A stretch of 64,000 nucleotides of DNA from Solea solea (lineage: Eukaryota > Chordata > Actinopteri > Pleuronectiformes > Soleidae). The stretch lies in the NCBI RefSeq assembly GCF_958295425.1, contig NC_081138.1, positions 4,819,802-4,883,801 of the forward strand. Reading direction: 5' to 3'. Shown piece by piece: positions 1 to 64,000 of the stretch (within the stretch, counting starts at the first letter, position 1; every line of letters begins with the position of its first letter). The translations under genes were made by a program, and so were the position numbers. The notes under the pieces were generated by a model, which saw only the letters and a list, made by a program, of their open reading frames with translations, searched no databases and was not told the origin of the DNA.

Positions 1-170
1 ATGTTCCCCTAACGTTCCTCAACAACCTTAATACAACCTTTAGAGAATGTTCTCTAAAGGTTCCCCAAACGTTCCTGTAACCACTTGTGTCACAACCTTC
101 ATACAACCTTTAGAGAACGTTCTGGTTCCCTGAACGTTCCCCTAACGTTACTTTTGTACAACCTTTATTC
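1..170. repeat. Degenerate tandem repeat (AACGTTCC / ACAACCTT motifs)
   Basis: The motifs AACGTTCC, TAGAGAA and ACAACCTT recur about every 60-80 bases from the window edge to about 170, so it is a diverged minisatellite that probably continues outside the window. Confidence 0.6.
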
Positions 171-3129
171 CAGAGAGTCACATCGGTACATATACTAAGA
201 TAGTTATACTAAGGTATGATATACTAAGAAAATAATATTATATACTATTATATATTATACACAATAAAATATTATCCCTGTGTCAAATACACAAGAACTG
301 AATACATACAGTATAAAACAGTATCAGAAAAGTCATTGAATGAATGAATGTGAATAGATTACCTGAATACATTATTAATAAGAATTATAAATAATAATAA
401 CAAATCCCCTTTTAATGTGCTTTGCAACATCAACAGGAAAACAATAAATGTAAAGGTACAGTGTGTAACATTAAAGAAAGTTCCTTTATAGAAACTATAC
501 TACCATTAAAATAATAATAATTTTAAAAAAAAGTTTCCATAGTATCCATATAATGTTTATATATTGTACAAACACACTTTGAGGTACACTATCTGTGTGA
601 ATGTTGCAAAAACACACCTGATATTCGTTGTTTCCTGTCCATAAATTTTTTTTTAAAGCACAGTTATTCTTTAGATTTAGATTTCAAGAGCAAAACATCT
701 GTCTTAAAATCATACATGACATGCATTGTGATAATTATCAATATGAATTGATTTGAAAATGTTTGTCGTGGCCATATCAAACAATATGCTAGTCCGAAAA
801 AGCCTGATAAATGTACTTTAAGCAAGAGTTTGTTACACTTTCAAAGGTAAGTGGAAGGTACAATACGCAAAGAAACAAGAAAGGCTTGGTCTCTTACTAC
901 CTACAGTTCTACAAACTAATAAATAAGGCTTTTAAAAACATCTGTTTCTGGGAGTCTCATCAACTGACAGAAAACTTGACAGGCTTGCCAAAAACAACAT
1001 CTTTTCTGGCATGCACAGGCCACCGTCGTCCCTGACATGCTTGGATGTGAAGGGATGTGTGAGCACAGGAGTCCTCCATTGGTTGCAATCTGCAGTCTGA
1101 CCATGAGATGTCCCAAATTCTTACACACAGGACCTTTGAGAGGGAAAAGTTAATTATTCAATCAATTCATTTCCTACTGCTTTTTCCTCCTTAAGGGTCA
1201 TGGAGGGAGCTGGGGCAGCTACGGTCAATTTAGAATGTCCAATTAACCTCATTCCCAGGAATAGAAACACTCACTCACTCACTAGGACATGGGACGGTGG
1301 TCATCAGTCCACCCCCCACCACCAGGATGTACCATATAAGGAGTTGTGTATTATTTGTTGTGTATAATTCCCACACACTTAAAGACTTAAAGACTTATCT
1401 CATGGTGGAATAGCAAAGAGGCTCAAAGTTTGAATGTAATGGGAGTTTGTATTTAAAAGTCAATAAAATATTCTAAAATGGACAGGGAGCCAGTATAACG
1501 AGGCTAAAACAGCGGTGACGCAGGATATCCGTAAATGCGTCCGCAGCTTTGAATACACAGATATTATTACGCGTTTAGGCTTTTATTTTCCACATCTGTC
1601 CGTGCTTTCCCTATTGTACTGTGGTCATGTCGCTGTAGATGCTGCAGCTTGTCTTGGTGAAGCCTGTAGGTAAAAACTTGGAAATGTGGACAGGTGTGAA
1701 GAGGGAACTCACTCACACGAAATAGGAATAAATCTATGAGGAAAAAGGTTTTTATTCCTAAAAAAACTTTTGTAGACATGATACATCGGCCTCTGGACCA
1801 GCACAACAAACTACAGCTGAACACTGGACATCCTTTCATTGGACCAAACCACCAAGAAGGCCTAGCACCAGGACAAAGTCAATGAGGGGCCAAATACATT
1901 AAAACATTTGACTAAATAATTTAAGTTTTACCAAAGAATAGCCTTAAATAACATACGGTTTCTACGTTAAATACACATATAGGCTAATGCCTATACCTTT
2001 TGTATGGGTACCAACTTTTAAAGATGGTAAACTATCAGAGGAGAAGCAGGAGACCAAATAGTATTTTGAAAAATGAAACCACACATTCACATTATTTGTG
2101 GTGTGTTTTTTTATGAATTGTGGGTGATTCCCTTTGGCAAAGTCTGCAAAGATTCCAACTATATGGAAATGGGACATATATAATATTCAATGTGCCGAAA
2201 ATCTCCTTCATTCTCTTCATGTGGTGCAGACCTCAAGCTTTCACTGACTGACCCTGAACACACCACAGAGGCTGTGAAGATGGACACAGGTGGCGCTAAT
2301 TAGGGAGTGGCATGCGATCACTCTAACAGGACTCAGGTGTGTGACTGCACTGACGACACAGACAGGAAGTAAATCCAACTGAAAGGAGACAAACGCTGGT
2401 AGAAGAGACTACAAAATAAATATTAATAATATTAATACAACCATGTGAGTATAAACTTGGAATATTCCACTTTAACTAAACACTCAATTGCTCGAGAATA
2501 GCTCACTCACTCACAGCAGGAACCTGCACTCACTGACCAGGGTTTTTCCCCCTTTTCTTTTTTCTTTTTTTGTGCTGAATGTCAGTTTCCCCGAGTGCTA
2601 AGCCTGGCTGTTGTCTCATTCATTCACCATGATTAGCCTACAGCCTCTAGGCTCAGGCTGTATATAGACATGTCGGCCGGGGGAAAAAGCTGCTGCTGCA
2701 GCACATTTGAAGCAGCGGCAGATTGACAGTAAACTATCATGGGCCTCACTCCGAGGTCCCAAGAAGACGAGCGGTGCAAGTGAGTCCTGAAATGAATGCT
2801 TCCACATATACATCTGTAACCCCGGGATATAAAAATCGGTGATTATTTAGATAAAAAGCCTGTGTGCAATCATCTAATATCATTTATTTATTTATTTTAT
2901 GAATATGAGGGGTTCACGTGACATGTATCAGAGTAAAAGGAGATAAATACAGTCTCTTTTGCCGTTATTTTTCTTGTAAAATGACATTTTGGAAAGCTTT
3001 AACTTACCTAGACTGAACAAGGAAGATAGTGCTTTTTTTCATTTATATGTGGGCATTTAGTTAGCACTCCCACACTCCAAACATTTAGGATTAGGTAAAT
3101 TGGACACTCTAAATTGACTGTAGGTTAAT

Positions 3130-3715
3130 GTCAGTGTTGTAATGTAACAAAGAACAAGTACTTCTACTACTTTTACTCCGATACATTTCCCTTAACCTTC
3201 TTCATTACTCGTTACTACAAAATAAAAGTTGAGTCGGTGGCGTAATGCCTGTTTGTTGTTGCTAGTTGTTTTTAGCAGCACCGGCTGTTAGCCGCTCAAC
3301 TGTTAGCCGCAGATTTCGGCTCCAAGTGGACTTAAAACACACATGCGGCTCATTGTTTACTGCATCTGACAGTACCCGGCTCTGGTCTCCGGGTTTCTGG
3401 TCTCCTGTCTCCGGGTTTCTGTTGTACTCGGCTGTCAGCTGAGCGGCCAACCGGTAAGCTAGCGAGCCGCTAGACTCCAAAAGTTGTCAGTTTAATGTTC
3501 TTTGAAGTTGTTCGCCTTCAAATTGACTTTGTTTGAATACTATTACTTTTACTTCTAAGTACATTTTATATCAGAAAATGACTTTTGATACTTAAGTACA
3601 GTCAATGTCAGGTAATTTTACTTAAGTAATATTCTAAAAGGTGACTCTAACTTCTACCAAAGTAATTTTCTGGTAAGATACTTGTACTTTGGCTCAAGTA
3701 TCGCTTTATACTGGA
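3130..3715. repeat. Relic of interspersed fish repeat (copy 1 of 2)
   Basis: Contains the blocks TAATGTAACAAAGAACAAG, TTTTACTCCGATACATTTCC and ACATTTTATATCAGAAAA. Matching blocks occur in the same order at about 23,990-24,450, so this is a dispersed element rather than unique sequence. The ends are not resolvable. Confidence 0.6.
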
Positions 3716-4949
3716 CTGCACAGCTCGTCCCATGACCCTCATGTGGAGGATAAAGTGGTAGAAGATGAATGGATGGATGGATGGACGGACATTTAAAATA
3801 GAAAACTGTTCCCAGGCATGGCTATGCCAAACAATTCCACAGAAGGGCAGTGTTGTATCAACTTTTAACAGTTCATACCACAGGTACTTAAATAAATGCA
3901 CGTGTGAATGATGGTAAACTCAGGCCAGATTCCCTGAACTGTTGTTGCGATGCTGCTGTGGATGGAAAGACACAGCAGCACGTTTTTTTATGTTTCCATT
4001 TTATTGTTTTGCTAGATTATTTATCAGCACACACAGGGGCATTAAGTAATCTTTGGAGGTTAGTAATAAATCTAAATAATAAACTTTGGCCTTATGGCTG
4101 ATTTCTTATCAGCATTCTGTTGCGTGACTTGCTTTTTATTTAGCGCTTGGTAATCCACTGCTGCGTGATAAGCAGATTGGAGCTATTGTTTCCTGGTTTG
4201 TTTTTGTTTTTTGAGTTGTTTTTAATATCAAAGTTCATACACTAGCACGTTTTCTCTTCTTTTTTTTGTAACATAGACATGGGGTTTGTGGTAACAGAAC
4301 CATCTGTGAAATCATCAAATGGAATAAAAAGGAGCATATTCTGTCCAAGACAGGTTTGAAGATTACACTTACATGTTAACAAAAACATTTATTCAAGTGC
4401 AGTTTTGAGGCTAATGATTTAGTTTGATCTAAATTGTTGCCTCAGAATGAACAATTTAATAACTGTATAAACACTACAGGAGAAAGTGAACTTTCCGTAA
4501 ATCTCTGCAAGGGGGAACTCCAATTCTTACTCCCCCAATCTTACAGGTTTAGAAATAGATTTTAAATAATCCTGAATTCTGTAACTGAATCACCAACAAA
4601 ATCCAACTTCCTTGGTTCCTCACCTATATTTTCCAGAAATCACCTCCTCGATGAAGGTTATTATTAGACATAGGTCATTTATCTAATGGTGCATTTTACT
4701 TAAATCTTATTTAAGGGTTAGTTAAGGCTTACTTATGTTTTCACTCACCTCACACATCACAACTCAAGTGGTAATTAAGCGTTTTCCTAGGTCGAACACA
4801 ATCTGTCTGTGACGCTCGCCGTTCTGTAAATGAAAACTCGGATACACCCTCAGTTATGACCCTGCCGTCCAAAGGCCAAGGCAGCACACAGGGTTATTGA
4901 AACTGTAAAACCGAGTACAGTGTCCCAACGTCTCAGAGTTCGTTTGTAC

Positions 4950-7900
4950 ATGTGGATGGAGCTGAAGCAGCCCAAGATGCTTGCACATATTCTTTTAACG
5001 TTGCTGGCCGTGTCCCACGCCGTCTCCGCTCAGGAGGACGTGGAGACAAAAGCCAGGGAGTTTCTGCAGAGGTTCGACGCAGAGGCCGGCGAGCGGATGT
5101 ATCAGTACTCGCTGGCATCGTGGGCCTACAACACCAACATCACGACTGAGACCTCAAACAAACTGGTAAGCGAAAGGGAAACACTGACATTGACACTGAC
5201 ATTTATGTTATTTGGTTAAATGGAGTAGAAATCTATGTCATTTCGGTCACTGACTCTCTCTTTTATTGTATGCAGAGTGAAGAGGGCGAAGTTTGGGGCA
5301 AATTTTACACCCAGATGTCAGAGGAGTCTCAGCAGTTCCCCATCGATCAAATCAAAAATCCAGAAATCAAATTACAGCTCATCTCCCTTCAGGACAAAGG
5401 CTCTGGTGCTTTATCCAAAGATAAGGCTGAACATGTAAGTATGCTGTTTTAGGTTAAAAGTCACTCTGTTACGCTTGTGTTAGAAGAGCGTAGTGTTGAT
5501 TTTCAACTCGTACTCTTTCGTTGTTGAATCTTCTTGCAGCTGAGTAAAGCCATGAGCGAGATGAGCACAATCTACAGCACAGCAACAGTTTGTCTGAGGG
5601 ACGACCCGCATGACTGCCACACTTTGGAGCCAGGTACACGTTCATGTGCGACCTGCTACTGTCAGCCAGACTTAGATTAAGCAGTTTATAATTAACAGAG
5701 GCAAAGTCTCTTTAAAAAAAGGGCCTTTTTTTTAATGGAATATAGACTTTTTTTTTTAAATAACGGTTGAACAAAGATACACTGTATATTCTACATATTA
5801 TCATTATATGTCATTAGAGCTGAAACAATTACTCGATTCATCGATTTGAAGCTTTTTTTCATGATTAAAACATTGTTTAAGCATCTTAAATGTGAATATT
5901 TTCTGGTTTCTTTGCTCCATAAAACAAATAAATCATTAAAAAGTGAATGTCAGAACAAGACCTTTGAAGACCTCTTCAAAAAAGCACTTTGAAGATTACA
6001 TGTTTACTCAAGTGCAGTCTGGAGGCCAATGATTTTGTAGCTCAACCAGCTACAAAGGTTCAATGTTGCCTCGAGTGCAAATGTATCCGAAATCTCACAG
6101 GGTTAAAAATGGAAACTATGGAATAAGATTACGTAACTAGATTACCACAACAGTATGTCTACCTTGGTTCATAACCTACATTCCCAGAAAATGTCATCAA
6201 AATCCGTCCTTTGCTTTTTAAGTTATGCTGCAAAAAAACAGACATCACCTTCCTCTTGAAGGTAAAGATACTGTAGGCCGTTTTACTGGTATTTCACACA
6301 ACATATTTATCTAATGGCGCATCTTGTAATGACCCTGAAACTGAGCAGATGATTGGTATGAATAAGATCACACTGAAAAACATCTGCCTTTGTCCATTTG
6401 CAGGCCTGGAGGACGTGATGTTCAACAGCAAAAACTATAACGACCGTCTGCACGTGTGGGAGGGCTGGAGGAAAGAGGTGGGGAAGAAGATGAGGCCTCT
6501 GTACGAGGACTACGTGGACCTGAAGAACGAAGCCGCAAAGCTCAACGGTAACACACCTGCAGTCATTGGATTTATTTTAAACATGTGATTGACTTTTTGA
6601 GATCTTATACAGTCGGGGTCATGTCTGCTGTCCTAATCGCTGACTTCCTCCTCTCCCCAAAAAGAAGCTCCAGAGGAAAACAAAACCCTTCATTGGGGTC
6701 ATTGAGATGACTGCGACCAACCAATAATCTGTTATAATCTGAGGAGAGCAAATGTAGACCACACCCTGAAAATTTCATGTCAATGAAACCATGTTTGTTA
6801 CAGAAGGTGTACTTCCTGTTGCCAGTAGGTGGCACAATGACTTATCGTTGTGGAATAATTGGCCCTAAAAAGTGGAGAAAATAGAAGAAATAGTAGAAAG
6901 AGTAGAAAGAGTAGAAATAGAAAAAAAAGAGTGGCTAGTAGGAACACAAAATGTGACAATTATATAATAATTCCTGCACCTGAAACTTGGTCAGATTGCA
7001 ATTACCACAGGTCCTCATGTGCACACCCAGTTTTTCTTACATGAAAAAACACTCAAAAGTTGGAGGGTGAAAAACTGAATTTCCGCCCCGCCAGTAGGTG
7101 GAGTATTACAGCATATTTAACCGTTGGAAAGATGAATGTCTATTAAAACTGGGTCATCTATGTAGTAGAATTATTTGAAATAATATTTGAAGCAAGTGCC
7201 TTCTTGGCCGAGAATGTAATTTTGGCTCATGTAGATGAACGACAACAACTCCCAGCATGCACTGCGCTCGCTGCCCCGTGATTTTTTTACAACTCAGCAG
7301 AAAACTGAGGGAGGCCACAATTCTTAAAAAATACTACTGCTATTCTAGGAATACAAAGCCACATGCAAATCGGTGAAGTATTCTTTTAAGCCTCACTCGG
7401 AATGCGTCCCGACTTGTACCGCCCCCCGATGGAGATGTCAGGTACTACAAGACCCTGATGCACAAGTAAACCAGGGTCCACAGTATGCAGCACATTATAG
7501 GCAGACATATAACAGGGCCTTCAGTGAAAGAAAATGAATAATCAGAGCGGGTACAATAGGGCCACAATAATAAAATGAAGTGATACAAATAATTATCTTG
7601 ATGTGTTGTTCTCTGACTGGACTGTTCAGGTTTCAAAGACTACGGAGAGTACTGGAGATCCAACTATGAGACCATGGAAGAGGACAGTAAATACAAGTAC
7701 ACCCCAGACCAGCTCATGGAAGACTCTCTGTCAATCTACCTCCAGGTATGACTGTCTGGATTTAGGGGGGGGGGGGGCAGGTTCAGCAGTGCATGGAAAA
7801 TTTTAAGATGGTTTTATGGCTTTTTTAAGAGAGTCCTGGCGGCAGCACAAAAAAGTTACATAAAGACAATAAAAACAGTGACATCTTAAGAACTATAACC

Positions 7901-10900
7901 TGTAGTTTGCACAGTTTTTCCTTGGGCTACAGTAGCTAAGACATTTGTTTTTAGGTTTTACCACTTACTAACATGTGTCAAACTTTTACAACACAACCTA
8001 CATTACTCCAAACTAATAAATTATATAAAGAAGATATACAAGGTGCTTTTTTTTTTCATACCTACCATAAGTAACTGAGGTTTAGAAGAACAAACGTATG
8101 TTTTTACTGTGAGTTGTAAAGGACTTTCAGTAAATATAAAAAAAATGTGTATAAATATGTAAAAATATAATTTTTGTTTTTTTACAGATCCTGCCGTTAT
8201 ATAAGGAGCTACATGCTTATGTGAGGGCCAAGCTTATGGAGGTCTACCCGGGACACATTGATCCAAAAGGACCTCTGCCGGCCCACCTGCTGGGTATGTT
8301 AAGAATAACGATCATGTTATTGTTATTATTACAGATATCTGAGTGGAAATATTTAAACCTGCCGATGTTAGTGGGGAGTTTAGGACCGGAGGTGACTTTC
8401 ACTGCCATGAAATATCAAGTTTCAGAAAGTAACATATACAGGAACAGAGAAGTACTTCCTCTCAGAGAAACTTTCTGGGAACACAAATTAATAAAAAGTC
8501 TAAAAGAGGAAGATTAAAAAGAAAAAAAAGCAGAACACAACCAGAATCAGGGAAACCATAACCACTTAATGCCTAACCCTAGCAATTTAATTTAATTAAA
8601 TTTAATTTACTTTAAAGAGCAGCCACATAACAGCAAGTCTTGTCAATCTATTATGTGTGTGTGCACTTAAAAACAGATGGGTAAAAGTAACAGCCATACA
8701 ATATCGCACAATAAAAACAACAACACATGAAAATAAAAATCAAATAATGTACAATAGAGCATAGGCATCATTTCACATCACAATGACCTTTTAAATGTTT
8801 GACTTAAGGTAAAGAAAAGCAGACCGAAAGCTTATAAATTGAGATTTAGATATATTTTATGTGAATTTATTGTGTTTTCATGATTTCATATGGACATATT
8901 TGATTGTTTAAAAGTAACAGTACACAGGAGAACAATTTACTTTCTCCAAAATACCCTTTGAAACGACACACATCTGACTCGGAGTCAAGCGACCACCTAA
9001 GAGTCTCGTTAAAATGAAGGATGATATTTGTGTCGTTTGTTCAGGTGACATGTGGGGAAGATTCTGGACCAACCTGTACCCTCTGTGCATCCCCTACCCG
9101 GACAAAACGGACATCGATGTCAGCAAAACCATGCTTGAGAAGGTGCAGTGATTGTGCTATAGCAAATCCTCTGAAATCATCTACAATATCTCCGCCTACA
9201 TTTTTTTAAATTTTGTTTTTTAGGGTTGGACCGAGCGTCGTCTTTTCGATGAAGCAGAGATTTTCTTCACGTCTGTGGGCCTGTATGAGATGTTCGAAAA
9301 CTTCTGGAATAATTCCATGCTGGTTAAGCCCAACGATGGACGCAAGGTGGTCTGTCACCCCACGGCCTGGGACATGGGAAACAGGAAGGACTTCAGGTAG
9401 CGCACTGACTTTGACAATCACTTGGAAATTCAGAGGCAACAACAACATTGAGCAAGTAAAGCAAGACAGCCTTGAACAGATTTGAGTATGGTTCCAGGAA
9501 TTAACTCTACCAGGATTAAACATTAGCTTGTTTACAGACAAACAAAAGCAGACAAATATCATTCATTATAACCACAGAGCCATTGCTATAGGCAAGGCAA
9601 GGCAAGGCAAGGCAACTCAATGTGCTTTACATGAAACAAACATTTAACAGTAAGAATTGGAGAAACAAAAACAATTTAGTAATAAAAATAAAAACTATTG
9701 AATAAAAACAATTTAGAAATAAAAACAAGTTATAGTTGAAATCCCAATCGATAGGAGAACATGTTATTGCACAGGCTGCGCTAGTTTCAAAGTTAGCTCC
9801 ACGGAAAAGCCGTTGTGGTCATTCCATTCCATGAGATTAGCAGATTATTTCCGAGGGAGTTTGTGTCTTGTGTTCATGTTCATTAGACAGACAATAATAT
9901 TATGTGTCATCTTCAGAATTGGAGGTGCACGTACGTGCCTGACTTGATGTTGCCTCTGTTCTATTTGGCCAAGTATCATCAAGAAAATTTCCTTCAACTA
10001 AACTACGGAGAAAAGTTACGCACTGCAGCTTTAATGATCATACTAAAAGAGAATGTTTTCATTGACAAATTAGCTCCATGTTTATCCATATCATCATCAG
10101 TATCCATGCTTTCTTGCAGTCGTACATAGATTCCTTTAAGCAGAGTAAATCCACATGTAACATGTACCCATATTGACAGGTAAGGGTTTAAAAAAGGCTT
10201 GGTACTCTCTCAGTAGTTCTAGAATTCAGGGATGCCCACCTATTTTATCTGTCCCTCCTCTACAGAACAATAATAATAATGTTTTCTCATAGTGACCTGA
10301 CAGAGTTCTTCCCTTTGGGATGTTTAACTAAAATGAAAAAAAATGACGTGATTTATTTGGATGTATGTTTTATGCTGCACTTACAAAAGTCATTTGATTG
10401 GAAATCAGTACATCATTATGAGCTTGCCGGAACAATTGAGTTGATCAGTAATGTTTTCCTTCTCGTAAAGATAACCAAAGTTTCAGTGGTGTCAAACATT
10501 AATCCATAAACCCAGCACACTTTAAGAGGTTTCAGCGTCTACTGTGATGTTTGTCCAATCCAAAGAGTTCAAATGTCGGGTTTCACGGCTCTGTCAGACC
10601 TCAGTTCATGCTAAAATGACTGTATGAAGCAATTTTTTTACCTCTCTGCTTTGTCAAGGATTTCATTAGTTTGATCAGCTTGTGCTTTGCTGTTTGTGAT
10701 TCACCGGGAACAGTGTGACGCGTGTTTTACTGCTGCAGCACATCTGATACGATATCGTGTCACGTTTGTGTCAGGCGACACAAGTGCTGACACTGACGCT
10801 CTCTCGTGTGATATCTGCAGGATCAAGATGTGCACGAAGGTCAACATGGAGGACTTTCTCACCGTGCACCACGAGATGGGCCACAACCAGTACCAGATGG

Positions 10901-11761
10901 CTTACAGAAACCTGTCCTACCTCCTGAGGGACGGAGCCAATGAGGGTTTCCACGAAGCCGTCGGGGAAATCATGTCCCTCTCTGCTGCAACTCCCAAACA
11001 CCTGAAGAGCCTGGAACTTCTGCCTCCAGACTTCACGGATGATAATGGTACTACTGATGTACACTGACCACTGTCCTACCACAGAAACCTTGGTTCTCCA
11101 AAACATTAAAGGTCCACATTTGATGGGTTTACTGGCCCAAAGTGGATATACTACCCCTAAGTGTGTTTGTAAAAGTGTATAATCACTTTATTGTGTTTTC
11201 ATAGCCTTAGAATTAGCCTTTATATGTTCTTAGGAAAGGCTTTTGCTTTTACGATTGGCCACAAACCTGGACCGATGTGTGTTTTGTGCTTCCAAGCAGA
11301 AGCTTGGTACACAAACAAGGACGAACGCATAAACCTGATAAACAGATTACTCGGATGCAGAGAAGACAAAAAAAGTCCAGTTCATAATTCAAAACACTTG
11401 GGCAGGTGGGCAGGCAAGGTCAAGAACAGGAAGGCAGTCAAAAACCAGGCAAAGGCAGGGCAAACATCTCAAAAGTACAAAGTGAGACAAAGATTAACAG
11501 GCAATCACTGGGAAGAACACGACAGAGAAAGCAGCGCCCAATAGAGCAACAAGGTTGCACAGGTTGACCAGGTGAAAGGAACAGGAAGTAGGCGTGGCTA
11601 GGTAAATGGAGGGGAAAAACTAAACAAAGACCAGAAACAGGAAGTGGAAGAAAAAGGATTTTAACGTACTTTCACTACTCTCTCCTGTGCAAAGGCCACC
11701 GTAGTTTCCCGCTGCTGTAGGTTGCACTCTACAGTCTCACCAGTAGATGTCAGTAATTCTT

Positions 11762-11848
<87 letters not shown>

Positions 11849-14800
11849 ACATTTACTCAGCATCTAGATTTGACCTTCGGCAAGTGTACTTATTGTACTG
11901 TTATACCTTCGTGAAACCACATAATGAGCCATAACATGGCCTTCCTTCACTGAAATATCCCAGGAGGAATATTCCCCTGTAAAATAAAGTATAGCATATT
12001 TCTAAAATGTCCACAAACAGACAACTCTCACTCTGAGTGTGATCGGTTCCCTTTGGCCTCTTTGTCTTTTAGAAACGGAGATCAACTTCCTGCTGAAGCA
12101 GGCGCTCACCATTGTGGCCACGCTGCCCTTCACTTACATGCTGGAGGACTGGAGGTGGCGGGTGTTTGCAGGACACATCCCCAAGGATGAATGGATGAAG
12201 CAGTGGTGGGAGATGAAGTGAGTAACGTGTCTGTAAATGTACGATATGCAGCAATTTTGGAGGTAAAAGTATCACCGTAATCAAATATGGTCGTCTGTCG
12301 TGGTACTGTGGACGTAATGAGGTTTTCAAGGCCCAAATGATGGACTATATATACTGTATACTACCATGCCACACAAGTGGGTTGTGGAAGGTCATTAACT
12401 ATAAATAAATACATGTATTTTTAATTTTTAGCTTTGTAATTAACGTCTAAATTGCTCAAAGGAAAGGAACGAAGGAAAGGATCTTTATTGTCATTATACG
12501 ACCAATAAACGTGAAATGATCCGTGTGTTGATAAGAGTCATGGTTTAAGGTTTGGGTGTGGGCCACAGAGGATTTTCAGATTTCAAAATAAAGGTATCCC
12601 ACCATCTTCTGACTGAATGTTGCCTTGTTTTGTCAAAGTCACACGAGCATCTACGCTAGTTTGTGTCCAATTAAGTAAACGGAAGCAAAAGTTATTCAAC
12701 GACCAACCATTATTTGGTGTGTGTTAGTCTTAAGTCGGGTTTTATTCAGACTCAGTGAATGCTGACTCTCTGTTACCATCACAGGAGGGAGATGGTGGGG
12801 GTGATGGAGCCGGTGCCTAGAGATGAGACTTACTGTGATCCTCCTGCTCTGTTCCATGTATCGGGAGATTATTCTTTCATCAGGTAACACACCACCCTCT
12901 CAGAAAAGCAGGAAATCCACATATAACCCACGATGAAATATTGTATATGTGTATTTGTATGCTCCACAGATACTTCACGAGAACCATCTACCAGTTTCAG
13001 TTCCAAAAAGCGCTCTGTGACGCAGCGGATCACAAGGAGGAATTATTTAAATGTGACATAACGGGTAACAAAGTGGCAGGAACCAAACTGAGGTATGAAC
13101 AACTTCCTGTGCCTCTTTGATGTCTGTTTCGTTGTTGTTGTCGTCCATGTTCCCACATGAAATCAGCAGTCGTAAAATGTCTTGTGTTGACAGAAAGTAG
13201 AAAATATTAACATTTAAGAAGCTGGAAAATGTCACAAAGTAGAAAATAGTCACATTTAAGAAGCTAAAAAATGACAGAAAATATTCACATTTAAGAAACT
13301 GGAAAATGTCACAAAGTAGAAAATATTCACATTTAAGAAGCTGAAAAATGTCACAAAGTAGAAAATGTTCACATTTAGAAGCTGAAAAATGACAGAGTAG
13401 AAAATATTCACATTAAGAAGCTGGAAAATGTCACAAAGTAGAAAATATTCAAATTTAAGAAGCTGAAAAATGTCACAAAGTAGAAAATGTTCACATTTAA
13501 GAAGCTAAAAAATGTCAGAAAGTAGAAAATAATCACTTTTAAGAAGCTGACAAATGACAGAAAGTAGAAAATATTGACATTTAAGAAGCTGAAAAATGAC
13601 AGAAACTAGAAAATATTCACATTTAAAAAGCTGAAAAATGAAAGAAAGTATAAAATATTGACATTTAAGGAGCTGAAAAATGTCTGTTTTGGTGTCAGCG
13701 CCATTATCATCGTTCATCTTTTCTGCTATAGGAATATGTTAGAGCTGGGAAGGTCCCAGTCCTGGACTAAGGCTTTGGAAACAATATCCGGTGATACCAG
13801 AATGGATGCCAAACCCTTGTTGAATTATTTTCAAAAACTGCACGACTGGCTGAAGGTAGACAACCGGAAACACAACAGGAATGTGGGTTGGGAGCCAGGA
13901 ACTGCTCCAAGTGAGTGTAAATGATAATTACCTCAATAAATAATCCTTTAAATAAATTTCCTTACGGTCACACTATACAAGCACTAGTTTGAATCAGTCA
14001 TGAAATCCCGAATAATGTCAATTCTTTTCAGGACGTGAAAAATAACAGTCGAGGTTTTCATGTCAAAATGTTTATATAAGAAAATCTGTTTTTAATATAC
14101 ATCGTTTGATTTGCTTTACAGGTTCAAATGCTATCAAAGTAAGAATCAGTTTGAAGGCTGCCATGGGCGATAATGCAGTAAGTATTAATAAGTATTTTGC
14201 AGCTTTTCATTTGAACTGCATATCACGGCATATATTAATGAACTGAAATGGTTTGTTTTTTTCAGTATTCCTGGAATAACAATGAGATGTACTTGTTCAA
14301 GAGCAACATTGCATACGCTCTGAGGCAGTACTACAGCGAAAAGAACGAGATTCTTCCCTTCACGTCAGTATTAACTGCGTCAAACTGGCAATACGAAAGA
14401 AAAAGAATGCCATGCTTTGTATTCACATCTGTTAAAGGGCTTTTCTCTTTTTCTAACCTGCAGATCAGAGAACATCGTCGTCGATGATGAGACGCCCAGA
14501 ATCTCCTTCTACGTCACAGCCAAAAACCCATTAAGTCCCTTACAGGACATCCCAAAGAATGACTTGGAGGCTGCAATAAGGTGAAATGGCGGCTTCATTA
14601 CGTTGGTGAAGAAACATGATTAGGATTTTCGATTATTACTCCACCATTTTGTAGTCTCAACCAAGTGCCATCTTGGTTTGTTCATTTGGAGAGAGAGGGG
14701 GTGGAGCTGGGGGGTGGAGGAGGGCTCAAAGACCAGCAGGTCGTCATGACATCCATTATCAATCACACCACAGTCACGCCCTAAAGATAATCTTCTACTT

Positions 14801-15073
14801 CACTCTGAATAGACGTCACGCTTGACTGAGACCATAAACTCCTCAGAAAAATTGATGTTTACAGACAGAAGCTGCAATGAAACGGGATCCTCTGATGTTG
14901 TTTATCTACACCCAGGGCCGGCCCAAGCTTTTATGGGGCCCTAAGCTGAATTTGATTTTGGGGGGCACCCTTCCCACCACCTCGGACTATTATTGATCCC
15001 AATGTCACACTTTAAATTGCATTATTTATTTGTTTCTCACATTTTGAGGGCAGTGAAATCACAAAAGTAGTTT

Positions 15074-15165
<92 letters not shown>

Positions 15166-16043
15166 TAATAAAACCAAATAACTTGAGATGAAGAATATTT
15201 AGATATCTGATGTCTAGATTTCTTTAGAAAAAATGTTGTGTTTTTTTTCTTTACACACTTCTGGGGGGCCCCTGGTGATCACGTGGCCCCAAGCAGCCGC
15301 TAACCCCTTGGGCCGGCTCTGTCTACGCCATCAGGTTTCACCTTGTTATTCGTCGTGGACTCAAAATGTGGCGAATGTGAAATCTTTACATTATCGAATC
15401 TTTTAGCCCTTTTAGCCCCTGGGGTGCCCCAAACAAAGTATGGGCACCCCTGTCATATGGGCTTCTACTGCGCCTTAGCGGACCAGGTCCTCTGAGGAAT
15501 TCAACCCCTAGATGGGACACAGCATAGTGAACCATGCGATATACAGGATTTTTGGATTGTATTGAATTTTACATTTCTTTTTAATCTGTCTGATATCAGA
15601 TCCAGCGATTTTGACCAACCGATACTGAGTATCATATCGGCTCATGCCATTTTGATATCGATCCCAGGTTAAGCCGAGGCAGAATCAACGACGCCTTCCA
15701 ATTGGACGACTGGACACTGGAGTTCGTGGGTATCCCGGCAACACTGGCTCCTCCTGTGGAGCAGCCCGTGGAGGTGTGGCTTGTGGTGTTCGGCGTGGTC
15801 ATGGGAGTCGTCGTGCTAATGGGCGTCTATCTGATCGTCTCCGGCATCCGACAGCGCAAGGGGTGAGTTTGGCATCGAGGCATCTTTTTTTTTTTTTTAT
15901 GCGATCAATTATTGACGCATTGTTTTCCTTCATGTGTTTGCAGGAAAAAAAGGTCGGGCGTCGAGAATCCCTACGACACATCCATCGATGGGCAGACTAA
16001 CAAAGCCTTTGAGGACAGTGAAGGGGAACAGACGGGATTCTGA
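4950..16043 (+). CDS. ace2: Angiotensin-converting enzyme 2 (ACE2), complete, 18 coding exons
   Basis: Type I membrane zinc carboxypeptidase with a C-terminal collectrin-like domain; the family trims angiotensin II and supports neutral amino-acid transporters at apical membranes. Exons: 4950-5165, 5276-5434, 5540-5633, 6404-6547, 7630-7745, 8188-8293, 9045-9142, 9224-9396, 10821-11047, 12073-12217, 12785-12883, 12970-13092, 13732-13910, 14122-14177, 14266-14363, 14464-14580, 15668-15862, 15944-16043. All junctions are GT-AG and in phase, giving about 814 aa (human 805); many exon lengths equal the human ones (159, 94, 144, 106, 98, 227, 145, 99, 123). Seen: signal peptide, [12 protein letters not shown] motif, zinc site HEMGH at residues 386-390 (10870-10884), third ligand E414 in NEGFHE, transmembrane segment about 753-775, ENPY motif, and C-terminus QTGF like a PDZ ligand. 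Start: ATG at 4950 is the first in frame; ATG 4977 has the better -3 base and gives a shorter signal peptide, so the mature protein is unaffected. Confidence 0.97.
5816..5960 (+). mobile_element. hAT-like MITE family B, truncated copy in ace2 intron 3
   Basis: Begins with AGAGCTGAAACAATTACTCG and carries the internal AATCGAT-type and GTGAATATTTTCTGG blocks found in the full-length family B copy at 23444-23820. The second terminus is missing. Confidence 0.6.
9592..9740 (+). repeat. SINE-like fragment in ace2 intron 8
   Basis: Starts with tandem GGCAA units followed by CTCAATGTGCTTTACATG, the typical head of an abundant teleost interspersed repeat. The body is truncated. Confidence 0.45.
11765..11845. 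repeat. (TA)n microsatellite, about 40 units, ace2 intron 9
   Basis: Uninterrupted alternating TA for about 80 bases. Likely length-polymorphic and prone to assembly error. Confidence 0.95.
13190..13682. repeat. 42-bp minisatellite filling ace2 intron 12
   Basis: About 12 head-to-tail copies of a unit with GTAGAAAATATTCACATTTA then AGAAGCTGAAAAATGTCACA, usually 41-42 bp long. It ends about 50 bp before the exon 13 acceptor. The unit matches an internal segment of the family B MITE at about 23670-23710, so the array looks like expansion of part of an inserted MITE. The length, a multiple of 3, creates repetitive false open frames on the minus strand. Confidence 0.9.
14913..15321. mobile_element. 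hAT-like MITE family A with 8-bp target duplication, ace2 intron 16
   Basis: Terminal inverted repeats CAGGGCCGGCCC at the left and GGGCCGGCTCTG at the right, the CAG...CTG ends expected of hAT elements. It is flanked by TCTACACC (14905-14912) and TCTACGCC (15322-15329), an 8-bp duplication with one mismatch. It has no coding capacity. An internal (AGT)n tract lies at 15074-15165. Confidence 0.85.
15074..15165. repeat. (AGT)n microsatellite, about 30 units, inside MITE A
   Basis: Perfect AGT triplet run inside the transposon at 14913-15321; the related copy near 20 kb carries a TA-rich tract at the corresponding place. Confidence 0.95.
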
Positions 16044-16368
16044 GTCGACAGAGAGCAGAAGGAAGACGTCCTGTCGGCTCCGAATGCTCAGTACAGCTAA
16101 GAAAGAGAAAGTCATGAGTGTTGCTTTTATAAAGCCTTTCCCTCCGTCACCAATGCTGCACAACCTAACATCAAACAACAATAGAACTTTAACTAAATAT
16201 AAGTAATTATATTACAGTTGACATACTTTGTGAATGAACTTTACTAATGTGATTTACTAATGCCATACTTTTATTATACTTGCGTAGTAATAAGCTTGAG
16301 GTACTGTATATTTATATATGCACAATTTACTTCTTACGGTTGTTTTACAATTCTTTTGAACAACTCTT

Positions 16369-16374
16369 AATAAA
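16369..16374 (+). terminator. Polyadenylation signal AATAAA for ace2
   Basis: Canonical AATAAA lies 326 bases after the ace2 stop codon, in AT-rich 3'-UTR-like sequence. No other gene on this strand is near. The cleavage site itself cannot be read. Confidence 0.6.
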
Positions 16375-18576
16375 TATAAGACAAGCAACAATACAGTGGA
16401 ATATTTCAGCTGTGTCTGCATTATTATTATTATCTTTTTTTTAAAGAAAATCAGGCTACTAAAACTAAAACTGTGTATTAGTCCACTAAAGTCGCCTATA
16501 TTTCGCTTTTATTGTTAAATTATGCCAAAAATGTATGTCTTTCTTTACCGATTAAATGTGATAACTCAGCAGAGAATGTTATTTGAGTTAGATTCAAGAA
16601 ATCTATGTGCTGGACTTTCAGAGATCATGCGTTATCATTCTGTTGATACTTTCAAGTTTTGTTTTGTGATTTGCATAAACTCATAATCTTGTACAATTCA
16701 TATATTATTTCTTTCTATTGTGTTGTGGACAGTCCTTTTTTACACCAACACAGGTTTTTGACATACATTGATAAGAATTTAACGATTTCCATTATCGATA
16801 TTGCTTATCGATACGATTCCTTATCGATTCTCATTGGGTGAGGGAATAAGTACAAATGTGTTTGTTTGTGTAAACTCTCTTTACTATCTGATTTTCACAT
16901 GAATTGGTCCAGATAACATTTTTTTAAATATTACATAAAAAAAAAAAACATGTAGTACATCAGAAATACACTCTGTACCAAAGTACAATAACTCCAAAGG
17001 CTTTTGCAAACATAAGCAGTGCACAATACACCATACAAAAAATAAAAAGTTTACTTTAAACGACACAAATGAAAATGAGACATATTGTAACTACTGAAAT
17101 AGCCGTGATATTTCAGTGACAAAAGAGATTTTATTTCAGTGTTTTACACCCCGATTAAAAATGTATGTATGAATCCCTACAAGAGCAAATGCATTCATAA
17201 TATTACTGACCATTTTACACTACCGTCTCTACAGCAGAAAGAGGATTTCTGATTGATACACTGATGAAAATATCATCTTATGCGCGTGTTATTTCATGCA
17301 TTTCAAGTAAAAGGTTAGAAATCCTTCAGCTACGTTAATTGGTGACCCCCGAAAAATATCTCCTGCAACTGATCTGTGGGCCCTCGTCTCTGGGAATGAC
17401 AGAAATATGATAATGTAAACAGCAAAAAGTCAGGTTTAAGAAGTTGGACACAGCAGATGTGGCTTTTCTGTAGCATTCTTTTCTCAAAATAAGACATTTT
17501 AGGGAAATTAAGTGGATTTTCGTTCCTTTCTTGTTCTATATACACTTTATAACAAGAGTCTATGAAAGATTTCTGTGCCCCAGACAGGAAGTTCATCACC
17601 TCTAAGCAACTTTAGATCATGTAGAACATTTTAAATCTGCATTTTCATTGCAGATTATTAGAAGGGCACTGGGGTTCTATTAATCAGAATGTGTTTTTGG
17701 TGTAGATCAGATTAAAGTAGAAATATATAGGATTTTTACCCTACTTTACCAGTTTCTGAGTGACTGTGATGGTTAAATGTCTTGTTGCTGTCTCCATTCC
17801 CTCTACTGTCTGTTAGCTGAAAACCAGCCTTGCCAGATCAGGGCCACTCACCCGGATTCCTGCAAATCAGGAGGTCTCACAAAGTCTCGGGTCTTTTGAG
17901 AAACGAATTGCTTCATGGTAAATTCTCCCTAGCCAGGCACGGGCTACGAGATCAAGGCATCGCTATAGATGTTTGAGACGTTCATCGCGGCAGAGCCACG
18001 GGAAAAGAAGCAGAGAAGACATGGAAGTAGATCAACACTTTACGAATTGAACAAAACAAAAATGAACCACACGATCAAAATACACAAATAAAATTTCATT
18101 TGAAAATACGCTTTTTGTTAGCAATGATCGGAATTCTGTTTGCTGCGACCTGATTTGTTCTTTTTGTTTGCAATTCTGGCCATGGGCGGGGCTTAGGAGA
18201 GTGAGGAAGAGGAAACACTGGACTGTTTTTTTTTTTTTTCAAATGGCGAGAACTAAAAAACACAGAATCATGCAAAATGAGTTCACCGGCTCTGGGAGGG
18301 TGAGTTTTTATGACGGTGAGCATAAAGTGGTAGATGTAAATGTAAATATGTACTCTGAACCTGTAGGAGGAGCTCTGTAGAAAAAAAGGTGAAAAAGCAA
18401 CTGAAAACATCTCCGGGAGTTCATGTAAATTCATCGTAAGAAAACAAATATACATCTCAAAAGTAATTTTAAAATCAATGCAAGTCTTTGATACTTTGCC
18501 ATAGCGCCCCCTATTGACAAACCGCCACTGGTTTAACATCACGTCACAATTCCCAAATACAATTCCTGAGTGAATT
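16375..18576. other. Intergenic region between ace2 and the IL-1 family gene
   Basis: No exon is supported on either strand; the ace2 and IL-1 genes converge here. Around 16780-16830 there are CGAT-rich MITE-like blocks, and about 18020-18210 holds a relic of the foldback element seen at 40.35-40.92 kb. The 3' UTR of the minus-strand gene must run down from 18576, but no convincing close polyA signal was found. Confidence 0.55.
18020..18210. mobile_element. Relic of foldback element (partial)
   Basis: Shares TGAACCACACGATCAAAATA-like, TTTGAAAATACGCTTTTTGT and GGCCATGGGCGGGGCTTAGG blocks with the left half of the element at 40351-40916. Only one arm is recognisable. Confidence 0.55.
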
Positions 18577-20245
18577 TCACTGTGGTTGAATGACAAAGAG
18601 GAACGTGTTCTCGGCTGTCGGTCCGTCCACTGTTTCGATCGTTACCCGATCGCTAGCGGTTTCCGTGTTGACGATCTTAATGAACCACCCGCTGTGCAGC
18701 GCCGACTCAAACGTCCTCTGGTGCAATCTGTCCGACTTCATGTAGAAGACATAAGCGAGTTTGGTCTTGTCGCTCATGGAAATATGCTGCAGCATCTGCT
18801 TTGAGCACGTCTACAACAACAAAGAGTGGATTACTTTCAAGTGTCAATTTTTTTTTTTATATAATGGACATCAATTTAACATCACTTGACTTTGACTTTC
18901 CTGAAACCACCACACAATGTCTATAGGACATTGGCGGTATTGGAGATGGGCCAGCCTCATGCTGTGTTTCGCACCGCGGGATCATTTTTGTACATTTTAT
19001 GACGCGACGGACGCTATTCGCTGTATTTTAAACAGAAGTAACAGGCATTTCTGTTCACCATCAACCAAAGCAGTGTTGCACTCTCTGTTGTGCAAACGTC
19101 TGCAGAGAAGAAACCGTCGTCTTGTGTGGTTTCACAACACCGTTGGTGGGTCGGGAAACCACACAGGACGACGGCCAATCACAACCGTCGCGTCTGTGCA
19201 TTGACTTTGTAAGTAAAGTTGTATATATAAACTTATATATATATATATATTTACATATACATATATATATATATATGTATATATAGATATATATGTATAT
19301 CTATATATAGATGTATATCTATATATAGATATATCTACCCACCTGAGCAAGAAGTACTCAAGATGTTTAAAATGGGACTGAATTTGCGAAATTTGGAAAT
19401 ACGTCACAGTTCAAAGTCTACTTTTTTTATGAACTTTATATCAATACTAAAAATGCAATGACTCAAACGCATCATAGGTTTGACAACACATATTTGCATG
19501 TTACCTCCACCTGAAGAGACACCCTCTGTTCGTCCTTGTTGCACCTGAGGAAGCTGTCAGAGTCAGTGAAGTTTAGGACCACTGGCATTCCACTGCCCAC
19601 CACCGCAGACGACTTGTAATGGTAGATTGTGATCTTCTCTGGAAAGGACACAAACAAAAGGAACGCAAAAGGAAACCAAATGGCGTCATACAATTCCACC
19701 TCTTGCAGGTGATTTTACTTTGAATGACAAACCTGGAGATGATGAAGGGTAGAGATATTGCCCGTCATGATGTCGGAGGTACTGGTAGGTGGCCACGTTT
19801 TCGATTGCAGCGTTTAACATGCTGGCGCATCTTAAACTGCCGCCTCCTCTTGCAACTGAAAGTTAAACATGGTAAATGTAAATGCTCTGTATTTATAGAG
19901 TGCTTTTCTCACACAACAGTTTTACCATTTAGCCATTCTGGGGCCCTAAATTGAATTTCATTTTATAGGTGGAAAAGGGGCTTATTGTTGATGCAAATGT
20001 AACAGCATAGATTGCAATAATTATAGTTGTGTTATTTACACTAAACCAGTGTCTTGTTTTTAAGCTTAGAGGGCAGTAAAATCACAAGTGGCCTATTGTT
20101 AATTTGCACGTTTGTATTCAAAGTGAAGCGCTCAGTGTGCTGATACTGAATTTACAAGTAAACCAGTTTTTAAACAGAAAACAACAATTGTCATTTTTCA
20201 AATCAATCAAAACTCAATAAATAAAATAAAATAGTATTAAAATAA

Positions 20246-20287
<42 letters not shown>

Positions 20288-23200
20288 TTATAATAAAAAT
20301 AAAAAAATAATAAAAAATACTCAACACTATTTAGATATGTATATGTATATATATGGAAAAAATTATTTCTTTAATATGTTAAAATGTGGGTTTTTTTCTC
20401 TGCACACTATTGGGGGCCCCAGGCAGCAGTTTAATTAGCTTTGGCCGGCTCTGCCCCCATTCATTCACAGCCACTAGGAGCAACATGAGGTTGCCCAGGA
20501 ATACATCACAACCTGGACCTGAGAAGTTGTGTTTTTGGCTGCAGCATAACTCAAAAAGTAAAGGGCAGATACGGAATATGTTCCCTGGGGATGTGGATTA
20601 TGGCCCAAGGAAGAAATCTGTTTGATTTGACTGTGGATGAATTAGACACAGTCGGAAACTGAACCGGCCTTGAGGGAGGTTTGTGTCTCTCAACCCTCAA
20701 CAGTGAATTGCCTCATGTCACTGTATTGATAAGGATGTAAATACCAGGAAAAGGGTTGAATTGTTAGAGGAGCAGAGGAGAGGAGTAAAACCTACTCACC
20801 AAGTGTCACTTTGCTGGATTCTGATATCATGACAACATCATGAAAGGTGCATCCTCTGCCCTGACATCCCTCACACACACCCCCGTCACTACAGCCTCTC
20901 CCCGTCACCGTTGAGATTCTGGTTTCCGTCATGGCAACGATGAACATATCCTGCTTCTCCCCATTCTCAGTTTCAGTTGGACAAACCTCCTCCTTCTCCT
21001 GCTCCTTCTCCTCCTCTACAGCCCCATCCTCCCTTCCCTTCCCTTCCTGCGCCTCATCCTCGCACTCCCTCTTCATCTCCATGGTGAAATGGAGAGAAGT
21101 GGAATCCTTGAAGAAGGGAAACAATATGTCTCCATTGCTGGGAGGCTGCTCCTTGATCTTCGTCTTGCTCGCCTTGCTCGCCTTGTGCACAGTCTGATGT
21201 GAACGGGCAGAAGAACACCGGCGTTGATTAGAAATGTCTTTTTGCGTCAACCACACGAGCACACGTGTACATGAAGACACATTATGGTCAGAAGGATCAT
21301 GGGGGACTTGCGTTTGCAACCTTATAGAACAGGTTTATGTGTATATGTTTAAAATAACATGACGTTTTAATTAATGTCACAAGCTTTGGGAAATAATTCA
21401 TTTAATTACTCTTGTCCTGATTTATACAGTGATTTGGGTCACTATGGTTTGCCATCTTTAAAAAGTGAGAGTCTGTATAGGAAGTTTGGGAAACAATGCT
21501 TTATGGTACAGGATAAAAGTTAATCAGGGTACTCGGAAAACTCTCTGGCCTTATGTTGTAGAGTTCATATTAATCATCGGAAAAAAGGTTATATTATATA
21601 ATTGCTGTTATTGTTGCTTGTGGAGTTAGACAACCAAAATATATAAAGTAATATGATATTTTACTGTTATTCATAATGATTTTATTGTTCTTTGGTGGCA
21701 GGTCAGTTTGACTCCAACTAAAAGGCCATTAAAGCTAACACAAAAGCAAAAGTTTGTCCAATTGTTAAATTTGTTGTTGTTTTTTTACCATGTAGTTCAA
21801 GATTCCAGAGTTATATTCGTCATATGCACCGTTACACTCATATGACACACAATGAAATGTAATCCTGAGTCGAGAAGTCAGAATTCTGAGATTAAAGTCA
21901 GAATTCTGAGAATAAAGTCCCATTCTGAGATTAAAGAAAAAGTCAGAATTCTGAGATCCATGTCAGAATTCTGAGATTAAAGAAAAAGTCAGAATTCTGA
22001 GATCCATGTCAGAATTCTGAGATTAAAGAAAATCAGAATTCAGAGATTACAGTCACATTCTGAGATTAAAGAATTCTGAGATTAAAGAAAAATTCAGAAT
22101 TCTGAGATTAATGTCAGAATTCTGAGATTAAAGAAAGTCAGAATTCAGAGATTACAGTCACATTCTGAGATTAAAGAATTCTGAGATTAAAGAAAAATTC
22201 AGAATTCTGAGATTAATGTCAGAATTCTGAGATTAAAGTCATATTCTGCGATTAAAGAATTTTCACTTTGAGATTAACGAAAAAAGTCTGAATTCTGAGA
22301 TTAAAATCACATTCTGAGATTAAAGAAAGTCAGAATTCTGAGATTACAGTCACATTCTGAGATTAAAGAATTCTGAGATTAAAGAAAAAGTCAGAATTCT
22401 GAGATAAATGAAAGTCAGAATTCTGAGATTAAAGTCAGAATTCTGAGATTAAAGTCAGAATTCCGAGATTAAAGAAATGTCAGAATTCTGAGATCAAAAT
22501 AAGAATTCTGAGATTAAAGTTGCACTCTGAGATTAAAGAAAATTTTGAATTCTGAGATTAAGACACATTCTGAGATGAAATAAAAAGTCTGATTTCTGAT
22601 CTTTTTTCTCAGAATTCATTTATATTGTCCATAGCTATAGTTAAATTAATAGTCTCTTCACTATGTAATGAAAACTGTTGTCTCACTTATGAATAAACCT
22701 TATGACACATAGTGTAGGTTAGAAATAAAAAAAAGTAAAAAGTCTAAAAACCATAAAAACCAAGGAAGCCTTGATGAACTCACCAGCATTGGATTCCCCT
22801 CAGCTAACATTTGTGCCAAGTCTTTAGGTGGGAGACCTCGCAGGTCCATGCCGTTTATCTGAATCAGTTTGTCTCCTTTCCTGCCATAGTTTGATACGTT
22901 GGAACCGTTATGAACGACACAATATTGAAATGGTAACACTTCATTTTGATTATACCCTAGCTAACCAGTAGTAACTAGCTGCCAGTAGATTATAATCCAG
23001 CCCCTACACAAAAGGACCTGTTGACTATAACTAGTATTTTTAATTAGTTATTAACCATCATTTCACTAGTTCTCTGTAGACTGTGTCCACGTACTTCTGC
23101 TTCGTCCTGTCGGCTGAAAAGTTAACAGGTTCATGTCACAGGAATGATCAATTCTATGTTGATTATCTGTGGACAATATGTTTATTATCATGTAAACATC

Positions 23201-25082
23201 AAATCTTAGATTACTTGACATTTAGTTGTTAATTTGTTGACAGTCATCAGAATATTAGTAGGGAAACTACACTTGAATGTAATGAATTACATGATCCTGA
23301 CACACACAATGGAAAACAGTAGAGAGTCAACAACGGACTATCACAATAAAGTGATACCATTTATATTTTACATTTCTGTAACTCGAGGAATCATTTCAAA
23401 TCTAATTCATGTTATATAAACTCAATGTTTATATTGTTGTGTTTAGAGCTGCAACTAACGATTATTTTCATAATCGATTAATCTGTCGATTATTTTCTCG
23501 ATTAATCGATGAATTGTTTGGTCCATAAAATATAAGAAAACCTTAAAAAATGTTGATTGGTGTTCGTCAAACCTGGAAATTATGATGTTCTCAAATGTCT
23601 TGTTTTGTCCACAAACCAAAATGATTGACTTTTAATGATTAATTTGTTATCCAGAGCAAAGAAATGAAGAAAATATTCATATTTAAGAAGCTTAAACAAT
23701 CAGAAATCTTGTTTTAATCATGAAAAAAGCTTCAAACCGAAGAATCGATTATCAAAATAGTTGTCGATTAATTTAGTAATCGATTAATAATCGATTCATC
23801 GATTCATCGGTTCAGCTCTAGTTGTGTTATATATAAACCCAATTTGTAGGTATGTCTTACTACAAAGTGGTGTTATAGAATGACACAGGCTGAGCAATAC
23901 AGAATATAAACATTTTTGCTTTGTCTTTATTTGTGTTCCCCTATTTTTTGGTTCTTAACCCTTTAAAACCTAAGCCTCAAAATGTCCGCCTGGACTATAT
24001 ATAAATACTTTGTTACTGTAGTTAAGTACAATATTCACGTATCCGTACTTTACTTTGTTTATATTAATATTTTTAGCAACTTTTACTTTTACTCCACTGC
24101 ATTTCCTCTAACTATCTTTGTTAATGTGTTACTACCAAATAAAATCGGAAGAAAAAAAATAGAAAGAGTTGGTATTATGGTCTGTATTTATATAGAGCTT
24201 TTCTAGTGTTGATGAGCTGCTTTACTCAATTTTGCAGGATTTGAACCCACAACCTTCCTTCACCCTACCACAGAGCCACCGTGACTCAATCCTAACTCCT
24301 CACCTTTTTAAAACTTTGACTTCTAAAACATTTTATATCAGAAAAGTACAGTAAATATCATATACTTCAAGACTTTTACTATAGTTTAATATTATAAAAA
24401 AGTCACTTCAACTTCATGTCAGTCATGTTCTGGTGAGATACTGCTTATTTACAAAGTGTATCAACAGTTTAAAATGAAGACTTGGATTTTACAGTTTTAC
24501 TTAGAAAAGTACAAGTACATGGACAAGCGATATTGGCACTGGCGATACGCTCGGTGTTAAAGGGTTAATTGACCAGACTTTTGATTGGAATCAAATCCTG
24601 GTCACTCGAGGGTCACTAACTGTTATTTCTTTTACATGTGGACTTAACTGTATGTCATTTCTGTTATGTTGTTTTTTGCTTATATCTTTTTGTCATTTAT
24701 GAACAAAAGGAACTATTCTGGAGACCCTACATTTCTACATCACGACACACTGTGTCATTACATTCATCTGCGTTACGGGCAGCGAGAACATGTGGACTAA
24801 ATCAAGTCAGTGTCTGATCAACAGTGACGGATACATACCTGACAAATATTTTTTCTCCACATGCTTTCGTGGGCTTCATCACCTTTTCCACTTCATAATG
24901 ATGCTTCCCTTCATGGATCTTGTGGATGACAATCACCCCACCGTGAACCCTGGAGTCCTGACAAGTAAAAAAAAAAAAAAACAACAGGTAAACAAACTAA
25001 CTATAAATGAGAAATATCATCCAATGCACAAAGTGATATAATTCCTGATGTGATAAATTGTATAACCCACTTCCAGATCCAT
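18577..25082 (-). CDS. il1fma: Teleost interleukin-1 family member with PDZ-like N-terminal segment
   Basis: Exons in transcript order: 25082-25071, 24957-24839, 22880-22784, 21193-20800, 19855-19733, 19638-19505, 18810-18577; phases agree throughout, giving about 370 aa. The start has an ideal context, ACCATGG, with only four coding codons in exon 1. No signal peptide is seen, as in many IL-1 cytokines. Residues about 44-80 read RKGDKLIQINGMDL...LTVHKA, like the second half of a PDZ domain. Exon 4 is Lys/Glu-rich, then Cys/Gly-rich. Residues about 208-370 give a beta-trefoil-sized domain with IL-1-like strands (MPVVLNFTDSDSFLRC, RVSLQVE) and a final-exon signature FESALHSGWFI, diverged from the family pattern. 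The 3' exons are the surest; the exon 3 acceptor has a weak pyrimidine tract. I match it to the fish-specific novel IL-1 family member from memory of that family. Confidence 0.8.
19225..19336. repeat. TA-rich microsatellite in IL-1 family gene intron
   Basis: Imperfect TATA/ATAC/ATAG dinucleotide runs of about 110 bases, 400 bases from the last exon of the minus-strand gene. Confidence 0.9.
19938..20453. mobile_element. hAT-like MITE family A, second copy (left end lost)
   Basis: Shares GGGGCCCTAAATTGAATTTC, TTTTTTCTCTGCACACTATT, GGGGGCCCC and the right terminus GGCCGGCTCTG with the copy at 14913-15321. The left terminus runs into another repeat (about 19870-19935, with TGTATTTATAGAGTGCTTTT). 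It holds a (TA)n tract at about 20248-20288 where copy 1 has (AGT)n. Confidence 0.7.
21872..22610. repeat. Minisatellite of AGAATTCTGAGATTAAAG units
   Basis: About 740 bases built from 18-24-bp variants of GTCAGAATTCTGAGATTAAA, in the intron between the PDZ-like exon and the acidic exon of the IL-1 family gene. Every unit carries the palindrome AGAATTCT. No spacers of constant length, so it is not a CRISPR array. Confidence 0.92.
23444..23820. mobile_element. hAT-like MITE family B, complete with perfect 8-bp target duplication
   Basis: Ends TAGAGCTGCAAC and GGTTCAGCTCTA are inverted repeats; GTTGTGTT flanks both sides (23436-23443 and 23821-23828). The 377-bp body is full of ATCGATTAAT-type palindromes. 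Non-coding. It lies in the intron between exons 2 and 3 of the IL-1 family gene. Related copies: 5816-5960 and 38560-38800, plus the ace2 intron 12 array. Confidence 0.88.
23990..24450. repeat. Interspersed fish repeat (copy 2) with nested insert
   Basis: Shares blocks with 3130-3715 (TTTTACTTTTACTCCACTGC, ACATTTTATATCAGAAAAGT). The shared sequence is interrupted at about 24174-24287 by a different repeat that starts GGTCTGTATTTATATAGAGC and ends ACCACAGAGCCACCGTGAC, so one element inserted into another. Confidence 0.6.
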
Positions 25083-25644
25083 GGTAAGTGCTCGCTGTCT
25101 TAAAACTGAAGACTAAAGCTGACACCAGGCACAGAGGCAGGTTTTTAAAGCCGTGTGGTTCGGTGGTTCTACTTAGTATGAATCAAAGGGGAAGTAAAGA
25201 TGATGGGACACATGGTGCCACTTCGTCAGAAAGAAGAAGTAAAATATGCAGAAACAAGGTAGAAACTGAATAGTACGAGGATTTTATTGAATGAAACTCG
25301 AACCGAGTATCAACTGAATATGAAGGCCGACAAACAAACTTTCTTCTATTTACGATTACTTCTTGCTTTTGAAGTGAAGCAATGTCACTGTCCGTTATGA
25401 AGATTTTGAACAAAGAGGAAATATTACAACTGTCACTTTTATAATAGGTTATAACAGCGACATGGGAACCACAGGAAGAAAATTACTTCCTCTGTATCAG
25501 TCGAGAGTGAACAATATACAATACCTGTTTTTTATGTTATTTATTTCTGTTACTTGAGGATAATTAACATTTCATTGACAATCTGTTACATCAGTTTCCC
25601 CATTGGATAATATGTACTGTATATATGTAGGTTTGTTTCTCTAT

Positions 25645-25790
25645 ATCAGAGGTGTAAAACTAGATTGTATATACAGCAATATTTTAATAATAGTATTAAT
25701 AAGACATTCAGTTGTAATTATCACACTATTAAATGTATTACATTCAACATTTATTTACATATATTAGAAAAGCTTCTTCAATGTTTTAAT
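25645..25790. mobile_element. hAT-like MITE family C, partial copy
   Basis: AGGTGTAAAACTAGAT followed by AATAAGACATTCAGTTGTAA and a CACTATTAAATGTATTACAT block, matching the copy at 51939-52361 in the same order. Confidence 0.6.
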
Positions 25791-26536
25791 TACAGTTGTA
25801 CGGAGCCGATAAAGGGAAATGGGCAAAAAAATTGGAGGTTGAAAAAAAAAAAAACTGTACTTTTGCGAGATCTTGCAACGTTTTAATTCATTCATTCATT
25901 CATTCATGTACTTCCGGGTCAGTTTGACCCATAGAGACTGTAAATTCATCATTCAGGCAGAGCCACTGGACTTTGACAGCTCTCAGGGAGCTTGGGGTTG
26001 CCAGGTTGGGGAGTTTCACGTATACCATACCGGCAAGACAGAACCTTTTAACATCTTATTCAACAATTTAAAAAATAAAATAGTTTACTCCAACCCTTCA
26101 AGAAAAAGCAGTCACTGACAATAAATGAATAAGACCATAAATTACTATGCCATTATTAGTCTATTTTATTATAATTTTACAATAGGTTTAAATAATTGCC
26201 GTTCCACAGAAGAAATATATGATAGATTGATAGGTTTTATAGGTAGCTAATGAAACGTAGCTATTATGTTCTATGGACAACATTAACGTTAGTTGTCTCT
26301 CCTTTTTTTTTTTTTTTTTTTACCTCATTTCGTTACCTGAAACTTGTATTTGAGTAATGACAATAAAGTTGTATCTCATCTCATCATCTCTTGCTGGTAT
26401 CATCCTGCAAAATGTCGCAATAGTTTTGCAAGATCTTGCAAAAGTACAACTTTTTTTTCTTTTCTTTTTTCCATGTGCCTTTAGGGGCTCAGTACAGTTG
26501 TCCAATTCATTACTTGTTTTTTTTATTTTTAGATAA

Positions 26537-26744
26537 CTAGCCGCAACTAGCAGTTAGCCGCAACTAGCAGTTAGCCGCAACTAGCAGTTAGCCGCAACTA
26601 GCAGTTAGCCGCAACTAGCAGTTAGCCGCAACTAGCAGTTAGCCGCAACTAGCAGTTAGCCGCAACTAGCAGTTAGCCGCAACTAGCAGTTAGCCGCAAC
26701 TAGCAGTTAGCCGCAACTAGCAGTTAGCCGCAACTAGCAGTTAG
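26537..26744. repeat. 17-bp minisatellite, about 12 near-perfect copies
   Basis: Unit CAGTTAGCCGCAACTAG repeated head to tail without spacers and with almost no divergence, which suggests recent expansion. It lies between the two divergent genes, about 1.5 kb upstream of the IL-1 family start codon. Confidence 0.95.
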
Positions 26745-28724
26745 TAGCTTCATCGCTGTCCCTTGTTGTTGCTCCTTACACTTTGATCCAGAGTCACAAG
26801 AAACAGAGACAACTGAACCTCCTTCATTACCAAGGCTGCAGCACGACATTTCACAAAGGCAGGAATTACTTTTCTGGGTGTATTTTCTCTGTGCTGTTAG
26901 GTGTGTAGCTGCTCTCCTTTTCCCCCACCCAGACATCACAGTGTGTGTGTTGTAAGCGTAAGCTTTGGACTGGTTATACCTGTAAATTACTGTAAAAATT
27001 ATTTAAAATTTATATAAAAAATATAATAATTTTAAAATGTTAAAAATTATTCTGATTCTATTATTAGAGGTAGTAGTTTCTGCACTACTTTGTTCATTTT
27101 CTTGTTCTTTTTTACACATCTTCAGAGCTAGCTGGTGGGACTGTGAGAAAAGTAATTTCATTTGCCTGGAAATGACAAATAAAAATATTGACTCTATGAA
27201 TCTATGTATGTTCTCTCTGTCTCTTCTGATTTAACTGCATATCATTGCATGCAGAAGTACTGGAAAAGTATCTAACATTTTGCCCTCTAATAGTAACTAA
27301 AAAAAAATGAATTCCTAAATTCAACAGTTCTGTTCTGATAATTTCATACAAAATGGGCATTATCTTGAAGTCTGTAAGTGGTCATTTTGAATGATAGTAA
27401 ATCAGTCTACTCAAATATAGCTCCATGTTGTCAACAAATGTTCACAACTCTGCAGATGGGCCTTTGTACATTAGTTAAATGTAAAAAAATTAGAGGCCAA
27501 TTAATACCATACGGACCAAAGAATAAATGATCTAATTTTTCCCCAGAATATTTTATTTTCAAAATATTTACAAAAACATACACAGCAACAACAGCATTTA
27601 ACTGTTTTACAATATTGTCTCATCCTCTTCTCCAGTGCTGGGAGTATTTGGGTGGAAGTGTACAAGTCATCATCTTATTTGACTTTGGGAATGAAACCAT
27701 GAATCAGGTTGGCCTGCAGCTGCTGTCTGCTGACAGCTTGTATTTTTAATTTTGATGCAAGGTGCAACCTATGTAAACATGATAACGTTAATTGGAGTTT
27801 CCAGTCTATGGCCACTTTAAGTTTGAAGCCTGACAAGCAACCCATGTAAGCGTTAGGCGATTAATAAAGTCTTTCAGTCTTTTTAAAATTCAAATTCATG
27901 ATTAATAATTTTGTGATACTTTTTCCCTTTGCATTACAGTATGTATTGTTTTGTATCTATTTTGTGTCTTGCTTATCCTTGAGCTATATAGAAGTACCTA
28001 TTCCTTTGTTTTATCCAACAGTGTCTTTGCATATAAGTGCATGGTGCAGCCCATGGCCAGGTGGAAAGGGAACTTGGCTTGTAACTGGAGGGTTGCCCCC
28101 ACCAGGTCAAAGGGCTGGGGTGCAAGGTACCCAACCTCCATTGCTCCCCAGGCGTATTTTTTTTCGTATTTTATTTTATTTTTGTTGGTGAACCATGAGT
28201 TTTGACTTTGTAGGAACCTCCGCAGCCTTGGTAGAAGTCTGTGCTCTCTTTGTATTGTTTTATCACTGCTATCAACATCTTTAATACTGAAAAAGTGCTA
28301 TAGTGCAACACTTTTCCTGTTTCAACACAGAGGTGGGTCGTGTGGCTAATTTTACACAAGCACACATGCTGGCTATTTCCAGATTTACCCCGTTGAGCGT
28401 GTGAACTCAAGCTAAATCTGTAGACGGTGAGGTGGATTGAGTTACATGACAGAAACATGCCACAGGTCTGCAGTGTGTCAGAGTGGACACACAGACCACG
28501 GTTCCACCACATGAGACGTCGAGAGCTCGACCTGGTACTGAAGATTCTCTGGTAGATTGTGCATGTGTGTGTGTTTGATGAAGGTATTGAGTAATGTTGA
28601 CTGACTACATACTAATAAACCTGGTTTGTGATTGAAATTTTAAATGAACTGCTTACCAAACAATATCTAGTGTATAATTTATAAAAATCTCAACTCCTGC
28701 TGTCCTGTCGGTCTGTGTTTTCAG

Positions 28725-31700
28725 ATGGTGACAGTCGATGTGTTGATAATTGGGGCTGGCCCTCATGCTCTGACCCTTGCGACCCTGCTCTCTCGTCCAA
28801 ACAACCCTGACCCAAACTCAGATGACTCACTGCTCTCCCCGTCCTGCTCCAACTCTCCAAGGTCTGAGCCACATCCTGGAACATCCAGCAACAGATGCTC
28901 CAGTAGCAAGAAGAAGAGGAGGCCAACAACTGGTATAACGTGCCTTATAAGACTTAATCCAGGAGCGAATTCTATATAGAGCTAAAGCAGTTTGTTGATA
29001 ATTGACAACAATGAATATAAATTGTGTGTGGAGAAAAAGACCACATTTTTGTGTTGCTCCTGAACACTTGCAGTCGCAGAAAGAGAAACGTTCCCATCAG
29101 GTATAGTCAAGACTCAAAATCTACTTGGAATTGTATAACCCTGAAATTTCAACACTCCAATTGTTGCTGTGTAGTCACTTCAGCTTGTGACATACAACGA
29201 AACAACTATGATGCAACCTGGACACATCCTCAGTGATGTTACCTGGAATCCTTGAGTGTTTCGGGTCTTTTAAACATCATACACTCTCGTCCAGGTGACC
29301 CAGCCGGGGGTGATCAAGCCCCGGCTTGTGTCCAGGTAGCGCTACCTCGCCCACTTACCTCTTCTCCTGATCCACAGCCACCTTGAAGCAACTTCTGCTG
29401 CTTCAGTGGCCTCCTTAATGGCCCTTAGCCTTCTGACTCCAGTGATGCCCAGCAATGTTATACCCAGATCCTGGGCCCTAGATGCATCCCTGAAGGTATC
29501 ACTGAGGTGGCGGTCCATCTCAGCTTTGGGTCAAGTGAGCTGACCACTACGCTTCTGTCCCAGGAGCTGTTTTACGAAACCAAATGGATTCACCAGAAAG
29601 GCTGTCCATTTCCTGGCTCTTTACTTCCACCTTCTCCTGTGCCGCTCGGCCCTCCACAAGGTCATGAGCTTCTTGCGGAGAATGCCCTCTCCTCCTCCCT
29701 CGCCTCCTTGAACTGCCGCTTCAGGTTCTAAAGTTCTTGCCTGAGCTTGTGGATCTTGTTTGCCCGGTTGTTCTTGGTGTAGGGGGGCCTCTCTGCTCTC
29801 TTCTCCTCCAGCCCAAATCTCTCAGCTGCTAGGCTGATGATGATGGTGGTCATGGTGTGGAGGCGGTGATTCGCCTTTCCCTTGGCAGTTGTCTCCAAGT
29901 TCTTGTCGGCATCAGCATCAAACAGGAGTCATTCCCTCTCCATGTTTGCCTGGGGCCACTTGACCCAACGATGTTCTGATGGTCTGCGTGGGTTTGGGGC
30001 TGGTGCCACCTGGAGGTTCTGGGCACTGTGGGTTGACTCTGGGCCTAGCTCCTCCTGTGTCTCACCAGGGAGAATCCCTGTGTGCTGACCTGCCTGCACC
30101 CTCCGCACATATCCTTCTTGGCAAGATCGGGCCGCTAACCCTGGTTCCCCGTTGCCTTCTCTCTCATAATAGTAATCACTTTTATTTCATATTGCGATCC
30201 TTGGTTTGAACTTCAGCAGATCGTCTTGACGACTGTACATGCACACATGCATTATAACATGTATGTGAATCACCTCAACGACCTCAATGAGGCCTCATTG
30301 TTCAGTCCATATGTCTTTACATTTGCGATGTGTCTGCAGAAAGGACACCGGAGGAACGACCAGCAGCGATACCAGTATCAAGGAGCCCTGTTTCCCCCCC
30401 ACTGAGTCTTCAAGTGGTAGATTCCTATGGAGAGTGGACCACTCTGTGGGAGAGCCAGTTCACAGCACTGAGCATCCCTCATCTGCGCTCACACGTACTG
30501 GTGCACACAGACCCTCTCAATAAGGTAGATTAACTCAAAGACACTGAGGAAGAAACAAAAAAAAGATTTTTACAGCATGAATATGAATACGTTTGTGTGT
30601 TTTCTTTGACAGAGAGCTCTGGAGGAGTTTGTTGTAAAGAGTGATCGTTCAGCAGAGCTTCACTGTCTCCCAGATCAGGTTTATATTCTGGACGAAAATG
30701 CATTTTTCAATGACATGCGACTTGGCAAGAAGGAGAAGAAACGGCTAAACATCACCTCGACACTTAAGAAGAGTTTATCCTTCAGTCTGCCAGGAACCAA
30801 ACTGAGTGTGGATTTCTTCAAAGATCAGGTTGGATATGTGCGTGTGTGGTCGTAATTTGGTTTAACTACTGCTATGTTTCATGTTATTTCTAGAGTAGAT
30901 TATTGGTAAATAAAAGGATGGACACTCGGGGCAGCTGGCAGAAGGATACTGATACTGTGTGTCTGTAAAGCGACGCCAAGGGCAGTATAACAACAGCAAC
31001 ATTATATACAAAGTAGCAAACAAAAGTTCGAGCAGTGAATTCTTCTGCTTACAAAAAAACCTGGTCGTTCAGCAGTTTAATGGGATAAACCGCATGTGCT
31101 GCCTCTGGATCCACAAATATAAATATTCTGTCATATCCTGTTTACAAGTAGTTTCCTGCAGATTTTCAAGCATGGAGGCGTTTGAAGAAGTATTCAGTTC
31201 ATTTAAAAGAACCTCTAAGAAGATGTTTAGAGTGTTAAAGACTCTCCCCTGCTACTACTGTTTTGCAGCCTTATTTATTCACTAAACCTTCGTTACCTCC
31301 CGCGTCACGTGAGATTACATCAACTTTGTACCACCTGTGTGGAAAGGTCACTAAGTTTCAAGATATACTGTAAGTGTCAAAGTTGTTTGGAAGGAGGAAG
31401 CGTTACTTATAACCACACAGAGTTCAACCATTTCACTGTGCACCGCACGAGAAGTAGCAAAAAACACAATCACATCGCTCAAGCAAGAGAGCCTATGTAG
31501 GCTCTTTTTAGATTTGACCAAATAATATGGAACAAAAACGGTTACAATTCTACATCCTGTCATTAACACATGACAGAGGAACTGAAAAGTTGTTGGTTTT
31601 TGTTTTTGTGTTGTTTGTCTCCAATGAGATGAAAACTGTTGAATAATCTTTCAAGCGGCATGAGAACCAGAAGTGTGGTCACTGCTTTATTTTTAGTTCT

Positions 31701-34700
31701 CTGACTTGATGAATCTGAACTTATAGGTGGAGAGATACAACCTGGACGGAATGCTGGTGAAGGGAACCGTGGAGCGCATCGTCCCCGTTATTGAGCCCAG
31801 GGAAGAAAAGACGGACTGTGTGAAGGAGGGTGACGTCGTGAGAGTGACGGACGGGGACAAGAAGAAGAGAGTGAAGTATTTTCAAGTCCAACTTCGAGAA
31901 GGCATCACCTTAAAAGCTCATCGGGTCGTTATGGCAACAGGACCGACCCGTGCCCCGATGGCAAACATCCCTCCATGGGTAAAAAGCATTGGCGAGAGCT
32001 ATCCAGAGGAGCGCTTGCAGCACACAGTGCACCTCATGCACTGTCTGTCAAATGCGAAGCACAAGGAGAGAGAGACTTTACTCCCTGAAGGCAAGTCAGA
32101 TCCAGGCCATAAATTGTTTTTGTCTAGGAATTATAAAGATAATGAACATTGCTATGCAAAAATAATATGATTGAGTATTACTTTGCTTTCACCTGAGGTG
32201 TCTGGGCTTCGGAAGACTCCCAGTCCCCACTGCAACACTCAGCAAGTTCTATGTGTGTCTAGAATTGTGTGTAGTGTGTGAGAGACGGCAGAGAGTAATG
32301 GTAGTTGGTGGAGGTCTGACCAGCGCTCATGTCGTCTCACTTGCCCTGCAGCGAGGTGCCAGCCATGTGACCTGGGTCATGAGGAAACACCTCCAGGTCT
32401 AGTGACAGTGTGAAACTGCATGTAGGCCAACCATTAAGATTTACTGCAACTCTACCTGTCGGCCCCCACCACTACACACGTCAGTCTTCACTGTTTTCCT
32501 CTACAGCTGAAACAGTTCGACGTGGGTGACGTGGAGAGCCTGGTGGGTCGTTACTCCCATGTGGAGCACGGCATCAAGATGGACGGCCAAGCGTACCTAC
32601 GGCAATTCTACGGCGAGCGGAGTCTTCACAAACGGCTGGCGATGATTCGCCAGGCAAGGAAAGGAGGGGCCGTCACACCAGAGGCCTACATCCACCTACA
32701 GCCATTCATACTGAAGGGACAGGTGGATGTGAGGACATACTGTCAGGTAACTGTGCATGGGTGTCCCAAAGCAGCTGAGCGTGTAGTGGACGAGATCAGA
32801 TGAGATGAGGCAAGACAAGGTGCTGTGAGCTATAAAGAGGCTAGAATAGATCATATGAAGTAGCGACAGTAGGTCACCTGAGGTCACGTGGGGTCAAATA
32901 GGTAGGTAGGTAATAAATGATGAGATGAGATATGATGAAATGAGATGAGGAAGACATTGAGATGAGACGAGGTGAGGAAGAAGCTGAGAATATATGAGAT
33001 GAGACCAGATGAAATGAGGAAGAAGTTGAGATGAGATGAGGTGAGGAAGAAGCTGAGATGAGATATGAAATGAGGAAGAAGTTGAGATGAGATAAGATGA
33101 GGAAGAACCAAATGACACAAGGTAAATTTAGGGACATGGTTTGGTTTGAGATGAGATGATAAAGTCAAAAGAAGATAAAAAAAAAAGTGAGCTGAGTTTA
33201 AACAAAATTAGCTATGATCCTAGTAAGTGAGGTAGATGAGTTTAAATTGTAATCTCAGATGAGATTGGGTCATATGAGGTCAAATGAAATTAGGTAATTG
33301 ATGAGATGAGGAAGAAGCCAAATGACACAGGCTGAGATGAGATGATGAAGTCAAAATGAGATGATCTCGATTTAAAAGAACAAAAGGGAGATGAGATTAT
33401 ACAAAATTAGCTATGACCATAGCAAATGTGTTAGATGAGATTAAGATGTAATTTCAGATGAGGTCAAATGAGATTATTTTATTGATGATGTCATGAGACA
33501 AGATGAGATGACTAAGAAGCCAAATGATAAGTACATTTTGGGACATGATTTGATGTGAGATTGTAGTGAATGAGGTAGATGGGATTAGGATATAGTTTCA
33601 AATGAAATTAGGTCAGATGAGGTCAAATGAGATTAGGTTATTGATGTGAGATAAAATTGATGTAATAAAAATGATGAAAAAAAAAAATTGAGATGAGATT
33701 AAACAAAACTAGCCATGACCCTAGTAAATGAGGTAGATGAGATTAAGATGTTATTTCAAATGAGATGATTCAAATGAGATTAGTTAATTAATGGTGAGAT
33801 TAGAGAAAAATTAGTTTTGAAGGGGACAAAATAAAGATAGGGTAAGCAAGATTAAGATGTCAGTTCAATTGAAAAGGCCAAATGAGATCAGATGATTTAA
33901 GATGATAACATAAGGTATATGAGATCAGATGACGCTTAATATAGATTAGATGTCAATTAAAAAGTTGATTGTGTAAAATGAGATGATGTTAGTGGCATGA
34001 TTTGAGGTGAGATTAGAGAATTGGGTCAAAATAACACAAAATAGGATGAGATCAGATATGAAATAGGTGGATCGGATTAAGACATTTCAAATGAGATCAG
34101 GACGAATCAGGTCAAATGAGATAATAAGGTAATTAATGTTGAGATGAGGTGGATACAATTTGATGTTGGTTAAACTAGCCAGTCAGCTAAGGATTATAAT
34201 CAGATGAGATCAGATTAAATCAGATGAGACTGATTAAATAGTTATGAGATGAGATGACTTTGTTAGATAGCAATTAGTTAATTAAAGGAGTTAAAGGACA
34301 TTATAAGAAGAGTGAAGACGTCAGATCTGGTCAAATGATGATCTGACGTAAAATCAGAATAATGTTAGGAGTGAAATGAGTTTAGACTGTCACAGTCAGA
34401 GGAGATGAGGTGATTATATCTGGGCTTGGGGTTGTTTGTTTGGGTGGGATAATACGATAATGTGAGATTCCATATGTGAGATGAGTCATAACTGTCCAGG
34501 TGAGTGAAGCCACCTGGTGCTACAAGAGCCAGGCCTGGAGTCTGTCCCTCAGCACCGGAGACCACTGGACTGGAGATATGATCTGGCTCGCCACTGGCTG
34601 CAAACTCGATGTGAACCAGGACCCGTTGCTTTCTGAAGTGATAAAGGATTTCCCAATTCAAGTGGGTAAACAATGTAAACAGCTGAAAATAGGTTTTGGT

Positions 34701-35960
34701 TTGCTGTACCACAGATAGCGGTGTGGTCGAGGAGTCATGAAGTGACAAGTTCAACACATGAGAAAAATGCAATGCAACATTTTCCTGAAGTTTTTGATGA
34801 TGTTTGACGAAATCATGTTTAATAGATTTATTAAATGTATCTGCTGTGTCCTCCATTAAGGTGATAGATGGCTGGCCGTGCATTTCAGAAAGCTTACAGT
34901 GGGCAGAAGGGTGCCCACTCTATCTGATGGGGCAGTACACTGCTCTTCAGGTGCGTCCACAGCAAGGTTATGATAGTTAGCGGAAACTAACGAAATAACG
35001 AAAACTAAACGGAAAGAAAAATAAAAACTACAGTTTAAAAAAACTAAAACTAACTGAAACTGAATTGTGTGTTTATAAAACTAACTAAAACTAACTTAAA
35101 TTGTAGCGAAAATGTGCTTAGTTTTTGTCTTTGTAAATTTATTTCATACATAATCCTTTGGGTTCAATTTTGAAAGGTTGTATTTGAGACAGCATTTTTT
35201 ATTCATATATAATCTTTTTAATTTGTCTAGGCTATACAAGTTAAACATAACATTCGTTATGTCGTTAATTGGGTTGAGTTGGTTCATCTAAGTGAATCAA
35301 ACCTCTAGTTTTTTATTGGATTTATTGTTTTTTGCTCAGATTGAGCTCCCTCAGACTCCTGGCTCACAAACAATGTGTCATAATTATTTATTTATGTTGT
35401 TATGTTCATATGTGTCTGTTGGCTATACTATTTTACAAACTATATCCAAGCTCAGCAGTATGATGCACATTTTCTTGGAGACTGTTATATTTCATTCAGG
35501 GATGGCTGTTCTTTTGTCCTAATCGCTTTTAAAATGGCATCTTTTGCTGGGTTTTTATAACACAATGCATATTATCACCTTTTTGAATCTCCATATTACA
35601 AAGAAACTAACACAGAAACGTATAAAAACTAGCAAACCCACTCTTAAAAACTAAATAAAAACTAAAACTAATGATAAATCCAAAACTATTATAACCTTGG
35701 GCCACAGTGCAGTATTTTGTGCAACAACCTGCACATTAAATTTCATTTATTTCACTCATGTCGCCCCTCTTTTTTGACCTTTCACACAGGTTGGCCCTCA
35801 CGCAGTAAACCTGGCAGGCGGACAGGCTGCCAGCAAGAGAATCACCGAGGACATCATGCGTCACAGGCAGCAGGACAGTGGAGCTGCGTCTGAATTGAAC
35901 GGGGAGAAATCTAAAACTAGAGAATATATTCAACAAATGCAAGGACTGCTATGGCTTTAA
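28725..35960 (+). CDS. FAD/NAD(P)-binding oxidoreductase, N-monooxygenase-like
   Basis: Exons: 28725-28932, 30340-30524, 30613-30828, 31727-32090, about 32275-32396, 32507-32746, 34500-34661, 34861-34950, 35790-35960; about 585 aa. Two Rossmann dinucleotide motifs are plain: IIGAGPHALTLATLL at residues 8-22 (FAD) and VMVVGGGLTSAHVVSLA encoded near 32295-32350 (NAD(P)H). VVMATGPTRAP is the ATG-type motif of this fold, and VGPHAVNLAGGQAA near the C-terminus fits the FAD-closing segment. This domain order is that of L-ornithine/lysine N-hydroxylating and related flavin monooxygenases; substrate unknown. The N-terminal Ser/Pro-rich insert (residues about 25-90) looks disordered. Exon 4 ends in GAAG|GCAAGT, apparently a GC-AG intron. 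The exon 5 acceptor is uncertain (32263, 32275 and 32296 all keep phase). I do not recognise a gene symbol. Confidence 0.82.
29280..30160 (-). mobile_element. Deleted LINE copy, R2/HERO-like, in intron 1 of the FAD enzyme gene
   Basis: Read on the minus strand, broken frames give NRANKIHKLRQELRTLKRQF near 29730-29780, fitting the N-terminal part of a fish non-LTR retrotransposon ORF, and ASRWLWIRRR near 29365-29395, fitting the extreme C-terminal end. They are only a few hundred bases apart, so most of the reverse transcriptase is deleted. Stops and frameshifts make it dead. The clade assignment is from memory of fish R2/HERO-type proteins. Confidence 0.6.
30950..31290. repeat. Interspersed repeat fragment (related copy at 36590-36860)
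   Basis: The blocks CAGTGAATTCTTCTGCTTA, GTTCAGCAGTTTAATGGGAT and AACCGCATGTGCTGCC recur, diverged, at 36600-36690 (AAGTGAATTCTACTGCTTAA, TTCAGCAGTTTGACAAGATA). Non-coding and in intron 3 of the FAD enzyme gene. Confidence 0.5.
32790..34420 (+). repeat. Purine-rich GATGAGA minisatellite filling intron 6 of the FAD enzyme gene
   Basis: About 1.6 kb of irregular repeats of GAGATGAG, GATGAGGAAGAAG and GTCAAATGAGATTAG. The strand is heavily purine-biased. It produces false Ser/His/Leu-rich open frames on the minus strand (32874-33168), which are not genes. Confidence 0.9.
34963..35699. mobile_element. MITE with TIR CAAGGTTATGATAGTT and 8-bp target duplication
   Basis: Left end CAAGGTTATGATAGTT and right end AACTATTATAACCTTG are inverted repeats. 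The flanks GTCCACAG (34955-34962) and GGCCACAG (35700-35707) match at 7 of 8 bases, a hAT-like duplication. The body is rich in AACTAAAACTAA. It makes up 737 of the 839 bases of intron 8 of the FAD enzyme gene. Confidence 0.85.
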
Positions 35961-36367
35961 CTGAGACCGCAGGAGGTCAAATTCACATCCGTCTGAGCAG
36001 TTTTATCCTAGTCAAATATACGACAAACCAACAACTATCACAGCATCAGGGACGTGTATGTTAATTATATTGATATTTTATACATTATAGCCCACTCTGC
36101 CCCCTTTTACCTGTTGAAATACCTGTAAAGGGCTATAGTGCAAACAGTAACATGCAGTAATCCAGTTGCTAAAAAGTGATTCATGCTCCTGGTCACTCAT
36201 CTCTGTTGTGCACACTGTTATGACCAGCATTTATCAGCCTCTTTAAAACTGATGTTGTGTTTTACATAGGGTTTTTAAATTTGAATTTGCCATAAAGTGC
36301 ATACTTTTATATATATATATAATGTCAGTTTGAAGCAGTCCATCCACTGGTTCTGGAAATATTTAAC

Positions 36368-36373
36368 AATAAA
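36368..36373 (+). terminator. Candidate polyadenylation signal AATAAA for the FAD enzyme gene
   Basis: First canonical AATAAA found on the plus strand after the stop at 35960, about 400 bases downstream. Not verified by a cleavage site. Confidence 0.4.
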
Positions 36374-37504
36374 AGCCTTGTTGAAAATTAATGGATTTGT
36401 GCTTTTAAATAGTGAAACAGTTAGAGGATGTACATAATATAGATGTTGAAAATTGGGGCTGGTCTTTTCTTTTTTCATTTTGCTGTGAATCATTTATAAG
36501 AATTTATATTTATGAAAGCATTATTTGCAGTATTTTCTCCACACTTGCAAAGGTTAAGGCAGGGGTCAAACTCAGGTGACCACTCTGCACACAGGAAGTG
36601 AATCTTAAATATGTTTAAGAAGTGAATTCTACTGCTTAATTATCACAGTCATTCAGCAGTTTGACAAGATAAACGCTGCCTGTCCCCACCTGCCCCTGCA
36701 CTGCTGCTGTATACACCAAAATGCTCCCTCAGGCACTTCCGGTAGCATTGATTGATGGAGTCCATTTTGAGTTGGACAGTATACAACTAATGTCCCATCT
36801 TATCTGTTCATGAACAAAAAATAGGCACAATAATAACATCCAAATGTACGCACTGTAGCTTTAATTTCCTTGGTTGAAAACCTGGCTTAAGTGTGTTCCT
36901 CACATGATAACAGCAACACAAATAAATGTACATTTTATTTATTACTTTAAATTAATTGTCTGAATATAGAGAAACTGTTTAAATTACCCCACAAAGATCC
37001 CCCACTTTTTTTTTCATAGATGGTGACTTGTGCAAGTCATTGTTCCTGAACAATGACTTGCACTTTTATCCCCTTAAGCCACTCCCCCCGTTGTGACTTC
37101 CATGTTGTCGTCCACCTGAGGAGGAGAGCGAGCGGCCAAACCAACTATTTGCAGCTTTCACGAGACTTCTGGTCGTTTTTATCAGGTATGTGGACGTTAA
37201 GCAGCTATGTCGGTTTCCAATATCTCAGTCACTTCACTCTCTGCGGTATTTAAGGTTGACTTCGCGTTTAAAACGCGGATTAACGCTCCTGTAGTGTTTC
37301 TCCTACACTACGTGCCCGAGAAAAGAAGCTGCCTCACTTATTTCCCTCTTAAAATGCCGTTTTCATTCAAGTAAATAAATGTCACACCGTGAAAATACAT
37401 TTTCAGGGAAGTGAAAACAGACAGTGAGGGGTGAATGAGACCACAGCAGCGCTGAGTTCATCCGTCAGGTGACTGCTGCTGCACCCTGCTGGTCGGCGAG
37501 AAGA
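36374..37504. other. Intergenic region and presumed pir promoter
   Basis: No coding exon is supported. It contains the repeat fragment at 36590-36860, a perfect palindrome at 37030-37063 and a more GC-rich stretch at about 37070-37190 that ends in a possible donor (ATCAG|GTATGT near 37183) and could be an alternative untranslated pir exon. The candidate first coding exon of pir begins at 37505. Confidence 0.45.
37030..37063. promoter_or_regulatory. Perfect 34-bp palindrome upstream of pir
   Basis: Arms GTGCAAGTCATTGTTC and GAACAATGACTTGCAC (16 bp each) are separated by CT. The half-sites contain ACAAT (SOX-like) and TGACTTGC-like cores. It lies about 440 bp upstream of the candidate mitochondrial start. 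Regulatory function is inferred only from position and symmetry. Confidence 0.4.
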
Positions 37505-40500
37505 ATGTTTTCAAGACTGGTGTCGTGCCAAAAAGTGATAGCCTGCCAGAAACTGATTCGGGTCCGCCGGGGCGCGCACAACTTGTTAACCCTGCGTCGC
37601 AGCAATTCGGCCTATTACAGGTGCTTTTTGTGTGAATTAAACCGTGATAACGTTCTAATATTCTGCCTGTGGTCGGTTAAAATGATTGACAGCTGTTTTT
37701 AAATACAAAATAAATATCTGTCTTATTTTTCGTCTGTTGAAATATCTGAAAAGGGCGAATGCAAACACTAGCATGCAGTATTCCAGTTGCCAAAAAGTGA
37801 TTTGTGGAATATTTATGTTTCAAAACTACTTCGTTTTATTGGGTATGACATATTTTAAATATTATCGCCCACTCCTTCAATTTTACCTGTCGAAATGCTT
37901 GTGAAGGGCTAGTACAAACAATAACCTGCAGTATTACAGTTGCCAAAAAGTGAGTTGTGCGCCTACTTTGTGGATGAGGAGATATTTTTTCTGTCAAAAT
38001 CACTTGGTTTCATTTGAGGGGAATATATTTCATACATAATGGCCCACTCCTTCCATTTTACCTGTTGAAATACTTGTAAAGGGCTAGTACAAACAATAAT
38101 GTGCAGTATTCCAGTTGCCAAAAAGTGATTATCAAAGCAGGTGTCGATTCATTCAGTATTTAATATATAATATTTTAATTTGACTTCAACAATGCACCAG
38201 AGAAGTGAATTGCACGAGTTCAGTAAGAGTGCAAAATATAATGTTGTGATTGTGTGACAAATCACAAACAAAGAAAATACAATGTAATGGTCATTTAAAT
38301 GCCATTACTGCATATTTGATGTTTGATAATGACTGGTGAATTCTTTCCCAGCACAATGAACGTGAGGAAAGTGGAAAAGACAGTTGTGAGTGTGGAGCAG
38401 GCAGAGGGGGTTGGTGCTTACGTCCGCAGGAGCATTGGCAGAAAGGAGGTAAGTCAATCAACATGTTTATATTTTCCCAGTGACTCAAGAACCAATGTCT
38501 AATACTTGTCCTACACCAGACAAATAGGACGCAACTCTTTTTTTGTTTGATTTTAAGTGTTTTCGTACTCTTATTGTCGATTAATCTATTAGTTATCTTG
38601 TCTAGGAAGTGTTGTTGTCTGAACCTCATAGTGATATGGTTTTCAGATGTCTTGTGTTGTCCACAACAAAGAAACCAGAAAATATTCACATTTAAGTAGA
38701 AAAAACACTTAAAACCATTAATCAATTATCAAACAGTTGTAAAGTAAAGTAATTTAGTGTAGTTTCTTATTAATAATTGATTATTTGCAGCCCTAATATT
38801 TCATATGAATATTTCAGTTCAGAAATACCCTTTTTCATATTTGATTTAAGTGCCTCTAAAGTTTTATACCTATATATATTGAAATAATATATATTTTTTA
38901 ACACCAATTTGTTATAATAATTATATTAATCCAACTCTTTATTCTGATTGTTAGTGCTTCATACATGCAATATCAGTATACATATTTTAAGAAGCTTATT
39001 TTTGGATAGCTTACATCCATGACTCCAAACCAGTGTAGTGTCAAACTGTAATTCTTTGTTCCATAAAGAAGACCCACCTCTTTGTTTTGCCATATTGCTT
39101 TTTAGTAGTCTTATTTGTAGTTATTAGTAATTCTATTTTCTTCCATTTACCAAATGAAAAAAACTCTTTGCAGCTGAGGAACCTGGACCCCTTCCTGATG
39201 TTGGATGAGTTCAGAGTGAGCAAGCCCTCAGGTTTTCCAGACCATCCTCACAGAGGATTTGAAACGGTACGTGTAAAAGTATTTGACCTTTTAGTCTTTC
39301 CTCCAGGTTTGTGTCTGATTTCATTGTCCTCATTAATATTAAACCCACCAGACATTGTAGATACTGCACATTTACACCACAATATCCCAGTGAGTTTTAT
39401 ACTTACAATAAGCTACATTTCATTTGAATTTATGCAGAAAAATGCAACAAAATAATGATATTATGATGAAATAACGATGATTGGGGCAAATTTGCAATAT
39501 AAACAGAGCTGTCTCAAAACAACAAAAAACAATAAGAATTTATCAGTCACAGCTTTTAGTTTTTTCTGCTCTTCTTTGACTTTAATGTTAATAAACCTAG
39601 TATATATTTAAACATTCCTTTGTTCTGCTGGAAAGTTGTTTTTTTTCCACAGTTTATGCATAACAATTAAAGCATAGGAACAGTGTTTACTACAGAGGAT
39701 CAAATTACATACTTTTATCACCAGATGGCGACAAAAGGACGCCGTGAAGAGAGGACACTGACTGTTACTTTTCCACAAATGAAAATTTAGGTTTATAGAC
39801 TTTATAGAAAAAGCACATGGAAAGTCAGAGGTGTCAGGTATGTGACTGTATATTGTACAGTGCATTGTACAATGTGTATAACCTCTCATGATCAGCTGAG
39901 TAAAGCTCAGGTTGAAATAATAATTAAGACATTAAAACAACCTTCAGCTCTTTTTTCATTTAGTTTGCTGTTTTGTTCTGGTTTTTTTAAATGAGGCAGG
40001 TGTTATATCAATTAAATTCAATACAATTCAATTTTATTTGTATCAACTTTAATTAGAGCTTATATCTGTGGTTTATATCTTCTGTCTTTATTTCATCCGG
40101 CTTTCACTTTTGCCTCAAGGATGTGTGATTGAATAAGAGGTCCCAAAGAATGAAAAATATGATAATTCGTCTTGTTCTGGCTCCCACTCTCTGAGCCAGT
40201 TAGTGGTGAAGTTGTTTATGAAAATGACTTGATAAATACATTTATTTTGTATTGGGTCAAAATATTTATTCTATTGAAATGTTACTTCAGATTCAGATTT
40301 GCAAATAGGTCTGGGATTGCTTTTGCAGTGTGTGATGCGAGGCTAAACATCCATGGAATAAGATTTGTGTCAAACAACACTGTTTAAGAAGCAAACAAAA
40401 TCGAACCACAAAATCAAAATACACAAATTGCAAATAAAATATCGATTTAATCATTCAATAATATTGTATTTTATTTTGTTTGAAAATACGTTTTTTGTTT

Positions 40501-43500
40501 GCAATGTTCGTAATTTTATTTGCTCCGACTCTTGTTCTTTGCGCTGTGTTTTTTTGTTTGCGATTCTGACCATGGGCGGGCCTTAGGAAGCTGCCTGCTG
40601 ATTGACTACTGAGTTTTGGAGCGACACTCCAAGTAGTCACGGGCTTGGAGTCGCTGTCCGCCTGGAACTCGCTCCCCAAGTTTTCCCCGTCAACATCCGA
40701 CAAAATAATTAAGTAAGTATCTAAAGTTCATAATCTGACAAACCTTACCTACAATTAAAATCAGCGGTCGCTCCAAAACTCAGTAGCCAATCAGGAGGCA
40801 GCTTCCCAAGCTCCGCCCATGGTCAGAATCACAAACAAAAAACCACGGCGCAAAGAACAAGTGCATTGCTTCATAAAGAGTGTTGTTTGAAAATATTGGC
40901 ACAAATCATATCCCATAATTATTCTTACATGTCTCTGTTGTGTGGGGTTCACGGTTCCAGTGTCACTTCTAAATGGAGGCTATTGAAATCAAACTTTATA
41001 AAAGAAGAAGAAGAAACTGTCCTTAGATCACCAAACCAGCTCCTTGAAAAGTATTTGATTTGGCAGATGCAACGTACATCTCCCAGTGAGGGAGGACAGG
41101 TTTAGGCTGCGCTCCCAGCATGCCTTTCAGCAGGTGTGTTTGCTCACACTCGCATGACTTTTTGAAATCACACAGCTGCGGAGGCAGATCACAGGCAGCT
41201 CGTTGCAGGAGCCTGTGATCTCCCCTCGTACGCAGATGTTCAGCTTTTAACCTATGACCTCACATATAGCGTTTTTTCCTTCCTGACCGCTGGTGGTGAG
41301 AGAAGCACACACGTGCTTGTAGCTCACGGCCTCAAATATGGCATTTTTTTGCAGAAATTGGCTATGCAGTAAGCATATAATTGCTTTAAAATAAAAACAG
41401 AGCTTGGTTTTTGGAGACAATAAGCTACAACTGAAGAAGAACACATACATTTGATTCATAATCCAGTGAAAAAGAAGGGAGTAATGACAGAGAGAGCGGG
41501 AGATTAGATGAGAAAGTAAAGTTGTGAAAAGGTCTTTACATCCTTTTTGGTATGTGAAGGCCACTGTAGTTTGGGCGAGGTAAGTGGTAGCATGTTGCAA
41601 TCTGCAGTTTCACCGTGAGACGTATAGATAGATAGCTTTAAATCACGTGCATGAGTTATTCGTCATGTCCAATGCTACGCAGTAATGCGTGCATGTGTTT
41701 TCCCTCAGGTAACATATGTTTTACAGGGAATCTCAGCCCATGAAGACTTCTGCGGCCATTCTGGACGTCTGGAACCTGGAGATCTGCAAGTACGTGTGTA
41801 GAAATTGCTCCTTTATAGCGGTTCAAAGAAATGGTTTTACATTATTATATTTTAAGGGAGGGTTCCTCGTTCATGGTCTTTTGGGGATCCACTGCCCTCC
41901 GTGTTTTAGGTGTGTCCCTGCTCCAGCACACCTGATTCAGATGGTCAGCTCATCAACAAGAACTGCAAACGCCTGGTAATGAGCCATTCATTTGAATCAG
42001 GTGTCTTGGAGCAAAGAATAAGGAGTTAAGGCCTGTTCAGACCTAGTGTCAACATTCAGTCTGAGTGATCTGATCCCATGTGGTGCCCGATCATAAAAAA
42101 ACTAAACACATTTGGAGGTGGTTCGAGGACACATGTTGCCAGATTCCTGCGTATATTGGATCAGGGACCTCCTCCCTGGCTGACGTCCTGTGATTCACAG
42201 CAGTTTCACAGTATTTTTCTTTTTTTTTTTTTTACAATTCTTAGTGTGTATATACTGATTTTTCCTCAACAAATATTAACAGTGATCATCACATGATTCA
42301 TTTGTTTCTGATGATAAGAGATCAAGTTACAGCAGCGCGAGCAGAGCTTCGATTCACTCCTCTTGAATCTCCACAACAGCTGTACAGTTACTCATTAAGA
42401 ACATCATTTTCTCCTCGTGAACAAATGTGACATCAGGTGCCAGGTGTTTGACGGCTTTTCACTTCAGGACAGAGTTTGCATGTTCTCACTGTGTGTGTGT
42501 CTCTGGTTTCCTCCCACGCGTCCAAAAAACCTGCAGAGGTTAATTGGACACTCTAAGTTCTCCTTAGGTGTGAGTGTGTGAGCGAATGGTTGTTTGTCTG
42601 TGTGTTGGCCCTCTGATGGACTGGTGACATGTCCACTGTCCAGGTTGTGACCCTGCGTTTCACCCTGTAACAGCTGGGATTGGCTCCAGCTTCTGTTGAC
42701 TGTATGTTTTACAACATATGAATATGAAGCTTCAGACTGCAAGCTTTACACAAAACCTGAAAATGGGAGGATATTGTTAGTTTGGTTCTTTCCTATAGTT
42801 CACAAAGTCCTTTTATCACATTCATTTTTTTAAATGCAGGGTTTTTGTCTTCTGTGTTGTTGATTCAAAGTTATGATTAATGTTATATTGCTTTTTAGTT
42901 GTGATATAAAGTAGCAATGACTGTGCAAACAACACAAAATAGACTCAATTCAATCCGATTTTAAAGATTACTTTAAAGACTTTTTTCTCAGGTGTGTTTA
43001 TATAGTTATGTTTATTAAAAAAAATGTTTCATCAGATTGTGTAGGGTGTGCTGAAAAAAGGTTATAAGACACTCTATATTGCATATTTCTAATTATTAGC
43101 TGCTGATAAGAGTAGTAAATGAAGATGTTTCCTGTTTTTTCCAGCGAGAGGAAACACATTATCTAACAGCCTTAATCAGTGATTGTAAATGTGGTAGAGT
43201 TCAAGGAGATCACTAATAATACTTGGTACATGTGCAATGATATACATCTCTGCTGCTTAAGGTAAATAACTGTACGCTTATATTCTGTGTAAACAGCATA
43301 ATTACATTTAAAACAATCTCTGCTTAACTGTTGCTGCTCACATTTCTTAATCTTTAATTCATTATTTAATTCCTGCGTGTTATTTAGATTCTGAAGGAGC
43401 AAATGCGACTCAGGAGTATTATGTTTACAGCAGAAGACAACTTAAATCCTCTTGGTAAACAAATCCCCGCAAACACATTACATATGCATTATAATGTTGT

Positions 43501-46500
43501 GCACTCACACTAATTGGATATCATGCCCTTGGGGTTGTTTCCTGTGTTTTTAAAGCAGTAAAGTGAGACACAGGCTGCTGACTCAGCTTGAATCTGTCAG
43601 CTAAATGTGCACAAACACACACACCATGTGGACCCTCTGGAGGCTCGGACGTCGGGTGGGAGAAGCAGATGCTTCGACGCCTGCCTGTCCTCCAGGGAAA
43701 ACTCAGGAAAGTTAGTTACTCAAATTAGTTACTTTTAATGAAGTGGTGAGGACATCTTGCCGTGAAAATAAAAGACAAAAAAATATCGATTAAGTCTTAG
43801 ATTCAACTTGAAAAACACTATTTTATGTCCAGTTATGTAACAGTTGCAATAAAAATCATTTCAGCATGACTTGTGAGTTATCCAGAGAGATCGTCTTCCC
43901 AGTAAATAGCCCGGCATGCAGCATTATGAACACTCACAGATGACTTACCGTTGGCCAGCTGCATGAAAGCAGAGTGGAAATTTCCAGCTCAAAAGAGAAG
44001 CAGGAGCTTGTTTTAACTGAACTTCATTTAGCCCCAGTGTTTAGATTCACTGCCTGATTTTAAAACACATGTCATTTCATCAAACTGATCCTCTAACTAA
44101 TGTTTTATTATTATTATTTTTTTTTGCTTTAAACAAAGTGGTGGACCAGTAGTTGAATTCTGATTTTCTGACGCACCACTACTTGTTTGTTCCCTCGTTC
44201 ACTCATGAATTTGTTTATTAGTGCCTTCTTCTGGATTCCATCATACATTACTTTTATTTACTCTTCCTTTGGTTCTTGGTCTCCTCTCCCTCTTCTTCTC
44301 CTTCCTTTCCGACTTCTCTCAGTGTTTGTCATCTTCTCTGATCTACTGCTGCTGGCATCACCATAGCTCCTTTCTCCATTTCTACTTTTGAAAGGTTTGA
44401 TATGTAACAATTAATAACGTCTGAAGGCCCTGGTATACTTCCGCGCGCATGCCGCGCATCGTGTCACATTGCGGACCCTGGTATACTCGCGTGTCAGGGT
44501 CCTGTAGTATTTCACTTTTACCATCGGGTGGTGGTGCATGTCTGGACACAGGGAATGGGACGAATTACTACCAAATAAGAAAAGAACGATGCGATGTCTA
44601 AAATCCATTAACCAGCTTATTTCTAGGCTATGAAACAAAACTATTTTATTATAAACCTATATAAATGTGTAGCACACTCAATTTGTGCTTAGAAACCCTC
44701 CCTAAATAGACCCTAACACTGGACCTTTAACTATATTGTATACATTATATAAAAGGTATATTTCATACGTGTTTCCTTGTTTCCCCAGTGGATGACTGCA
44801 GGGCGGGGGGTGGTCCACGCTGAAATGCCAGTGTCAGAGGAGCCGGTGGTGGGACTACAGCTGTGGGTGAACCTGCCGAGTCGAGACAAGATGGTGGAAC
44901 CAGCGTACCAAGATCTCAAAGGCTCACAGGTCCCCAAACGCAGCCAGGGAGGAGTTACAGTCGCTGTTATATCTGGAGAGGCTTTGGGAGCAAAGGTGCG
45001 TGTGTACTTAAACACTGACCTTGTCAGGACCAGTAGTCCTAATGGACACCTAAACCTGGTCCCAATATGGCAGAACATCACTTCCAAAAGTACTGAATGA
45101 AAGTCAATGCAAGTCTTAAAATGGATAGAACTGTGTGTGCTTTACACACGTTTGGCTGTACTTGACCCCGATTTATGCCCATGATGACAGGAAATGGGAT
45201 AAATCCATTACATAAAAATCAGAAAATGGTAAGTTTATAGTTCCTCTGTTTAGAATTTCAATTATTTAGACTTTCCAGTGTCAAAGGTCAGAGTGTACAT
45301 TTTCACTGTGTAGTTTGTGTCATTATGCTTAAGTGTACTGACTGATTGTTTTAGTGTGAGCTTCTGGAAGAACACAATTGTGAGCTGTGGGGAATACACA
45401 GGTGTATGACTTTCTGAACTATCTCTAGTCAAGTCAGTTTATTATAGTCCTATCACGTTCTAGACACATGTCATCTCTCTTTATCTGCTGAAGAAGGGAG
45501 CTAAAATAGGATTAAAAAAAATAGATGTAAAATCACAAAAAGAACTGTGGGAAGAATTGTAATCCATAGTAGATTCTGATGTTGATTTTAATGCCACAGA
45601 ATTTGAGCTTTGTTCACAACCAATTTAAGAAACAGCATATAACGAATAATCATGACTGTCACTGGTGCCACTATGTCAAGATTTATTTTTTCTCTCCTTT
45701 TATGTGTTAGACAGTAAATATAATCTTCTTTTTTTTCCCCTCCCCATAGTCTCCGATTTTCACCAGGACACCAACCCTGTACCTGGATTTCAGGCTGCAG
45801 ACAGGTGCCCTGCATGTGCAGCCAGTTCCCCGAGGTAGGGATTTGTTTGAAATAAATGCCATTTTATTGTGATATTCTGCAGGAAATTGTTAGCTTTTTT
45901 TACTACTTCATCCAAGTGTGACTAAGAATGCACAGTATATCATGGTATTTTTCAAAAATATACAACAAACACCTTCTTTTTGGTACAAATTCATCTGTAT
46001 TGTCCTGTTCTACCATTTATGTTTTAGGGTTTTAGACTTTTAGACCATCACTCAGCATCTGCTATTACATGTACTACAGCAGTTACTTCTCAGCTAAGCC
46101 CTTAGCATGTGTTAGGGAGGTGCAGCAGCAAAGGTTCTGATTTTCACGTACCACGTAATATCATAGAAGATAAATAAATGTGTTTTTTTTCCGGTATAAA
46201 CTGGTATACGATCCAGCACTATGCTAAGTACAGGTCTGAAGACAATCAGTCCTGGATGTGTCCTCAAATCTAATCACAAAAAATCAATTTGGAGGTGATT
46301 TCTGGACATTACTGAGTATACATGAATGCAATCTGCAATCGTCATCCAACCTGCAGGAGCTTCCGTCATTTTTTTTTACACTAATAAGCTCTTGATTTAC
46401 TTTTTTTTCTAGTGTTTTTAATCTTATTTCATATTGTGGCTGTGTGAGAAGTGCTTTGTTTCACTCAAGAAGAGTCTCTTGTGCTCATGGACACACACAC

Positions 46501-49500
46501 ACACAAACACGTTGACATCAGACACATCTGTGCAGTCAGACAGACAGTCGCTAAAAACATCATGTTGTTCTTGCAAACAGACGTGATGTCAGTGCGCATT
46601 TGAACATAGGGCATGGAAAGGCCAATCTGAACTGACTTGTCCAGATGCGGAGCGTGCTGCAAATTAATAAAGCTGTGTCAGCACATTCAGTCCTTGAATT
46701 TGAGGGAATTGGTCCTGGAAAGCCCTTGAAAAGTACTAGTATTTGAATTTGATATCCGATGTCTGTCTAACTGAAGAAAACAAAACATCCGTGAAAAGTT
46801 AAACGTGCAGGATTTCTCTGTTTCTTCACAACATAGAGAACAAAGTGCATAAAGGCTATGTATTGAACGTGGATGGAGCATCTCTTAACGTAGCTTTCTC
46901 CACCATTAAACTCCCTCTTCTTCAGCCAGGGAACTTCCACCACGAGGAGACATTAAGAAGCCATGCCCGGGGAGTGAAACGACCATATGTCACAAATCCA
47001 TATTTTGACCCACCTCCTATCAGCAAGTACCTAGTGAAAACAAACATTACCCTGAGTTGATGATAGACACTTATATAATAACAGCTACAGTAATTAGCAC
47101 AGTTGTCAAACAAAAAACTGCTGCCCCCGTGTGGCCAATAAAGTTATTTCAATTTGTGTGTGTGTGTGTGTGTGTGTGTGACAGGATGGACAGCGTTCAT
47201 CTACACATTATCTGGATCCATTCATGTCGGTGAGTGAAGAATGCCTATTTTATTTTGATTTTATTTTGCCTTTTCAGTGAGACACACTTTCAGTTGTCCG
47301 GCACTTCAGACCAATATGAGAACAAGAAGAAGAAATCATTAGGTTTCAGATCACTCCCTCACTTCTCACGCTGATCTTCCTTCTGCAGCATTTACGCCAC
47401 AAACGCGCGTGTGATCTCAGTCCAGTCGCAGTTTCCCCTCCCACGTCGAGCCAAAAGGGCCCATGTGTTCCACTTTAAAGCCTGATGGATTCATACCGCC
47501 ACGAAACGATGACGTCCTCACGCGTCAGACTAGATCGGCTCAATTTAAACACTCACTGGAAAGAATATGATACTCTTGGGTATAAAATATGACCAAATCT
47601 GGCTTCAGATCAATCACCTACCACACATGTAATAACGACGCCCTGTTGTATCATGTTCAAATTTTGCATTTCCTACTTATTGGACAACGTCATGTGACCT
47701 GTGATTTCCCCTTGCATGAGAACAAACCCTGTCAGACTGTTTTTGTTTGTTGTTGGGTTTTTTTTTTTTTTTTTATTCCTTGGTTGTGATTTAATTATTC
47801 TCCATCAGCGTTGCACTGCAGGAACACTCAGACCAGTTGCAATTGCTGACAGATGTTGCGATGACATGGCGCGTAGAAAACGCCTGCCGAGACTAAAGAC
47901 GTTATGTGAATTTTTGAAGTCTTGAACTTTACAAATGCTGTCTGGCCAAACGCTGAAGCAGCTGGTTCCGATGAGTGCATCCACCACAAAAACACTCAAG
48001 GCGGGAGAGAGTGCGAGAGAAGGGCGTAACAAGGTCAACTTGTCCGAAACGCACAGGTGCTTTTATTTCTCTTTAAAACAAAAGTGTTACGCTTCAAAGC
48101 CTGTGGTTAACCATAACTGGGTTTGTGTGATTCACCAAAGCAGGACCAATTTTCCAACCCGAGACTTTGACTTTCATTTGCCACAACGGAGCTTCTCCTC
48201 CCAAGAGTTGTGGATTTGTTTTCAAATATACACAAAAAAAAAAAAACAGCTCATCGACCACAAAACCTAAACAATCATCTTGCCTTGTCTCGTTTTTGAA
48301 ACGTTATTTCAAACAGCATTTTTAAAGGGTAAAAATCGAACCTGTGCTGTTTTGAAGGTCCGGATCAGGATCAAAAGGAGGTGGAGTCGCACCACACCAC
48401 GGTGTTTGGAGATGGGGACTGTGTCAAGGTGGAAAACAAGGTGAGGACAGCATAAAGATCAGACATGATCATCGCTGTTTGGAGCTGTGAGACATAATTG
48501 ACTCAGTCGTCACGTGTCTCACCTGCTGTGGAGAAGACGTGTGTCCACACTGACAGATCTGCAGCTGTGCACAAGAGCAGTAAGATGTTTATATCCAGTT
48601 ATCTGGGCCAGAGGCGGGGTCTATACTGCGCATGCACCATTCATAACGAGAGTCTAGGATAAAGATTTATACGTCTTTTTTGAATTTAAATGCAGATTAT
48701 ATATTATATATGCCAGGTATATATTATATACATGGCACTCACTGTCTGTATAATGTGTCTTCTTCATGTGAGACAGTTGGGGCGGCGCCCTAGCGCCCTC
48801 TATTGACAGGCCGCCACTGATGCTTTTTCATTTGTTAAGGCTTTTCCACTGTACAGTTGTAGCACAGCTTGTCTCTGCGTCGCTCTACGCCGTTTCCCTT
48901 TCCATGACTAAAGTACCGCCTCAATGTGGGCGGAGTCGTCACACCGCGGCTACACGAAAATGCCGTAGTGCTGTCGCTAAATACACCAGACTTCTCTGTT
49001 AAATATTGAAATTTTAGACATTTCCTTAGCTAAATGTTGGAGATTACGCTGCTTAACTTGTATTAAATGAGGGTCTTGTGTCTGTTATATGTATTTTATT
49101 ATTGTTCTGTTTTTGGTATTTTTATGTTTTTATGTTCTATTATCCCAGCATTCACATATAAACATTATCAGTACCACATCACAATTAGCAAATCACTAAA
49201 TACGTCAATAGAATGAACGTGGAGTCACATTTAAGGTCCATTAAGAAGGCTGATTACTGCAGGAGTAAGTGATGATTTAGAAGCTGTTTGTTCTTCACCG
49301 GGACAGATTGTATCTGTAGGCAACAGCGTGAACTGGTCCCTCTGAGGATGATTCAGGTTGGCCAGGATAGAGTGTGCTTTCATTTAACGACCTGACCCGA
49401 TAGAGTTCATGGAGGTCATTCAGTGCTATTCCACTAGTTTTGCTGCACACTTCCTGTGAGCGATTTTTATTTGGCTTAAAAGAAAGAGACCCGTGCCATT

Positions 49501-49959
49501 TTTTATCTGCGCTATTTAAATAAAGTGGCCACTGTAAAGAGACTTCTTATAGGAGGATTATTTTCTTTACTTCTTTACTATTTGTTTTGGAACAAGTGAT
49601 TTCCCACTTGTGGAAGACATGTTCACATCAGACTAAGATGATGACAGTACCTGCTGTTTCCTCCTCAGGGCTCCGAAGAGTCTCATTTTGTGCTGATCGC
49701 TGGAGAACCGATCAAAGAGCCTGTGGTCCAACACGGTACGACATGTTTTTTCTCTACGTGCCACTGAGCAACATGAGTCATCGGTGTCTAACAGGAGTCA
49801 CTTGCAGAACTCACTTGTAACTGTTTTCTTTGCCCCTCAGGTCCGTTTGTAATGACCACAGAGGACGAGATCAGAGAGGCTTTAAGAGACTACCAGAGTT
49901 TCAGAAATGGCTTTGAAAGGGCCAAAAACTGGAGATCCAAGATCAGAGACTCTTCGTAA
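37505..49959 (+). CDS. pir: Pirin, with candidate mitochondrial-type N-terminal leader
   Basis: Bicupin iron protein; in mammals a nuclear iron-dependent cofactor of NF-kB, with quercetinase activity reported. Exons: 37505-37620 (leader), 38352-38448 (ATG at 38356 gives the human-like start), 39174-39266, 41709-41789, 44789-44995, 45750-45834, 47185-47229, 48358-48440, 49669-49735, 49841-49959. From 38356 the product is 290 aa, the same length as human pirin; with the leader it is 330 aa. Metal ligands are retained: FPDHPHRGFET (two His) and VVHAEMP (His, Glu). The leader exon joins in phase (AG|C gives Ser) and encodes a basic stretch without Asp or Glu, beginning MFSRLVSCQKVIACQKLIRV. All introns are GT-AG. 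The leader exon is inferred; the core is certain. Exon 7 is preceded directly by a TG repeat. Confidence 0.95.
38560..38800. mobile_element. Degraded hAT-like MITE family B copy in pir intron
   Basis: Shows GTCGATTAATCTATTAGTTA, AGATGTCTTGTGTTGTCCAC, GAAAATATTCACATTTAAG and GATTATTTGCAGCCCTAA in family order. Termini are eroded. Confidence 0.65.
40351..40916. mobile_element. Foldback transposon with long inverted arms, pir intron
   Basis: The two halves are diverged reverse complements: AGATTTGTGTCAAACAACAC at 40361 pairs with the segment near 40880-40905, and CCATGGGCGG at 40571 pairs with CCGCCCATGG near 40814. The middle (about 40640-40770) is unpaired. No coding capacity. One arm of a related element is at 18020-18210. 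Confidence 0.75.
42465..42700 (+). repeat. Common teleost SINE/LINE-tail repeat, pir intron
   Basis: The ordered blocks TTTCCTCCCACGCGTCC, TTAATTGGACACTCTAAG, CTGATGGACTGGTGACATG and CAGCTGGGATTGGCTCCAGC form an interspersed repeat found throughout fish genomes. Fragments of it also lie at 1190-1320 and 3060-3130. Confidence 0.65.
47155..47180. repeat. (TG)13 microsatellite abutting the acceptor of pir exon 7
   Basis: Thirteen TG units end one base before the CAG acceptor at 47182-47184, replacing the usual polypyrimidine tract. Exon 7 is 45 nt, so skipping it would keep frame. Confidence 0.95.
48830..48990 (-). mobile_element. MITE family D fragment, pir intron 8
   Basis: Contains GTGGGCGGAGTCGTCAC and CTTTTCCACTGTACAGTTGT, the reverse-strand counterparts of GTGATGACTCCGCCCAC and the terminal CTTTTCCACTACATGGTCCC of the copy at 50031-50460. 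Confidence 0.55.
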
Positions 49960-51597
49960 GCCGGGGGTGGGGAACCTTCACGTGTCTGTGACAAACAATA
50001 TCTCAATCTCTCATATACACAAATATTAACTTGTGCTGCTTTTCCACTACATGGTCCCGGGACGACTTAACTCGGCACAGCTTTTTTGCTTTTCCATTAG
50101 TGATAATACCTGCTCTGACAGAGTTCCAAGCGAGCTGAGTCGATACTTTACGCGATGTCGTCGGACTGCGTCGTCACTGGAAGAGCGACGTCCGACAGAA
50201 GAATCAAAGCGAACAATGCCGAACTGTAGATCAGTTAAAAAGACTTAAATATCCTGAAAATCTTACAACATTTATGTCTAAAATCTCAATATTTAACAGA
50301 AGAGTCTGGTGTAATTAAATGATTCTAAAGATTCAGAACACTACACGAGTGATGACTCCGCCCACGTTGAGGAGGTACTATAGTAATGGAAAACCAACCA
50401 AACTGTGCTGTGCCGAGGCGAGGAGGTCATGCTGGGACCATGTAGTGGAAAAGAGGCATTGGACTCAAGGTGTTAGAATGTGTCAAAGAATTATGGGTAG
50501 TCATGATTGACCATTTTTGGTGTTTTTGTTAAATTTGGTTTAAGACAGTGGGGGAGCCCATTTTTTAAATCACCTTTTAAGGAACTTTTTAATCAATATC
50601 TAATCAATCACAGTAGGACATTAGTGATATCATTATTGAAGTTTGAGCTGACCTTTCCTTTAATTTCATCAAAACCTTTACAGTAAAATTGCTTGGAACT
50701 TGACAGGAAGACGGGAACAAGAATCCTTTGAAAGGTTCCCATTGAAACTGTGTACATAGACTTTATTGATCCCAAAAACGGGAAATGATTCTGTTACAGC
50801 TGCAGGGTTTGAGGCAACTCAAATATAAGAAATATAAATATGAGTTCAAATATATATAGAAAGAAAAATAGAATATACAATTAGAAGATATAGACAGCTA
50901 TACAAGAAGGTCAGAATAGTATAATGTGGTAAAATGTAAGGGCAGAAAAAAATTGGATTCAACCAGATAAAGAAACAAAATCAATAATGTATTAATATTT
51001 AGTCCCAAACATTCACTTGCACTCACAATTTAACTGTTTAGTTTGATGGAAATGAATTGCACTTAAGTCTACCTGTTACATGAGTGTGGAAAACAGTGCT
51101 GTTGGTCAGAGGAGACGTTGGGCAACATCAACCACGTGATAAAACCCAATCGTCCCTCCTGGCTGTCAGTTCACAGAACACAAAAAAAAGACCCAGTGTT
51201 CCGTCGCAGACAAAACTTCCTGGCGACTGTCAGGGAAAAAAAGGTAGATGCAGAACTGTGTGTGTGTGCACTTTCCAACATGATTGATCGATCATGGAAG
51301 TGGAAAAGGCCAATCTCGAGCATCACCACAGCTGCAGGGACAAATAAATAAAGTTTAAAAAGCAGTCTTGCTTCAGCTCTCTCCAGGCCCCTGCTGCCTG
51401 ACAGACGTCATTTGTCATGTCATCTTTCAGAGGCAGAACTTGTGAAGCTACTGTGCGGCTGCTTGCGCTCGACAGAGTTTAAGTCCTTTGTCTTTGCCTG
51501 AATATCTGAATACGCTGTTCAGTGTAACAAACAATATTCAGGCATTTGGTGAGAGGCTTCGGGACATCAAGATAAACAAATACAACTGAACATAATA
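49960..51597. other. Intergenic region between pir and the FANCB-like exons
   Basis: The genes on either side converge. A MITE D copy fills 50031-50460. Around 50755-50800 is a fish repeat tail with CTTTATTGATCCCAAAAACG. No coding exon is supported in the rest. Confidence 0.6.
50031..50460. mobile_element. MITE family D with long terminal inverted repeats
   Basis: The left end GCTTTTCCACTACATGGTCC is answered by GGACCATGTAGTGGAAAAG at the right, and the similarity continues inward through CTCGGCACAG / CTGTGCCGAG. Target duplication not resolved. It begins about 70 bp after the pir stop, so it lies in or next to the pir 3' UTR. Confidence 0.8.
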
Positions 51598-53065
51598 TTA
51601 TAATCTGTTGTGCCTGCAATGTGAAATCAATTTTACAAACTGTACAGCCAGATAATTCTCCTCCTTTTTAAGGCACACTCTGAAGTTTGCAGCTTCAGAA
51701 TAGTGGCAAGGACTGTTGCCCTGCAGCAAAAAGACGGGAGTTTGCAACTTGGTCCAACCGAGCACCTTTTTGCAGTGTGCGTTGGTTTCCTCCAGGCTCT
51801 CCAGAGTGGATTCAAAAACAAACATTACGTCAGGAGTGCTTCTTTGGTATGTGGTAAATAACGTCCCTCTGGTTCAGTTAGGGATATGCAGTAAATAATC
51901 CAAGAATCTAAGGCTTAGATTCTTGGATTATTTACCGCATGGGCTTAAAACTGGCGGCCCGCGGGCCACATGCGGCCCTCCAAACAATTACATGTGGCCC
52001 GCCCACCACAAAATGAATTAGCTAGCAATATTTCTTATAATAGTAATAAGACATTCGGTTGTAATTATTGCTTTATTAAATATGTTACACTCAACATTAA
52101 ATTACATATATTTAAGATGTTTTAAAGTTATCCTCATCATTATTTGCTAAATTTTCATAAATTTATCATAAATAGGCTTTTATTGTGAAGTATACACAAT
52201 TTTATATCAAAACAAGCTCTTTTACTTTGAAATTCTCATTTCATCATAAATATCTTATGTTGCTCACCCTGCTACGGAACACTTTTATTCTCTAGACCGG
52301 CCCCCTCTTGACCAAACTAGATGCTTATTGACCCCTAGGTCATTTGAGTTTGACACCCCTTAGATTCTAAGGGTAATCTTTAAAAAAAGCCTTTAATATT
52401 GCACGGCTATTGAATCATATCAACAGTAAAAACAAACATCCTTTTGGTTGTTTTATACCTTGTGGTCACGTGACCACTGCAGGCATTTCAGGTCATGAAC
52501 GAAGGAAACAAATGTTTCAATGAATGTTTAGGCATATTCATGTAATATATGGTTTATGTCTGTATGTAACTGACATTTAGTTTTGCACCAGTTTTAAGGG
52601 TTATGTAAGAAAGTTTCTCTGCTCATCTTCTCAACACTACATGCTGCACCTTTGTCCCTGATGAGAGCGATCTCTTTTATCACTTTCTGTCGCGGTGGAA
52701 ATGGAAGGAAACGATCTGCTCGCCTAAAAGATTTCATTCAAGTTCGGTTTAGGCGCAGAACGTGTTAATGACATTAAAAGAATACACATGTCTGACTCAG
52801 GTTAGGTAGTCCAAACCCAGAGTTCAAACCAAAATGGTTGTACTCGTGGCCATTTATACAAAAAGTCCAAGTTTCTACAGTTGGCCACTTAATCTGCAGC
52901 GGTTTTGGTTCTGACTCGTGTCCAGTTAGTTATCTACTCTTCTTGAGAAACCCAGTGTTACTCACAAGTAGTCCACAGGAGGCAGGTAAACGTTGACGTT
53001 GATTTCAAAGGTCTGGTCCAGTACCAGCATCATGCGGTCCAGAATCGGAACACGTACTTGGTCCA
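51598..53065 (-). CDS. fancb: Two 3'-terminal exons resembling the FANCB C-terminus (partial gene)
   Basis: FANCB is the beta-propeller/scaffold subunit of the Fanconi anaemia core ubiquitin-ligase complex. On the minus strand, exon 53065-52966 ends GACTACTT|GTGAGT and exon 51868-51598 begins after AACCAG with A, restoring Leu in phase; the frame then runs 89 codons to a stop. The joined junction reads VYLPPVDYL|GTLFTTYQRS. From memory, human FANCB has VYF...GTLFTWKQRTP near its C-terminus, followed by a similar hydrophobic strand and a Cys-containing helix. FANCB is also a neighbour of VEGFD on human Xp22.2. A hAT-like element sits in the intron between the exons. Upstream exons, which should include large ones, were not found up to 64 kb, so this is either a truncated relic or the tail of a gene with very distant exons. 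Identification is moderate; that these are real exons is likely. Confidence 0.5.
51891..51935. repeat. Perfect 45-bp palindrome beside a FANCB-like exon
   Basis: The 22-bp arms start GTAAATAATCCAAGAATC on the left (51891-51912) and end GATTCTTGGATTATTTAC on the right (51914-51935), with one central G. It lies 22 bp upstream, on the minus strand, of the last FANCB-like exon and directly next to a hAT-like element. Confidence 0.9.
51939..52361. mobile_element. hAT-like MITE family C, intron of the FANCB-like gene
   Basis: The left end CATGGGCTTAAAACTGGCGG is a mutated form of the CAGGGGTGTCAAACT terminus; the right end GAGTTTGACACCCCT is intact. Internal GGCCCGCGGGCC and TGCGGCCCTCCAA blocks are typical of this fish family. 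Partial copies at 25645-25790 and about 59100-59400. Confidence 0.75.
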
Positions 53066-54513
53066 CTTTTATGCAAATGTAAACAAAAACGTACATCCAT
53101 CCACAGTCAGTCTTAAAATAACCATAAACTATTGTTTAACTGTTGCTTACATATTGCACATACAACTAAAATCACTTAACATTTAGCTTAACAGGGGAAA
53201 TTAAATCAGCAGCAATTTTAAAAACACTACTTTTATTGTATGCTCCATGTTAGTCTACCTTTATGTTTTCATTCTCTTATTTATTGTTGGGTTTTGGGTT
53301 ATGTTTCCAAATTTAAATGTTTGTTTTGATGGAGTTGCCCTTGTGTATGAACTGTGCTCTACAAATAAAGCTGCCTTGCTTTATTTATTTATTACTAGTT
53401 TTTCTGTTTCCGCTCAATCGTGGGAGTAAATAACATGCCTCGTCATTTGCACGGTAGTAACTTGTAAAATACAGATTTTAATGTCGTAACTTGTCTCCAC
53501 TTTCCTCGTTAACATTACATGGTTGCAAATCGGATGCCGAAGGTTTCTTGAAGTCATTATGAAGACAATATAACGTACTTTTATACTTTTATAGTTGAAC
53601 ACGTGTGTGTGGATTGTTTGCTGGCAGGAACACAGAATGGTGATAATAAAAACATTAAACTTTTTTATGATAATTACACGTTGGTTTGCAGGTGAGAGAC
53701 TTGCGTGCACGTTATGAACTCCACTCTCATATTTAATCCATTAAGTCTGTTACATGCTGAGTCAAACGGGCCTGGATGAGTGAGGGGGTGGGGTGTCGGT
53801 GGGACACGGGGTGGTGCTGCTGGACTCTAACTTCCCCTCACATGTTACAGAGGTCTGGATCACATTTAAAACACATGTTCAGCGCTCTCTTCCTGGCTGT
53901 GTGCGGTTTGGCAACTCCAGAGAGGACACTGATGGGGATTTAAACGGCCAAGGGAACTGATCACTTGACAGATGGACATTAAAAGAGAGCAAGAAGGAAA
54001 CACTCAGCCAAATAAAGAAGGAGCAGCAGTGGGAGAGAGACACAAGGGCAGCCACCAAGACTGACATCCATGCTTCTCAGCTTTTCACAATTCAGCCAAG
54101 ATCTTCGAGGAAGCGGTTGTGTGGCCTTTCTTGCACTATTTTGGCCTCGTTTTGGACCAAGACCCCAGTGCAATCTGGAGAACTGAAGAGGGAAGTTTCA
54201 CAAATATTCATCAAGTCATTTCAGGAGGTGCAGATCATTTATAGAGGCCTCACAGTTGCAAACTAAATGTTCTAAACGTCCTCAAGAAAATCTTTCATGA
54301 CGTAACTTCCAGCTTCTGGTTGTGCTGTTATTTTACAAGAGAACCTTCGGGTTCTGCATCAAAGCTCCAGCAGTTAAGAGGTGCACTATTTAAAGCCTCT
54401 TTAGCATTCTCCATTTGGCCCACAGTGTCTGGTTGCTGTGACGTCTGGTTCACACACACACTCTCACTCGGACAGTGCAGCTGGATGATCGGGGAGTTTG
54501 TGCTGCAGTGACT

Positions 54514-54544
<31 letters not shown>

Positions 54545-54656
54545 GTCTGAGAGTCAGAGAGGCAGTCGGTTGTAAGCGCTCACTGCCAGCAGTGAAAGAC
54601 GAGGAGTTCCCTCTTCTCTTCTCCGCAGTGGAAAGGCGAGCAGAGCCCCGAGGACG
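53066..54656. other. Region upstream of vegfd, including its presumed 5' UTR
   Basis: No coding exon is confidently seen. On the minus strand the frame of the FANCB-like exon stays open to about 53,130, so that exon could start earlier than given. The stretch from about 54,150 to 54,656 is likely vegfd promoter/5' UTR and contains a (TG)n tract at 54516-54544. Confidence 0.5.
54516..54544. repeat. (TG)n microsatellite in presumed vegfd 5' UTR/promoter
   Basis: About 14 TG units, 113 bases upstream of the vegfd start codon. Confidence 0.9.
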
Positions 54657-57600
54657 ATGAGGATGAGGATGAGGCGGACGCTGTGCAGGCTCTCCTGCTG
54701 GGTGACTTTGTTGATGGAGCTGAGCTGGATCAACGTGGGCCACGGCATGCACAGAGAGGCGGGGAGCAGCGTGAGTATGACACACAAGATCTTTGTCTCT
54801 GCTTCAAATAATTAGTAGGAAACAGTTTTTTTATCGCTGATGTTTAAAGACTGTTAAGGATATTTCTCTGACCAGTGCTGATGCTGATCTTTAGCATTGC
54901 CATTCCATAATAGACAATACAGACACCTGACAAAAAACTGATTAGATAAAAAGTAATTATGAAAACATGAAACAGGTATTCCTTTTGCCTCTCTCTCGTC
55001 TCAAACCAGCCTTGTCGTTCTCCTCTGACGTCACGGCGTATTTCCTCTCTTCTTTCGGACCATTCTCTTTAAACCCTGTAGATGGTTGTGTGTGGAAGAT
55101 CATTGGCCAGATTTCAGGTCAGATCTGGCCAAATGATCCTGTAGTGTGAGGAGTTAACAGATATGATTTTAACGTCATCAGACACATTAGAGTCTTCTCA
55201 ATTTCAAATTGTATTAAACGTGTTTGATATTTATTTGGGGGGGCGTGAGCAGAACCCCGCAATAACCAATGAGAGCGAGTCGACCGGGAAACAGATGTTG
55301 CATACTTTTCTTCAGAACTGTAACTTGTACAAGCCAAGATGATTCCCAGCCATGACTTCATCCCCAGTTTTCTTTTGCGTTTCTCTGCACGAAACATCTC
55401 ACACACACACACAACAGCTATTAACTGACAACGACAACAGCCCGCCTCCATGTCACTTAAAGAGGTGTGAGATCTCAGATGCCTGGAATCTCCTCTGTCA
55501 AGTGTATCGTCTAGCTGTGTCACGATTAAAACGTTGATTTAAATCAGTTGAAAGTCCTCTGGTGTGGGGCAGGCTGTTCCGCTCCCTCAGTCAGGTCTGA
55601 TAGTATTGCTTGACGGAGCCTGTTTTCAGCTTTAACAAGCAGTTGAACAGTTGTACCGTTGCATGTGGATGAGGGTCAGGATTCGCCGTCAACATCCAAC
55701 GTCCGCAAACCTTCCCCTACGTTTACGTCGCCCTTCAGTTCTTCTCTGTTTCCCATTAGCAGGTCTATCCCCTGGTAGACATTTTAACGGGGGGAAACCT
55801 CCCTGTTTTCTCCTCTGTTGTTTCTCCGGTTTAAGTGGAAGCAGGGCCGGCCCGCCTCGCTGCAACACATTGAAGACATCAGGGCACTTACAGTTGTCCA
55901 GAGTAAACAAAGCATTCCGCAGACAAGTGCATGACTGTCCTCTTTGATGTGTCTCCGCCCCGGTGGCAAAACTCCTGTCCATTATCTGGCTTTGGCTGTC
56001 CCTGGCTGAAGAATGAGCCTGCGTGGTGAACTCTGGGAACTTCTCGTGTCTCTCACTCACGCCCTTGGCTCTTTAAAAGTCAATTAAAAAAAAAGAAGTT
56101 AAAAACAAAACAGTAAAAATCGCTCACACGGAACATTATTTTGGATTCACTGCTTTAGTGTGTGTGTGTGTGAAGACTTGCTCGGGCTTGTGCTGCCATC
56201 TTGTGCTGGGGTCTGTGAGTTTAATCAGTCTCATCTTCTAACAGTCACATCACTGACTAATTAACTTCAAATGAAAACAGACTTCTAATCAATTGAACGA
56301 ATGAAAACCTACATTATATATAAAGAAATAATATTGACTTTAATTTGGATTTTTATGTTTGGGCATGTCCCATCTGTAATCATGGACGAAGCAGGGATTA
56401 TAATCTATACTTCAGACAGCCACTAGGGGGAGACAGTAGTACACCTCAGTGCTACAGATAACTTTTCATTCATTTATTCATTCATCTTCTAACCCTGAGT
56501 TAGATTTGTGAACTCTATATTGTTCTATATCCACACAGACACTTTTATTTTGAAATTCTGCCCTCCTGGACCTGACAGCCTTATACCAGATACTTCCTGC
56601 ACTGTAAAAATTATCAACTTGTCTCAACTAAAGTGTCATTTGCTGCCTTCAGAACAAGAGCGATGACAACTTAGCTTTGTTTCAACCAACAAAGTTCATT
56701 TCTATGACATTTAGTTGACATTTCATAACTAATTCTTTCATATCTGAGTTAATTAACCCTCAGTGCTTACGGGGCAGGGATCTGTGCTGCAGGTGCACAC
56801 ATGGTAATTTGCCGTGGGAATAATACACAACTCCTTATATGGACATCCTGGGGGTGTCGGTTTATAGGTCACATATTCAGGCGTTAAAAAATGCAATATG
56901 TGTTCTTGAGTCAAAGTTACGTTTCATTTTATGTCGCATTTTTAGTCGTGATATAAAGTAGCAATAATTGTGCAGAAGTCACAAAATGAGAGCCTTTTTC
57001 TTTCCTTTTTGTTCATAAAAACGATCCAAGTGACCTTTGAACTGTGAAATTTCACAAATTTAAACATTTTGAGCACTTTTTGATCGGGTGTGTTTATATA
57101 GTTTGGTGAAAATGACATTTGTTTTTCATCAGATTGTCTAGGTTGTGCTGAAAAAAGGATATAAGACACTCTATATTGCACTTTCTTATAGCCTCTGTAT
57201 ATACAGTACGTTTTACATAGTAATGGAAATAATGGTTCGAAGGCTTAAATGAATAAGTTGCAGTGACTTACAGAGATTTGATAAGCATTCCCACGTGTGT
57301 GTTCGTGGCGCTCCACTTGTTCGCACTTGACCTCGAGTTCCGTTCCACAGGTGGTCATTACTTGCCGGGAGTTTGCCCGTGTGGATCCTCCTTGCTGCAC
57401 CTCAAGCAGGTGTCCATGGTTACTGTCTTCTTTGTTGTCTCTTTCTCTGACTAAACAGGAGTGGGTCAATAACTGGATTAGAAAGGGAACTGCAGGGGGG
57501 AGCACAGTCAGCGTGTGCATTTGCTTGTATACGTCTTAAATATCGCTGCCTTCATTACCTGCGGTCCATTTCGAGTCATGAATCATCCTCAAACTGTGCG

Positions 57601-60600
57601 TCACTGGACTGTGGGAGAACACACACACACACTCACAAAGGCTCTCAGTTTAAGTGGCCACTCTCTGGCTGTGAGGCGACATTACTGGCCAGGCAGAGCA
57701 TGAGAGCAGAGTGGACTCAGGGCCACTCATTTCAGCGTCACTGACGGCCAGCTGAAGCGTGTTTGAATGAGTCTGGCTGTGCAGATGTGGCCATTTTCAG
57801 TGTGTGTGTGTGTGTCTGAGGAAGAAAGAAAGTCATCCTCCTGTGGCCACTTCCGTGTTCCTCCTTTTTCTTTTCCTCCAAATTGCTTCTGAACGTGGCG
57901 TGAGTGAAATGTGTATAGCATGACATTTGGTTTTATGGTTTCATCTCATCTCATCCAACTGCTACTGCCTCCATTTTCATTTGAAAGCCCCAGGGTTGTG
58001 TTTTAGTCTGTATGAGCAGAAACCCGAATGGTCAATTACCAGTTTTCAGTATTGGTGTGGAACCAGATTACATCACTGAAGACGTATTTCAATAGATAGG
58101 GGGAAAAAAACTGTTTTGGTTCAGTGGGTGAGGTTACAGTCAGAGTTGGGTTCAGGATAAAAAAAAGTCCATATGAATGCTGTTGGCCTGTATTACTGCA
58201 GCCACGCGAGCTAAATCCTGTATAACAGATTCCATCTGCAGGTGTTTATATTTAGGCTGTAGCTCATCTGTGTAAATCCTGTACAAAATACAGGTGTTAC
58301 CAACAGATTACAGCCTCCGCAGACAGATTACAGCCGCCGCGGACTGTAATTCTAAGTACACATTTTGTGCTCCCGGTGGAATTTGTGTGGATTTCATTTA
58401 GACAGATTTATTTCTAAGCTATAAAATCTAAAAGAATCAAAGCTTTCAAGCTGAGACATGAAAAGAAATGGCTCTGATCTGACTGTGTGTTTATATTGGT
58501 ATATGTCTAGTTTCATTATGATTCCCAGCATAAAGGAACTGTATCTAAAATCTGCATCTAAAACAATATAGAGAATAGTTTTTTTCCCCACACAGATGTT
58601 AATTATATATAAGTATTTCTGTCCATGCTGTGTCTTTATGACAAAGAGGAAACAGTTTCATAATTTAAAATTCTGCTAATCCCTAAATATCCACATTAAA
58701 ACATAACTGAATGGTTGCCAATTTTTGGTTGAATTATTTATTCATCTAAACCTGTACGATTAAAATAACAAAGAAATCAAATGTTATCTTACAATATAAA
58801 CAACATTTGCATGTGTTATATTTAGCACACTGGTGTATATAAAAAACCATTATGCTCATATTAATACAAACCTCACGTACATTAAGAAAGAGTAGGAAAA
58901 ACACCTGGACATAGGTTTTCGGACATTTTAATTTGTTAATACACTATTTTAACAGGCACTAAATTTTAAAATAACTGCCAGATATTGAAATTTATTCTGG
59001 AAAAATGGGCAAAAGCACTTAAAACACAGGACATTTTCTGGCCCTTTTATGGTTAAAATGAGCAAAAAAAATTCCAGACGCACATTTTTAGGCTTCTAAG
59101 TGTTAAAGCAAATTTGGCCCTCCAGTCGATTTCATGTGGCCCTTCAAACGATATCGTCATGAGTCATTTTTGTATTTTGTTTTATTATTGGATTCGTTTT
59201 GCATAAATAAATAAGCAATAAATAAATAATTATTGTTGCATATTAAAACAAAGACTTTTATTTTGAAATTCTCCCAATCCAATCCAATTTTTTGAAAAGC
59301 AGAGAATAAATAAAATACATAAATGCTTACATGAGGCATAACAATGTCATATTGTTATATGCTTTAAGCACATGTCGCCCACCTCTACTGAACAGTTGCT
59401 TTTTTCACTACTGACCCACAGGTGTTAAAGGGTTAAAATACTTTGCCATCATGCTGGTTTTTTTGATCACACACACACACAAATTTTATATTAATATTTT
59501 TATTAGACAGCAGTGACATACAGTGTGTTATTCTAAACAAATATAGTCTTTATAGTCTTTAAACTTCAAGAAAACAACAACAAATCCTGAAAATGTATGT
59601 TGATTTTGCACAAAGAGTGCGTTTTCCACTTAAACATTAGTTTCACATCCAAATCAAAGTGTAATTATCGTCTAAATGTGATGAATAATATGTGTAATGT
59701 GACTTCCCGTGTGATCCCTGCAGGTCATGAAGCAGTGGGAGAGAAAGGTGCGCTCGGCCTCCAGCCTGGACGAGCTGCTCAGACTGACGGACTTTCCTGA
59801 CTGGAAGTTGTGGAAGTGTCGTATGAGGCTGCAGCAGCAGCCGGAGACCTTCTCCACTCCACCGTCAGTGGGCTCACACCGCTCCACGCGCTACGCCACC
59901 GAGTCTTACAGCCTGGAAATCCTGAAAGGTTGAAAAAGGTTTTCTGTCGTTTTTGTTTGTGCGGCACCGAGTCTGTTCACGTGTGCTCAGGGTGTTTTAC
60001 GTCTTGCGTGTTTACAGCCATCGATGACGAGTGGCAGCTGACTCAGTGCATGCCGAGGGAAACGTGTGTGGACGTGGCCAAGGAGCTGAACACTGACCCT
60101 TCCATTTTCTTCAAGCCTCCTTGTGTGTCTGTTCACAGGTTTGTTTGACCTGAAACCGCAAACTTCAGGATGAAATGTTGATCTCCAGTAAACTTGAATC
60201 TCATTCAGCATCAAAGACTCTGCATAGATGCTTTAATTTAAGATATTAAAATATCTGTGATTGGATGGGTTGAAGAAGGAACTGTGAGGCTGAGGTGACA
60301 ACAAATTACGAAATTGTTAAAAACAAATTATAACATGATAATTGTGGAGCTCTGAGTGTTGCTGATAAGCATAATTAGTTGCCAATGTAATTCTATTCCT
60401 CCACACACTTAAATCACTTTATATCATATCAGTCCTGCATTTGATTAGATGATTATTTTCTACATAACGATTTAATTTGATATTCTTAAATTAAAAAGAT
60501 TCTCTATAACATACACGTATAATAAACAGTATATTATATGGTATTTTACCTTTACTTAGACTGTTTTTGCTGTTGGAAAAATGCGTCTGTTGTGGGACTA

Positions 60601-62897
60601 ACAGAGGATTATCTAATCTCAAAGGCCCAGTGTTAACTCGTTATTCTATAGCCTCTATATACTGAACAGTTTATGCAGGCTGCTTTACCCACATGTGACT
60701 TATTTTTACCACTGACAGGTGCAGTGGCTGCTGCAATCAAGAGGGCATCACCTGCAGGAACATGACAACTGTACATGTGAATAAAACTGTAAGTTTGATC
60801 AATGATAAACCTTTTTTTATTATGTATATTAACGAACAAACATATGGATCCCCTACAGAAATAGGTAAAAACGTGTGCACTAAAAAAACTAATTTGTTCC
60901 CACGAATACTAGTTTGTTCCCACGAAATAGGTAAAAACGTGTGCACGAAATACTAATTTGTTCCCATGAAATACTAATTAGTTCCCACAAAATACTAATT
61001 CGTTTCCACAAAATATGTAAAAACTTACTTACGAAATACTAATTAGTTCCCACAAAATACAAATTTGTTTCCACAAATAGGTGAAAATGTGCACAAAATA
61101 CTAATTTGTTCCCACGAAATACTAATTTGTTCCCACAAAACTAATTAGTTTCCACAAAATAGGTGAAAATGTGCACGAAATACTAATTTGTTCCCACAAA
61201 ATACTTATTTGTTCCCACGAAATACTAATTAGTTCCCAAAAAATACTAATTAGTTTCCACAAAAAAGGTGAAAATGTGCACAAAATACTAATTTGTTCCC
61301 ACGAAATACTAATTTGTTCCCACAATATTAATTAGTTTCCACAAAAGAGGTGAAAATGTGCACGAAATACTAATTTGTTCCCACAAAATACTAATTCGTT
61401 CCCACGAAATACTAATTAGTTTTAGTTTTGCTCGCTTTACTTGTGCTCTCAAGGTAACTCATGAGTTGTTAATATTATGTGTGTGCACGTTTTGCATATT
61501 TCGTGGCCACAAATACACTTTTTTCCTCATGTCATGTCTGGGGCTCGGCACAAACACATTCAAAGTCTTGACTCTGTGTGTTTCAGGTGCTCAGTGTGAT
61601 TCCTTTCAACTTCGCACCTGAACCCGTACTAATAAAAGTGGCTAATCACACAGAGTGCAGGTGCATGGAGCCTGCCATCATACGCCGTAACGCTCAGGCT
61701 CACAGGAGCAGCGGGTGAGTCCAAATACTCAACTCGCTCCTATTTCTCGGCTGAATTTGTTGTGATGTTTTGCTAATCTGTGTGCTTCACTGAACAGCTG
61801 CTCTCCAATGAGCCGGCTCTCAGCAGCCGAGGACTCCAGGAGACTTTGTGCCAGTGGGCTGATTTGGGATTGTTCCACTGACAGATGTATACCTTACCCG
61901 TCCAGTGCACCAGGTGTGTGTATGCAAGTTTACTTAAGAAATGTATTAAATAATTGTCTAAATGGTAAATGGTAAATGGTCTGTATTTATATAGTGCTTT
62001 TCATCCAGGTGCCGCTTGTCAATGCAAACAGCCTCATTTCTGATATTATTATTTGATACAAACACAAGTGTGGCTCTCTTTTATTGACATTATTACCCAC
62101 GGAGAAGAACACAGCGCTGTGTGTTTGTACACAGGTCGAACATGAACGTTTGTCGAATTTTGAACAGAAAGTGACGGCCCTAGACCTGACAGAGGGAGCG
62201 TTTGTGTGTATACAGCAGCAGAACAGAGTTTATTTAAGTTTTAATATCTTTCTCCTTATCTTGTAAAGTCTCACCCTTGAGTATATACTTACAAAGATGA
62301 AAAGTGATTTCTTACACTTCTATGTACCTCCTGCTCAGAGTTTCCACTCGGTTCATGGATGCCCGATTGTGAAATAGACGTGGAGCGCTGCGACTGTGTT
62401 CCGAGACCTGAGCCCACTCTGCAGCCACGGCCGACCCATCACTGCCAGCTCAACTCGTCCATCTGTGCCCACAGGAGTCAACGTTTCGATCACACCTCTT
62501 GCAGGTACATGTGTCTCTTACCCTGTACCTCAAAAAGTGATATTAACAGGAAATCTATAAGGGAAAGGGTTACAAATTAGAGTCATTCAGCACTTAGATC
62601 ACCCCCTGGTGGCTGACTGCAATATAGATCATAAATCTCGTCCGTTATAAGAAGAGACCAAAATCTCCCACCAAATACATTAGTTTTCCAACTATAACTG
62701 CATTTGAGGTATTTCTTATTACACATATTATGTTCAAATGTGTCAAAATGACATAAAAATTTGACTTGCATATCTCCCACTTCAATATTGTATGGTCTCA
62801 TAAATATGACATTTTCTGTTGTTGATGATGCATCCGTGCTGTTTTATTTCTTCTAAATGTTCCGGCTTTTATTCACAGATGCAGATTACCAAAGTAG
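54657..62897 (+). CDS. vegfd: Vascular endothelial growth factor D (VEGFD/FIGF)
   Basis: Secreted PDGF/VEGF-family ligand for VEGFR-3 (and VEGFR-2 in mammals). Exons: 54657-54770, 59724-59928, 60018-60138, 60719-60788, 61587-61714, 61798-61913, 62339-62504, 62879-62897; all junctions are GT-AG and in phase, 312 aa. Seen: a start after GGACG with a hydrophobic signal peptide (LCRLSCWVTLLMELSW), N-propeptide with SASSLDELLRLT and DWKLWKCRMRL, the VEGF homology domain with QCMPRETCVDVAKEL, PPCVSVHRCSGCCN (the PDGF signature) and VKVANHTECRCM, then basic IIRR where the C-propeptide is cleaved in mammals. The Cys-rich C-terminal propeptide is shorter than in human (354 aa total there), with fewer C-x-C repeats and an abrupt end CRLPK. 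Three further in-frame ATGs lie within the first 20 codons (54663, 54669, 54714). Intron 1 is about 5 kb. Confidence 0.96.
59100..59400. mobile_element. Degraded hAT-like family C relic in vegfd intron 1
   Basis: TTGGCCCTCCAGTCGATTTC, ATGTGGCCCTTCAAACGAT and GTCGCCCACCTCTACTGAAC echo family C blocks, but both termini are eroded. Confidence 0.45.
60838..61565. repeat. Tandem repeat-bearing element in vegfd intron 4
   Basis: About 20 imperfect repeats of CACGAAATACTAATTTGTTC (units about 20-25 bp, with a higher-order spacing set by GTGAAAATGTGCAC) from about 60885 to 61425. They are flanked by AACATATGGATCCCC at the left and GTCATGTCTGGGGCTCGGCA at the right, which look like element ends. Confidence 0.8.
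61960..62020 (+). repeat. Fragment of common fish repeat (ATGGTAAATGG...)
   Basis: AAATGGTAAATGGTCTGTAT followed by TTATATAGTGCTTTTC. The same head is seen in diverged form at 19870-19935 and 24174-24205. Confidence 0.6.
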
Positions 62898-63202
62898 ACG
62901 TCCACACTCTCCACTGGGGAAATCTATTTAGACGACCTGCTCACCGAGGCAGAGAAGAAAGGCTCATAATTTATTATTTACAGTCCTATTTATGACGATC
63001 ACTTTAACTAATTGAGATGATATTAACTCACAAGATACTTACCCTACGTTTCAATCAATGTGTCATGTTTATGTTTCATACATTTGCACTGAATATGTCA
63101 TTTATATTAAAAGATTATTTTTATAATTTGACTTTGCAATGAATGTGAATGAATTGTGTGTTTACTGGTCTGTGGGTCATTTGGTACTGAGCCCACAGAG
63201 TG

Positions 63203-63208
63203 AATAAA
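63203..63208 (+). terminator. Candidate polyadenylation signal for vegfd
   Basis: AATAAA about 305 bases after the vegfd stop. An ATTAAA variant lies nearer, at 63106-63111; either could be used. Confidence 0.5.
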
Positions 63209-64000
63209 CGTCTCGGTCACGCGATACGGTACGTCAAAGATGTAGCTTACAAAACGAAATACTCCTGTGTTGTGTTGTTATTGTCGTACCTGTTCCGGTA
63301 AAAAAAACCTGCCTCTCAATATTCTGTTTCAATGCCTCTTGGTAATAACGGTTCCTTGCAATGACATGCTTTATATAATGTCTTTGTAGCTCATTCCCAG
63401 CCTAAAATAAAACTATCACGCTATCTCTGTCCATCGTGTAGCTTTAGCATGAGCTTTAGCATGAGCTTTAGCATGAGCTTTAGCATGAGCTTTAGCATGA
63501 GCTTTAGCATGAGCTTTAGCATGAGCTTTAGCATGAGCTTTAGCATGAGCTTTAGCCACTCTACTGCCTCTACCTTTGACTTTAGAGGAGGTGCGCTCGA
63601 TTTGCTTACCCAACTGTCCAGGAATGATGGTACTATTAATTAGTATTTCGTGCACACATTATACCTACTTCCTGGCCACAAAATAGTATTTTGTGGGCAC
63701 AATTTATTTTCTTTTTTTTTACCATGTAATGTCCGGGGCTCCCTATGTTTCTGTCCGTGAAAATATTGCTGCAATCTGCTGAAGAGAAGCGGAAATCTAG
63801 CCGTTTCAATTATGCCACTGATGAGGATAATGGAGAGCAGGTGTGCAGCAGACACACACACACATACAGAAGAGAAGAGAGGGTGAGAAAAAAGGGAGAG
63901 ATAAAGGTTAAAACAGTAAAAAAAGTACTTGTCATGGTGTGCATGGACATGGAATTTTCATATTTTACTATCAGTCAATGGGAAATGTGTGTATTTTTAG
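63209..64000. other. Region downstream of vegfd
   Basis: No exon is seen. It contains the 12-bp repeat at 63441-63556 and, at about 63636-63755, an inverted partial copy of the vegfd intron 4 element (TTAGTATTTCGTGCACACAT, GTCCGGGGCTCCCTATGTTT). Confidence 0.6.
63441..63556. repeat. 12-bp minisatellite (GCTTTAGCATGA)n, about 10 perfect copies
   Basis: Nearly invariant head-to-tail units. The divisible-by-3 length makes false Ala-His-Ala-Lys and Met-Ser-Phe-Ser open frames, which are not genes. Confidence 0.95.

Follow-up and report, generated by a model that had tools for sequence, protein, structure and literature searches.

A conserved PDZ-like module in the pro-region of the common sole orthologue of the fish cytokine nIL-1F/Il1fma

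The window analysed here, a stretch of 64,000 nucleotides from Solea solea (contig NC_081138.1), contains on its minus strand a gene of seven exons (25082-18577) which join, with matching phases, into a single open frame of 370 codons plus a stop codon. All six introns of this model show GT/AG borders on base-by-base re-reading, and the 370-aa product matches, at 100% identity over 100% of the length, the protein that NCBI predicts for Solea solea under the name "interleukin-1 family member A" (P0001), which bears out the il1fma identity given in the initial annotation. Other proteins named il1fma or interleukin-1 family member A share 40-55% identity with the sole protein in protein searches, orthology being assigned by sequence and without a tree. 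Its identity, as the nIL-1F/Il1fma orthologue of common sole, and its architecture are both close to certain. The gene shares the window with three plus-strand neighbours. In human, ACE2, PIR and VEGFD are close neighbours on Xp22, and the IL-1 cluster is elsewhere, on chromosome 2. The features of the gene and of its surroundings are as follows.

25071..25082, minus strand: exon 1, coding part (MDLE); ATG within ACCATGG, donor GTGGGT
24839..24957, minus strand: exon 2, residues 5-44, final codon split with exon 3; predicted beta2-beta3 hairpin of the PDZ-like module (AlphaFold strands 11-19, 22-31)
22784..22880, minus strand: exon 3, residues 44-76 (RKGDKLIQING...GNPML); contributes predicted beta4, beta5 and alphaB to the PDZ-like module (Pfam PDZ 23-74)
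20800..21193, minus strand: exon 4, last residues of the PDZ-like module (TVHK), then a conserved block (98-120), the acidic linker (121-157) and a further conserved block (158-207) with four Cys (conservation by region)
20849..20893, minus strand: four-cysteine block C177-x5-C183-x2-C186-x4-C191 (relaxed pattern in 119/129 and 124/136 homologues)
19733..19855, minus strand: exon 5, thrombin-type motif V208-A209-R210 followed by G211 (L207 in exon 4; R210-G211 codons 19850-19845); the trefoil begins in this exon
19505..19638, minus strand: exon 6, IL-1 trefoil (Pfam IL1)
18577..18810, minus strand: exon 7, completes the IL-1 trefoil and carries the stop codon (F327-E328-S329 and W335 invariant in the aligned homologues)
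4860-15863, plus strand: ACE2-like gene (Peptidase_M2 and Collectrin matches)
39039-45097, plus strand: pirin gene (domain scan)
59801-60145, plus strand: PDGF/VEGF-domain gene (domain scan)

The junction of exons 3 (22880-22784) and 4 (21193-20800), read in the initial annotation as an in-phase join of GNPML to TVHKA, was confirmed at phase 0. Exon 2 also starts, and exon 3 ends, in phase 0, and the two exons (216 nt) encode residues 5-76, which could form a cassette open to in-frame gain or skipping; exon shuffling may lie at the origin of this cassette. Some il1fma database models begin only within or beyond the PDZ-like region. Scanning the sequence 5' of the gene with a bacterial promoter model gave no matches, a result uninformative for a fish gene.

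The C-terminal part of the protein is an IL-1-type beta-trefoil, as first proposed. Pfam IL1 (PF00340) matches residues 249-338 above its cut-off (E 5.7e-7, 29.7 bits versus 25), AlphaFold predicts a fairly confident trefoil from about residue 233 to 340 (block pLDDT 76-95), and IL-1 matches fill the list returned by Foldseek for the full-length model, with IL-38, chicken IL-1beta, IL-37 and IL-1Ra as the best PDB matches of the trefoil. According to passages of PMC4929537, the last 169 aa of trout nIL-1F show antagonist activity towards IL-1beta, and grass carp nIL-1F antagonises IL-1beta through receptor competition.

The overall architecture is already known, since lumpfish nIL-1F has been published with a PDZ domain (IPR001478), seven coding exons and cleavage sites predicted for caspase-1 and thrombin (passages of PMC7144542); both kinds of site have also been predicted for trout nIL-1F (passages of PMC4929537). 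The passages on thrombin in these two papers treat predicted sites only, and the PDZ domain does not appear in the discussion section of PMC7144542. No paper on the function of the nIL-1F PDZ domain was among those listed in a literature search that covered few subscription papers. The sole gene belongs to the same family as teleost nIL-1F/nIL-1Fm/il1fma (lumpfish, trout, grass carp), has seven coding exons as in lumpfish and shows no difference of kind. The annotation is ordinary and the architecture in print; what merits experiment is the strongly conserved PDZ-like module.

At the sequence level, the Pfam PDZ profile (PF00595) gives the sole protein 19.4 bits over its full length (E 1.4e-3) and 22.9 bits for residues 1-92. 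The module is named PDZ-like here, and not a PDZ member, because these scores fall under the curated cut-off of 23.2, which two orthologues, P0022 and P0054, pass (26.1 and 27.7 bits). The profile check proposed in the initial annotation places IL1 above its cut-off and PDZ just below it in sole. Nevertheless, 44 of 54 orthologues have a PF00595 match at E<=0.05, versus 3 for the commonest family other than IL1 and PDZ, so that the resemblance is beyond chance. The Pfam signal fades among the catfish and Metynnis members: P0134 and P0135 give no Pfam PDZ match at E<=1, and P0133, P0136 and the smelt protein P0095 reach about 0.1, P0136 also matching PDZ_6 at 5e-3. NCBIfam, a library built for bacteria and archaea, gave no match in three orthologues at E<=0.1. 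A profile made from 29 N-termini finds the PDZ chains of MPP7, SNX27 and PSD-95, together with two other proteins, one a designed helical repeat and one ribosomal. These two matches, the modest single-sequence E-value and the absence of any Foldseek match at E<=0.001 among those listed for a second predicted structure (P0097, below) are what a coincidental or convergent resemblance would have in its favour; such an origin is nonetheless very improbable, as the recurrence across orthologues, the mostly PDZ-directed outcome of both profile search and structure comparison, and the published InterPro annotation in lumpfish all speak against it.

Structure prediction points the same way, residues ~10-80 (mainly exons 2-3) being predicted to adopt a PDZ-like fold; the non-PDZ fold that the initial annotation had named as contrary evidence did not appear. 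In the full-length AlphaFold model, the core consists of strands 11-19, 22-31 and 48-52, helix 62-70 and strand 76-79, at a block pLDDT of 86-94 save for residues 31-40 at 58. The same core is predicted in the whole truncated homologue P0097, which was modelled in place of isolated residues 1-92 (over the two models, block pLDDT 84-94 save for one loop at 58-60), and 36 of the 50 Foldseek matches listed for this second model are titled PDZ. Both models have a pTM of ~0.5. Fold elements beta2 to beta6 and helix alphaB are present in the predicted structure. The first strand, beta1, is absent from the full-length model and reduced to two bridged residues (6-7) in that of P0097, and helix alphaA is not seen in the full-length model. 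The earlier statement that only the second half of a PDZ domain is clear needs correction: a hairpin of strands 11-19 and 22-31 (beta2-beta3) is also predicted, and the missing parts are a clear first strand and alphaA.

With regard to ligand binding, G10-G11-V12 lies near the expected GLGF-type carboxylate-binding loop (residue 10 of P0071 is aligned to profile position 13), and G10 is kept in 62 of 63 alignment rows. The unvarying Pro62 takes the place of the helix-B histidine of PSD-95 in the alignment, and this, following the general rules for PDZ ligand classes, leans away from class I ligands. The same position holds a proline in MPP7, a MAGUK p55-type PDZ that scored best (3e-4) among the clean PDZ hits of the profile; there the domain belongs to a scaffold protein and not to a cytokine. 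To our knowledge, no ligand or partner of the nIL-1F PDZ-like module is known. A ligand formed by the protein's own C-terminus was considered and set aside, as 100 of the 136 homologues end in Lys or Thr.

Conservation was assessed in an alignment of 64 rows (A2), picked from 136 homologues so as to be diverse and nearly complete in length. Residues 7-80 have a mean column entropy of 1.28 bits and the trefoil (233-340) one of 1.30 bits, so the PDZ-like module is conserved as strongly as the trefoil. Within it, G46, D47, N53 and P62 show no variation in the 63 rows with a letter there, and H16, H23, Y25 and V27 are likewise unvarying. The GDKLIQING block, for which a conservation check had been suggested, is widespread: a relaxed GDKLIQIN pattern occurs in 119 of the 129 homologues that two initial searches gave, and in 125 of 136 overall, and several of those that lack it are models beginning inside or after the PDZ-like region. 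Two Tetraodon models, P0101 and P0103, are without the second half or the whole of the module and without the four-Cys pattern, which may reflect loss or poor gene models. The module is also found in two catfish genera and in Metynnis, a spread that crosses a deep teleost split; gar, shark and coelacanth orthologues were not among the matches listed in the protein searches (in one search, the best 120 of 152). This degree of constraint bears on whether the module is a degenerate PDZ that binds no peptide and is retained because it keeps the long pro-region soluble or helps it to fold. The Pfam score under the cut-off, the lack of a clear beta1 or alphaA and the proline at the helix-B position would fit such a role, which we nevertheless consider unlikely, as the eight unvarying residues and the trefoil-level conservation appear to exceed the needs of a spacer.

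Downstream of the module, constraint alternates along the pro-region, with mean entropies of 2.44 bits for residues 81-97, 1.35 for 98-120, 2.16 for the acidic linker and 1.27 for 158-210 in the same 64 homologues. The variable acidic linker and the Cys-containing pro-region described earlier are therefore recovered in the alignment. The four cysteines of the second conserved block are retained in 63/64, 62/62, 63/63 and 64/64 rows of A2; metal binding by this block would be a guess. Searches with six orthologue fragments for IL-1 propeptide homology of the middle region (E<=5) returned one weak, unrelated match only. Ahead of the trefoil, LV[PSA]RG is found in 112 of 136 homologues (68 LVPRG, 33 LVSRG and 11 LVARG, the sole form being LVARG), and R210 and G211 are each retained in 61 of 64 rows. 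In a search for a conserved caspase Asp, the best filled Asp columns of linker 121-157 reach 37/62 and 35/61; D158 is Asp in 47 of 63 rows, and D195 is Asp in 56 of 64 and Glu in the other 8.

These downstream blocks raise the question of what completes the PDZ core. Strand 99-109 of the full-length model (block pLDDT 88 for 101-110) could be the completing strand. Additionally, 39 of the 50 VIA-align matches listed for the P0097 model extend to model residues 194-206, and among these matches are 4amh, a circularly permuted PDZ construct by its title, and 2qbw and 3ch8, which we take to be permuted PDZ constructs as well. The corresponding candidate strand is P0097 186-197, approximately residues 191-202 in sole, flanked by the Cys block and the thrombin-type motif. 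Mean-field direct coupling analysis (DCA) was run on 127 rows (136 homologues less 8 truncated or odd ones, and less one for coverage; Neff 98). Pairs linking residues 1-80 with 155-205 number 4 in the top 30 (1.9 expected), 7 in the top 60 (3.9) and 14 in the top 200 (13.0); those linking 1-80 with 98-120 number 1 (0.9), 2 (1.8) and 5 (5.9). The DCA signal is too weak to choose between strands.

The module may be an intramolecular latency or chaperone domain that packs with the later pro-region or the trefoil and keeps the cytokine folded and inactive, with no outside ligand. This alternative, less probable than the docking role proposed below, is favoured by the want of a clear first strand in the module itself, by the alignment of a downstream strand into the PDZ fold in P0097 alongside permuted constructs, by block 158-210 being as conserved as the module and by the weak DCA lean at the top 60 pairs; that lean is gone at the top 200, residues 151-210 reach a block pLDDT of only 44-52 in the full-length model, and the pTM of ~0.5 in both models also argues against it. 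A bolder variant, which we rate as improbable, is that the pro-region forms one composite PDZ of circularly permuted type, in which a strand ~110 residues downstream would complete the core and the precursor would act as a clamp coupling partner binding to antagonist release by clotting proteases.

The reading that we tentatively prefer is docking followed by proteolytic release. The PDZ-like module would serve as a functional pro-domain through which the latent precursor attaches to a partner in the cell, possibly the tail of a cytoskeletal or membrane-linked protein, or else an internal motif. A cut near R210-G211 (thrombin-type, with caspase-1 also predicted) would free the IL-1 antagonist during tissue damage or inflammation. 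It draws on the architecture, the fold prediction, the constraint and the published antagonism. The precursor of the cytokine IL-16 also has PDZ domains; in IL-16 the cytokine part is itself a PDZ and there is no IL-1 trefoil. A precedent is pro-IL-1alpha, an IL-1 precursor whose highly conserved pro-domain binds HAX-1; passages of the same paper describe the mammalian IL-1beta pro-domain as the least conserved part of that protein and that of IL-1alpha as the exception (PMC5861070). Mammalian IL-1alpha is also activated by thrombin at a conserved PRS site (passages of PMC6476404), to which the thrombin-type motif of nIL-1F may be analogous. However, the IL-1alpha pro-domain is of another kind and carries a nuclear localisation sequence, and IL-1alpha is an agonist, whereas nIL-1F is an antagonist. 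If the PDZ-like pro-domain is as conserved as the cytokine, fish may maintain an IL-1 antagonist inside the cell in a form bound to a partner; through the thrombin-type motif, clotting would then control its release, as for mammalian IL-1alpha.

Some minor features were also recorded around the gene. A 17-bp minisatellite of 12.2 copies (100% match) lies at 26538-26744, upstream of the il1fma start codon by ~1.5 kb, diverged AGAATTCTGAGATTAA-type repeats form an array of ~700 bp in intron 3 (21875-22599), and an AT-rich segment of intron 2 with imperfect inverted repeats (23458-23809) is perhaps a small DNA transposon remnant. On the plus strand, open stretches at 28671-32800 resemble an FAD-dependent oxidoreductase of the OSGIN kind; three pieces of them, compared with Pfam, matched nothing at E<=0.01. 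Finally, purine-rich GATGA-type repeats occupy 32919-33107, where GC skew is strong (0.33 in 32001-34000).
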